A stretch of 42,180 bases of DNA. Source: Flavobacteriaceae bacterium. GTDB lineage: Bacteria > Bacteroidota > Bacteroidia > Flavobacteriales > Flavobacteriaceae. The translations under genes were made by a program, and so were the position numbers. The notes beneath the pieces were generated by a model, which worked only from the letters and a program-made list of their open reading frames with translations, was not told the origin of the DNA and made no database searches. Positions 1-42,180 of the stretch are shown here, one piece after another. The DNA lies in assembly GCA_030830005.1 (NCBI GenBank), contig JAURNV010000030.1, positions 1-42,180 of the forward strand, given 5' to 3'. Each line of letters opens with the position of its first letter. The stretch's first letter is position 1.

Positions 1-625
1 TCAATAGATCAATTGTTAGAATTTGATTAGCCCCTGTAATGGAGCTTAAACTCGTAGTGACTTCTCGAATAAAATTGAGCTCTCCGTCAGGGAGGGTTTC
101 AGTCCAAGGCGCATATCCCTCACGCTCAACCAGCACATTGATTTCTCCGCCAGCAGGCATTGCAAAATGGGTTTTATACGTACCCGTTTGGTTCAATACG
201 TTTAGGATTGTTACTGGAGAGGAAGGATTCTGCTGTCTGGCAATTACTTTCTTTTCTATAATAAGTTGTCCTGTAACATCGTGGAGATAAATTGTCAAAT
301 TCCCAAAAACAGGAATGTCAAAATCAATATTTATATACGACTCGAAAGGGTTAGGATATACCACCCAATCAAATTCAGGAATAGGATTTTCTTTTGATGC
401 GCCGTACTTGGGAAGTAAAAAGCCACGAGTAACAGTATAGTTCTTAAGATTATCTGTATTCATAATACCAAAATGACCGATACTTTGTTGTACTTTGTAA
501 TGCCCAACTTGAATATCATGAGCATTAACAACAGATGTTGATAAGGATGAACGTTTAATTGCTGACTGTTGGGCTACAACGAGTGTGCAAGAAAATAATA
601 TTGTTAAAAAGTAAAATTTAATCAT
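1..625 (-). CDS. Secreted protein with T9SS-like YPNPF segment (3' partial)
   Basis: This reading frame starts at an ATG and stays open for 208 codons to the window edge, so its C-terminus is missing. Residues 1-19 form a signal peptide (MIKF, a hydrophobic stretch, then AQQ). A segment around residues 40-70 (GHYKVQQSIG, then TRGFLLP) and a YPNPF motif at 90-94 followed by beta-rich sequence resemble the type IX secretion sorting-domain fold of Flavobacteria. It is unusual that this segment lies near the N-terminus with more protein following. Export to the surface is inferred; the ligand or enzymatic role cannot be seen. A TATATTTG box at 635-642 sits 9 nt before the ATG, but no -33 TTG lies at a normal distance. 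Confidence 0.6.
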   Translation of the reverse strand, partial: MIKFYFLTILFSCTLVVAQQSAIKRSSLSTSVVNAHDIQVGHYKVQQSIGHFGIMNTDNLKNYTVTRGFLLPKYGASKENPIPEFDWVVYPNPFESYINIDFDIPVFGNLTIYLHDVTGQLIIEKKVIARQQNPSSPVTILNVLNQTGTYKTHFAMPAGGEINVLVEREGYAPWTETLPDGELNFIREVTTSLSSITGANQILTIDLL

Positions 626-890
626 GTATTTTAACAAATATATAAAACTCACTAACAATATTTAGTGATTTTATAATTTTTTCAAAAATATGTTAGCTTA
701 TTGACGGTGTGTTAAAAGTGTATAAACTAGCATTTAAAGAGCTTTAAGTGACGTTTAAATCAGTTAAAATGACAAAAAAAGAAGGGTTAAATATGTTTAA
801 GTTATTTCTGATATTACGTAGTATTTATATTACATAGCTTCATATCTTATCCGTAAATTAAAAATCTAAACTAAAAAAAAGAGTGTCAAA

Positions 891-921
891 TTGTGCAGCT
901 AAAATAGAACGTGTATATTTG
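891..921 (+). promoter_or_regulatory. Bacteroidota-type promoter of rplS
   Basis: TTG at 891-893 is followed after 20 nt by TATATTTG at 914-921. This matches the -33/-7 consensus of the Bacteroidota housekeeping sigma factor. Transcription should start near 926, giving a leader of about 60 nt before rplS. Confidence 0.7.
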
Positions 922-928
922 CTGCCCG

Positions 929-966
929 TTAAGAAACCGCTGGCGAGGTACGTGAATGTTTCTTAA
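929..966 (+). promoter_or_regulatory. Hairpin in the rplS 5' leader, candidate autoregulatory element
   Basis: A perfect 9-bp inverted repeat, TTAAGAAAC (929-937) and GTTTCTTAA (958-966), encloses a 20-nt loop. It fills most of the predicted rplS leader and begins right at the predicted transcript start. Ribosomal protein leaders that bind their own product are widespread, and leaders upstream of bL19 have been proposed in Flavobacteria. Protein binding is inferred from position and structure only. Confidence 0.45.
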
Positions 967-989
967 TTTAAATTTAAATAAATCATCAA

Positions 990-1343
990 ATGGAGGCCTT
1001 ACTACAATACGTACAGGACGAATTTGTCCCCAAAAAAGAATTCCCAAGCTTTCAAGCTGGAGACACTATAACTGTTTATTATGAAATTCGCGAAGGCGAG
1101 AAAGTACGTACTCAGTTTTTTAAGGGAGTTGTTATTCAAATTAAAGGAAGTGGCGCTACTAAAACTTTCACTATTCGAAAAATGTCTGGTACTGTAGGAG
1201 TAGAGCGTATTTTTCCAATCAATCTTCCCGGCATACAGAAAATTGAAGTAAACAGTCGTGGTAAAGTCCGTCGTTCACGAATATTTTATTTCCGTGAGCT
1301 CACCGGAAAAAAAGCACGCATAAAAGAGCGTCAACACAAATAA
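990..1343 (+). CDS. rplS: 50S ribosomal protein L19 (bL19)
   Basis: This 117-residue protein has the size and conserved blocks of bL19: FQAGDTITVYYEI near the N-terminus, then FFKGVVIQIKGSG, TFTIRKMSGTVGVERIFPIN and a basic tail with RGKVRRSRIFYFRELTGKKARI. It binds 23S rRNA at the interface with the small subunit. The gene stands alone here, not next to trmD or rimM as in many bacteria. It has its own promoter, a structured leader and a strong terminator. Confidence 0.97.
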   Translation: MEALLQYVQDEFVPKKEFPSFQAGDTITVYYEIREGEKVRTQFFKGVVIQIKGSGATKTFTIRKMSGTVGVERIFPINLPGIQKIEVNSRGKVRRSRIFYFRELTGKKARIKERQHK

Positions 1344-1364
1344 TTTTATTTTGTTACAAAACAC

Positions 1365-1399
1365 AAACCGCAATTCGATTTTCGTCTTGCGGTTTTTTT
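1365..1399 (+). terminator. Rho-independent terminator after rplS
   Basis: The arms AAACCGCAA (1365-1373) and TTGCGGTTT (1387-1395) form a 9-bp stem with a 13-nt loop, followed by a run of T to 1399. It lies 22 nt after the rplS stop codon and is the clearest intrinsic terminator in the window. Confidence 0.85.
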
Positions 1400-1416
1400 A
1401 TCCCCCAATCCGGTGC

Positions 1417-1424
1417 TATATTTG
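1417..1424 (+). promoter_or_regulatory. -7 element of the icd promoter
   Basis: TATATTTG lies 23 nt before the icd ATG and directly after the rplS terminator. No TTG is present 17-20 nt upstream, since that position is occupied by the terminator T-run, so the -33 element is weak or missing. Confidence 0.5.
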
Positions 1425-1447
1425 CGCCCAATTAAATTTACTCTATC

Positions 1448-2677
1448 ATGGCTAAAATACACGTCGCAAATCCCGTAGTAGAAATGGACGGAGACGAAAT
1501 GACTCGAATCATCTGGGACTTCATCAAACAAAAACTTATTCTCCCCTATCTAGATGTTGAACTTCTTTACTACGATTTAAGTGTAACCTCACGTGATGAA
1601 ACCAATGATCAAATTACAATTGATGCTGCCGATGCCATTAATAAATATAATGTTGGGATAAAATGTGCTACAATTACACCTGATGAAAATCGAGTTGAAG
1701 AGTTTGGCCTTAAGCAAATGTGGCGTTCACCCAATGGTACCATACGCAATATTGTTGGAGGAACAGTTTTTCGCGAGCCTATCATCATGAGCAATGTGCC
1801 ACGTTATGTACAAGGATGGACAAAGCCAATTTGTATTGGGCGTCATGCCTTTGGAGATCAGTATCGTGCCACTGACACCGTTATAAGTGGCAAAGGAAAA
1901 CTTACAATGACCTTCACACCTGAGGATGGAAGCGAAACCAAAACTTGGGAAGTGTATAACTTTCAAGAAGCTGGAGTAGCCATGAGTATGTATAATATAG
2001 ACTCATCGATATATGGTTTTGCTCGCTCGTGTATGAATCGAGCCATTAGTAAAAAATGGCCTTTGTTTTTATCTACCAAAAACACCATAATGAAAGCTTA
2101 TGACGGGCGCTTTAAAGATATTTTTCAAGAAGTATTTGAAAACGAATTCCATGATCAATTCGAAGCTCTTGGCATTACCTACGAACACCGTCTAATTGAT
2201 GATATGGTTGCCGCGGCCATGAAATGGAGTGGTGGATTTGTGTGGGCATGTAAGAATTATGATGGAGATGTACAATCAGATACTGTAGCGCAAGGGTTTG
2301 GCTCTCTTGGACTGATGACCTCTACTCTAGTAACTCCTGATGGAAAAACGCTAGAAGCTGAAGCAGCACATGGAACGGTTACCCGTCATTACCGCCAACA
2401 TCAACAAGGAAAAGAAACTTCTACCAATCCTATTGCCTCTATTTTTGCTTGGACACGCGGTTTAGCCCATCGTGCAAAGCTGGACAATAACCAAGAATTG
2501 GCAGAATTTTGCACCAAATTGGAAGAAGTGTGTATCCACACCGTTGAATCTGGTCTAATGACTAAAGACTTGGCTATGTTGATTCACAAAGAAGAAATGA
2601 CGCGTGAGCATTATCTCACTACGCAAGAATTTCTTGAAGCCATCAAAGAAAATCTTGACAAGGCATTAATTTCCTAA
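1448..2677 (+). CDS. icd: NADP-dependent isocitrate dehydrogenase, homodimeric type
   Basis: This enzyme oxidatively decarboxylates isocitrate to 2-oxoglutarate in the TCA cycle. The 409-residue protein belongs to the dimeric (type II) subfamily shared with eukaryotic IDH1/IDH2, not the E. coli type. Diagnostic segments are [17 protein letters not shown] near the N-terminus, [15 protein letters not shown], the isocitrate-binding loop [21 protein letters not shown], and [12 protein letters not shown] near the coenzyme site. Length and both ends agree with the family. It is monocistronic in layout; the next gene starts 31 nt later at a TTG. Confidence 0.95.
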
Positions 2678-2708
2678 TCACGGTTACTTATCTTAGCAAA
2701 AAATTGCT

Positions 2709-5054
2709 TTGAAACGCTTGCTATTATTTTTATGGATTAGCATGGGAGTAATTTCCTATGCGCAGACCTATACCATAAATGGATCTGTAACTGCTATTGA
2801 CTCAGAAGAAACCTTATTGGGGGCAACCGTATATGCAGAAAACACAACTTTCGGAACCACCACCAATAATTACGGTGTTTACTCCTTAACTCTTACTAAA
2901 GGAACATATCGTATTGTGGTGCAAAGCCTCGGATTTGAAACAAAAATCATTTCATTGGATTTGAACAAAGACCAAACGCTAAATTTTTCTTTGGCTCTGC
3001 AATCCGAAGCATTGGATGAGGTAATTGTTAGCGAAGATATCGAACGTATTCGTCTTCGTGCTCCCGAGATGAGTATAAATCGTCTCTCAGTAAAAAGCAT
3101 TCAACAAACACCTGTAGTATTTGGAGAAACCGACATTTTAAAAACCATCCAATTACTACCTGGTGTCACAAGTGCTGGTGAAGGTGCGTCTGGATTTAAC
3201 GTTCGCGGTAGCGGCGCAGACCAAAACCTCATTCTTCTTGATGAAGCTACTGTATTTAATTCCTCACATCTTTTTGGGTTTTTCTCGGTTTTTAATACCG
3301 ATGCCATTAAAGATGTACAACTATATAAGGGAGGAATTCCCGCCTCATATGGAGGGAGAGCAGCTTCAGTACTTCGAATTGATCAAAAAGAAGGGGCAAA
3401 AGACCGTGTGCGTTTTAATGGCGGGATTGGTCTGGTTTCAAGTCGTGGATTAGTTGAAGGGCCTTTAGGAAAAGGTTCTTTCTTATTAGCGGGAAGAGGC
3501 ACCTATGCACACCTGTTTTTAAAAGCATCGGGAGCGTCTAACTTAGCTTACTTTTATGATCTCAATACCAAAATCACTTTACCCTTAAACGAAAAAAACC
3601 GTATCCTCTTGTCGGGGTACTTTGGTCGTGATGTGGTATCGTTTGACAGTTCATTTAAAAACACTTATGGAAACTCTGTTTTCAATTTGAGATGGAACAG
3701 GATTTTTTCAAATCGTGTTTTTGGAAACCTATCACTTATTTATACTGACTACTACTACGGGTTAGCGTTGGATTTTGTAGGATTTGATTGGGACTCTGGC
3801 ATAAGCAACCTAAACATAAAATACGATATAAACTACAATGTTTCTGAGCGTCTGAAGCTAGAAACTGGAATTCAAACTACTTATTACAATTTTAATCCGG
3901 GATATATTCGTCCTCTCACCGAAGACTCTGGATTTAACAACGAACAACTTCAACAAAAATACGCTGCAGAAGCATCTATATATTTAAGTGCAAAATATGA
4001 GTTATCTAACAGGTTTGCGTTACAATACGGCTTACGGTTAAATCAATTTAATCGCTTGGCTCAATCAGGACTAGAACAATACGCAAACAACAAACCCATA
4101 GTATTTAACAGCACCTTAGGCATCTATCAAGAGGGTATTGTTACCGGGACGTTTACTTCGGAAGAAAGCAGAGCTGCATTTACTAATATTGAACCACGAG
4201 CTACCCTTGCATACCGTATGCAAAATAGCGCTTTGAAAATCAGTTATCAACGCGTACATCAATACTTACACCTGATTTCAAATACCACCTCACCTACCCC
4301 ACTTGATGTGTGGACTCCCAGTGGACGCTACTTAAAACCCCAACGAGCCGACCAATGGGCTGTAGGCTTTGCGACTGAACGTAAAAACGGTAATTCTTTT
4401 GAGGCGGAAGCATTTTATAAAGAAACCGCTAACCGCTATGATTATATTGACGGCGCAGAATTGGTTGCAAATAAAGCTATCGAGCGGATTTTATTGCCTG
4501 GTGTTGCGCGAGCTTACGGGCTTGAACTTTTATACAAAAAAACACAAGGAAAAGTAACCGGTATGGCGGCATATACGTTGTCAAAAGCAGAACAACAAAC
4601 CTTAGGCATAGGAACTGATGACCCTGGAATTAATAACGGCAAGTGGTATAGCGCTCCGTTTGACAAAACGCACGATTTAAGTTTAAGCTTAAGCTACGAA
4701 CCTAACAACCGCTGGCAGTGGAATGCCAACTTTATTTTGCAAACCGGGCAGCCTATAACCTACCCCACGGGACAATATGAATTTATGGGAGCTAGAGTGC
4801 CTAGCTTTGGACAAAGAAACGCTCAGCGCCTACCCGCATATCACCGATTAGACATTGCGGCCACACTAAACCCGTCATCGAGCAAAAGCAGAAAAATTAA
4901 GGGAAACTGGGTGTTTGGAATTTACAACGTTTACAACCGAAAAAATGCCGCTACTATAAGCTTTAAGCAAGACCCCGAAACAGGAAAAAATCAAGCGAAT
5001 AAACTCTATATTTTTGGTATTATACCTTCAATAACCTATAACATTCAATTTTAA
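2709..5054 (+). CDS. TonB-dependent outer membrane receptor with carboxypeptidase-regulatory-like domain
   Basis: This 781-residue outer membrane receptor starts at a TTG, which places the signal peptide correctly (MKRLLLFLWISMGVISYAQ). Residues about 20-105 form the CarboxypepD_reg-like beta domain. A plug domain follows at about 110-235 (TDILKTIQLLPGVTS, FNVRGSGADQNLILLDEA, then GGIPASYGGRAASVLRID), and the rest is a beta-barrel ending in the aromatic ITYNIQF. It should import a substrate using energy from TonB/ExbBD; the substrate is unknown. The DUF4249 lipoprotein gene overlaps it by one base (TAATG), a pairing common in Bacteroidota and suggesting a receptor-lipoprotein complex. Confidence 0.93.
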   Translation: MKRLLLFLWISMGVISYAQTYTINGSVTAIDSEETLLGATVYAENTTFGTTTNNYGVYSLTLTKGTYRIVVQSLGFETKIISLDLNKDQTLNFSLALQSEALDEVIVSEDIERIRLRAPEMSINRLSVKSIQQTPVVFGETDILKTIQLLPGVTSAGEGASGFNVRGSGADQNLILLDEATVFNSSHLFGFFSVFNTDAIKDVQLYKGGIPASYGGRAASVLRIDQKEGAKDRVRFNGGIGLVSSRGLVEGPLGKGSFLLAGRGTYAHLFLKASGASNLAYFYDLNTKITLPLNEKNRILLSGYFGRDVVSFDSSFKNTYGNSVFNLRWNRIFSNRVFGNLSLIYTDYYYGLALDFVGFDWDSGISNLNIKYDINYNVSERLKLETGIQTTYYNFNPGYIRPLTEDSGFNNEQLQQKYAAEASIYLSAKYELSNRFALQYGLRLNQFNRLAQSGLEQYANNKPIVFNSTLGIYQEGIVTGTFTSEESRAAFTNIEPRATLAYRMQNSALKISYQRVHQYLHLISNTTSPTPLDVWTPSGRYLKPQRADQWAVGFATERKNGNSFEAEAFYKETANRYDYIDGAELVANKAIERILLPGVARAYGLELLYKKTQGKVTGMAAYTLSKAEQQTLGIGTDDPGINNGKWYSAPFDKTHDLSLSLSYEPNNRWQWNANFILQTGQPITYPTGQYEFMGARVPSFGQRNAQRLPAYHRLDIAATLNPSSSKSRKIKGNWVFGIYNVYNRKNAATISFKQDPETGKNQANKLYIFGIIPSITYNIQF

Positions 5055-5854
5055 TGAAAAAGTTAATCGCCTTAGTTGGATTGTTGATTTTGTGGGCCTG
5101 CGAAGAACCGATTGATTTACCACTCCCTGCCCACGATAAACGCGTGGTTATTGATGCAATGCTATGGCGGCCTGTAGGTGAGGCTGTGGGATCACTGGAA
5201 GTTGTATTGTCTACCACAACAAATTTTTACAATTCATCCATCACCTATCTTGAGGGAGCTACTGTAACATTGCAAAGCCAAGAGTTGATTTTCACTACAC
5301 AAGAAGCTGAAAAAGGACGTTATTTAGCTAAAAACATCCCCGTAGCTATAGATGAGGAATTTACACTTACCGTCACTATAGATGGAAAAACCTATTCCGC
5401 TAGTGAAACTTTGGTGCTGTCAACACCTATTGATTCTATCAAGCAAGGAAATCAAACCCTTATTTCGGGTAATGAAACAGAAGCTATTGTAAAATTCACT
5501 GACCGCCCCGAAGAAGGAAATTACTATGTGATGGATTTTGGATACAATAATTTATTCGTTACTCGAGATGAGTTTTACAATAATCAGCAACTTACCTTTT
5601 CATTTTTCTACGATGAATATTTTCCTAAAAACACACCAAGCCCTATCCACTTAATGGGTGCCGACAAATCGTTTTACACCTATATGCAAATTCTCATTTC
5701 ACATGCGGGTCAAGACGGTGGTGGCCCTTTTGCTACCGCAAAATCTTTACTTCAAGGAAATATCCAAAACAACACTAACCCCGACGACTTCCCATTAGGG
5801 TATTTTCGTGTTGTAGAAAGAGATACCTTTGTATTTACGGCAACAGAAAACTAA
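5054..5854 (+). CDS. DUF4249 lipoprotein, partner of the TonB receptor
   Basis: The N-terminus is a lipoprotein signal: MKKLIALVGLLILWAC, with the acylated Cys at residue 16. The following EEPIDLPLPAHDKRVVIDAML and the beta-rich domain (GATVTLQSQELIF, then GKTYSASETL) are typical of DUF4249. Family members nearly always sit beside CarboxypepD_reg TonB receptors and probably form the extracellular or periplasmic part of the uptake complex. Translation is coupled to the receptor gene through TAATG. At 266 residues it is slightly short for the family but shows no visible lesion. The ligand is unknown. Confidence 0.85.
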   Translation: MKKLIALVGLLILWACEEPIDLPLPAHDKRVVIDAMLWRPVGEAVGSLEVVLSTTTNFYNSSITYLEGATVTLQSQELIFTTQEAEKGRYLAKNIPVAIDEEFTLTVTIDGKTYSASETLVLSTPIDSIKQGNQTLISGNETEAIVKFTDRPEEGNYYVMDFGYNNLFVTRDEFYNNQQLTFSFFYDEYFPKNTPSPIHLMGADKSFYTYMQILISHAGQDGGGPFATAKSLLQGNIQNNTNPDDFPLGYFRVVERDTFVFTATEN

Positions 5855-6072
5855 TGAATAAACGTAGTTTTTTTCGAGGACTTCGCGCTATGGCATATGC
5901 CATCGTTATGGCGTTTATTGGGCCTACCGTAATGACCTCGGCATTCAAAAATCAAGAGCATGTTTTTTATGTCCCTGTATTAGGAATTGCTATTTTGATG
6001 TGTATCGCTGCCATACTACTAGGATTCTGGGGTATAAAATATATGGTAAAAGGACTTTTTAATGAGGAGTAA
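5854..6072 (+). CDS. Small two-helix membrane protein, DUF6095-like
   Basis: This 72-residue protein has two transmembrane segments, at about 13-29 (AYAIVMAFIGPTVMTSA) and 39-66 (FYVPVLGIAILMCIAAILLG). Between them is an SAFKNQEH loop that I recognise from a small flavobacterial membrane family annotated as DUF6095. Its ATG overlaps the preceding stop codon (TAATG), so it is co-translated with the DUF4249 gene. In relatives this family often precedes thrS, as here. No function is known. Confidence 0.75.
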   Translation: MNKRSFFRGLRAMAYAIVMAFIGPTVMTSAFKNQEHVFYVPVLGIAILMCIAAILLGFWGIKYMVKGLFNEE

Positions 6073-6102
6073 GTTCAAATTGCAATTATCCCTCAAAAAC
6101 AC

Positions 6103-6132
6103 TTGACCACTTACACATTCCGCTTATCTTTG
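6103..6132 (+). promoter_or_regulatory. Canonical promoter of thrS
   Basis: TTG at 6103-6105, a 19-nt spacer and TATCTTTG at 6125-6132 form a near-ideal Bacteroidota promoter. Only 8 nt separate the -7 box from the thrS ATG, so the mRNA should carry almost no leader and therefore no T-box or threonine operator. Confidence 0.75.
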
Positions 6133-6140
6133 CTTATTGT

Positions 6141-8099
6141 ATGAGTTCAGTAATTGACATTCGTTTACCCGATGGTGCTGTAAAGCAAATGCCCGCAGGA
6201 AGTACCCCTTTTGATGTAGCTAAAGAAATTAGCGAAGGTCTTGCACGTGTTGTTATATCAGCCTCTTATAACGGCGAAGCTATAGAAACCAAAACACCAC
6301 TTACAAAAAACGGTGATTTGGTCCTCTACACCTTTAACGATAACGAAGGAAAAAAAGCCTTTTGGCATTCCTCAGCGCATCTTTTAGCGCAAGCCTTAGA
6401 ACAACTTTATCCGGGGATTAAGCTCACAATTGGTCCAGCTATTGATAGTGGTTTTTATTATGACATAGATGCTGGAGAACACAATATTTCCGAAAAGGAC
6501 TTAATAACTATTGAAAAACGTATGTTAGACCTCGCACGAGGAAAACATGAGTTTAACATGCGTACAATTACTAAAGCTAAGGCGCTTTCTTTTTATCAAG
6601 CATCTGGAAATGAGTACAAAACCGAACTCATAGAAGGACTTGAAGATGGCACCATAACTTTTTGTGATCATGACAATTTTACCGACCTCTGCCGAGGTGG
6701 ACATATTCCAAATACCGAAATTATCAAAGCGGTAAAACTCACGAATATCGCTGGAGCCTACTGGCGTGGTGATGAGAACAACAAACAACTGACCCGTATC
6801 TATGGCGTTTCATTTCCAAAGCAAAAACTTCTTACCGAACATTTAGAATTATTGGAGGAGGCCAAAAAACGAGACCACAGAAAACTGGGTGCAGAACTTG
6901 GATTATTTACATTTTCTAAAAAGGTAGGTCAAGGCCTTCCGCTTTGGCTGCCCAAAGGAGCAGCACTGCGCGAACGTCTCGAGCAGTTTTTGCGCAAAGC
7001 GCAAATCAAAGCGGGTTACGAACAGGTTGTAACTCCTCATATTGGTCAGAAAGAACTGTATGTTACTTCTGGGCATTACGAAAAATACGGAGCAGACAGC
7101 TTTCAGCCTATTCACACACCTGCCGAGGGTGAAGAGTTTTTACTCAAGCCCATGAACTGCCCACACCACTGCGAAATTTACAATGCTTCTCCTTGGAGTT
7201 ATCGGGACTTACCCAAAAGATTAGCTGAATTTGGAACCGTTTACCGTTATGAACAAAGCGGAGAACTACACGGACTTACACGAGTGCGGGGTTTTACACA
7301 AGACGATGCTCATATTTTCTGTACGCCTGAGCAACTCAACGACGAATTCATGGGGGTTATTGATTTAGTACTTTATGTGTTTAACGCATTAGGGTTTAAA
7401 GATTTTAAAACTCAAGTTTCGGTGCGTGATGCTGAAAAACCAGAAAAATACATCGGCGACACCATCCTTTGGGAAAAAGCTGAAAAAGCGATTATAGCAG
7501 CCGCTGATCAAAAAGGGCTTGATTATGTAATTGTTGAAGGGGAAGCTGCTTTTTACGGCCCTAAATTAGACTTTATGGTTAAAGATGCCCTTGGACGAAG
7601 TTGGCAACTTGGAACCATTCAAGTAGATTATAATCTTCCAGAGCGTTTTGATCTGAGCTACAAAGGAAATGATAACGAGCTACATCGTCCAGTAATGATT
7701 CACCGTGCTCCCTTTGGAAGTATGGAGCGTTTTGTTGCGATATTAATTGAACATACTGCTGGAAATTTCCCCTTATGGCTTACCCCAACACAAGTACAAT
7801 TACTCTGTGTGAGCGAAAAGCATGAAAAATACGCTCAAAAAGTTTCAGAATTCTTAGAAAATAACGAAATTCGCGCCCTCGTGGATAATAGAAGTGAGAC
7901 AATTGGTAAAAAAATCCGCGATGCAGAGATGAGCAAGGTACCCTTTATGGTTATCATAGGTGAACAAGAAGCAGCGCAAGAAACAGTCTCGGTTCGACAA
8001 CACGGAGGAAATGATTTAGGGGCAATGCCCTTAGAAGATTTTGCAAGTTTGATTAAACGTCAATCTGCAGAAGAAACAGAAATATTTACAACCAACTAA
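6141..8099 (+). CDS. thrS: Threonine--tRNA ligase
   Basis: This enzyme charges tRNA-Thr. At 652 residues it is full length. It has an N-terminal TGS domain (about 1-65), an editing domain with the H76-SSA-H80 motif and a C-RGGH segment near residue 186, a class II catalytic core with the zinc-site MNCPHHC segment and [21 protein letters not shown] (motif 2), motif 3 ([11 protein letters not shown]), and an anticodon-binding domain beginning near [13 protein letters not shown]. It leads the thrS-infC-rpmI-rplT cluster. The infC frame begins only 11 nt after the stop codon. Confidence 0.97.
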
Positions 8100-8110
8100 A
8101 TTCGTTTGTT

Positions 8111-8662
8111 ATAGCGATACGAAGAAGAAGAAGCAGAGGACCTGCTCGCGTCATAAAAGAAGATAAGCACCGAATCAATGAAAAAATTCGAGTGCCTGAA
8201 GTTCGTTTGGTTGGAGATAATGTTGAAATGGGAGTTTATCCCTTGTCAAAAGCCTTGCAAAAGGCAAACGAATTGGAGTTAGACTTGGTTGAAATTTCAC
8301 CAAATGCTGCTCCACCGGTGTGTAAAATCATCGATTATAAAAAATTCCTTTACGAGCAAAAAAAGCGCGAAAAGGTGATGAAAGCAAACGCCTCAAAAGT
8401 GGTGTTAAAAGAAATTAGGTTTGGACCACAAACTGATGAGCACGATTACGAGTTTAAAAAGAAACACGCAATCAAATTCTTAGAAGAAGGCGCAAAGTTA
8501 AAAGCTTTTGTGTTTTTTAAAGGGCGCTCGATAATTTTTAAAGAACAAGGACAAATCTTGTTGCTTAGGTTAGCACAAGACTTGGAAGAATACGGCAAAG
8601 TTGAACAGTTGCCCAAACTAGAAGGAAAAAGGATGATTATGTTAATCAACCCAAAAAAATAA
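8111..8662 (+). CDS. infC: Translation initiation factor IF-3, probable AUA start
   Basis: IF-3 binds the 30S subunit and checks start-codon selection. The C-terminal domain is intact ([17 protein letters not shown], then [15 protein letters not shown]). The first conventional start, GTG at 8192, would delete the conserved N-terminal [10 protein letters not shown]. The frame stays open back to a stop at 8054-8056 with no ATG, GTG or TTG. Homologues I recall begin MAIRRR; here the matching codons read ATA GCG ATA CGA AGA AGA, so I place the start at the ATA, giving 183 residues. Rare start codons (AUU in E. coli) let IF-3 repress its own synthesis, so similar autoregulation is inferred. Confidence 0.9.
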
Positions 8663-8678
8663 TTAAAAGGAAGTAGTT

Positions 8679-8876
8679 ATGCCTAAAATGAAAACTAAAT
8701 CGAGTGCAAAAAAACGTTTTAAATTAACCGGTACAGGAAAAATTAAACGTAAACACGCTTTTAAAAGTCACATATTGACTAAAAAATCCAATAAGCGTAA
8801 ACTTAGGCTTACTCATAGTGGATTGGTCCATGAAAGTGATTCCGATAACATTAAAGAACAACTACGCTTAAAATAA
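8679..8876 (+). CDS. rpmI: 50S ribosomal protein L35 (bL35)
   Basis: This 65-residue, highly basic protein begins [31 protein letters not shown], the hallmark of bL35. It lies 16 nt after infC and 60 nt before rplT, which is the conserved infC-rpmI-rplT order. Its product helps fold 23S rRNA in the large subunit. Confidence 0.97.
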
Positions 8877-8936
8877 TTTTAACCTGAAGTCGGCCTTAAA
8901 AGTGAATTATTCCGCCCGCTTCACAATTGTTACACC

Positions 8937-9281
8937 ATGTCAAGATCAGTAAATTCAGTTGCCTCCAGAGCTCGTAGAAAGAAAATTTTAAAGCTAGCCA
9001 AAGGTTATTTCGGTCGTAGAAAAAACGTCTGGACTGTTGCTAAAAACGCCGTTGAAAAAGCGTTGCTTTATGCATACCGCGACCGTCGAAACAAAAAGCG
9101 AACATTTAGAGCATTGTGGATTACTCGTATTAACGCCGGGGCGCGTTTACACGGCTTATCTTACTCTCAATTTATGGGAAAGGTAAATACAAATAATGTC
9201 GCGCTTAACCGCAAAGTATTGGCTGACTTAGCCATGAATCACCCTGAAGCATTTAAGGCGGTGGTTGATAAGGTAAAATAA
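8937..9281 (+). CDS. rplT: 50S ribosomal protein L20 (bL20)
   Basis: This 114-residue protein has the conserved bL20 blocks: [30 protein letters not shown], then [25 protein letters not shown] and [11 protein letters not shown]. It binds 23S rRNA early in assembly and in other bacteria represses this operon. The 60-nt gap before it contains a weak 5-bp hairpin (GTGAA at 8902-8906 with TTCAC at 8920-8924), not enough to claim an L20 leader. The converging dnaB gene ends 12 nt downstream. Confidence 0.97.
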
Positions 9282-9293
9282 GGAAATCCTTTT

Positions 9294-10808
9294 TTAGAAC
9301 GGCATATCATCATCAGGTGATGACCCAAAAGCATCATCGGGATCAACCTTTGGAGTTATAAATTCATCTGCAGAATTTATTTTGGATTGATATTCTGTTG
9401 GGGCATCAAATTGATCTAAATTATCAAACTTTCCAAGAGCGCCAATAAATTTTAGACGAATACTATCCAATCCTCCGTTACGATGTTTGGCAATGATAAA
9501 CTCAGCCTGACCAGCAGCAGGAGATCGCTCTTCATCATCCCATTCGTCAATTTTATAATACTCTGGGCGATAGATGAATGTAACCAAATCAGCATCTTGC
9601 TCGATAGCACCGGACTCACGTAGATCTGAGATTTGAGGGCGCTTACTTCCACCCCGCGTTTCTACAGCTCTAGAGAGTTGTGACAAGGCAATAATTGGTA
9701 TATCTAACTCTTTTGCCAGCGCTTTTAAATTTCGAGAAATTGTAGAAATTTCTTGCTCTCGATTACCCGCTTTACTACTTCCCCCTGGTGTCATAAGTTG
9801 CAAGTAATCAATCATAATAAGGCGAATACCATATTGAGACGATAATCGACGTGCCTTGGCACGAAGATCAAAAATGGATAGCGAAGGAGTATCGTCTATG
9901 TAAAGTGGTGCATTTTCCAAATCGGTTACTTTGACATTTAGCTGCTTCCACTCGTGGTCTTCGAGTTTTCCTGTTCGCAACTTTTCAGAAGTCAGCCCTG
10001 TTTCAGAAGAAATCAATCTAGTAATTAACTGCACCGATGACATTTCTAAAGAGAAAAATGCAACGGGTATGTTTTGCTCAACGGCAATATTACGTGCCAT
10101 TGACAATGTAAAAGCCGTTTTACCCATTCCTGGACGAGCAGCTACAATAATCAAATCACTATTCTGCCACCCTGAAGTAATTTTATCAACTCCAAAAAAA
10201 CCAGAAGGAACTCCACTCATACCCTCTTGATTGGCAATTTCTTCAATTTTTTTCTTTGCCTGAATCACAAGGTTTTGCGCTGTAGTAGTAGAAGATTTTA
10301 GATTGCCTTGCGAAACCTCATATAATTTAGACTCTGCTTTGTCAAGCATATCAAAAACATCCTTAGTCTCATCATACGCCTCCTCAATAATTTCATTTGA
10401 AATTTTAATAAGACTACGCTGAATAAACTTCTGCAAAATTATTCGGGCATGGTATTCAATATGCGCCGATGTAGAAACTTTTTTAGAAAGCTGTATTAAG
10501 TAGAAATCACCACCGACTTGATTTAATTTTGATTCCTTTTTTAGTTGTGCGGAAACGGTAAGCAAATCAATAGGCTCTGCGTTTTCAAAGAGTTTGACCA
10601 TAGCAGAAAAAATATGCTGATGCGCCTCCCGATAAAAAGCTTCAGGAAGTAGTATATCAATAACCTCATCAACGCCTTTTTTGTCAATCATCATGGCGCC
10701 AAGGACTACCTCCTCAAAATCAATAACTTGTGGAGGCAACTTTCCGCGCTCCATAGGAACTACTGTTGCTGGCGATATAATTGACGGACTTGGCTTCTTT
10801 TCTTCCAC
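9294..10808 (-). CDS. dnaB: Replicative DNA helicase
   Basis: DnaB is the hexameric helicase that unwinds DNA at the replication fork. The 504-residue protein has the N-terminal domain (about 27-130), a linker helix, and a RecA-like ATPase domain with Walker A ARPGMGKT at about 224-231, Walker B near LIMIDYLQLM, and SRAVETRGGSKRPQISDLRESGAIEQDAD. The start is a GTG: an in-frame TAG lies 9 nt upstream, and the next ATG (residue 19) would shorten a variable tail only. The tail ends DDDMPF, like the acidic C-terminus of single-stranded DNA-binding protein; a shared binding partner is only a guess. A DciA-like loader candidate occurs later in this window. Confidence 0.96.
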   Translation of the reverse strand: MEEKKPSPSIISPATVVPMERGKLPPQVIDFEEVVLGAMMIDKKGVDEVIDILLPEAFYREAHQHIFSAMVKLFENAEPIDLLTVSAQLKKESKLNQVGGDFYLIQLSKKVSTSAHIEYHARIILQKFIQRSLIKISNEIIEEAYDETKDVFDMLDKAESKLYEVSQGNLKSSTTTAQNLVIQAKKKIEEIANQEGMSGVPSGFFGVDKITSGWQNSDLIIVAARPGMGKTAFTLSMARNIAVEQNIPVAFFSLEMSSVQLITRLISSETGLTSEKLRTGKLEDHEWKQLNVKVTDLENAPLYIDDTPSLSIFDLRAKARRLSSQYGIRLIMIDYLQLMTPGGSSKAGNREQEISTISRNLKALAKELDIPIIALSQLSRAVETRGGSKRPQISDLRESGAIEQDADLVTFIYRPEYYKIDEWDDEERSPAAGQAEFIIAKHRNGGLDSIRLKFIGALGKFDNLDQFDAPTEYQSKINSADEFITPKVDPDDAFGSSPDDDMPF

Positions 10809-10916
10809 GACACTAAACTACGTAAATGTAGGCACAAGAAAAGGGGAAAAGTAAAAAACTAACGAACAACTAGGCGGTTAATAAATGTGCTTTTTTGTTC
10901 ATAATCGGAACATTTT

Positions 10917-11870
10917 TTATTCCTCGTAAACACCCATTGCAAAGAATTTTTCCATACGCTCTTGAACAAGTTCATCGCTAGGTTTATCTTTAAGCTCTGA
11001 GTAGGTTTTGAATATCGTCTTACGAACAGTTTCAAACATCTGTTCACGATCGGCATGCGCCCCTCCAAGAGGCTCTTTAATAATTGAATCAATAAGTTTT
11101 TGACGCTTCATGTCTTTGGCCGTCAGTTTTAGTGCTTCTGCAGCCTGTTCTTTATACTCCCAACTACGCCACAAAATTGACGAACAAGATTCAGGTGAAA
11201 TTACCGAATACCAAGTGTTTTCGAGCATAAAAATGCGATCTCCTACACCAATACCCAATGCGCCACCAGACGCGCCCTCACCAATAATTACCACAATAAT
11301 GGGCACTTTTAGTCGTGACATTTCTAAAATGTTGCGAGCAATAGCCTCCCCCTGACCTCGTTCTTCTGCTTCAAGGCCGGGATAAGCGCCAGGTGTATCT
11401 ATAAAACTGACCACTGGAATATTAAATTTTTCCGCCGACTTCATTAAACGCAAGGCCTTACGATATCCTTCAGGGTTTGCCATTCCAAAATTTCGATACT
11501 GTCGTGTTTTGGTATTATAGCCTTTCTGCTGACCAATAAACATAAAACTTTGATCTCCAATTTTTCCCAATCCACCAATCATGGCTTTATCGTCCTTTAC
11601 CGTACGATCACCATGCAATTCAAGAAAGCTACCATTGGTTAGTGCGTTGATATAATCTAATGTATAAGGTCTTGAAGGATGTCGTGAAACCTGAACACGT
11701 TGCCAAGCAGTAAGATTCGTGTAAATCTCTTTTTTTAAGTCCGCAAGTCGTTCGGCAATTTTTTCACAAGTATCTGTTACATCAACATCACTCTCTGAGC
11801 CAATAATTTCACACTTTTGAAGTTGTTCTTCTAATTCTTGGATGGGTTGCTCAAAGTCTAAATACTCCAT
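10917..11870 (-). CDS. accA: Acetyl-CoA carboxylase carboxyltransferase subunit alpha
   Basis: This subunit works with AccD to move the carboxyl group from biotin to acetyl-CoA, making malonyl-CoA for fatty acid synthesis. The 317-residue length and segments match AccA: the N-terminal coiled region with [67 protein letters not shown] and the oxyanion-hole region [15 protein letters not shown]. It has its own promoter inside the end of the upstream transporter gene. No accD is in the window. Confidence 0.96.
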
Positions 11871-11890
11871 ATTGTGGCTGTTATGAAGCG

Positions 11891-11919
11891 CAAATATACT
11901 TATTTTGCATTCTGAGTAA
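11891..11919 (-). promoter_or_regulatory. Promoter of accA
   Basis: On the minus strand TTA (11919-11917) is followed after 18 nt by TATATTTG (11898-11891). The -7 box is perfect and the -33 differs from TTG by one base. The box lies 20 nt before the accA ATG and overlaps the 3' end of the transporter gene. Confidence 0.5.
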
Positions 11920-12811
11920 GGCTTTGTTTTGCTTTTTTTGTGCGCCTTAATTTCAATATAGCATTAGACACAACTGCTAGAATAATACAAATTACACCAA
12001 CATAAAATTGTGTTGGCATAGCCTCTTTCTCTCCAAATATCACATATGCTAATGCAATTCCATAAACAGGCTCCATATTTATGCCCAACATAATCGAATA
12101 AGGTGTTAAATGTCGCATAACGACAACAGAAACTACAAAAGCGTAAGAAGTGCAACCAAAAGCGAGAATTGAAAGCCAAAAAAGATCTTTATTCGAGATA
12201 GTGAAAAATGAAGAAGTAAATTGTCCTTCAAAAGCCAATAAAATTGTTACAACAAGTGCTCCTACCAAAAGCTCATAAAATGATAACACATAAGGGTTTG
12301 TCTTATTGACAAACTTGCCATTAACTAACGTAAAAAAAACCGCTAAAACAGTGGCTATTCCCGCATATAAAAACCCCATTAAATGGGTTGTGTCCTTACC
12401 TAAAACCAATACTAATCCTACTATGACCAATAATCCAAAAAACACTTCGTAACCCACAATTTTTCGTTTGTAAAAAATAGGTTCTAAAAGAGATGTTAAA
12501 AAAGCCCCCGAAGAAAGAACCGATAGGGTTATAGAAACATTGGAAACTTTAACCGCAGAGAAAAATGTAATCCAATGAAAAGCAATAAGTACTCCACTAA
12601 GGATTGCAACCCAAGCAATAGTCTTGGAAACTCGAAAGGAATGTTTTGTGAGCCACAGTACAAGCCCTAACCCAAAAGTGCCAAGAGTCATACGATACCA
12701 TACTAAAGGTATTGCAGAAATACTAATAAGGGCACCTAATACAGCTGTAAATCCAAAAATGAACACAATGAAATGAAAATGAAGGGTACTTCGTAATTTA
12801 TCTTTTTGCAT
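11900..12811 (-). CDS. DMT-superfamily (EamA) transporter
   Basis: This is a small inner-membrane transporter with about ten hydrophobic helices in two repeated EamA halves. Recognisable parts are [57 protein letters not shown] and, in the second half, [20 protein letters not shown] chose the ATG giving MQKDKLRST (303 residues); a longer frame to 12868 would add an atypical tail deep inside the upstream gene. The start overlaps the end of the LptF/G gene by 14 nt. The substrate is unknown. Confidence 0.88.
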
Positions 12812-13874
12812 AACGAAGCAAATATGCGGATAAGATAGCAAATAGCAGATTCGGTGTCCATGCTGCAATCCAAGGGGTAAAGTTTGACTTTTCTACCATT
12901 ACTTCAAAAATTTTATCAAAGAAAATGTATATGAAAGCTAAAATAATTCCCAAGGCAAGATTAACTCCCATGCCTCCTCGTTTTTTAAAAGAAGCCATCG
13001 CAACAGCAATTAGCGTAAGAATAAACGCAGAAATAGGTATAGACCAACGCTTATGACGTACCAAAAGATGTTGATTGATTAAAGGGCTGCCACTTTCTTC
13101 TTCTTGTTTTATATAATTATTTAATTCAAAAAAATTAAGGGTTTGCGCCTTATAAAACTTGGGTGAAAGTGCTTCCAAATCAACTGGAAGTAACGTGTCA
13201 AGTTGTGATACTTTTCTAATATATTCCGTGTCATTGATGATAGTGCGTTGAAAAAATTGTGATAAGCGAAAAATACTGTCCTTCTCGATCCATCTAATGT
13301 TTTGGGCCTTAATTTTATACTTGAGACTATTTCCGTCAAAATGCTCCCACGAGAAATTATAGCCTATTTGCCTATTGGCATTATAGTTACTCAAATAGAT
13401 AAAATCATTCTCGCTAATTTGATTGTATATATTGTCCGTAATTCGATCTTTTCGCCCTTTGTCAATATAAGCGTACTTAAATTCATTGTAACTTTCATTT
13501 GCGTTTGGCACCCAAAACATACTTGACCCAAAAGCAAAAACAGCAATCAAAGTAGCCGAAATAATGAATGGTCGTAAATAACGATAGAAGGAAATTCCTG
13601 AGCTAAGTATAGCAATCACCTCCGTATTACTGGCTAATTTTGAAGTAAACCATATTACAGAAAGAAATAAAAAAATTGGAAATAAGGTGTATCCAAAAAC
13701 CCACACAAAGTCGTAATAATGAGCTAAAACTTCTGAAACACTGAGTTCGTGTTGTTTAAATTTATCAATCTTTTGAGACAAATCCACCAAAACACTAATG
13801 GGAACAAACAAAATCAGCATTACTATAAAAGTGCTGATATACTTTCGAAAAATATACAGATCTAACAGTTTCAT
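12798..13874 (-). CDS. LptF/LptG family lipopolysaccharide export permease
   Basis: This 358-residue protein is a permease of the Lpt ABC system that extracts lipopolysaccharide from the inner membrane. It starts MKLLDLYIFRKYISTFIVMLI, typical of LptF/LptG. Helices follow near 15-37, 55-75 and 100-120, then a periplasmic beta-jellyroll region (about 125-265), then three C-terminal helices (SAFILTLIAVAMASFKKRGG, then NLALGIILAFIYIFFDKI). It lies 1 nt after the tgt frame. Whether it serves as LptF or LptG cannot be decided from sequence alone. Confidence 0.9.
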   Translation of the reverse strand: MKLLDLYIFRKYISTFIVMLILFVPISVLVDLSQKIDKFKQHELSVSEVLAHYYDFVWVFGYTLFPIFLFLSVIWFTSKLASNTEVIAILSSGISFYRYLRPFIISATLIAVFAFGSSMFWVPNANESYNEFKYAYIDKGRKDRITDNIYNQISENDFIYLSNYNANRQIGYNFSWEHFDGNSLKYKIKAQNIRWIEKDSIFRLSQFFQRTIINDTEYIRKVSQLDTLLPVDLEALSPKFYKAQTLNFFELNNYIKQEEESGSPLINQHLLVRHKRWSIPISAFILTLIAVAMASFKKRGGMGVNLALGIILAFIYIFFDKIFEVMVEKSNFTPWIAAWTPNLLFAILSAYLLRYAKR

Positions 13875-13875
13875 G

Positions 13876-15072
<1,197 letters not shown>

Positions 15073-15089
15073 CTAGTGAAAAAATGAGG

Positions 15090-15115
15090 TTGCTTTTAAC
15101 AGAGTTTTATATTTG
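15090..15115 (+). promoter_or_regulatory. Promoter of the transketolase pair
   Basis: TTG at 15090-15092 and a perfect TATATTTG at 15108-15115 lie upstream of the transketolase genes. The 15-nt spacer is shorter than the usual 17-20, so the -33 assignment is uncertain. Confidence 0.45.
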
Positions 15116-15130
15116 TAAAAAATATAACCA

Positions 15131-15976
15131 ATGGCATCATTAGAGGCGCTTCAAAAACTTATCCCACAGGTACGTCGCGACATTTTACGCATGGTTCACC
15201 AAGTCAATTCGGGACATCCAGGCGGATCGCTTGGTTGTGTTGAATTTTTTGTCGCTTTGTTCCAACACGTAATGAAATATTCAACCAACTTTACCATGGA
15301 TGGCAAAAATGAAGACTTGTTCTTTTTGTCTAATGGACATATTTCACCAGTTTATTACAGTACTCTGGCAAGAAGTGGTTTTTTCCCGGTTGCCGAACTT
15401 GCCACATTTAGAAAGTTAAATTCTAGATTACAAGGACACCCAACAACACATGAAAAGTTGCCAGGAATACGCATCGCTTCTGGTTCGTTAGGTCAAGGCA
15501 TGTCTGTTGCTATTGGTGCCGCTGAAACCAAAAAACTAAATAACGATTCGAATTTGGTGTATACTCTTCATGGCGATGGCGAACTCCAAGAGGGTCAAAA
15601 TTGGGAGGCCATCATGTATGCCGGGGCAAAAAAAATTGATAACCTAATTGCTACTATTGACTACAATAAGCAACAAATTGACGGTAGCACCGACGATGTA
15701 TTACCGCTAGGAAATCTCCGTGCAAAACTAGAAGCCTTTGGTTGGGAGGTTATAGAAGTAATTCAAGGCAATGATATTAAAGCTATCATTTCAGGATTAG
15801 AAGCTGCCAAGGCCGCTTCTGGCAAACAAAAGCCTATCGCTATTTTATTGCATACAATAATGGGTAACGGGGTAGATTTTATGATGCATACACATGCTTG
15901 GCACGGAAAAGCACCAAACGACGAACAACTTGCTATAGGATTAGCGCAAAACAAAGAAACATTAGGGGATTATTAA
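15131..15976 (+). CDS. Transketolase, N-terminal (TPP-binding) subunit
   Basis: Transketolase moves two-carbon ketol units between sugar phosphates in the non-oxidative pentose phosphate pathway. Here the enzyme is encoded as two proteins. This 281-residue half carries the thiamine diphosphate domain: HQVNSGHPGGSLGCVEF, SNGHISPVYY, LQGHPTTHEKLPGI, SLGQGMSVAIG and the metal/TPP motif GDGELQEGQNWEA. The partner subunit starts 2 nt downstream. Split transketolases are common in Bacteroidota. Confidence 0.94.
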   Translation: MASLEALQKLIPQVRRDILRMVHQVNSGHPGGSLGCVEFFVALFQHVMKYSTNFTMDGKNEDLFFLSNGHISPVYYSTLARSGFFPVAELATFRKLNSRLQGHPTTHEKLPGIRIASGSLGQGMSVAIGAAETKKLNNDSNLVYTLHGDGELQEGQNWEAIMYAGAKKIDNLIATIDYNKQQIDGSTDDVLPLGNLRAKLEAFGWEVIEVIQGNDIKAIISGLEAAKAASGKQKPIAILLHTIMGNGVDFMMHTHAWHGKAPNDEQLAIGLAQNKETLGDY

Positions 15977-15977
15977 A

Positions 15978-16937
15978 ATGGGGTTAAAAGAATATAGGTT
16001 TACTGAACAAATTGACACGCGCTCAGGTTTTGGAGTAGGACTTGCTGAATTGGGTAATGCTAATCCAGATGTGGTTGCGCTTTGTGCTGACCTCACAGGG
16101 TCTTTAAAAATGGATGACTTTAAAGCAGCACATCCGGAGCGCTTCTTTCAAATTGGAATTGCAGAAGCGAATATGATGGGTATCGCTGCAGGCATGACTA
16201 TAGGTGGGAAAATTCCCTTTACCGGTACTTTTGCGAACTTTTCTACAGGACGTGTTTATGACCAAATTAGGCAGTCGATAGCTTATTCACATAAAAATGT
16301 AAAAATATGTGCTTCACACGCCGGCATTACTTTGGGTGAAGATGGTGCTACACACCAAATTTTAGAAGACATCGGACTAATGAAAATGCTCCCTGGAATG
16401 ACAGTAATTAATACGTGTGACTTTGAACAAACACGTAAAGCTACACACGCCATTGCAGAACATTATGGCCCTGTGTATTTGCGGTTTGGTCGTCCAAAAA
16501 TGCCAAATTTCACGACTGAATTACCCTTTGAAATTGGCAAAGGCATTCTTTTGCAAGAAGGTGCAGATGTAACACTAGTTGCGACTGGGCATTTAGTTTG
16601 GGAAGCACTAGAGGCTGCAAAGATTTTATACGAGCAAGGAATTAACGCTGAGGTGATTAACATTCATACCATTAAACCACTTGATGATGCTATTATTTTA
16701 CAATCCGTTAAAAAAACTGGTTGTGTTGTAAGTTGTGAAGAGCACAATTTCTTAGGTGGATTAGGTGAAAGCATTGCCCGCGTATTGGCTGAAAATCATC
16801 CTACTCCTCAAGCATTTGTTGCTACGCAAGATACTTTTGGGGAATCAGGAACACCTTCCGAACTTATGGATAAATACGGTCTAAACGCTGCTGCCATTGT
16901 TGGCAAAGCACAAGAAGTAATCGCCCGAAAAGCTTAG
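15978..16937 (+). CDS. Transketolase, C-terminal (pyrimidine-binding) subunit
   Basis: This 319-residue protein completes the split transketolase. The pyrimidine-binding domain includes ALCADLTGSLKMDDF, GIAEANMMGIAAGM with the conserved Glu that activates thiamine, FTGTFANFSTGRVYDQIRQSIAYS and HAGITLGEDGATHQ. A C-terminal transketolase domain follows (ADVTLVATGHLVWEAL, then FLGGLGESIARVL). Its stop codon overlaps that of the convergent FKBP gene by 4 nt. Confidence 0.94.
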   Translation: MGLKEYRFTEQIDTRSGFGVGLAELGNANPDVVALCADLTGSLKMDDFKAAHPERFFQIGIAEANMMGIAAGMTIGGKIPFTGTFANFSTGRVYDQIRQSIAYSHKNVKICASHAGITLGEDGATHQILEDIGLMKMLPGMTVINTCDFEQTRKATHAIAEHYGPVYLRFGRPKMPNFTTELPFEIGKGILLQEGADVTLVATGHLVWEALEAAKILYEQGINAEVINIHTIKPLDDAIILQSVKKTGCVVSCEEHNFLGGLGESIARVLAENHPTPQAFVATQDTFGESGTPSELMDKYGLNAAAIVGKAQEVIARKA

Positions 16938-17812
16938 TTGTTATCTAAATAATCCGGAATACCATCACCGTCTGAATCATCAGGGACATTGTCATTGTTG
17001 ACATCATATTCATCACGCGTTAGAATACCATCATTGTCATCATCTACATCTCTGAAGTCAGGGATGCCATCGCTGTCCGTGTCTTCATCAAAATAGCCGT
17101 CTCCGTTAAGGTCTTCTAAGGATGTAGGCACCGAATCTCCGTCGTGGTCAGTGGGATTAAAAGTGTATAAATCTACCGCAAAAATAAGGGGAGAATAGGC
17201 AGGAACAGCTCTAGAATCATTGTAATACCCTAACGCAGAAGGCATTAGAATTGCAGCCGAGCCAAATCCACTAAATGAATACGTACCGTCGGCATTTATA
17301 GTTGGTACAGCCGCTTTTTTGAGGTAGGGCATCAAAGCACTAAACCCTTTTACCACACCTAATGTTTCAAGCCACATTGGCGAGGTTCTTTCGTCAAATA
17401 TTTTCCTATTTAACAACATTCCCCTATAGGTAATAAAAACACTATCGGCGACGGTTGGAGAGTCCCCTACTCCTTCCCTGAGCGGAAGAACATAGGCTGT
17501 ATGGTCGTGGTACTCATCATTACCATCTTTTACTTTAAATGTAAATTCTTGGACATTATCATAAATAGGGGTTTTACCAGATTTTAAGCTATCAATTGTA
17601 AAGCTAATATGTTCATCACTTGCAGCATTGGAATATGCTTCATGGTTGTACGACCACTGTTTCATAAAAGAAATTAGAGAATCGTTGTCAACTGCAAGTT
17701 GGTCTGCATAGTCCCTTGGGGGCGCAATAAAACCCATTCGTTGTTGTTCTTGGCATGAAGCTAAAAGGATGAGAATACCAAAAATTGCTAAAAAATGCGT
17801 TAGTTTGTTCAT
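16934..17812 (-). CDS. FKBP-type peptidyl-prolyl isomerase lipoprotein with calcium-repeat tail
   Basis: The N-terminus is a lipoprotein signal with LLASC, Cys at residue 20. Residues about 105-218 resemble an FKBP prolyl isomerase domain: GDSPTVADSVFITYRGMLLNRKIFD, VVKGFSALMPYLK, GSAAILMPSALGYYNDS, PAYSPLIFAVDLYTF. Residues 222-292 are Asp-rich repeats of the thrombospondin type 3 kind (DHDGDSVP, DLNGDGYFDEDTDSDGIPD, DDDNDGIL, DGDGIPDYLDN), expected to bind calcium. It probably acts as an envelope folding factor. FKBP-like lipoproteins associated with gliding are known in this phylum, but I cannot assign that role. The calcium tail is the unusual part. Confidence 0.85.
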   Translation of the reverse strand: MNKLTHFLAIFGILILLASCQEQQRMGFIAPPRDYADQLAVDNDSLISFMKQWSYNHEAYSNAASDEHISFTIDSLKSGKTPIYDNVQEFTFKVKDGNDEYHDHTAYVLPLREGVGDSPTVADSVFITYRGMLLNRKIFDERTSPMWLETLGVVKGFSALMPYLKKAAVPTINADGTYSFSGFGSAAILMPSALGYYNDSRAVPAYSPLIFAVDLYTFNPTDHDGDSVPTSLEDLNGDGYFDEDTDSDGIPDFRDVDDDNDGILTRDEYDVNNDNVPDDSDGDGIPDYLDNN

Positions 17813-17828
17813 CGATAAGATTTAGTCT

Positions 17829-17857
17829 GCAAGATACAATTTTCATACATTTTCCAA
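17829..17857 (-). promoter_or_regulatory. Possible promoter of the FKBP lipoprotein gene
   Basis: On the minus strand TTG (17857-17855), an 18-nt spacer and TATCTTGC (17836-17829) lie 16 nt before the ATG. The -7 box departs from TAnnTTTG at its last two positions, so this is a weak candidate. Confidence 0.35.
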
Positions 17858-17872
17858 CAGGCATATAAAAAG

Positions 17873-18244
17873 ATGCGAATAGATAAATATTTATGGTCGG
17901 TACGTTTTTATAAATCTCGAAATGCTGCGAGTGTGGCATGTAAAAAGGGCTATGTACAAGTAGAAGGCCAAAACGCAAAACCTTCAAGGGAAATCTACAT
18001 ATCAGATAAAATTACTATTCGTAATAATCAACTATCCACTGTGCTGTATGTCTTAGATCTACCCAAAAGTCGTGTGGGAGCTAAGTTGGTAGCACAATAC
18101 TATAAAAACATCACACCACAAGAAATAATAGCAATGCACAAATCCATTGCAGAAAATCAACGCCTTTCGAGAGTTAAAGGTGCTGGAAGACCTAGCAAAA
18201 AAGAGCGTAGAGATTTAGAAGATTTCTTAGATGATGACGCCTAA
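17873..18244 (+). CDS. S4-domain RNA-binding protein, Hsp15-like
   Basis: This 123-residue protein begins MRIDKYLWSVRFYKSRNAASVACKKGYVQVEGQNAKPS, the S4 fold of the Hsp15 (HslR) family, followed by ISDKITIR and a basic tail with GRPSKKERRDLEDFL. In E. coli Hsp15 rescues stalled 50S subunits that still carry nascent chains. It diverges from the FKBP gene with 60 nt between start codons. Neither a clear -33 nor a clear -7 element is visible for it. Confidence 0.88.
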   Translation: MRIDKYLWSVRFYKSRNAASVACKKGYVQVEGQNAKPSREIYISDKITIRNNQLSTVLYVLDLPKSRVGAKLVAQYYKNITPQEIIAMHKSIAENQRLSRVKGAGRPSKKERRDLEDFLDDDA

Positions 18245-18255
18245 AGGATATTGTT

Positions 18256-18263
18256 TATTTTTG
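18256..18263 (+). promoter_or_regulatory. -7 element 4 nt from the phosphoribosyltransferase start
   Basis: TATTTTTG ends exactly 4 nt before the ATG at 18268. No TTG occurs 17-20 nt upstream. The spacing predicts a leaderless transcript. Confidence 0.4.
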
Positions 18264-18267
18264 TACA

Positions 18268-18762
18268 ATGAGTGAGGTTATTTTGACAGCAAAACAAATT
18301 GAGCACAAATTGGAACGCATGGCGTACCAAATTTTGGAAACTAACGGTGGGAATGAAGTTATTGTTATTGCGGGTATCGTAAAAAATGGATACGCTGTAG
18401 CCAAACGCATCGCTTACTATTTAGAAAAAATTTGCAATAAGAAAATTTTGTGTTGTGAAATTTTCATCGACAAAAAAAATCCTCAAAAACGTATAACCAC
18501 TTCTATACCTTTGGAAGATTATAAAGACAAATCTGTCACTATAATTGATGATGTGTTATATTCTGGAACCACTTTAATTTATGCTGTGCGTCACTTTTTA
18601 AGTGTTCCACTTAAACAATGTAAAACAGCTGTACTCGTTGATAGAAATCACAAGAAATTCCCTATTAAAGCAGATTTTAAAGGAGTCTCTTTATCTACTT
18701 CAATAAATGAAAATGTATCTATTAAAGTTAGTTCTACTGGTTTTACTGCAATTTTAGATTAA
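18268..18762 (+). CDS. Phosphoribosyltransferase (PyrR/type I family)
   Basis: This 164-residue protein has the type I phosphoribosyltransferase fold: an N-terminal helix region (TAKQIEHKLERMAYQILE), VIVIAGIVKNGYAVAKRIA, and the PRPP-binding motif VTIIDDVLYSGTTL at about 90-103. It is closest in look to PyrR-like proteins of Bacteroidota. The hood region differs from known purine or uracil enzymes, so the acceptor base is unclear. Its 3' end overlaps the convergent aroK by 9 nt. Confidence 0.82.
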   Translation: MSEVILTAKQIEHKLERMAYQILETNGGNEVIVIAGIVKNGYAVAKRIAYYLEKICNKKILCCEIFIDKKNPQKRITTSIPLEDYKDKSVTIIDDVLYSGTTLIYAVRHFLSVPLKQCKTAVLVDRNHKKFPIKADFKGVSLSTSINENVSIKVSSTGFTAILD

Positions 18763-19293
18763 CTTAAAAATTGCCTTCACAACTTCTGTAATCGTTTTGT
18801 TATCAACATTTATGGTGTGTTTTGCTTGCGTGTAAAAGTTTTTTCGCTCAAACAAATGTTTCGCAATAAAATCTTTTAAATTTTCTTCAGTAGTGATATG
18901 AGAAATCAACGGTCTGCTATTTTTTACAGAAAATAGCCTTTTTACTAAAGTCATAGGAGATGCGTTTAAATAAAATACATTGGGGGTAACTTTGTCTATA
19001 CGTTCCATAGTATCATAGTAACATGGAGTTCCTCCACCAAGTGACAACACGCATTTAGATGTACTTTTAAGCACTTGTATAAGGGTTTGGTGCTCTAACT
19101 GACGAAATTCCTTAGGTCCTTTTTGTTGAAACAATTCAGGTATTGTACATTTTTGTTCAGCACTTAGCACATCGTCTAGATCAATAAATGCAAAATTTAG
19201 CTCATCTGCAAGTTGCTCACCAATAGTTGACTTGCCGCAGCCCATATAACCTAACAATATGATAATGTTTGGATTAGAAAATATTTTTTGCAT
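18754..19293 (-). CDS. aroK: Shikimate kinase
   Basis: This enzyme phosphorylates shikimate at the 3-hydroxyl in aromatic amino acid synthesis. The 179-residue length and motifs fit: Walker A GYMGCGKST at 15-23, the shikimate-binding FIDLDD, EFRQLEHQTL with the conserved Arg and Glu, LSLGGGTPCY (Walker B-like glycines), and the lid region NSRPLI. The start is the ATG of MQKIFSN. No other aro gene is in the window. Confidence 0.93.
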   Translation of the reverse strand: MQKIFSNPNIIILLGYMGCGKSTIGEQLADELNFAFIDLDDVLSAEQKCTIPELFQQKGPKEFRQLEHQTLIQVLKSTSKCVLSLGGGTPCYYDTMERIDKVTPNVFYLNASPMTLVKRLFSVKNSRPLISHITTEENLKDFIAKHLFERKNFYTQAKHTINVDNKTITEVVKAIFKLI

Positions 19294-19317
19294 AAACCGA
19301 GAGTGATATTAAGCCTA

Positions 19318-19347
19318 CAAAGTTATAAGAATTTAATCTTTGAATAA
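19318..19347 (-). promoter_or_regulatory. Possible promoter of aroK
   Basis: TAACTTTG (19325-19318, minus strand) fits the -7 consensus and lies 24 nt before the aroK ATG. A TTA 19 nt upstream stands in for the -33 TTG. It overlaps the tRNA promoter on the opposite strand. Confidence 0.35.
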
Positions 19348-19370
19348 TCATCAAAATGCGCCTATATTTG
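19340..19370 (+). promoter_or_regulatory. Canonical promoter of the tRNA cluster
   Basis: TTG at 19340-19342, a 20-nt spacer and TATATTTG at 19363-19370 lie 14 nt before the first tRNA. This is a near-consensus promoter for all three downstream tRNAs. Confidence 0.75.
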
Positions 19371-19384
19371 CACCTTCAAAATCC

Positions 19385-19457
19385 GACTTGGTAGCTCAGC
19401 TGGTAGAGCATCTCCCTTTTAAGGAGAGGGTCCTGGGTTCGAACCCCAGCCAAGTCA
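19385..19457 (+). tRNA. tRNA-Lys (anticodon UUU), copy 1
   Basis: The sequence folds as a 73-nt tRNA: acceptor GACTTGG paired with CCAAGTC, D-arm GCTCAGCTGGTAGAGC, anticodon stem TCTCC/GGAGA with loop CTTTTAA (anticodon TTT), and T-arm CTGGGTTCGAACCCCAG. The discriminator is A and CCA is not encoded. An identical copy follows. Confidence 0.97.
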
Positions 19458-19461
19458 CAAC

Positions 19462-19534
19462 GACTTGGTAGCTCAGCTGGTAGAGCATCTCCCTTTTAAG
19501 GAGAGGGTCCTGGGTTCGAACCCCAGCCAAGTCA
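19462..19534 (+). tRNA. tRNA-Lys (anticodon UUU), copy 2
   Basis: This copy is identical base for base to the preceding tRNA-Lys and starts 77 nt after it, with only 4 nt between the two genes. It is a tandem duplication, co-transcribed with copy 1. Confidence 0.97.
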
Positions 19535-19549
19535 CAAGCCTTCCAAAAC

Positions 19550-19635
19550 GCGCACGTGGCGGAACTGGTAGACGCGCTAGGTTGAGGGCCTAGTGGGAGT
19601 TATATCCCGTGGAGGTTCGATTCCTCTCGTGCGCA
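19550..19635 (+). tRNA. tRNA-Leu (anticodon GAG)
   Basis: The 86-nt gene has acceptor GCGCACG paired with CGTGCGC, anticodon stem CTAGG/CCTAG with loop TTGAGGG (anticodon GAG), the long variable arm of class II tRNAs, and T-arm GAGGTTCGATTCCTC. The discriminator is A, as required for leucine, and CCA is not encoded. Confidence 0.96.
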
Positions 19636-19680
19636 CACTTTTTTGTCAGTTTTAATTCATTTATCGTTTTTTTTTATACT

Positions 19681-19714
19681 TTTGTTTAATAATGTTATAA
19701 AAACATTAAACAAA
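19681..19714 (+). promoter_or_regulatory. Operator dyad overlapping the MerR/B12 regulator start
   Basis: TTTGTTTAAT (19681-19690) and ATTAAACAAA (19705-19714) form a perfect 10-bp inverted repeat with a 14-nt spacer. It contains a second, nested repeat (AATGTT, 5 nt, AACATT). The left arm overlaps a -7-like box (TACTTTTG, 19677-19684) and the right arm ends on the first base of the regulator ATG. The same dyad with the same spacing occurs at the photolyase operon promoter. Autoregulation is inferred. Confidence 0.7.
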
Positions 19715-20619
19715 TGGATCGCGTTAAAAACAGCTTTAGTATAAAAAACCTTGAACATCTTTCAGGTATCAAAGCACACACGATTCGCATATGGGAGAAA
19801 AGATATAATTTGTTTGAACCTGAACGTTCAAACACAAATATCAGGCTCTATGACCTTGAAAATCTGCAAAAACTACTCAATGTCACTTTGCTTTACAATA
19901 ACGGCTACAAGATTTCTAAAATAGCCAAGTTTTCACAGCAAGAAATAAAAGAAAACATCCACAACCTTACCATAAACAAAAAAGCTGATGATTGGTCAAT
20001 AGGTTTATTTAAGCTTGCAATGATTAATTTTGATCAGCGCCTTTTCACTAAGACATTTAATGAGCTTTTAGATCAATTTTCATTTAAAGAGATTTTTAAA
20101 AATGTTTTCGTCCCACTAATGAATGAGTTGGGCGTCCTTTGGCAAACGAATTCTATAAGTCCTTCACACGAACACTTTATAACTAGTCTTATAAAGCAAA
20201 AAATACACGCTATGTGTGAAGAACTACAACTGCAAGAAACCAAAAGAACAGATAGGCGATTTGTTTTGTTTTTGCCTGATAATGAAATTCACGAATTAGG
20301 ACTTTTGTATTTGCAATATGAAGTCTTGAACAACGGATTCCAATGTGTATTTCTAGGACAATCGGTACCTATTCAAAGTCTTAATAATCTTGTAGATATT
20401 GGCGAACCCATTACTTTCATCTCCTACTTTACGATAGAGCCTACTCCAGAAAAAATTGATGCTTATTTAAGCGCTTTTCATTCTGAAATAATAAATAGTA
20501 TTGAAAGTGAATTTTGGGTTCTAGGATACCAAACACAATTCATAAAAGAGAAACTCCCAGAAAAAATTCACGCTTTTCGTTCTATTGATAAAGTAGTTGA
20601 AATGCTGAACACTGTTTAG
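19714..20619 (+). CDS. MerR-family regulator with B12-binding domain (CarH/LitR-like light sensor)
   Basis: The 301-residue protein has an N-terminal MerR DNA-binding domain (about 8-75; IKNLEHLSGIKAHTIRIWEKRYNLF) and a C-terminal cobalamin domain. In the helical cap, W143 followed nine residues later by E153-H154 matches the W-x9-EH signature that cradles adenosylcobalamin in CarH. E191-x-H193-x-x-G196 is the B12 motif that supplies the lower axial histidine. CarH proteins bind DNA in the dark as tetramers and release it when light breaks the Co-C bond. The gene is followed by crtB and crtZ, the classic target set. Its start overlaps an operator-like dyad. Light sensing is inferred from these residues. 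Confidence 0.9.
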   Translation: MDRVKNSFSIKNLEHLSGIKAHTIRIWEKRYNLFEPERSNTNIRLYDLENLQKLLNVTLLYNNGYKISKIAKFSQQEIKENIHNLTINKKADDWSIGLFKLAMINFDQRLFTKTFNELLDQFSFKEIFKNVFVPLMNELGVLWQTNSISPSHEHFITSLIKQKIHAMCEELQLQETKRTDRRFVLFLPDNEIHELGLLYLQYEVLNNGFQCVFLGQSVPIQSLNNLVDIGEPITFISYFTIEPTPEKIDAYLSAFHSEIINSIESEFWVLGYQTQFIKEKLPEKIHAFRSIDKVVEMLNTV

Positions 20620-20632
20620 TTAAATCTAAACA
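20613..20632. promoter_or_regulatory. Short dyad between the regulator and crtB
   Basis: TGTTTAG (20613-20619) and CTAAACA (20626-20632) form a perfect 7-bp inverted repeat with a 6-nt spacer. It covers the stop codon of the regulator gene and lies about 65 nt before crtB. The TGTTTA core is shared with the two long operators, but the half-site distance is 10 bp shorter. No T-run follows, so it does not look like a terminator. Confidence 0.35.
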
Positions 20633-20696
20633 TTTCTAGTTTCCCTTTTAAACCTATTGTTTTTTTCTGTTATATTTACATCAACCAAAGCAAAAA

Positions 20697-21536
20697 ATGA
20701 AGACGCTATTTGATAATGTCTCACATCAATGTAGTAAACTTGTAACGGAGTCTTACAGCACTTCTTTTTCACTTGCTGTTAGAATGCTTTCTACAGAAAT
20801 TCGTCAAGATATTTATAACATATATGGTTTTGTTCGTTTTGCTGACGAAATTGTAGATAGTTTTCATAACTACGACAAACCTGTTCTTTTTGAACGGTTT
20901 GAAGAAGCTCTCGACAATGCACTACTCGACAAAATTAGTCTTAATCCAATTCTAAATAGTTTTCAAGAAACCGTACATCGATACGACATCAACCGTGAAT
21001 ATATTAATGCATTTATGAATAGTATGCGTTGGGATTTATCTAAAAAGATGTACGATACCGAAGCTGATTACAAAGAATATATTTATGGCTCTGCTGATGT
21101 TGTTGGACTAATGTGCTTAAAAGTATTTGTGAAAGGGAATGACAAGCTCTTCCATTCATTAAAAGATTCTGCAATGAGTCTTGGTTCAGCTTTTCAAAAG
21201 GTCAATTTTCTTCGTGACCTAAAAGCAGATTACGATCACTTAGAGCGCAAATATTTCCCTAACATTGATTTAAACGACTTTGACGAGGCGTCAAAACAAA
21301 AAATCATAGCAGAAATCGAAGCTGATTTTAGTGCAGGGCTTTCTGGAATATTTCAACTTCCTGATGATGCAAAATTCGGAGTTTATACCGCTTACAAATA
21401 CTATATGCGCTTACTCAAGAAACTAAAACGCATACCCTCAACTCAAATAAAATCTAAGCGCATCAGAGTTCCTAACTACCAAAAGGCAGATGTATTGGCT
21501 CGCTCTTTTATTCGATACCGCTTTAACATTCTCTAA
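20697..21536 (+). CDS. crtB: Phytoene synthase
   Basis: This enzyme condenses two geranylgeranyl diphosphates into phytoene, the first committed step of C40 carotenoid synthesis. The 279-residue protein has both Asp-rich metal sites: D50-EIV-D54 and N170-FLRDLKAD178. It also has YSTSFSLAVRML near the N-terminus and GSAFQKVNFLRD. A TATATTTA box lies 18 nt before the ATG with no good -33. crtZ follows after 8 nt, while crtI, which usually lies beside crtB, is not here. Squalene synthase is less likely because of the crtZ and CarH-like context. Confidence 0.92.
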   Translation: MKTLFDNVSHQCSKLVTESYSTSFSLAVRMLSTEIRQDIYNIYGFVRFADEIVDSFHNYDKPVLFERFEEALDNALLDKISLNPILNSFQETVHRYDINREYINAFMNSMRWDLSKKMYDTEADYKEYIYGSADVVGLMCLKVFVKGNDKLFHSLKDSAMSLGSAFQKVNFLRDLKADYDHLERKYFPNIDLNDFDEASKQKIIAEIEADFSAGLSGIFQLPDDAKFGVYTAYKYYMRLLKKLKRIPSTQIKSKRIRVPNYQKADVLARSFIRYRFNIL

Positions 21537-21544
21537 TTAAATTC

Positions 21545-21991
21545 ATGAGTATTTTAGCCCAAATTTTAGTTTTTCTTGTCACTTTTTCCATAATGGAATT
21601 TATGGCTTGGTTTACACACAAATACGTCATGCATGGGTTTTTATGGACCATACATAAAGACCACCACAAGAAAGATCATGACTCATGGTTTGAGCGCAAT
21701 GATATATTCTTTATTTTTTATGCATTGGTTAGTGCTGGGTGTGTAATTTTGTGGGGAGAATATAATTTTGTTCCTGGACTTGCAATTGGCATTGGTATTT
21801 TCGCATATGGATTGGCCTATTTTTTGGTTCATGATATCTTCATCCATCAACGGTTTAAAATTTGGCGAAACGCTGATAATCGTTATGCTCGCGGTGTACG
21901 CAGAGCACATAAGATTCATCACAAACATCTTGGAAAAACAGATGGAGAATGCTTTGGAATGCTTTGGGTGCCGCTTAAATACTTTAAATAG
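21545..21991 (+). CDS. crtZ: Beta-carotene 3-hydroxylase
   Basis: This di-iron membrane enzyme hydroxylates the beta-ionone rings, making zeaxanthin from beta-carotene. The 148-residue protein has the full histidine-box set: H25-x4-H30, H37-x2-H40-H41, H96-x4-H101 and H122-x2-H125-H126, between hydrophobic helices at about 4-22, 53-71 and 78-96. It is in the same transcription unit as crtB. Its 3' end overlaps the convergent ribH by 8 nt. Confidence 0.93.
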   Translation: MSILAQILVFLVTFSIMEFMAWFTHKYVMHGFLWTIHKDHHKKDHDSWFERNDIFFIFYALVSAGCVILWGEYNFVPGLAIGIGIFAYGLAYFLVHDIFIHQRFKIWRNADNRYARGVRRAHKIHHKHLGKTDGECFGMLWVPLKYFK

Positions 21992-22451
21992 AAAGTTGCG
22001 CCATTTGTATGGCTGCAGCTGCGGCTTCTTTCCCCTTATTACCTAATGCACCTCCGCTTCTTGCTTTAGCTTGCTCTAGAGTATCGTCAGTTAATACTCC
22101 AAAAATAACAGGTGTCATTCCAAGTAGGTTTAACTCCATAATTCCATTAGAAACAGCTTGGCACACATAATCAAAATGTGCCGTCTCGCCTCTAATGACA
22201 CTACCTATAGCAATAACTGCATCAAATCCAGATTGAATAGCATATTTACAACCATATATAAGCTCAAAACTTCCGGGAACGTCTATACGTGAAATATTAT
22301 TACACCCTTTCGCCTCTAAAACTTCCTTAGCGCCATTAAATAAACTTTCGGTAATAGGGTAATTCCACTGGGACACAACAATAGCCACACGAAGTCCTTT
22401 AGCATCTGGGATGCTAGTTAAATTCAAGTGTCCGTGCTGGGCGGTAGCCAT
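21984..22451 (-). CDS. ribH: 6,7-dimethyl-8-ribityllumazine synthase
   Basis: This enzyme makes lumazine, the direct precursor of riboflavin, and usually forms an icosahedral shell. The 155-residue protein has VAIVVSQWNYPITESLFNGAKEVL, the substrate loop DVPGSFELIYG, AVIAIGSVIRGETAHFDYVCQAVSNGIM with the catalytic His, and a C-terminal GNKGKEAAAAAIQM. The gene starts 3 nt after the TPR gene on the same strand. Flavin supply suits the many FAD enzymes encoded nearby, but no direct link is shown. Confidence 0.96.
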   Translation of the reverse strand: MATAQHGHLNLTSIPDAKGLRVAIVVSQWNYPITESLFNGAKEVLEAKGCNNISRIDVPGSFELIYGCKYAIQSGFDAVIAIGSVIRGETAHFDYVCQAVSNGIMELNLLGMTPVIFGVLTDDTLEQAKARSGGALGNKGKEAAAAAIQMAQLSI

Positions 22452-22454
22452 AAT

Positions 22455-23210
22455 TTATTGTTGCGCTTGTGCTAATAGCACTTCAACATTAGTCGCTTCA
22501 TTTGATGAACCAAAATCCTGCTTAAGATTTTGTAGTAAGGTCAAAGCAGCCTTATTCTCATTTAATGACAATGCAACTTGAGCCCCTTTTAACAAAAAAC
22601 GAGGCGTTGTGATGTCATTATCAGAAAAAGAAGCCGCTTTTTTATAGTAGCCCAATGCATCTTCCAATTGATTTAATTCAACGAATGAATCTCCAATTCC
22701 GCCAAGTGCTAATGCACCCAATATAGGGTCTTCAGATGTAAATTTTTCTAAGAATGAAATAGCCTTATCAAATTGACCTAGTTGAAAATAAATCATACCA
22801 GCATTATAGGTTGCCAATTGAGCTGTATCTGAACTACCGTATTCATTCAAAATTTCAATAAATCCAGGAGCTACTCCATCTCCTTCCAAGGCTAAAGTAA
22901 ATAATGAGTCTTGAATAGTTGGATCCTCCAAACCCTCTTTGAAATAGGTTTGGGCTTGAGCAATAGCATTTGTAGATTCTTCATTTAGTGGTTTTGCCAC
23001 ATAATTTAGATACGCTAAATACGCCAAAACAATTACAACAATAGCACTTATAGTGGTTAGTATATAGTTTTGGTTACGAGCTACCCATGCCTCTGCCTTA
23101 CCTGCAGAGGTATCAAGTGTGCTAAATACTTCAGCGGTTACACTGTCTTGTTCTGGAATGCTATCTTGAGAAGATTTCACTTTACCTCCTCGTTTTTTGT
23201 ATGTTGCCAT
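22455..23210 (-). CDS. Membrane-anchored tetratricopeptide-repeat protein
   Basis: This 251-residue protein has a charged N-terminus (KKRGGKVKSSQDS), one transmembrane helix at about 50-70 (ILTTISAIVVIVLAYLAYL), and TPR-like helix pairs from about 80 to the end (YNAGMIYFQLGQFDKAISFLEKF, IGDSFVELNQLEDALGYYKKA). The layout resembles YfgM-type proteins that hold periplasmic chaperones, and in Flavobacteria it commonly precedes ribH. The partner is unknown. Confidence 0.85.
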   Translation of the reverse strand: MATYKKRGGKVKSSQDSIPEQDSVTAEVFSTLDTSAGKAEAWVARNQNYILTTISAIVVIVLAYLAYLNYVAKPLNEESTNAIAQAQTYFKEGLEDPTIQDSLFTLALEGDGVAPGFIEILNEYGSSDTAQLATYNAGMIYFQLGQFDKAISFLEKFTSEDPILGALALGGIGDSFVELNQLEDALGYYKKAASFSDNDITTPRFLLKGAQVALSLNENKAALTLLQNLKQDFGSSNEATNVEVLLAQAQQ

Positions 23211-23307
23211 ATCTAAAAGTTATGGTGGCAAAAATAAAATTTTTATTCCAATACCACCTTGCCGCGAAAATGTTTATTTTGTATGCTTGTTTAGCATATG
23301 ATTTTTC

Positions 23308-24396
23308 ATGAGCAACTTACGGCTAAATGCCTTACATATAACCCATTACAAAAATGTTTCTACAGCCGAATATCGATTTGAGAAACCTATACATTGCTTT
23401 GTAGGCCATAACGGAAAGGGAAAAACCAACACGCTGGACGCTATTTACCATTTGTCTATGGGGCGTAGCTACTTTTCTTCAATAAATGCCCATACAATCC
23501 AGCATACTGCTGATTTTATGAGAATTGAAGGACATTTTTTTAGAGAAGACAATATTGAGAGAGTTGAATGTCAATTAAAAAGAGATGAGCCTAAGGTTTT
23601 TATTCGAAATGGAAAAAAATACGCAAAACTTTCAGATCATATTGGGCTATTGCCCACGGTAATGATTTCTCCATCAGATGTAGATTTAATTAATGAGGGA
23701 GGGCAAACACGCCGAATTTTTATTGATCGGCTTATTGGACAAGCAGATAAAGTGTATTTACAACAACTCATCCAATACCAGAAAATTTTACAGCAACGCA
23801 ATGCATTACTCAAACAAATGGGGCAATTTGCGCAAAACATTCACGAAACACTAAGTATCTATAACCAACAATTAGCTCAACTTGGAGTTCCTATCCATAA
23901 TGCAAGAGTACGTTATTTGGCATCTTTTGAGCCACTTTTTCAAAAACGCTATGCTACAATTAGTAGCGGAAATGAAAATGTTGGCCTGATTTACCATAGT
24001 CAATTATTAGATGAAGATTTTAATGTCTTATTAGAAAAAGCTACAAAAAAAGACATTCAGGCTCAATTTACCACTGTGGGCATACACAAAGACGACCTTG
24101 CATTTGAAATTGATGGATATTCCATGAAAAAGTTTGGAAGTCAGGGTCAACGCAAGTCTTTTTTAATCGCCTTAAAACTTGCTCAGTTTGACATGCTAAA
24201 AAAGTCAACCTCAGTAACTCCATTACTCCTTCTCGACGATATTTTTGACAAACTAGATGAGCAACGTGTAGCTGAAATAATAAATTTAGTTCATGAGTCT
24301 TCCTTTGGTCAACTCTTTATTACAGATACCCACCCCGAACGCACTGCCAATGTTATCAAACAAACCGAACAACCTTTCGAAATTCATAGGCTATGA
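23308..24396 (+). CDS. recF: DNA replication and repair protein RecF
   Basis: RecF is an SMC-like ATPase that helps load RecA at single-strand gaps through the RecFOR pathway. The 362-residue protein has Walker A GHNGKGKT at 33-40, the RecF segment TVMISPSDVDLINEGGQTRRIFIDR, a central helical arm, the ABC signature SQGQRKS and Walker B LLLLDDIFDKLDE near the C-terminus. It starts a unit with two overlapping downstream genes, ending in the DUF721 gene. Confidence 0.96.
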   Translation: MSNLRLNALHITHYKNVSTAEYRFEKPIHCFVGHNGKGKTNTLDAIYHLSMGRSYFSSINAHTIQHTADFMRIEGHFFREDNIERVECQLKRDEPKVFIRNGKKYAKLSDHIGLLPTVMISPSDVDLINEGGQTRRIFIDRLIGQADKVYLQQLIQYQKILQQRNALLKQMGQFAQNIHETLSIYNQQLAQLGVPIHNARVRYLASFEPLFQKRYATISSGNENVGLIYHSQLLDEDFNVLLEKATKKDIQAQFTTVGIHKDDLAFEIDGYSMKKFGSQGQRKSFLIALKLAQFDMLKKSTSVTPLLLLDDIFDKLDEQRVAEIINLVHESSFGQLFITDTHPERTANVIKQTEQPFEIHRL

Positions 24397-24791
24397 AAAG
24401 TTACCATTTAACCTTCCTTTTTCTTTTGGTTTGCTGCACAACACAAATAGAAAAAAATGACATCAAACATCTTCATGGGTATTGGATGATCGATCATGTC
24501 ATTGCTCCAAATAATGAAAAACGGGCTTATATTGGTGCCGATGAAGTTGATTTTTTTGAGGTTGACAAATTGAAAGGCTTTCGAAAAAAAGTAAAGCCCC
24601 AAAATGATATCTTTTTCAGCAACTCAGACCATGTGGATTTTTCAATTGCCTTTGGAGAAAAGAATCCGTTAATAGTATACGAAAAAAACCAAACGAAATG
24701 GCAAGAAGAAGTTGTTGCGCTCAACACATCAGTGCTTGAATTAAAAGATGAGCGGGGGGTTATATTCGTGTACAAAAGATATCGACCATGA
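24393..24791 (+). CDS. Small lipoprotein, lipocalin-like
   Basis: The 132-residue protein starts with a lipoprotein signal (FLFLLVCC). The remainder is beta-rich with a GYWMIDHV strand start and an ELKDERGVIFVYKRY end, the look of the small lipocalin-like family common in Bacteroidota. Its ATG overlaps the recF stop codon (ATGA), and its own stop overlaps the next start in the same way. Function is unknown; its place between recF and DUF721 may reflect only compaction. Confidence 0.7.
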   Translation: MKSYHLTFLFLLVCCTTQIEKNDIKHLHGYWMIDHVIAPNNEKRAYIGADEVDFFEVDKLKGFRKKVKPQNDIFFSNSDHVDFSIAFGEKNPLIVYEKNQTKWQEEVVALNTSVLELKDERGVIFVYKRYRP

Positions 24792-25084
24792 GCAAACGAG
24801 AAGACGAACCAAAAAACATTGGAGAAGTCCTACGCCAAATTACCAAATATAATAAACTCCAAAAGGGATTAGACAATGTTAGGGCTGAAGTACTTTGGGC
24901 TAAACTTTTAGGCCCTGGTGTACAAGCCTATACTTCTTCTGTCCGATTGGTAGGAGATATTCTTTACGTAGACCTTACTTCTTCAGTTCTTCGGGAGGAG
25001 CTGAAATACGGTTCGGATAACATTATTACTATGCTCAATGAAGGGCTCGAAAAAGCTTGTATAAAAAAATTGGTTTTACGTTAA
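24788..25084 (+). CDS. DUF721 (DciA-like) protein
   Basis: This 98-residue protein contains the DUF721 core: [34 protein letters not shown], then [30 protein letters not shown]721 defines DciA, which helps load DnaB in bacteria without DnaC or DnaI. Its position two genes after recF echoes the recF-dciA order of Actinobacteria. It may therefore serve the DnaB encoded at 9294-10808; that link is inferred. The stop TAA lies within a TTAA that also ends ndk on the other strand. Confidence 0.85.
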
Positions 25085-25500
25085 AATTGCTCTGTGGCAG
25101 AAAAGTGAAATGCACTTTCTAAAGCTGCATTTTCATCGCTATCAGAACCGTGAATCGCATTTTCACCCATAGAAGTAGCAAATAACTTACGGATTGTTCC
25201 CTCAGCAGCTTCGTTAGGATTTGTAGCACCAATAAGAATACGAAAATCGTTTACAGCATTTTCTTTTTCTAATACAGCGGCCACAATAGGGCCACTTGTC
25301 ATAAATGAAACCAATTCATTAAAAAACGGACGCTCACTATGAACAGCATAAAAAGCTTCAGCATCGGCTTTGGTAAGTTGAGTCATTTTAAGTGCAACTA
25401 TTCTAAAGCCGGCACCAGCAATTTTGCCTAGTATAGCACCAATATGACCATTAGATACCGCATCGGGTTTAATCATGGTGAAAGTACGGTTTGTCAACAT
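25081..25500 (-). CDS. ndk: Nucleoside diphosphate kinase
   Basis: This enzyme balances nucleoside triphosphate pools by phosphate transfer through a histidine. The 139-residue protein has [52 protein letters not shown] with the catalytic His of NAIHGSD, and an acidic end. I use the ATG of MLTNRTF; the frame extends 12 codons further (MFNFIRF), but the family starts here. A TAGGTTTG box lies 14 nt upstream at 25515-25522 without a correctly spaced -33. Confidence 0.95.
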
Positions 25501-25563
25501 CAATATTTTTTTTGCAAACCTAATGAAATTAAACAAACACTCATCAAAGTAGTGACTTATTCG

Positions 25564-25571
25564 TAATTTTG
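25564..25571 (+). promoter_or_regulatory. -7 element 4 nt from the DUF2520 gene start
   Basis: TAATTTTG fits the -7 consensus and ends exactly 4 nt before the ATG at 25576, which predicts a leaderless mRNA. No -33 TTG is seen at normal spacing. Confidence 0.4.
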
Positions 25572-25575
25572 AAAA

Positions 25576-26331
25576 ATGATCAGAGTAGCTCTTATTGGAA
25601 CGGGAAATTTAGCTGTACATATACTTAAAGCTCTTGAGAACCATGATGGTGTTACTTGTGTACAATGGATAGGAAGAAAACGCTCACCTTCCCTTCAATC
25701 TTCAACTCCTTACTTTTCGAAGTTCCAAAAGGATATAAAAACTGATGTATGTCTTATAGCGGTGTCTGACGATTACATTAAAATTGTTGCTCAGCAATTT
25801 TCTGACACAAAAATACTTGTTGCCCATACTGCTGGAGCCGTTGATTTAAGTTGTTTAGAACCAATAAAACGAAGAGGTGTGTTTTATCCTCTTCAAAGTT
25901 TTTTAAAGAATATTCCTGTTAATTGGGAAGAAATTCCCATTTGTGTAACAGCTGAAAATGAAGCAGACCTTAAAATATTGGAATCGCTTGCTAAGTGTCT
26001 GAGCAACGAAATATATGTTCTTACGGAAAACCAACGCTTACATATGCATACTGCGGCCGTGTTTGCGAATAATTTTTGTAATCATCTCTTAGGGATTAGC
26101 CAATCTATTTGCAAAAAAGCAAACGTTCCCTTCTCAGTATTAAAACCCCTAGTTGAAGAAACTTTCAATCGAACTTTCAAACATTCTGCCTTGAAGTTAC
26201 AAACGGGGCCAGCTAAAAGAAACAACCTTAAAACGCAAGAGAAGCATCTCACGCTCTTATCTGATAAAGAAGTCGATCTTTACCAAAGCTTGAGTCATTC
26301 TATTTTAAACACACATAAAAATGAGCTATAA
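25576..26331 (+). CDS. Rossmann-fold and DUF2520 domain protein
   Basis: This 251-residue protein starts with a nucleotide-binding GTGNLA motif (residues 8-13), like ketopantoate reductases and pyrroline-carboxylate reductases, followed by [12 protein letters not shown] and [13 protein letters not shown]. The C-terminal half (about 125-250) is the helical DUF2520 dimerisation domain ([17 protein letters not shown], then [16 protein letters not shown]). An NAD(P)-linked reductase role is likely, but the substrate is not known. Its stop overlaps the next start by 11 nt, and DUF2520-KdsC-like-Maf is a recurrent order in Flavobacteria. Confidence 0.87.
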
Positions 26332-26848
26332 AGAAGAATTACGTTGCATCACCACTTTTGTTTTCGATGTAGATGGAGTATTTACTGATGGAGGCATAAC
26401 TATTTTGCCTGATGGTGAAATGGTCCGAACCATGAACACAAAAGACGGTTACGCTGTAAAAGCTGCGCTTTATGCTGGTTTTAATGTGGCGGTTATTTCT
26501 GGGGGCACTAATGAGGCAGTGCGTCTTCGACTGCAGCAACTTGGCATAAACGATGTGTATTTGGGTGCACACCAAAAAGAAAAGATACTACATGAATATG
26601 CAGATAAGCATCAACTTTCCTTCGACGAAATACTTTTTATGGGCGATGACATTCCTGATATTTCTTCTATTAAAATGGTTCGACTAGGTTGTTGTCCAAA
26701 CGATGCAGTTCCAGAAGTGTTGGCTGCAGCAAACTATATTTCTCACAAAAATGGCGGTAAGGGTTGTGTCCGTGATGTAATTGAACAGGTGCTTAAAGTA
26801 CAGGGTAAATGGGGTACGCTTACAGAAGCGCGTAACGATAGCAAATGA
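26321..26848 (+). CDS. KdsC-like HAD phosphatase
   Basis: This 175-residue protein is a HAD hydrolase of the KdsC (YrbI) type: FDVDGVFTDGGI with D16 and D18 as nucleophile and acid/base, NTKDGYAVKAALYAGF, VISGG, and DEILFMGDDIPDI for magnesium. KdsC releases phosphate from KDO 8-phosphate in lipopolysaccharide inner-core synthesis. The tetrameric, cap-less form fits this length. Whether the substrate is KDO 8-phosphate or another sugar-acid phosphate cannot be told. Confidence 0.88.
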   Translation: MSYKEELRCITTFVFDVDGVFTDGGITILPDGEMVRTMNTKDGYAVKAALYAGFNVAVISGGTNEAVRLRLQQLGINDVYLGAHQKEKILHEYADKHQLSFDEILFMGDDIPDISSIKMVRLGCCPNDAVPEVLAAANYISHKNGGKGCVRDVIEQVLKVQGKWGTLTEARNDSK

Positions 26849-27411
26849 CATATAAGTTGTTTTTAGGTTCAGGGTCGCCACGCCGTGTGGAGCTTCTCAC
26901 TCAAATGAATATTCCTTTTGAACAGCGTGTAGTAGACGTAGACGAAAACTACCCAAAAGAATTAAAAGGAGCTGAAATCACAGCTTTTTTGGCTAAGCTT
27001 AAGGGAAAAGCTCAGCAAGACATGTTACTACCCAACGAGGTAGTACTTACAGCCGATACTATTGTATGGCATGAGGAAACCGCTCTTGGAAAACCCAATA
27101 CCATTAATGAAGCCAAAACGATGCTGATGTCACTCTCTGGAAAAACCCACGATGTAATAAGCGCCGTATGTTTAACAACAAGAGACGAACAAAATTGCAT
27201 AAGTGCTACAACAAAGGTCACTATGCGTAAAGTATCCAAAAATGAAATCTTGAGCTATGTTGAAACCTACAAACCTTTAGACAAAGCAGGTGCCTATGGA
27301 ATTCAAGAATGGATAGGGCTTGTAGGGGTTACAGCTATTGAAGGGTCATATACGAATGTTGTGGGTTTACCCACGCAAGAAACTTACTGTCTTTTAAAAC
27401 CTTATCTATAA
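26845..27411 (+). CDS. Maf-family nucleoside triphosphate pyrophosphatase
   Basis: Maf proteins hydrolyse non-canonical or modified nucleoside triphosphates and can slow septation. The 188-residue protein has LGSGSPRRVELLTQMNI, the ADTIVWHEETALGKP metal/catalytic segment, LMSLSGKTHDVISAVCL and DKAGAYGIQEW. The lack of extra Cys or bulky residues suggests the dTTP/UTP (YhdE-like) branch. The start overlaps the KdsC-like stop (ATGA). Confidence 0.92.
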   Translation: MTYKLFLGSGSPRRVELLTQMNIPFEQRVVDVDENYPKELKGAEITAFLAKLKGKAQQDMLLPNEVVLTADTIVWHEETALGKPNTINEAKTMLMSLSGKTHDVISAVCLTTRDEQNCISATTKVTMRKVSKNEILSYVETYKPLDKAGAYGIQEWIGLVGVTAIEGSYTNVVGLPTQETYCLLKPYL

Positions 27412-27442
27412 ATTATTTAACCTTTAGCTAAACTTACATTGT

Positions 27443-27450
27443 TATTTTTG
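27443..27450 (+). promoter_or_regulatory. -7 element 4 nt from the aquaporin start
   Basis: TATTTTTG ends exactly 4 nt before the aquaporin ATG at 27455. The -33 is not recognisable. It belongs to the same leaderless class as four other genes here. Confidence 0.4.
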
Positions 27451-27454
27451 TGTC

Positions 27455-28114
27455 ATGCAACTACGAACTTCTCTTTATGCTGAATTTATTGGAACCTTTG
27501 CCATGGTTTTTTGCGGTACTGCTGCTATGGCCGTAAATGAAACTTCTGGAGGAGTTAGTCATGAAGGCGTTGCCATCACTTGGGGACTAATTGTCATGGC
27601 AATGATTTATGCCTTTGGCGAATATTCAGGGGCGCATTTTAACCCCGCGGTCACTCTGTCGTTTGCACTTGCAAACCGATTTGCATGGAAAAAAGTCCCC
27701 GCCTATATTATTACACAGATAATAGGCGCAATAGTAGCCAGTGTGGCAGTTAAGGCACTACTCCCCCAAAGTGATTATATAGGAGCAACCATACCCACTG
27801 TTACGCATATGAGTGCCTTCTGGATAGAATTATTACTCTCGTTTTTCTTAATGATTACCATTTTACAAATAAGTACAGGAAGTAAAGAGATTGGTCCCGT
27901 TGCTGGATTGGCTGTTGGAGGCGTAATATTATTAGAAGCCATGTTTGCAGGGCCACTAACCAATGCATCTATGAATCCGGCGCGGTCTCTGGGTCCTGCA
28001 CTTATCGGAAATCATTGGGAACCTATGTGGATTTACTTATCCGCTCCCTTTGTTGGTATGGCACTAGCAACACTGATATTCAAATTTTTTGTACCTTCAA
28101 ATAATGGAAATTAA
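27455..28114 (+). CDS. Aquaporin (MIP family)
   Basis: This 219-residue channel has six hydrophobic helices and both half-helix signatures: SGAHFNPAVT in the first half and ASMNPARSLGPAL in the second, where the Arg after NPA belongs to the selectivity filter. Length and the lack of the longer glycerol-facilitator loops favour a water-selective AqpZ-type channel. Its end overlaps the SdpI-family gene by 11 nt. Confidence 0.9.
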   Translation: MQLRTSLYAEFIGTFAMVFCGTAAMAVNETSGGVSHEGVAITWGLIVMAMIYAFGEYSGAHFNPAVTLSFALANRFAWKKVPAYIITQIIGAIVASVAVKALLPQSDYIGATIPTVTHMSAFWIELLLSFFLMITILQISTGSKEIGPVAGLAVGGVILLEAMFAGPLTNASMNPARSLGPALIGNHWEPMWIYLSAPFVGMALATLIFKFFVPSNNGN

Positions 28115-28445
28115 TTCTGCAATAGTGGTTTGCCTACTGTGTGGTCTTATCTATTTAATTCTAGGATGGGCGATGAAAAAATTTCCGCCTAAAAAAATTA
28201 ATGATTATTATGGCTACAGAACTCGTCGCTCTAAAATAAGTCAAAAACATTGGGATTTTGCACAAAAAGAGTCTGTAAAACATATCATTCAAGCGGGGTA
28301 TTACAGCATCCTTTGCAGCTCCCTTTTTATTTTATTTCCTTTTGAAGAATCTCACGTTTGGATAGCAGTTACAATAACCACCTTATTACCCTTAATTTCT
28401 GTTATTCAAACGGAAAAAGCATTAAAAAAGAAGTTCGAAAGTTAA
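28104..28445 (+). CDS. SdpI-family membrane protein
   Basis: This protein of about 113 residues (MEINSAIVV start) has three hydrophobic helices. Between the first two is the SdpI-type motif KINDYYGYRTRRSKISQKHWDFAQK. In Bacillus, SdpI gives immunity to the SdpC toxin, but most family members have no known role. A frame start at 28089 would add five residues. The left arm of the light-operon operator begins at its final base. Confidence 0.8.
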   Translation: MEINSAIVVCLLCGLIYLILGWAMKKFPPKKINDYYGYRTRRSKISQKHWDFAQKESVKHIIQAGYYSILCSSLFILFPFEESHVWIAVTITTLLPLISVIQTEKALKKKFES

Positions 28446-28493
28446 TTTTGTTTAATGTTTTAATTGAAAGATTAAACAAAATAGGTATATTTG
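28445..28493 (+). promoter_or_regulatory. Operator and promoter of the photolyase operon
   Basis: A perfect 12-bp inverted repeat, ATTTTGTTTAAT (28445-28456) and ATTAAACAAAAT (28471-28482), has a 14-nt spacer. It shares its inner 10 bases and its spacing with the dyad at the MerR/B12 regulator gene. A canonical promoter is interleaved with it: TTG at 28464-28466 lies in the dyad spacer, 19 nt follow, and TATATTTG sits at 28486-28493. A protein bound to the dyad would block RNA polymerase, so repression in the dark by the CarH-like protein is the simplest model. Confidence 0.75.
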
Positions 28494-28510
28494 CTTAATA
28501 AGTATGCATT

Positions 28511-28969
28511 ATGTACCAATACGTCGCCAAACAAGAACTTAACACCACTCAAGATTTAGCTTGGGAATTTTTATCTGACCCCAAAAATCTCAAAAGAATT
28601 ACCCCTAGTTATATGGGGTTTGATATTATTAGCGGGGCGGAGCGGAAAATGTATCCCGGACAAATCATTCAATACAAGTTAACCCCTATTTTAAGGATTC
28701 CCTTCAGGTGGGTAACTGAAATTACTCATGTTAAAGAGGGGGATTATTTTGTAGATGAACAACGATTTGGCCCCTATGTTTTTTGGCATCACAAACATTT
28801 TATCAAAAAAACCACCTCTGGAATAATAATGGAAGATATTGTAGACTATAAACTCCCTTTAGGACCGCTTGGATGGCTTGCTCACAAATTGTTTGTGAAA
28901 AATAAGGTAAAACAAATTTTTGTTTACAGAGAGAAAGCATTAAATGAAATTTTTAATCCCACCATATGA
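28511..28969 (+). CDS. SRPBCC-family ligand-binding protein, photolyase-linked
   Basis: This 152-residue protein has the SRPBCC fold of COG4276: an N-terminal strand and helix (LNTTQDLAWEFLSDPKNLKRITP), MYPGQIIQYKLTPILRIPFRWVTEITHV, FGPYVFWHHKHF, and DIVDYKLPLGPLGWLAHKLFVKNKVKQIF. The family is found near photolyase genes in many bacteria, sometimes annotated as a cell-division inhibitor on weak grounds. It likely binds a hydrophobic ligand; none is known. It is the first gene after the operator promoter, and its stop overlaps the SDR start (ATGA). Confidence 0.85.
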   Translation: MYQYVAKQELNTTQDLAWEFLSDPKNLKRITPSYMGFDIISGAERKMYPGQIIQYKLTPILRIPFRWVTEITHVKEGDYFVDEQRFGPYVFWHHKHFIKKTTSGIIMEDIVDYKLPLGPLGWLAHKLFVKNKVKQIFVYREKALNEIFNPTI

Positions 28970-29664
28970 ATAACTATCTACTTATTGGGGGAAGCTACGG
29001 TATAGGAAATAAACTCATCGATGAACTTCCTTCAAATGCAAATATTATTGTGGCCTCTAGGACTAACGAAGGACTTATTGAAAAAAATGTGAAACACATT
29101 CCTTTTAATGTACTGGAAGACTCTTTGACACTTGAACAACTTCCAGAAAAAATCGATGGATTTGTTTATTGTCCAGGCAGCATAAATTTACGTCCATTTA
29201 AGGGTTTAAAAGAAGATGCCTTTCGCGATGATTTTGAAATTAATGTCATGGGAGCGATACGTACTCTTCAGCAAGTTTATCCATTATTGGCTGCAAATGA
29301 GCAAGCAAGTGTTGTTTTATTTAGCACAGTAGCTGTTCAAACAGGGATGCCGTTCCATAGTAGTGTTGCTGCATCCAAAGGAGCTATTGAAGGATTAGGG
29401 CGTGCATTGGCAGCAGAATGGGCACCTAAAGTACGTGTAAATGTGATTGCTCCTTCAATATCAGACACTCCCTTAGCAAATCGATTTTTAAATAACGAAA
29501 GTAAACTAGAAAAAGCAAGCCTCAGACATCCACTAAAGCGCATTGGTACTGCAGAAGACGTAGCTCAATTAGCAGCATTTTTACTTTCAGAAAAAAGCAG
29601 CTGGATGACTGGTCAAGTACTTGGCCTTGATGGTGGTATATCTTCATTAAACACACAAGGATGA
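28966..29664 (+). CDS. Short-chain dehydrogenase/reductase lacking the catalytic Tyr
   Basis: The 232-residue protein is an SDR with the cofactor motif GGSYGIG (8-14), the N93 helix-4 Asn and S120. The YxxxK position reads V134-AAS-K138, so the catalytic Tyr is replaced by Val. The C-terminal GQVLGLDGG is normal. Membership of the family is clear; ordinary dehydrogenase chemistry is doubtful. It may bind NAD(P) without the usual reaction. Both ends overlap neighbours by ATGA, which ties it to the photolyase operon. Confidence 0.88.
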   Translation: MNNYLLIGGSYGIGNKLIDELPSNANIIVASRTNEGLIEKNVKHIPFNVLEDSLTLEQLPEKIDGFVYCPGSINLRPFKGLKEDAFRDDFEINVMGAIRTLQQVYPLLAANEQASVVLFSTVAVQTGMPFHSSVAASKGAIEGLGRALAAEWAPKVRVNVIAPSISDTPLANRFLNNESKLEKASLRHPLKRIGTAEDVAQLAAFLLSEKSSWMTGQVLGLDGGISSLNTQG

Positions 29665-30953
29665 TACTTTATTGGTTTCGTCGTGATTTACGTGAAACTG
29701 ACAACTCAGGTTTCTATCAAGCGTTGTGTGATGAAAAAGGTATTATTCCCGCATTTGTCTTCGACCAAAATATTTTAAACAAATTACCAAAAGATGATGC
29801 ACGCGTTGGATTTATTCATCAACAAATAGAGCGCTTACATCAAAAATTTACGTCGTATGGAAGCGGAATAATTGCTCAAAAAGGTGACCCGCTATCACTT
29901 ATTCCAACGTGGTGCAAAGCCTTTGGTGTTAAAGCTGTTTATACTAATGAAGATTACGAACCCTACGCAAGACAAAGAGACAGGCTTATTAAAGAAAAAT
30001 TAAATTCGCTAGGAATAAAATTTAAAACATTTAAAGACCAAGTTTTATATTCACCAAACGAAGTATTAAAAAAAGACGGCACACCCTACAAAGTTTATAC
30101 GCCCTATTCTCGTGTTTGGATAACAAAAATGGATGAACAAGGTGTTCCAAATTATCCCTCAGAAACACTACTCGACAACTTGCTCAAATTTGCACCTAAC
30201 AATATTCCTTCTCTCGAAGAAATGGGATTTAAAAATGGGCTTCATAATATCCCAGAGGGCATCACCACTATCGCTATGATGAATAACTACGAGGAAACTC
30301 GTAATTTCCCTGCGCTTAACAGCACAAGTCGCTTGGGCATTCACTTACGCTTCGGAACAATTTCAATTCGAAAATTAATTTCAAGAGCAAAAAAAAGTGC
30401 TGAAATAACCTTTTTGAAAGAATTGATATGGCGTGAATTTTTTATGCAAATTTTATGGCATTATCCACACACAACTACGACTAGTTTCAAACCTCAATAC
30501 GACCGAATTTCTTGGCGAAATAACGAAGAGGAATTCAAAAAATGGTGTGAGGGTAGTACCGGGTATCCGCTTGTAGATGCTGGAATGAGAGAACTTAACA
30601 AGACAGGATTTATGCACAACCGAGTACGTATGTTAGTAGGTAGTTTCTTGTGTAAACATTTACTAATTGATTGGCGTTGGGGCGAAGCATATTTTGCTGA
30701 AAAACTTCTCGATTATGAACAGGCAAGTAATGTTGGAAATTGGCAATGGGTAGCAGGTTGTGGCGTAGATGCAGCTCCCTACTTCCGTGTATTCAACCCT
30801 ACCGAGCAAGTAAAAAAGTTTGATAAAAATCACGAGTATATCAAAAAATGGGTGCCAGAATATCAATCACTAAATTACCCCGCTCCAGTAGTAGAGCATA
30901 CTAACGCACGAAAACGATGCTTGGCAACTTATAAAGAGGCACTCACAACATGA
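29661..30953 (+). CDS. Class I deoxyribodipyrimidine (CPD) photolyase
   Basis: This enzyme uses blue light and reduced FAD to split cyclobutane pyrimidine dimers. The 430-residue protein has the N-terminal antenna-binding domain ([13 protein letters not shown]) and the FAD domain ([46 protein letters not shown]). The electron-transfer Trp triad of E. coli photolyase is kept as W285, W338 and W361, and the Asn near FAD N5 as N357 in ASNVGNWQW. The substrate-stacking Trp is W257. Start and stop both overlap neighbours by ATGA. Confidence 0.94.
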
Positions 30954-31096
30954 GAGGCGTAAAGAAAGAATATCTGCCTCAAAAAAAATGCCCTAGCTGT
31001 GAACGCCCTTTTGTTTGGCGTAAAAAATGGCGCAACAACTGGGAAGCTGTAATTTATTGTAGCGAACGATGCAAAAGAAAAAAACAACAGGATTAG
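30950..31096 (+). CDS. DUF2256 small zinc-ribbon-like protein
   Basis: This 48-residue protein is encoded between the first photolyase and the Cry-DASH gene. It has [16 protein letters not shown] and [12 protein letters not shown], giving C14-x2-C17 and C37-x3-C41, a likely zinc site. The pattern is that of DUF2256, a family found almost only beside photolyase/cryptochrome genes. Its ATG overlaps the photolyase stop, and its last 28 nt overlap the Cry-DASH start. Function is unknown; a photolyase accessory role is inferred from context. Confidence 0.9.
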
Positions 31097-32367
31097 TTTG
31101 GTTCAAAAACAACCTTAGAGTGCGAGACAACAAAGCTCTTCATGAAGCAGTAGTTCAGCACGAAAAGGTTGTAGGAATTTACCATTTGCCAAAACATTGG
31201 ATTGAACAAACACCCTGGGGATTTAAAAAAATGGAGCGATTCCGTGCGCAATTTTTGATTGAAACACTTACACAACTTCAAAAAGATTTGGCAGCTATAA
31301 ACATCTCCCTTTGGGTAACCTTAGGGGATTGGAAAAGAACAATTGTAGAACTACAAGATCAGTTAAACGCTAAAGACATCTACTCACAAAAAGAATGGAC
31401 GCAAGAAGAAGTGGAAGAAATAAATGAAATCCCAAAAAGCTTAAAAATTCATGCTTTTTACGATCAATTTTTGTTTCATCCGGATGACATTCCTATGAAG
31501 ACTACAAACATTCCTGAAGTGTTTACTGTGTTTCGAAAAAAATGTGAAAAGCACGCGGTCATAAGAAAACCTGTAGCTGTGCCCAGGGCATTACCCATGA
31601 ATAACGTACTGCAAAATGTTCCTAAAATACCAACCCTGTCTGATTTAGGCTATGAAAAAATAACACACGACTCACGAACTGTTATTCCATTTGTTGGGGG
31701 TGAAAAGGCCGCATGGGCACGTATTGAAGAATATTTTTGGGAAACACAGCAACTTTCTTTTTATAAAAAAACCCGTAACGGACTGTTAGGTAAAAACTAC
31801 AGCTCAAAGCTATCGCTTTGGTTAGGATATGGATCATTATCTGCACGTGAGATTTATGAACAAGTAAAAAGATACGAAGAAAATATCATTAAAAATGACT
31901 CTACTTATTGGCTGATATTTGAGTTGATTTGGCGCGACTATTTTAAATACATCTCTTTAAAACACGGCAACGCTATTTTTAAAATTGGAGGTGTTTTGAA
32001 AAAATCATATTCCTGGGATTCGAGCAAATCACGCATTCAAAAATGGATTGAAGGAAACACTCCAGAACCTTTTGTAAATGCAAATATGAGAGAATTAGCC
32101 ACCACAGGGTTTATGAGTAATCGAGGAAGGCAAAATGTTGCAAGTTTTTTTAGTAAAGAATGGCATTTAGATTGGCGTATTGGCGCAGCTTATTTTGAAG
32201 CAATGCTTGTTGACTATGACGTACACAGCAATTACGGCAACTGGATGTATAACGCAGGAGTCGGAAATGACCCTCGTGACAGAAAATTTAATATTGCATG
32301 GCAGGCAGAACGGTATGACCCGAAAAATGCCTATCAAAAAACATGGTTACAAACAACCTTATTCTAA
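31069..32367 (+). CDS. Cryptochrome DASH
   Basis: The 432-residue protein has the photolyase N-terminal domain ([21 protein letters not shown]) and the FAD domain with [32 protein letters not shown] and [24 protein letters not shown]. The segment [19 protein letters not shown] near the C-terminus is diagnostic of Cry-DASH. These proteins repair cyclobutane dimers in single-stranded or looped DNA and may also signal. The start lies inside the DUF2256 gene, and the stop overlaps the next ATG (TAATG). Confidence 0.93.
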
Positions 32368-33896
32368 TGGAGGCTAGACTCATACTTGGTGATCAATTAA
32401 ACATAAATCATACTTGGTTTACAGAACTTAACAATGATGTTTGTTATGTCATGTTTGAAATGCGTCAAGAAACAGACTATGTAAAGCACCACATTCAAAA
32501 AGTAGTAGCTTTTTTTGCTGCTATGCGAACCTTTGCAAGACAATTAGAGCAAGATGGGCACATAGTGATTTATTACACCATCAACGACCCTAACAACACC
32601 CATAGCCTAGCAAAAAACATAGAAAAGGTGGTACAGCTTTTAGGAGCATCCTCATTTGCGTATCAATTACCAGACGAATATAGGCTAGACAAACAACTCC
32701 ATGATATTTGTAAAAATTTAGGGGTGACTACCAAAGCGCATGACACAGAACATTTTTTGACTTCACGAACCGAGTTGGCAGAATTTTATAAAGGAAAAAA
32801 ATCCTTAATAATGGAGTTTTTTTATCGATATATGCGAAAAAAACACCAATACCTTATGGTAAATAATCAGCCAGAAGGCGGTAGCTGGAACTACGATAAG
32901 TTTAATCGAAATACTTGGAAAGGCGGAAAAATACCCCAACCCTTTAAGCCTAATGCAATTTTAGCAAATGAAATTTATCCACAGGTAAAAGCAGCAAAAA
33001 TAGACACTATTGGTTTGTTTGATGGCGACAACTTTTTGTTTGCAGTTTCAAGAACTGAATCTTTAAAACAACTCAACTACTTTTGTGAGCACCTATTGCA
33101 GGATTTTGGCACCTATCAGGATGCTATGCATCAAGACGAAACCAACCTATTTCATGCGCGTATATCGTTCAGTTTAAACGTTAAACTTCTTAGCCCTGAC
33201 GAGGTTATTGAATGTGCTATTGCAGCTTTCAGAAGAGAAAATACCAAAATTAGTTTATCACAAATAGAGGGGTTTGTGCGTCAAATTTTAGGTTGGCGAG
33301 AATATATCCGTGGGCTTTATTGGAAAGAAATGCCGCAATACAAGAACAAAAATGAATTAAACAACTTCGGAAAACTTCCCGAATTTTATTGGACAGGAAA
33401 AACCAAAATGAACTGCCTAAAAACCAGCATAAAAAACAGTTTGGAAAATGCCTATGCACATCATATTCAACGCTTAATGATTACTGGAAATTTCGCACTG
33501 CTCCTTCAAACACATCCCGATGAAGTAGATGCTTGGTATCTTGGCATTTATGCAGATGCTGTGGAATGGGTACAATTGCCCAACACAAGAGGTATGAGTC
33601 AATTTGCAGATGGTGGAATTTTAGCTACAAAGCCGTATGTGTCTTCGGGATCGTATATAAATAAAATGAGCAATTATTGTGCGCAATGCGCTTACGATAA
33701 AAAGAAAAGAACGGGTGTCGATGCTTGCCCATTTAACAGTCTATATTGGAATTTCTTAGACGACAAAAGAGAAGAATTACGCGGAAACAACCGCATGGGA
33801 ATGATGTACAACTTACTTGGCAAAATAAAGCCAGAAGAATTGGCAAAGATTAAGGAACGTGCCTATCAAATTATAGAAAACCCCGATGACTACTAA
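32367..33896 (+). CDS. Iron-sulfur bacterial cryptochrome/(6-4) photolyase (FeS-BCP)
   Basis: This 509-residue protein belongs to the FeS-BCP (PhrB/CryB) group, which repairs (6-4) photoproducts and binds FAD, a lumazine-type antenna and a [4Fe-4S] cluster. It begins [12 protein letters not shown] and contains EGFVRQILGWREYIRGLYW and MNCLKTSIKNSLENAYAHHIQRLM. The four cluster cysteines are C350, C438, C441 and C454, positions that coincide with those of Agrobacterium PhrB. The ATG sits in a TAATG with the Cry-DASH stop; a longer upstream frame is not needed. ribH, which makes lumazine, lies elsewhere in this window. Confidence 0.94.
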   Translation: MEARLILGDQLNINHTWFTELNNDVCYVMFEMRQETDYVKHHIQKVVAFFAAMRTFARQLEQDGHIVIYYTINDPNNTHSLAKNIEKVVQLLGASSFAYQLPDEYRLDKQLHDICKNLGVTTKAHDTEHFLTSRTELAEFYKGKKSLIMEFFYRYMRKKHQYLMVNNQPEGGSWNYDKFNRNTWKGGKIPQPFKPNAILANEIYPQVKAAKIDTIGLFDGDNFLFAVSRTESLKQLNYFCEHLLQDFGTYQDAMHQDETNLFHARISFSLNVKLLSPDEVIECAIAAFRRENTKISLSQIEGFVRQILGWREYIRGLYWKEMPQYKNKNELNNFGKLPEFYWTGKTKMNCLKTSIKNSLENAYAHHIQRLMITGNFALLLQTHPDEVDAWYLGIYADAVEWVQLPNTRGMSQFADGGILATKPYVSSGSYINKMSNYCAQCAYDKKKRTGVDACPFNSLYWNFLDDKREELRGNNRMGMMYNLLGKIKPEELAKIKERAYQIIENPDDY

Positions 33897-33972
33897 ACCG
33901 AAAACAAGTGTACATTTAGATAATCACGTGCAACCTCTTTTGCTATTGAGGACTGAGCAAGAAAGTAAATAA
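33886..33972 (+). CDS. Possible 28-residue ORF between photolyase and DUF2805 genes
   Basis: An ATG overlapping the end of the FeS-BCP gene opens a 28-codon frame (MTTKPKTSVHLDN, then QPLLLLRTEQESK) that stops 14 nt before the DUF2805 gene. Its overlapping start copies the coupling seen across this operon. It has no motif I recognise and is short enough to be chance. Confidence 0.2.
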   Translation: MTTKPKTSVHLDNHVQPLLLLRTEQESK

Positions 33973-33986
33973 AGCCGTAAGGATAG

Positions 33987-34265
33987 ATGAAAAAAGAACT
34001 TACAGAACAAGATATTGATCGCATCATTGAGATGGGCTGGGAAGACCGTACCCCCTTTGATGCCATTAAACTTCAATTTGGACTCAAAGAACAAGAAGTA
34101 ATTGACATTATGCGAAGCAACATGAAACTAAATAGTTTTAAGTTATGGCGAAAACGTGTTCAGGGTAGAAAAACAAAGCATGCTAAAAAACGTATCGAAG
34201 ACGTGGACCGTTTTAAATGCAGTAGACAAAGAAGTATAAGCAACAATAAAGTATCAAAACGTTAA
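33987..34265 (+). CDS. TIGR03643/DUF2805 family protein, photolyase-linked
   Basis: This 92-residue basic protein begins MKKELTEQDIDRIIEMGWEDRTPFDAIKLQFGLKEQEVIDIMR and continues SFKLWRKRVQGRKTKHAKKR. It matches the TIGR03643/DUF2805 family, which accompanies photolyase and cryptochrome genes. The N-terminal half looks like a helix-turn-helix and the tail is positively charged, so nucleic acid binding is plausible. It closes the operon. No experimental function is known to me. Confidence 0.88.
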   Translation: MKKELTEQDIDRIIEMGWEDRTPFDAIKLQFGLKEQEVIDIMRSNMKLNSFKLWRKRVQGRKTKHAKKRIEDVDRFKCSRQRSISNNKVSKR

Positions 34266-34298
34266 TAGAAATTGAGTAACTTGGGGTGAAAATTAGTA

Positions 34299-34708
34299 AT
34301 GTCCCAAAACAAAACACAACCTTCAAAAGTAGACGTAAAAACCTTTTTGCTTTCAGTAAGACCTGAAGAAAAGCAGCAAGACTGCTTTACTCTTTATTCA
34401 TTGATGAAAAATTCGACTGAAAAAAAAGGAATTCTTTGGGGAGAATCGATTGTGGGATTTGGAAGTTACCGATACAAATACAAAAGTGGAAGAGAAGGGA
34501 ATTGGTTTTTGATTGGATTTTCCCCTCGAAAAACAACTTAACATTATATCTTTCCTGTGATTTGGAACAAATTGATTTCACTTATGAAAAGCTCGGAAAG
34601 CACAAACGTGGAAAAGGGTGCTTGTACATCAAATCTTTAAAGGACATTGAAATAAAGGAATTAGAAGTTCTTATCAAAAAAGCTATAAGCCTTACAAAAG
34701 CAGATTAG
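34299..34708 (+). pseudogene. DUF1801 protein gene with a one-base frameshift
   Basis: The first frame encodes VDVKTFLLSVRPEEKQQDCFTLYSLM and GILWGESIVGFGSYRYKYKSGREGNWFLIGFSPRK, then stops. The rest of the DUF1801 domain (NNLTLYLS, then YEKLGKHKRGKGCLYIKSL) lies in the next frame. Adding one A to the A5 run at 34529-34533 restores SPRKNNLTLYL, so a single-base deletion explains the break. It may be a real pseudogene, a homopolymer sequence error, or a slippage site. DUF1801 is an uncharacterised domain of about 120 residues. Its end overlaps the murA stop. Confidence 0.85.
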
Positions 34709-36015
34709 TCTAACCGCTCAATACTTGCACCAAGAGCACGTAAGCGGGTGTCAATATCTTGATATCCACGGTCTATTTGTTCAATGTTGTAAATGGTGCT
34801 TGTCCCCTTGGCAGAGAGTGCTGCGATCAGCAATGAAATTCCCGCGCGAATATCTGGAGAGGTCATTATTGTGGCTTTCAACGCTGATTGAAAATCGTGA
34901 CCAATAACATTAGCTCTGTGTGGGTCACACAAAATAATTTTGGCACCCATATCAATAAGTTTGTCTACAAAAAACAATCTACTCTCAAACATTTTTTGAT
35001 GAATTAAAACACTTCCTCTTGCTTGAGTAGCTACTACCAAGACTATGCTCAATAAATCTGGGGTAAAGCCAGGCCATGGTGCATCAGAAATAGACATTAC
35101 AGAGCCATCTATATAGCTTTGAATTTCATAACCATTTGTATGGGCAGGAATATACATATCTGACCCTTTTTGCTCAATAGTAATTCCCATCCTTCTAAAA
35201 ACGTCGGGTATTTGACCCAAATACTCCCAATGGACATCTTTAATAGTTATAGCACTTTGAGTAATAGCTGCCAATCCAATCCAACTACCTATTTCAATCA
35301 TATCAGGTAAAATGCGGTGCTCGGTACCTCCTAACCTTTCTACTCCCTCAATAGTTAATAAATTAGATCCAATTCCAGAAATATTGGCTCCCATGCGAAC
35401 TAGCATGTTGCACAATTGTTGAAGATAGGGTTCGCAGGCAGCATTATAAATGGTGGTGGTGCCTTTAGCAAAAACAGCTGCCATGACAATATTTGCTGTT
35501 CCCGTTACCGAAGCTTCATCCAAAAGCATATAACTACCATATAGCTCTTTTGCTTCCACTCCATAAAAAGAATCTTCTTTATTGTACCTGAATTGAGCGC
35601 CTAGTTTTATAAATCCATGAAAATGTGTATCCAATCTCCGGCGTCCAATTTTATCTCCTCCTGGTTTTGGAATATACCCTTTTCCAAAACGCCCAAGCAA
35701 TGGACCAACAATCATAATAGACCCCCGAAGTTCGCGTCCAGCAACTTTAAAGTCTTCAGATTGAAGATAATCAATATCAATTTCATCTGACTGAAAGGTG
35801 TAGCTATCTTGACTATGTCTTTGGATTTTTACACCAAGTGATTCAAGAATTTTAATAAGCTTATTGACATCAATAATATCAGGGATATTATGAATAGTTA
35901 CAGGTTCAGAAGTAAGTAAAACGGCACATAAAATTTGAAGTGCCTCATTTTTAGCACCTTGTGGTTGAATAGCACCTGAAAGTGGTTTTCCGCCCGTAAT
36001 TTTAAAAGCACTCAT
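34705..36015 (-). CDS. murA: UDP-N-acetylglucosamine 1-carboxyvinyltransferase
   Basis: MurA transfers enolpyruvate to UDP-GlcNAc, the first committed step of peptidoglycan synthesis. The 436-residue protein has GGKPLSGAIQPQGAKNEALQILCA at the N-terminus with the catalytic Lys and Asn, and RELRGSIMIVGPLLGRFGKG. In the active loop PKPGGDKIGRRRLDTH the usual Cys115 is Asp (D121). Fosfomycin attacks that Cys, so enzymes with Asp are naturally insensitive. The start ATG overlaps the DUF4290 stop (TAATG). Confidence 0.95.
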   Translation of the reverse strand: MSAFKITGGKPLSGAIQPQGAKNEALQILCAVLLTSEPVTIHNIPDIIDVNKLIKILESLGVKIQRHSQDSYTFQSDEIDIDYLQSEDFKVAGRELRGSIMIVGPLLGRFGKGYIPKPGGDKIGRRRLDTHFHGFIKLGAQFRYNKEDSFYGVEAKELYGSYMLLDEASVTGTANIVMAAVFAKGTTTIYNAACEPYLQQLCNMLVRMGANISGIGSNLLTIEGVERLGGTEHRILPDMIEIGSWIGLAAITQSAITIKDVHWEYLGQIPDVFRRMGITIEQKGSDMYIPAHTNGYEIQSYIDGSVMSISDAPWPGFTPDLLSIVLVVATQARGSVLIHQKMFESRLFFVDKLIDMGAKIILCDPHRANVIGHDFQSALKATIMTSPDIRAGISLLIAALSAKGTSTIYNIEQIDRGYQDIDTRLRALGASIERLD

Positions 36016-36659
36016 TAATTGCGTCGCTTTTGATTTCGGTATTTTTTGGGTTTGCTTTGACGACTTCCTTTTCCGAATCGTCTATTGGTGAGGCGGATTA
36101 AATTGTTTGATTCAGTAAGCACCTCATCATCTGGTGTAATCACAATCTTTCCACCTGATAGTTCTGCTAAATGATCAAAAATAACTCGATCATCAACAGT
36201 GTCCTTATTCCAATTCAAAAAACATTTTTTCATGTGATTTGCTATCACATAAACAAGTGCTTCCTTAAGTTCGCCGTCTTCCCAACCTACAACAACATCA
36301 ATCATTCCCTTTATGTTATTACCATAAAAGCGATATTTCGGAAATGATTGCGGATATTCCAATGGGTTTGGAGGGGCTGCAAGTACTTCTGGATCTGGTT
36401 TTGGAAAAGGTGCATCAACATCTAATTTAAAATCAGACATAATAAAAAGCTGATCCCAAAGTTTATGCTGAAAATCAGCAACATCACGTAAATGTGGGTT
36501 AAGGTTACCCATAATACCAATTATGGCTTGAGCTTGTTTGTTTCGTTCATCTCGATTGTCTTCAGCCATAACTTGCTGAATCATTTTGTGAATATGACGT
36601 CCATATTCGGGTATCGCCAACGGAGAACGTTCGTTGTTGTATTGAAGATTTTCTATCAA
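36015..36659 (-). CDS. DUF4290 protein
   Basis: This 214-residue protein matches the Bacteroidota-specific DUF4290 family: a start of ENLQYNNERSPLAIPEYGRHIHKMI, then GNLNPHLRDVADFQHKLWDQLFIMSDFKLDVDAPFP and FYGNNIKGMID. The tail is basic (RQSKPKKYRNQKRRN). The start is a TTG; the next ATG would cut the conserved N-terminus. It is linked to murA by overlap, as in relatives. Function is unknown. Confidence 0.88.
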   Translation of the reverse strand: MIENLQYNNERSPLAIPEYGRHIHKMIQQVMAEDNRDERNKQAQAIIGIMGNLNPHLRDVADFQHKLWDQLFIMSDFKLDVDAPFPKPDPEVLAAPPNPLEYPQSFPKYRFYGNNIKGMIDVVVGWEDGELKEALVYVIANHMKKCFLNWNKDTVDDRVIFDHLAELSGGKIVITPDDEVLTESNNLIRLTNRRFGKGSRQSKPKKYRNQKRRN

Positions 36660-36698
36660 AAGGTGTGAATTATAGGGTAAAACTAAGAAAAAATAACG

Positions 36699-36989
36699 TT
36701 AGAGTTGAATGATATTTGGGATTTTAGCAGCGCTTTTATATTTTTCAATTATTATAGACGGTTTATCAAAAGTTCCCGTAATCGAAATACTGCTATATTT
36801 TCCTTTACTGGAGGCACGAACTTTTATTTTAACAGCATCATTAGCAAATAAAACTTTTAGGCTGTCTAATGCATCCCCCGAACTTGGCACAATAAACTTA
36901 AAAACATAGGTGCTTGGCCAAGAGCTAGTATCTAAAAGTTGCTGATGAAATCGTTTGTAAAATGATTCGTCGTTGGCTTTGTTTTGCAT
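36699..36989 (-). CDS. DUF493 (YbeD-like) protein
   Basis: The 96-residue protein has the DUF493 alpha/beta fold features: FYKRFHQQLLDTSSWPSTYVFKFIVPS, then KIKVRASSKGKYSSISITGTF. I start at MQNKANDES; the longer frame to 37022 runs across the promoter. YbeD-type proteins resemble regulatory ACT-like domains and have no firm role. The ATG is 4 nt from a perfect -7 box. Confidence 0.82.
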   Translation of the reverse strand: MQNKANDESFYKRFHQQLLDTSSWPSTYVFKFIVPSSGDALDSLKVLFANDAVKIKVRASSKGKYSSISITGTFDKPSIIIEKYKSAAKIPNIIQL

Positions 36990-36993
36990 ATCA

Positions 36994-37022
36994 CAAAGAT
37001 ACAGTTTTGCAAACGCCCACAA
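36994..37022 (-). promoter_or_regulatory. Canonical promoter of the DUF493 gene
   Basis: On the minus strand TTG (37022-37020), an 18-nt spacer and TATCTTTG (37001-36994) form a consensus promoter. The ATG follows after exactly 4 nt, so the transcript should be leaderless. This is the best supported case of that class because both promoter elements are present. Confidence 0.7.
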
Positions 37023-37035
37023 ATCCCGACCTTTG
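37007..37035 (+). promoter_or_regulatory. Promoter of the AAA ATPase gene, overlapping the divergent promoter
   Basis: TTG at 37007-37009, an 18-nt spacer and GACCTTTG at 37028-37035 lie 3 nt before the AAA ATPase ATG. The first base of the -7 box is off consensus. It interleaves with the opposite-strand promoter, so the two genes probably compete for polymerase. Confidence 0.45.
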
Positions 37036-37038
37036 TGT

Positions 37039-37575
37039 ATGGTTAATACGCAAAAAGTTGTATTTACTGGTGCACCGTCTAGTGGTAAAACTACGCTGCT
37101 TAACAGTGTTAAACACCCAAATATTCACACATACAACGAAGTTTCTCGTGCGGTAATTAACCAAGCTCAAAAAATGGGAATTCATCGTCCTTTTTTAGAA
37201 AACCCGCTAGCTTTTAGTGAAGTACTTTTTGAAAAACGCCTACTCGATTTTTTCGCAAAAAGCTCAAAACAAGTACAACTTTACGACAGGGGCCTCCATG
37301 ATGTCATCGCTTTTTTGAAAGAAAAAGGACAAGAAGTACCCTGTGGAATGCACGAAGTATGCACCCAATTCAGTTATAATAAAGTTTTTATTTTCCCGCC
37401 TTGGAAGGAAATTTACACACAGGATGCAGAGCGTAATGAGGATTTTTTAGAAGCGCTAAAACTCCACGATGCTTTAGTAGAAACATATACTTTTTACGGA
37501 ATGAAATGTAAAGAAGTACCTCGCGATAGCGTTAACAACCGACTTGATTTTATCTTGGATAATCTATGGAAATAA
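37039..37575 (+). CDS. AAA-family ATPase (AAA_28, NadR-like fold)
   Basis: This 178-residue P-loop protein has Walker A FTGAPSSGKTT near the N-terminus, followed by TYNEVSRAVINQAQ, LYDRGLHDVIAFL and VFIFPPWKEIYTQDAERNEDF. That pattern is typical of AAA_28 ATPases related to the kinase domain of NadR. I chose the ATG of MVNTQKV because the promoter and the family start agree with it. A nucleotide or nucleoside kinase activity is possible but unproven. Its stop overlaps recQ by 10 nt. Confidence 0.85.
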   Translation: MVNTQKVVFTGAPSSGKTTLLNSVKHPNIHTYNEVSRAVINQAQKMGIHRPFLENPLAFSEVLFEKRLLDFFAKSSKQVQLYDRGLHDVIAFLKEKGQEVPCGMHEVCTQFSYNKVFIFPPWKEIYTQDAERNEDFLEALKLHDALVETYTFYGMKCKEVPRDSVNNRLDFILDNLWK

Positions 37576-39419
37576 ACGCTAAAAAAATTTTAACTCAATA
37601 TTGGGGTGCAACATCATTTCGCCCTGGTCAGCAGGAGTCAATTTCGACCGTTTTAGAAAAACGTGACGGCTTGGTAGTATTACCTACAGGTGGTGGAAAA
37701 AGCATGTGCTATCAACTTCCAGGATTACTTTTAGAAGGTGTTTGTGTGGTCATAAGTCCGTTGATTGCCCTGATGAGCGATCAAGTAGAAGCACTAAAAA
37801 AGAAGGGAATACGAGCCATGCATTTATCGGGGCCAATGTCTGAAAATGATTTAGTTACTGCCCTTGACAATTGCAAATTTGGGGCTTTTAAATTCTTGTA
37901 TCTATCTCCCGAACGCGCTCAAAATCCACTCGTACAAGAGCACCTTGCACAAATGAAGGTTTCACTTCTTGCTATAGATGAAGCACATTGCATTTCGGAA
38001 TGGGGTCATGATTTTAGACCCTCTTACCGAGAAATCATTTCCCTAAAGAAAGTGTTAGCTAATGTTCCAACAATTGCGCTAACAGCCACCGCCACGCAGA
38101 AAGTTAGGGAGGATATATGTAACGCATTAGAACTACAATCTCCAAAAGTTGTCCTCAATTCATTTGATCGCCCAAATATTACCTTCTATGTAAAACATAC
38201 CTCCAACAAACTGGAAGCTATAAGCGAAGCATTGAAGCCTTACGGCTTGCCAAGCATTGTTTATGTAGGCACACGAAAAAGTGCAGAACTCTTAAGCAAT
38301 CACCTTAACGCAATGGGGCATAAAACAAGTTATTTTCACGGTGGTGCAACGGACAAAGAGCAACGTATTAAGAATTGGTTAACCGAAAAAATACCTGTGA
38401 TGGTAGCTACCACAGCGTTTGGTATGGGCATAGACAAACCAAATGTAACCCGTATTGTTCACGCCACGTTGCCCTTTAGCTTAGAACAATACTATCAAGA
38501 AGTTGGGCGCAGTGGCAGAGATGGAAATCCATCGGAAGCAACACTTTTAATTTCCGATGGAGACGAAAAGAAATTGTGGGATATCCTTATGTCAACAGTT
38601 ACCTCAAAAAAGGAAGTTCAAGAAATATACAAACATCTCTGCCATAATTTTAACATCGCCTATGGCGAGTTACCCCTGTCACTTCTTGAATTTAATTTAG
38701 GCTTGTTTTGCCAACACTATAAATTGAATCAAAAAACCACGTATTATGCATTGAAATTACTCGAGCGTGGACAGGTATTAACGCTAACGCAATACGATAC
38801 CCCAAAAACAATAATTAGGATAGAAAACACTAAACACTTACTTGACAATGTATTATTGAACACATTGTTGAGAAATGTAGGTGGAATTACAGACCGTTTT
38901 CAATCAATTGACCTTAGTCATTTTGCGAAAAAATGCAATTTGCCCCTACAAAAGTGTATAGAAACGCTAAACATCGAAGCAAAAAACGGAAGGATTGAAA
39001 TTGATCAATTACATGTCGATAGCGCTATACAATTTAACACCCCTAGAGAAGACAAACGAACATTACTTCCTATAATTCAGCAATTAGATACTTTTAAAAA
39101 AGAGAAAAAGCGCTTAGCAAAGTCCGTTTGGGAATATTGTACAACACCCACATGTTTGAGGGCAAAACTCTTAAACTACTTCGGCGAAAAAATAAAGGAC
39201 AAATGCAATTCATGTTCAAATTGCATAGATGATAAAACACCATTGAATGGAGTAATAATAGAACTAAAAAACCTTCTTTTGAAAGGAGAAATACTATCTT
39301 TGGAACAACTTGTTTTAGAGACAACACATGACAGAGAGCAGCTTTTAAGCGCACTAAGTTTCATGATAAATGAAGAACTCATTGAGCAACTAAACACAAA
39401 TTCATATAGGTGGATATGA
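37566..39419 (+). CDS. recQ: RecQ-family ATP-dependent DNA helicase
   Basis: This 617-residue superfamily 2 helicase has Walker A LPTGGGKSMCYQ (about 39-50), the DEAH box LLAIDEAHCISEWGHDFRP, ALTATATQKVRED, and GMGIDKPNVTRIVHATLP with QEVGRSGRDG. The zinc-binding region (TPTCLRAKLLNYFGE, then KCNSCSNC) and a winged-helix-like tail follow. No HRDC domain is visible, so this is the shorter RecQ form. It acts in recombination and fork repair. fmt overlaps its stop (ATGA). Confidence 0.94.
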   Translation: MEINAKKILTQYWGATSFRPGQQESISTVLEKRDGLVVLPTGGGKSMCYQLPGLLLEGVCVVISPLIALMSDQVEALKKKGIRAMHLSGPMSENDLVTALDNCKFGAFKFLYLSPERAQNPLVQEHLAQMKVSLLAIDEAHCISEWGHDFRPSYREIISLKKVLANVPTIALTATATQKVREDICNALELQSPKVVLNSFDRPNITFYVKHTSNKLEAISEALKPYGLPSIVYVGTRKSAELLSNHLNAMGHKTSYFHGGATDKEQRIKNWLTEKIPVMVATTAFGMGIDKPNVTRIVHATLPFSLEQYYQEVGRSGRDGNPSEATLLISDGDEKKLWDILMSTVTSKKEVQEIYKHLCHNFNIAYGELPLSLLEFNLGLFCQHYKLNQKTTYYALKLLERGQVLTLTQYDTPKTIIRIENTKHLLDNVLLNTLLRNVGGITDRFQSIDLSHFAKKCNLPLQKCIETLNIEAKNGRIEIDQLHVDSAIQFNTPREDKRTLLPIIQQLDTFKKEKKRLAKSVWEYCTTPTCLRAKLLNYFGEKIKDKCNSCSNCIDDKTPLNGVIIELKNLLLKGEILSLEQLVLETTHDREQLLSALSFMINEELIEQLNTNSYRWI

Positions 39420-40366
39420 GCAAATCTTTGCGGGTAGTATTTATGGGAACACCGGCTTTTGCTGTAGCCGGATTACGAGGTATTATACAAAGTCATCACA
39501 AAGTGGTTGGGGTTGTTACCACTCCTGACCGACCATCAGGAAGAGGAAAAAAAATTCAGTTTTCCGCAGTAAAAGAAGAGGCACTATTCCACAACCTTTC
39601 TTTACTTCAGCCTGAAAAATTAGGCACTCAAAAAACGATTGATGACCTTAAGGCTCTTGAGGCAGATGTGTTTGTGGTTGTGGCCTTTAGAATGTTACCT
39701 AAAACAATTTGGTCAATTCCAACATTGGGAACTTTTAACCTCCACGCATCGTTGTTGCCACAATATCGAGGAGCAGCTCCTATTCATTGGGCAGTTATTA
39801 ACGGCGAGAAAGAAACAGGATTGACCACATTTTTGATTGATGAAAAAATTGATACTGGATCCCTTTTGCTTCAAAAAAAGCTTGCTATTGGAGAAGGCGA
39901 AACCACAGGTGAGTTAAGCGCTCGCATGGCAGAACTTTCAGGAAGTATGATTGTTGAGACACTTGATGCATTATCAAAAGGAAAAATTATACCTAAACCT
40001 CAATCTAATGATAAAGGGCTTCTTTCGGCACCAAAATTAACACGTGAAAACACTCGAATTGATTGGGGAGCAGCAGGACAACATATTGTTCATTTTATAC
40101 ATGGGCTAAATCCGTTTCCTTCTGCATGGAGTATTTTGGAGTTGCCAAATGAGGAGCTTTATGTAAAACTCAAAAGGGCGCATTTTGTGACGGGAAACCC
40201 TATCCATCCACCAGGAAGGGTTTTTATTGAAGACAAACAACTTAGCGTTTCGGTAAGCGATGGATATGTATTCATCGATACCTTACAACTTCCGAATAAA
40301 AAAAGTATGGAAACCCCAGCTTTACTCAACGGATACCGCTTTCCTGAAAAATGTAGATTTGTGTAA
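39416..40366 (+). CDS. fmt: Methionyl-tRNA formyltransferase
   Basis: Fmt formylates initiator Met-tRNA. The 316-residue protein has RVVFMGTPAFAVAGL at the N-terminus, VVTTPDRPSGRGKK, and the formyl-tetrahydrofolate site NLHASLLPQYRGAAPIHWAVINGEKETGLTTF with the catalytic Asn and His. A C-terminal OB-fold domain with FIHGLNPFPSAW follows. The ATG at 39416 overlaps the recQ stop; a GTG two codons earlier is possible. Confidence 0.95.
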   Translation: MSKSLRVVFMGTPAFAVAGLRGIIQSHHKVVGVVTTPDRPSGRGKKIQFSAVKEEALFHNLSLLQPEKLGTQKTIDDLKALEADVFVVVAFRMLPKTIWSIPTLGTFNLHASLLPQYRGAAPIHWAVINGEKETGLTTFLIDEKIDTGSLLLQKKLAIGEGETTGELSARMAELSGSMIVETLDALSKGKIIPKPQSNDKGLLSAPKLTRENTRIDWGAAGQHIVHFIHGLNPFPSAWSILELPNEELYVKLKRAHFVTGNPIHPPGRVFIEDKQLSVSVSDGYVFIDTLQLPNKKSMETPALLNGYRFPEKCRFV

Positions 40367-40896
40367 TGGTTGGTAAACTTCTTGTTGCGCACCCCTCTAT
40401 CCTTGGCGACCATTCATTTGGCCGCAGTGTGGTACTTATGGTGGAGCATAATGATGAAGGGTCTTTAGGGTTTATAGTAAATCAACACACCCATTATACA
40501 TTACATGATTTGGCACCTGAACTTGGAATTGATGCCCCTGTTTTCAATGGGGGTCCCGTAGATTTAGACCGATTGTTTTACATTCACAACTCGGCAGAGA
40601 TTACAAACGCACAAGCTGTTGGAAATCAACTTTTTTGGGGTGGTGACCTGGACGAAATTAAAACGGCACTCCATTCAAAAAAACTAAAGTCATCCCAAAT
40701 AAAGTTTTTACTTGGCTATGCTGGTTGGAGTAAAAATCAATTAAATAGGGAGTGCAAAACCAATACTTGGGTACTAGTAAAAAACACGTATAACCTATTT
40801 ACAAATGAAGAAAAGTTATGGGGTAATATTATACGTGATATGGGCGGTGAACTGTCTTTTTATGCCGATGCGCCTATAAATCCTGGCCTAAACTAA
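40366..40896 (+). CDS. YqgE/AlgH family protein
   Basis: The 176-residue protein has the UPF0301 (YqgE/AlgH) features: GKLLVAHPSILGDHSFGRSVVLMVEHNDEGSLGFIVNQ, VFNGGPVDLDRLFYIH, and KFLLGYAGWSKNQLNREC. The family is widespread and structurally known but has no agreed function. It is coupled to fmt by TAATG, and its end overlaps the convergent aminotransferase gene by 23 nt. Confidence 0.92.
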   Translation: MVGKLLVAHPSILGDHSFGRSVVLMVEHNDEGSLGFIVNQHTHYTLHDLAPELGIDAPVFNGGPVDLDRLFYIHNSAEITNAQAVGNQLFWGGDLDEIKTALHSKKLKSSQIKFLLGYAGWSKNQLNRECKTNTWVLVKNTYNLFTNEEKLWGNIIRDMGGELSFYADAPINPGLN

Positions 40897-41722
40897 CCCC
40901 CTTGTTAAGTGCCTGTTGTATATTTAAGGTAGTCGTATTATGATACTTCGTTCTTCGAAATGATGATATAGGTTGGATGCCCACAATGGAATTGGTCATA
41001 AAAATCTCTTGAACTTGGTGTAAATCGAAGGGAGATATTTTTTCTTCAACACAAGTGATCCCTAATTTTTTTGAAATTCTGATAATTTGCTTGCGCATTA
41101 CTCCGTCCAAACAACCTGAAGATAGTTGTGGTGTTCGCAAGAGTCCATCAACAACAACAAAAAGGTTGCCATTTAAAAACTCTACTACTTCTTTTTCGTC
41201 ATTAACTAAAATACCATTATCATATCCTTGCTCGCTCATGAAGATACTTCCAATTACATTAAGAGCCCTATTAGCAGATTTCAAATTAGACAGCATACCT
41301 TTTTGAACGTAATAATCTTTAAACAATTCTACGTTATACTCTTTTTTAGAAGTGTAAAACTCATCTGTGAGTTTTTTTGCTTCAATAGTATAGCCCACCT
41401 CATTAGATGTAGGCAGGTACACACCACCTTCGTTTCGAAAAATAGTGAGTCTTATGCGCCAAGATTGGGCGATTGAAGGCTGTGCTTCAATAACCCTCAA
41501 GCATTCATGTTCCAAAAACTCGGGGGTAAAATCCATGGGGATTTTCATGCGAAATACACGCATAGCTGCCATTAGTCTAAAGTAATGATCTTCCCAAAAA
41601 TGAAGGTGTCCTTGTCCAAATCTGATTGTTTCGAACACGGCGTCGCCAAACAAAAATCCTCGATTTTGCACAGAAAAAGTTGGCGAAGGTGCAGCTTTTA
41701 ATTCGCCGTTGTGGTTTATCAT
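40874..41722 (-). CDS. Class IV PLP-dependent aminotransferase
   Basis: This 282-residue protein is a fold IV PLP enzyme: FSVQNRGFLFGDAVFETIRF at the N-terminus, SNLKSANRALNVIG with the Schiff-base Lys, and VVEFLNGNLFVVVDGLLRTPQLSSGCLDGVMRKQII, where the Glu contacts the PLP ring. It falls between branched-chain aminotransferases and aminodeoxychorismate lyase (PabC). Length and sequence do not separate these. It lies 2 nt after the START-like gene. Confidence 0.88.
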   Translation of the reverse strand: MINHNGELKAAPSPTFSVQNRGFLFGDAVFETIRFGQGHLHFWEDHYFRLMAAMRVFRMKIPMDFTPEFLEHECLRVIEAQPSIAQSWRIRLTIFRNEGGVYLPTSNEVGYTIEAKKLTDEFYTSKKEYNVELFKDYYVQKGMLSNLKSANRALNVIGSIFMSEQGYDNGILVNDEKEVVEFLNGNLFVVVDGLLRTPQLSSGCLDGVMRKQIIRISKKLGITCVEEKISPFDLHQVQEIFMTNSIVGIQPISSFRRTKYHNTTTLNIQQALNKGVSLGQDL

Positions 41723-41724
41723 AT

Positions 41725-42114
41725 CTAAGAAGAACCTAGCACTTGTTTTAGATCACTCATCTGACTATCCCAAAGCATTTTAGCCTCCTCAACTTCGTCT
41801 TCTTCAGCAAAGTCAGTAACAACAACCGAAACATCCTTTGTAATCTCATCAACTACAATACGCATTTCAAAGTAATATTCATCTTGATCGTCTTCGCCAT
41901 TAAGCCAACGAAAACGCACAAATTCGTTTGTCTTTTTTCGCAGTAAAAGGGCTTCCTCCTCAGAGTCATCCCAAATAAAAGAAAACTTTTCTGAGCGTGA
42001 ATTTACATTGTCAGCAAACCACTCTGAAAGTCCAGAAGGGGTATGCATATACTGATACAATAACTGAGGAGAAGCTTGAACAACAAATTCAATCTCGTAT
42101 TTTGTTTTTGTCAT
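41725..42114 (-). CDS. START-like (SRPBCC/AHSA1-type) domain protein
   Basis: The 129-residue protein matches a START-like family of Bacteroidota: KYEIEFVVQASPQLLYQYMHTPSGLSEWFADNVN, then FSFIWDDSEEEALLLRKK, FVRFRWLNGEDDQDEYYFEMRI and DFAEEDEVEEAKMLWDSQMSDLKQVLGSS. I start at MTKTKYE, the family start; the frame runs six codons further (MGVLNH). It is acidic, probably cytoplasmic, and its ligand is unknown. The 66 bases before it up to the window edge hold AT-rich sequence without a clean promoter. Confidence 0.85.
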   Translation of the reverse strand: MTKTKYEIEFVVQASPQLLYQYMHTPSGLSEWFADNVNSRSEKFSFIWDDSEEEALLLRKKTNEFVRFRWLNGEDDQDEYYFEMRIVVDEITKDVSVVVTDFAEEDEVEEAKMLWDSQMSDLKQVLGSS

Positions 42115-42180
42115 ATGATTTAAAACGCCCAATATATATATTAAAAATGACCTTTAAAAGAAAAGAGAAAAAAACTCTAA

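Follow-up and report, generated by a model that had tools for sequence, protein, structure and literature searches.

Described light regulators closest to the locus reported here include CarH (class I LitR) of Thermus thermophilus, Bacillus megaterium and Myxococcus, in which a MerR domain is joined to a B12 cap and a Rossmann domain and which targets crt genes. The portions of the source papers available to us give W131, E141, H142 and H177 as the key adenosylcobalamin (AdoCbl) residues of CarH and GxxW, EH, GxxH and GxxxP as the light-response signature of the class, from which H132 is absent (PMC11796333), and describe CarH operators as three or four 11-bp direct repeats with the half-site nAnnTnnACAn (PMC8156234). 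In Pseudomonas, photolyase and folE are described, in the excerpted text, as light-induced under the class II LitR proteins PplR and PmlR, in a regulon that also holds a cryptochrome-like gene, with an SDR gene in the cluster (PMC9758184). The blue-light response of Vibrio cholerae, going by the excerpt, includes the MerR-like gene VCA0056, placed with a photolyase in a light-induced predicted operon; VCA0056 works beside sigmaE/ChrR, and the excerpt defines no operator and draws no link to proteorhodopsin (PR) (PMC5241685). Light-induced carotenoid genes are described for Chryseobacterium lacus, yet its authors, in the text available, found no car/lit operon genes. Our literature search (titles and abstract openings) returned no link of CarH/LitR or a MerR regulator to PR or to a flavobacterial photolyase operon, and no transcriptional regulator named for flavobacterial PR; the newness of what follows is limited to the literature searched.

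Here, we analysed a window of 42,180 nt (the whole stretch of DNA under study) in which a MerR/B12 regulator gene, carotenoid genes and a photolyase operon occur on the same strand (Table 1). The dyad TTTGTTTAAT-N14-ATTAAACAAA, an inverted repeat with a 14-nt spacer, is present as two perfect copies (0 mismatches over 20 arm positions), exactly as the initial annotation had read them at both sites, although its span for the 12-bp arms of the second site (28446-28481) is corrected in Table 1. It had also seen no third copy, which is true of the window at ≤3 mismatches. Shuffled windows (n = 100) gave a mean of 0.03 matches and never reached two; a looser consensus recovered the same two sites, with a chance mean of 0.24 and 4/100 shuffles reaching two. 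In the genome from which the window comes (88% complete, 1.55 Mb), a third perfect dyad is absent and degenerate copies are present, upstream of PR with 2 mismatches and upstream of msrA and of htpG with 3 mismatches each. One more 3-mismatch match was seen in this genome (G000:C24). The half-site TTAAACA includes the TnnACA of the CarH half-site. Unlike in CarH, two half-sites face each other here with 24 bp between their centres (spacer N14, in some cases N15), and the predicted regulon is wider, including PR; the dyad also differs from the T(G/A)TACA/TGTACA sites of PplR and PmlR, for which the available text mentions no PR (PMC9758184).

Table 1. Features of the window with their coordinates and the basis of each assignment.
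Feature	Coordinates	Strand	Basis
Candidate -7 element TACTTTTG	19677..19684	+	Sequence and TAnnTTTG consensus; overlaps left arm of dyad 1
Operator dyad 1 (putative), TTTGTTTAAT-N14-ATTAAACAAA	19681..19714	+	0 mismatches; last base of right arm is the A of the merR ATG (19714)
MerR/B12 regulator, CarH-like, 301 aa	19714..20619	+	Pfam MerR_1 (PF13411, HTH domain) 2.5e-13, B12-binding_2 3.5e-12; PDB CarH 5c8d 1.3e-12; CarH fold matches; W143, E153, H154, H193
Phytoene synthase (crtB)	20697..21536	+	Pfam SQS_PSY 2.6e-46
Member of the fatty-acid-hydroxylase family and probable carotene hydroxylase (putative crtZ)	21545..21991	+	Pfam FA_hydroxylase 2.6e-13
Operator dyad 2 (putative), 12-bp arms (10-bp core 28447-28480)	28445..28482	+	Motif search and sequence
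-33-like TTG within dyad 2 spacer	28464..28466	+	Sequence
Putative -7 element TATATTTG, photolyase operon	28486..28493	+	Sequence; fits TAnnTTTG consensus
First operon gene, SRPBCC/polyketide-cyclase-like (weak assignment)	28511..28969	+	Pfam Polyketide_cyc2 E 0.12 only; no firm family name from NCBIfam or Pfam
Short-chain dehydrogenase	28966..29664	+	Pfam adh_short_C2 3.9e-39
DNA photolyase	29661..30953	+	Pfam FAD_binding_7 6.2e-76
DUF2256 protein, 48 aa	30950..31096	+	Pfam DUF2256 1.3e-18
Cryptochrome DASH	31069..32367	+	TIGR02765 3.1e-150, over its cut-off
Photolyase-related protein (DPRP; "FeS-BCP" in the initial annotation)	32343..33896	+	Pfam DPRP 2.5e-71
DUF2805 protein	33987..34265	+	Pfam DUF2805 6.7e-37

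The window MerR resembles CarH in carrying the Trp, the Glu-His pair and the His ligand: W143, E153, H154 and H193 align with W131, E141, H142 and H177, and across 17 aligned sequences W143, E153 and H193 do not vary at all, H154 hardly. Its top NCBIfam match, the CarH equivalog NF052513, scores 69.4 bits against a cut-off of 400, and we therefore regard the protein as a relative rather than as that equivalog. Pfam detects the helical B12 cap only and misses the Rossmann half, which appears in the structure model. This model matches full-length CarH best (5c8d/5c8e; E from 2.2e-13, with TMq 0.51-0.59 and rmsd 8-15 Å), from which it differs in domain placement, and the CarH cobalamin domain alone is matched with a TMt of up to 0.86 and an rmsd of 2.7 Å. 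From the light-response signature, G140-W143, E153-H154 and G215-P219 are kept, and the GxxH place reads N190xxH193, with the ligand His retained and Gly replaced by Asn (Gly stands there in 2/17 aligned rows). H132 of T. thermophilus CarH is a second cobalt ligand after light, and its position is Gln144 in the window MerR. These two replacements would suit a MerR that binds the dyad but senses another cue, be it B12 status alone, singlet oxygen or redox, or a partner photoreceptor. Class II LitR of Pseudomonas could serve as a parallel: according to the part of the paper available, PplR and PmlR keep one of two B12-binding domains, are thought not to bind B12, and take their light control from a LOV protein (PMC9758184). 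We consider such a cue rather unlikely, given the conserved AdoCbl residues and the full CarH-like fold, Rossmann half included, that the model predicts. Instead, the dyad is probably the operator of the MerR/B12 protein acting as a CarH-like photoreceptor-repressor.

The Bacteroidetes -7 consensus is TAnnTTTG. At the second site, 19 nt separate the -33-like TTG from the -7 element and the right arm of the dyad falls within this interval, in agreement with the earlier promoter reading, which had placed the TTG inside the spacer. At merR, a TTG 19 nt 5' of the candidate -7 element was looked for and not found. Across genomes, dyads overlie the core promoter or the start codon of their target, be it merR itself, crt genes, the photolyase/cryptochrome operon, PR, msrA-folE or other stress genes, and their placement differs by target: on the -7 box of PR, at the ATG of merR and msrA, and around the -33 of the photolyase operon. 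We propose that, in the dark, the AdoCbl-bound protein would occupy both arms and block RNA polymerase, and that light would break the Co-C bond and release the protein from the dyad. The sensor, carotenoids and retinal, photorepair enzymes and msrA-dependent repair of protein damage would then be made together, along with PR in PR-bearing species, and folE may supply the pterin antenna of the photorepair enzymes. That MerR mainly activates from its dyads, as classical MerR proteins do, seems quite improbable: at the photolyase operon the dyad does overlap the -33/-7 spacer, the classical MerR position, but classical activation does not tolerate the varied geometry seen among targets, and occlusion does.

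As a check of conservation in relatives, the dyad was found at the merR start codon in 16/16 genus genomes and upstream of the SRPBCC-photolyase operon in all 11 rows with an intact operon start (10 with N14, 1 with N15); these are 11 of 15 rows, since the contigs of G004, G012 and G013 lack the start of the operon and the row for G006 is a contig-end artefact. The msrA dyad is absent in 7/14 genus rows and weak in an eighth. In 22 genomes other than the window's own, 58 dyad sites were counted vs 2 for a backward-read control pattern. As regards copies at unrelated genes, 57 of 59 sites (the 58 and one from the window's own genome) lie outside predicted ORFs of at least 60 aa, and the neighbours that recur have roles in light responses, carotenoid synthesis, photorepair or stress, although some others are unrelated to these or have no explanation. 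In the family, recurring neighbours comprise crtI, photolyase operons, PR, fasciclin proteins and htpG. Here the dyad is present in 183/186 genomes with a close MerR (719 sites vs 20 for the backward control; 249 genomes), leaving three MerR-bearing genomes with no dyad at all, and in 14/63 genomes without one (25 vs 7 sites). Cultured members that carry the site include Cellulophaga baltica DSM 24729 (L243) and Flavobacterium fryxellicola DSM 16209 (L258). "Close" means E < 1e-60, and the group without includes 17 genomes at E ~1e-43 to 1e-52, 5 with weak matches only, and 21 inferred to be match-free (dyad-scanned but absent from the MerR match table). Physical linkage as the source of this co-occurrence is rejected because 49/58 sites in the 22 other genomes lie away from the merR locus (hand count). 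Among the best 80 of 579 relatives, 63 carry an N14 dyad scoring at least 10 at the merR start, and some others an N15 dyad. Inverted arms in 1.5 Mb of sequence fetched by protein occur 27 times with N14 and 11 times with N15, every other spacer up to 44 giving ≤5; direct-repeat arms rise slightly at spacers 11-12 (8 each), and CarH-type tandem direct repeats are unsupported as the main element.

Which protein binds the dyad is indicated by six genomes whose MerR has an altered recognition helix, where the dyad keeps N14 and its arms become TTTGTATAA/TTATACAAA (12 sites); none of seven other spacers yielded these arms in the six genomes. Visual inspection, 5' of merR in G041, G046 and G054 and at PR of G043, first revealed the TGTATA arm type, before any count was made; six of the sites, those of L349, L350 and L352, are therefore the independent part. 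Loci with a close MerR show 8 (N14) and 9 (N15) matches to the TGTATA form in 1.5 Mb at ≤2 mismatches. Since arm sequence changes with the recognition helix, MerR is very likely the binder. Another regulator, such as a TetR_C_23 protein whose gene starts <400 bp from a dyad in 9 genomes, is a very improbable candidate and was rejected: neither the window's own genome nor G003, both dyad-bearing, has a match to it, 42/43 genomes with a close MerR and no TetR-like gene carry dyads, only 5/15 with the TetR-like gene and no close MerR do, and the arms track the MerR helix. Chance or the promoter composition of an AT-rich genome, to which AT-rich arms and the TTTG of -7 boxes could contribute, has a negligible probability: the shuffles speak against it, and at the family level it is refuted by the backward-read control, by the rarity of dyads without MerR and by the sharp N14/N15 spacing. 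Single weak sites may be chance. Overall, dyad conservation, MerR co-occurrence and arm-helix covariation argue for the initial annotation's proposal that one CarH-like sensor controls itself and the photolyase operon in a light regulon, and by these sequence comparisons the control exerted by one B12-type light sensor very probably extends from its own gene to those for carotenoids and DNA photorepair and, as was not expected, to PR, a proton pump driven by light.

The largest part of the picture, PR and retinal genes that carry the same site, had escaped the initial annotation. A degenerate dyad lies 16-28 bp upstream of the PR ATG in 16/16 PR-bearing genus genomes; it has 2-4 mismatches, and the right arm holds almost all of them. 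For scoring, we used a matrix trained on non-genus sites, excluding L190, L199, L206 and L208-L212. Outside the genus, PR sites scoring at least 15 were found in 28/45 genomes with MerR vs 2/11 without, the latter two being incomplete assemblies (81% and 73%); when spacers 13 and 15 were also allowed, the counts were 29/45 vs 4/11. The other 17/45 MerR-bearing genomes have a PR site below 15, six of them below 5 at N14, and two of these six have an N15 dyad (14.9 and 15.4). In 14 of the 28 genomes, the -7 box TAnnTTTG lies within the dyad at one common offset (16). These counts exclude G106 and G223 (upstream too short), the duplicate L346, and the partial or weak G143, G172 and G264; G049, with a MerR 37% identical and 2 dyads, was grouped with the divergent MerRs. 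Taken together, the most likely reading is that the protein is a B12 photoreceptor of CarH-like type which represses through an inverted-repeat operator of a new form, and that its regulon links PR phototrophy with photoprotection.

Going by their titles, Riedel et al. (2010) reportedly found constitutive PR expression in a flavobacterium, which speaks against the proposal, and Kimura et al. (2011) are said to have reported light-induced transcription. Light stimulates growth in some PR-bearing marine flavobacteria and not in others, according to the available part of one study (PMC3587595). The control of flavobacterial PR becomes testable once a regulator is named, an operator sequence given and the targets listed, and, if the model is true, it would offer a light switch whose operator is simple and has two arms. 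The operator would be a new form, with inverted CarH-like half-sites at a fixed N14 around the promoter and arms that coevolve with the recognition helix. We think it reasonably probable that, in a majority of Flavobacteriaceae with both genes, a B12 photoreceptor switches PR phototrophy jointly with photorepair and the synthesis of retinal and carotenoids. Many such bacteria must get B12 from others; the vitamin would in that case act as a gate to marine phototrophy, and its supply would be tied to phototrophy in the surface ocean.

The initial annotation described one inverted repeat, two arms around a 14-nt spacer (N14; hereafter the dyad), at both the MerR/B12 regulator gene and a photolyase operon, with no third full copy seen by eye. 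Both occurrences were exact, 0.03 dyads being expected from shuffled windows, and no other match within 3 mismatches was present in the 42,180-nt window. The first dyad precedes the regulator gene, crtB and a hydroxylase gene; the second overlies the promoter -33 region of an SRPBCC-SDR-photolyase-DUF2256-cryDASH-DPRP-DUF2805 operon (SDR, short-chain dehydrogenase; DPRP, photolyase-related protein), the SRPBCC label of its first gene being weak. The cluster at 19714-21991 (merR-crtB-hydroxylase) lacks crtI; two loci of MerR relatives (L233, L272) carry merR-crtI-crtB-crtZ. Elsewhere in the same genome (G000), a dyad lies between a proteorhodopsin (PR) gene (Pfam Bac_rhodopsin, 1.2e-37) and a divergent gene for the retinal-forming Brp/Blh beta-carotene dioxygenase (TIGR03753), and another, with 3 mismatches, at msrA.

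Candidate operator dyads in the genome under study (L, fetched loci; C31, a contig)
Feature	Position	Description
Dyad 1, TTTGTTTAAT-N14-ATTAAACAAA	19681-19714	0 mismatches; last base is the A of the merR ATG
Dyad 2, TTTGTTTAAT-N14-ATTAAACAAA	28447-28480	0 mismatches; arms extendable to 12 bp
PR dyad	L003:1501-1534 = G000:C31:14429-14462	outside the window; 2 mismatches
htpG dyad	L005	upstream of htpG; 3 mismatches

Conservation in close relatives, a check proposed in the initial annotation, was borne out at both places. Within the genus, the merR dyad was found in 16/16 genomes with a MerR row (own genome included), ending at the ATG or one base into it. G004 (79% complete) gave only a weak and partial MerR match. 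The photolyase-operon dyad was found in all 11 rows with the operon start on a contig, 27-30 bp upstream of the ATG (spacer 15 in G003). PR dyads, 16-28 bp upstream of the PR ATG, were present in 16/16 PR-bearing genus genomes; their 2-4 mismatches fall almost entirely in the right arm, and under a scoring matrix trained without the genus PR sites every one of the 16 reaches a score of 10 and 13 reach 15. The msrA dyad ends at the msrA ATG, with folE next; it scores at least 20 in 6 of 14 genus rows (own genome included) and 11.6 in G009, and was absent from the other 7. Counterparts of the htpG dyad occur in G017, G027, G028 and G034.

Searching 22 further genomes for WTTGTTTAAY-N14-RTTAAACAAW with at most 1 mismatch returned 58 dyads, whereas a backward control, with the pattern reversed, gave 2. 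None was found in G020, G021 and G032, all without a MerR match, or in G023 and G030, where MerR is only 36-37% identical; G049 (37% identical) has two. Around 59 sites, these 58 and one from the own genome, genes with a start no more than 400 bp away were tallied by number of genomes, with families assigned on examples: fasciclin proteins in 9, TetR_C_23 proteins in 9, crtI in 7, htpG in 5 (counting the own genome), a 142-aa protein encoded a few kb away from photolyase genes in 5, and GLPGLI/Porph_ging in 3. Photolyase, cryDASH, SDR, folE, msrA, PR, TspO and GHMP kinase were each a single case. On the question of whether the dyad occurs many times at unrelated genes, the recurring neighbours are light, carotenoid, photorepair and stress genes. 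Several others look unrelated or are just divergent partners (a tRNA-thiolation-like gene, an acyl-CoA dehydrogenase and a peptidase, named by eye), and in 13 genomes one or more neighbours matched none of the reference proteins. Fasciclin (L155, L156, L164, L169, L174, L179, L186, L189, L192) and TetR_C_23 proteins are the commonest neighbours outside the genus, and in the Flavobacterium loci L273 and L287 the TetR_C_23 gene clusters with DUF2805, SDR and folE. Tandem dyads 43 bp apart (L156:5007/5050, L169:4844/4887) lie between a fasciclin lipoprotein gene and the tRNA-thiolation-like gene (the latter by eye); G073, G083, G146 and G207 likewise hold pairs at a distance of 42-43 bp.

One set of 249 family genomes was searched for both MerR and the dyad. 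At least one dyad was found in 183 of 186 genomes with a close MerR (E < 1e-60; 719 sites vs 20 in the backward control) and in 14 of 63 without (25 sites vs 7); three of these 14 exceptions account for 14 of the 25 sites, G118 and G186 being incomplete and G064 having a divergent MerR. Linkage alone fails to explain this co-occurrence, since a hand count placed 49 of the 58 sites away from merR and 9 no more than about 1.1 kb from it. A TetR-like protein, whose gene is often located behind the dyad, is disfavoured as the binder: 42 of 43 close-MerR genomes without such a gene have dyads, and only 5 of 15 genomes with it but without a close MerR do.

The strongest evidence on the binder, as judged from sequence comparison, is the covariation of arms and recognition helix. 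Six genomes from four other families of the order (G041, G043, G046, G050, G054, G056) carry the helix [TSPN]-K-[FLI]-[VNL]-[LI]-R-T-W-E-N-R-Y instead of K-A-H-T-I-R-I-W-E-K-R-Y. Their loci (58 kb fetched) contain 12 dyads of the form TTTGTATAA-N14-TTATACAAA with at most 2 mismatches, none at spacers 10-13 or 15-17, and the three TGTTTA-form matches are all TGTATA sites read with 2 mismatches. These dyads lie at merR, crtI, an SRPBCC gene, an SDR gene beside photolyase, and PR, so architecture and targets are unchanged and the arm letters new. The form was partly noticed ahead of counting, the independent part being six sites in three loci. Loci of this second operator dialect are L351, L353, L354, L349, L350, L352 and L104. 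Binding of the dyad by MerR is, on these comparisons, strongly supported.

Spacing was sampled in the best 80 of 579 MerR relatives (L214-L293, 1.5 Mb), where inverted half-site pairs numbered 27 at N14, 11 at N15 and at most 5 at other spacers to 44; in PR loci there were 36 at N14 and at most 6 at other spacers. The merR start carries an N14 dyad with a score of 10 or more in 63 of the 80 loci. The right arm of this dyad is mostly ATG AAC AAT or AAC (Met-Asn-Asn), so that the operator is partly coding and, in most of these loci, constrained together with the MerR N-terminus. Direct repeats show a small excess at spacers 11-12 (8 each), perhaps from extra half-sites. Flavobacterial-type merR loci in records titled Klebsiella pneumoniae (L254) and Rhizobium (L267) are probably mislabelled metagenome bins.

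PR was matched in 61 of 249 family genomes. Outside the genus, PR upstream regions score at least 15 in 28 of 45 genomes with MerR (at least 10 in 34), in 2 of 11 without it, both incomplete, and in 0 of 3 with a divergent MerR (G043 has the TGTATA form). With spacers 13 and 15 allowed, the figures at 15 or more are 29/45 vs 4/11, so the contrast is real, not absolute. Twenty of the 28 dyads end 12-29 bp upstream of the ATG, and 14 hold a -7 box, TAnnTTTG, beginning at an identical internal offset (16), with none on the reverse strand. The operator is thus often built around the core promoter, as would be expected for occlusion.

The window MerR is a protein of 301 aa, and its AlphaFold2 model has pLDDT 87 and pTM 0.79. 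Its best matches in the PDB are AdoCbl-bound structures of full-length CarH, both DNA-bound and DNA-free. CarH residues W131, E141, H142 and H177 correspond to W143, E153, H154 and H193, of which H154 is nearly invariant and the others invariant in 17 aligned MerR sequences. In contrast, CarH H132 is replaced by Gln, and the Gly of the CarH signature GxxH (PMC11796333) by Asn. The protein falls far under the NCBIfam CarH equivalog cut-off. It is thus a relative of CarH that probably works like it and may or may not belong to the same functional class.

Judging from dyad positions, MerR covering the promoter or start codon would repress. AdoCbl-bound MerR would sit on DNA in the dark and be released in light, as fold and residues predict, and light onset would jointly induce the sensor, carotenoid/retinal synthesis, photorepair, folE (pterin antenna), msrA and PR. 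PR expression is reportedly constitutive in a flavobacterium (by the title of Riedel et al. 2010), which counts against light induction of PR. In the literature searched, which left out key papers, no report turned up of an inverted operator with N14 spacing, of a regulon spanning the family or of its PR branch. In Pseudomonas, LitR relatives are already known to place photolyase, cryptochrome-like and folE genes under the control of light, folE belonging to the LitR regulons there (PMC9758184), and CarH is known to control carotenoid genes (PMC8156234). A comparative study describes PR-bearing marine flavobacteria as enriched in photolyase genes, and an operator common to PR and photolyase genes would fit this enrichment.
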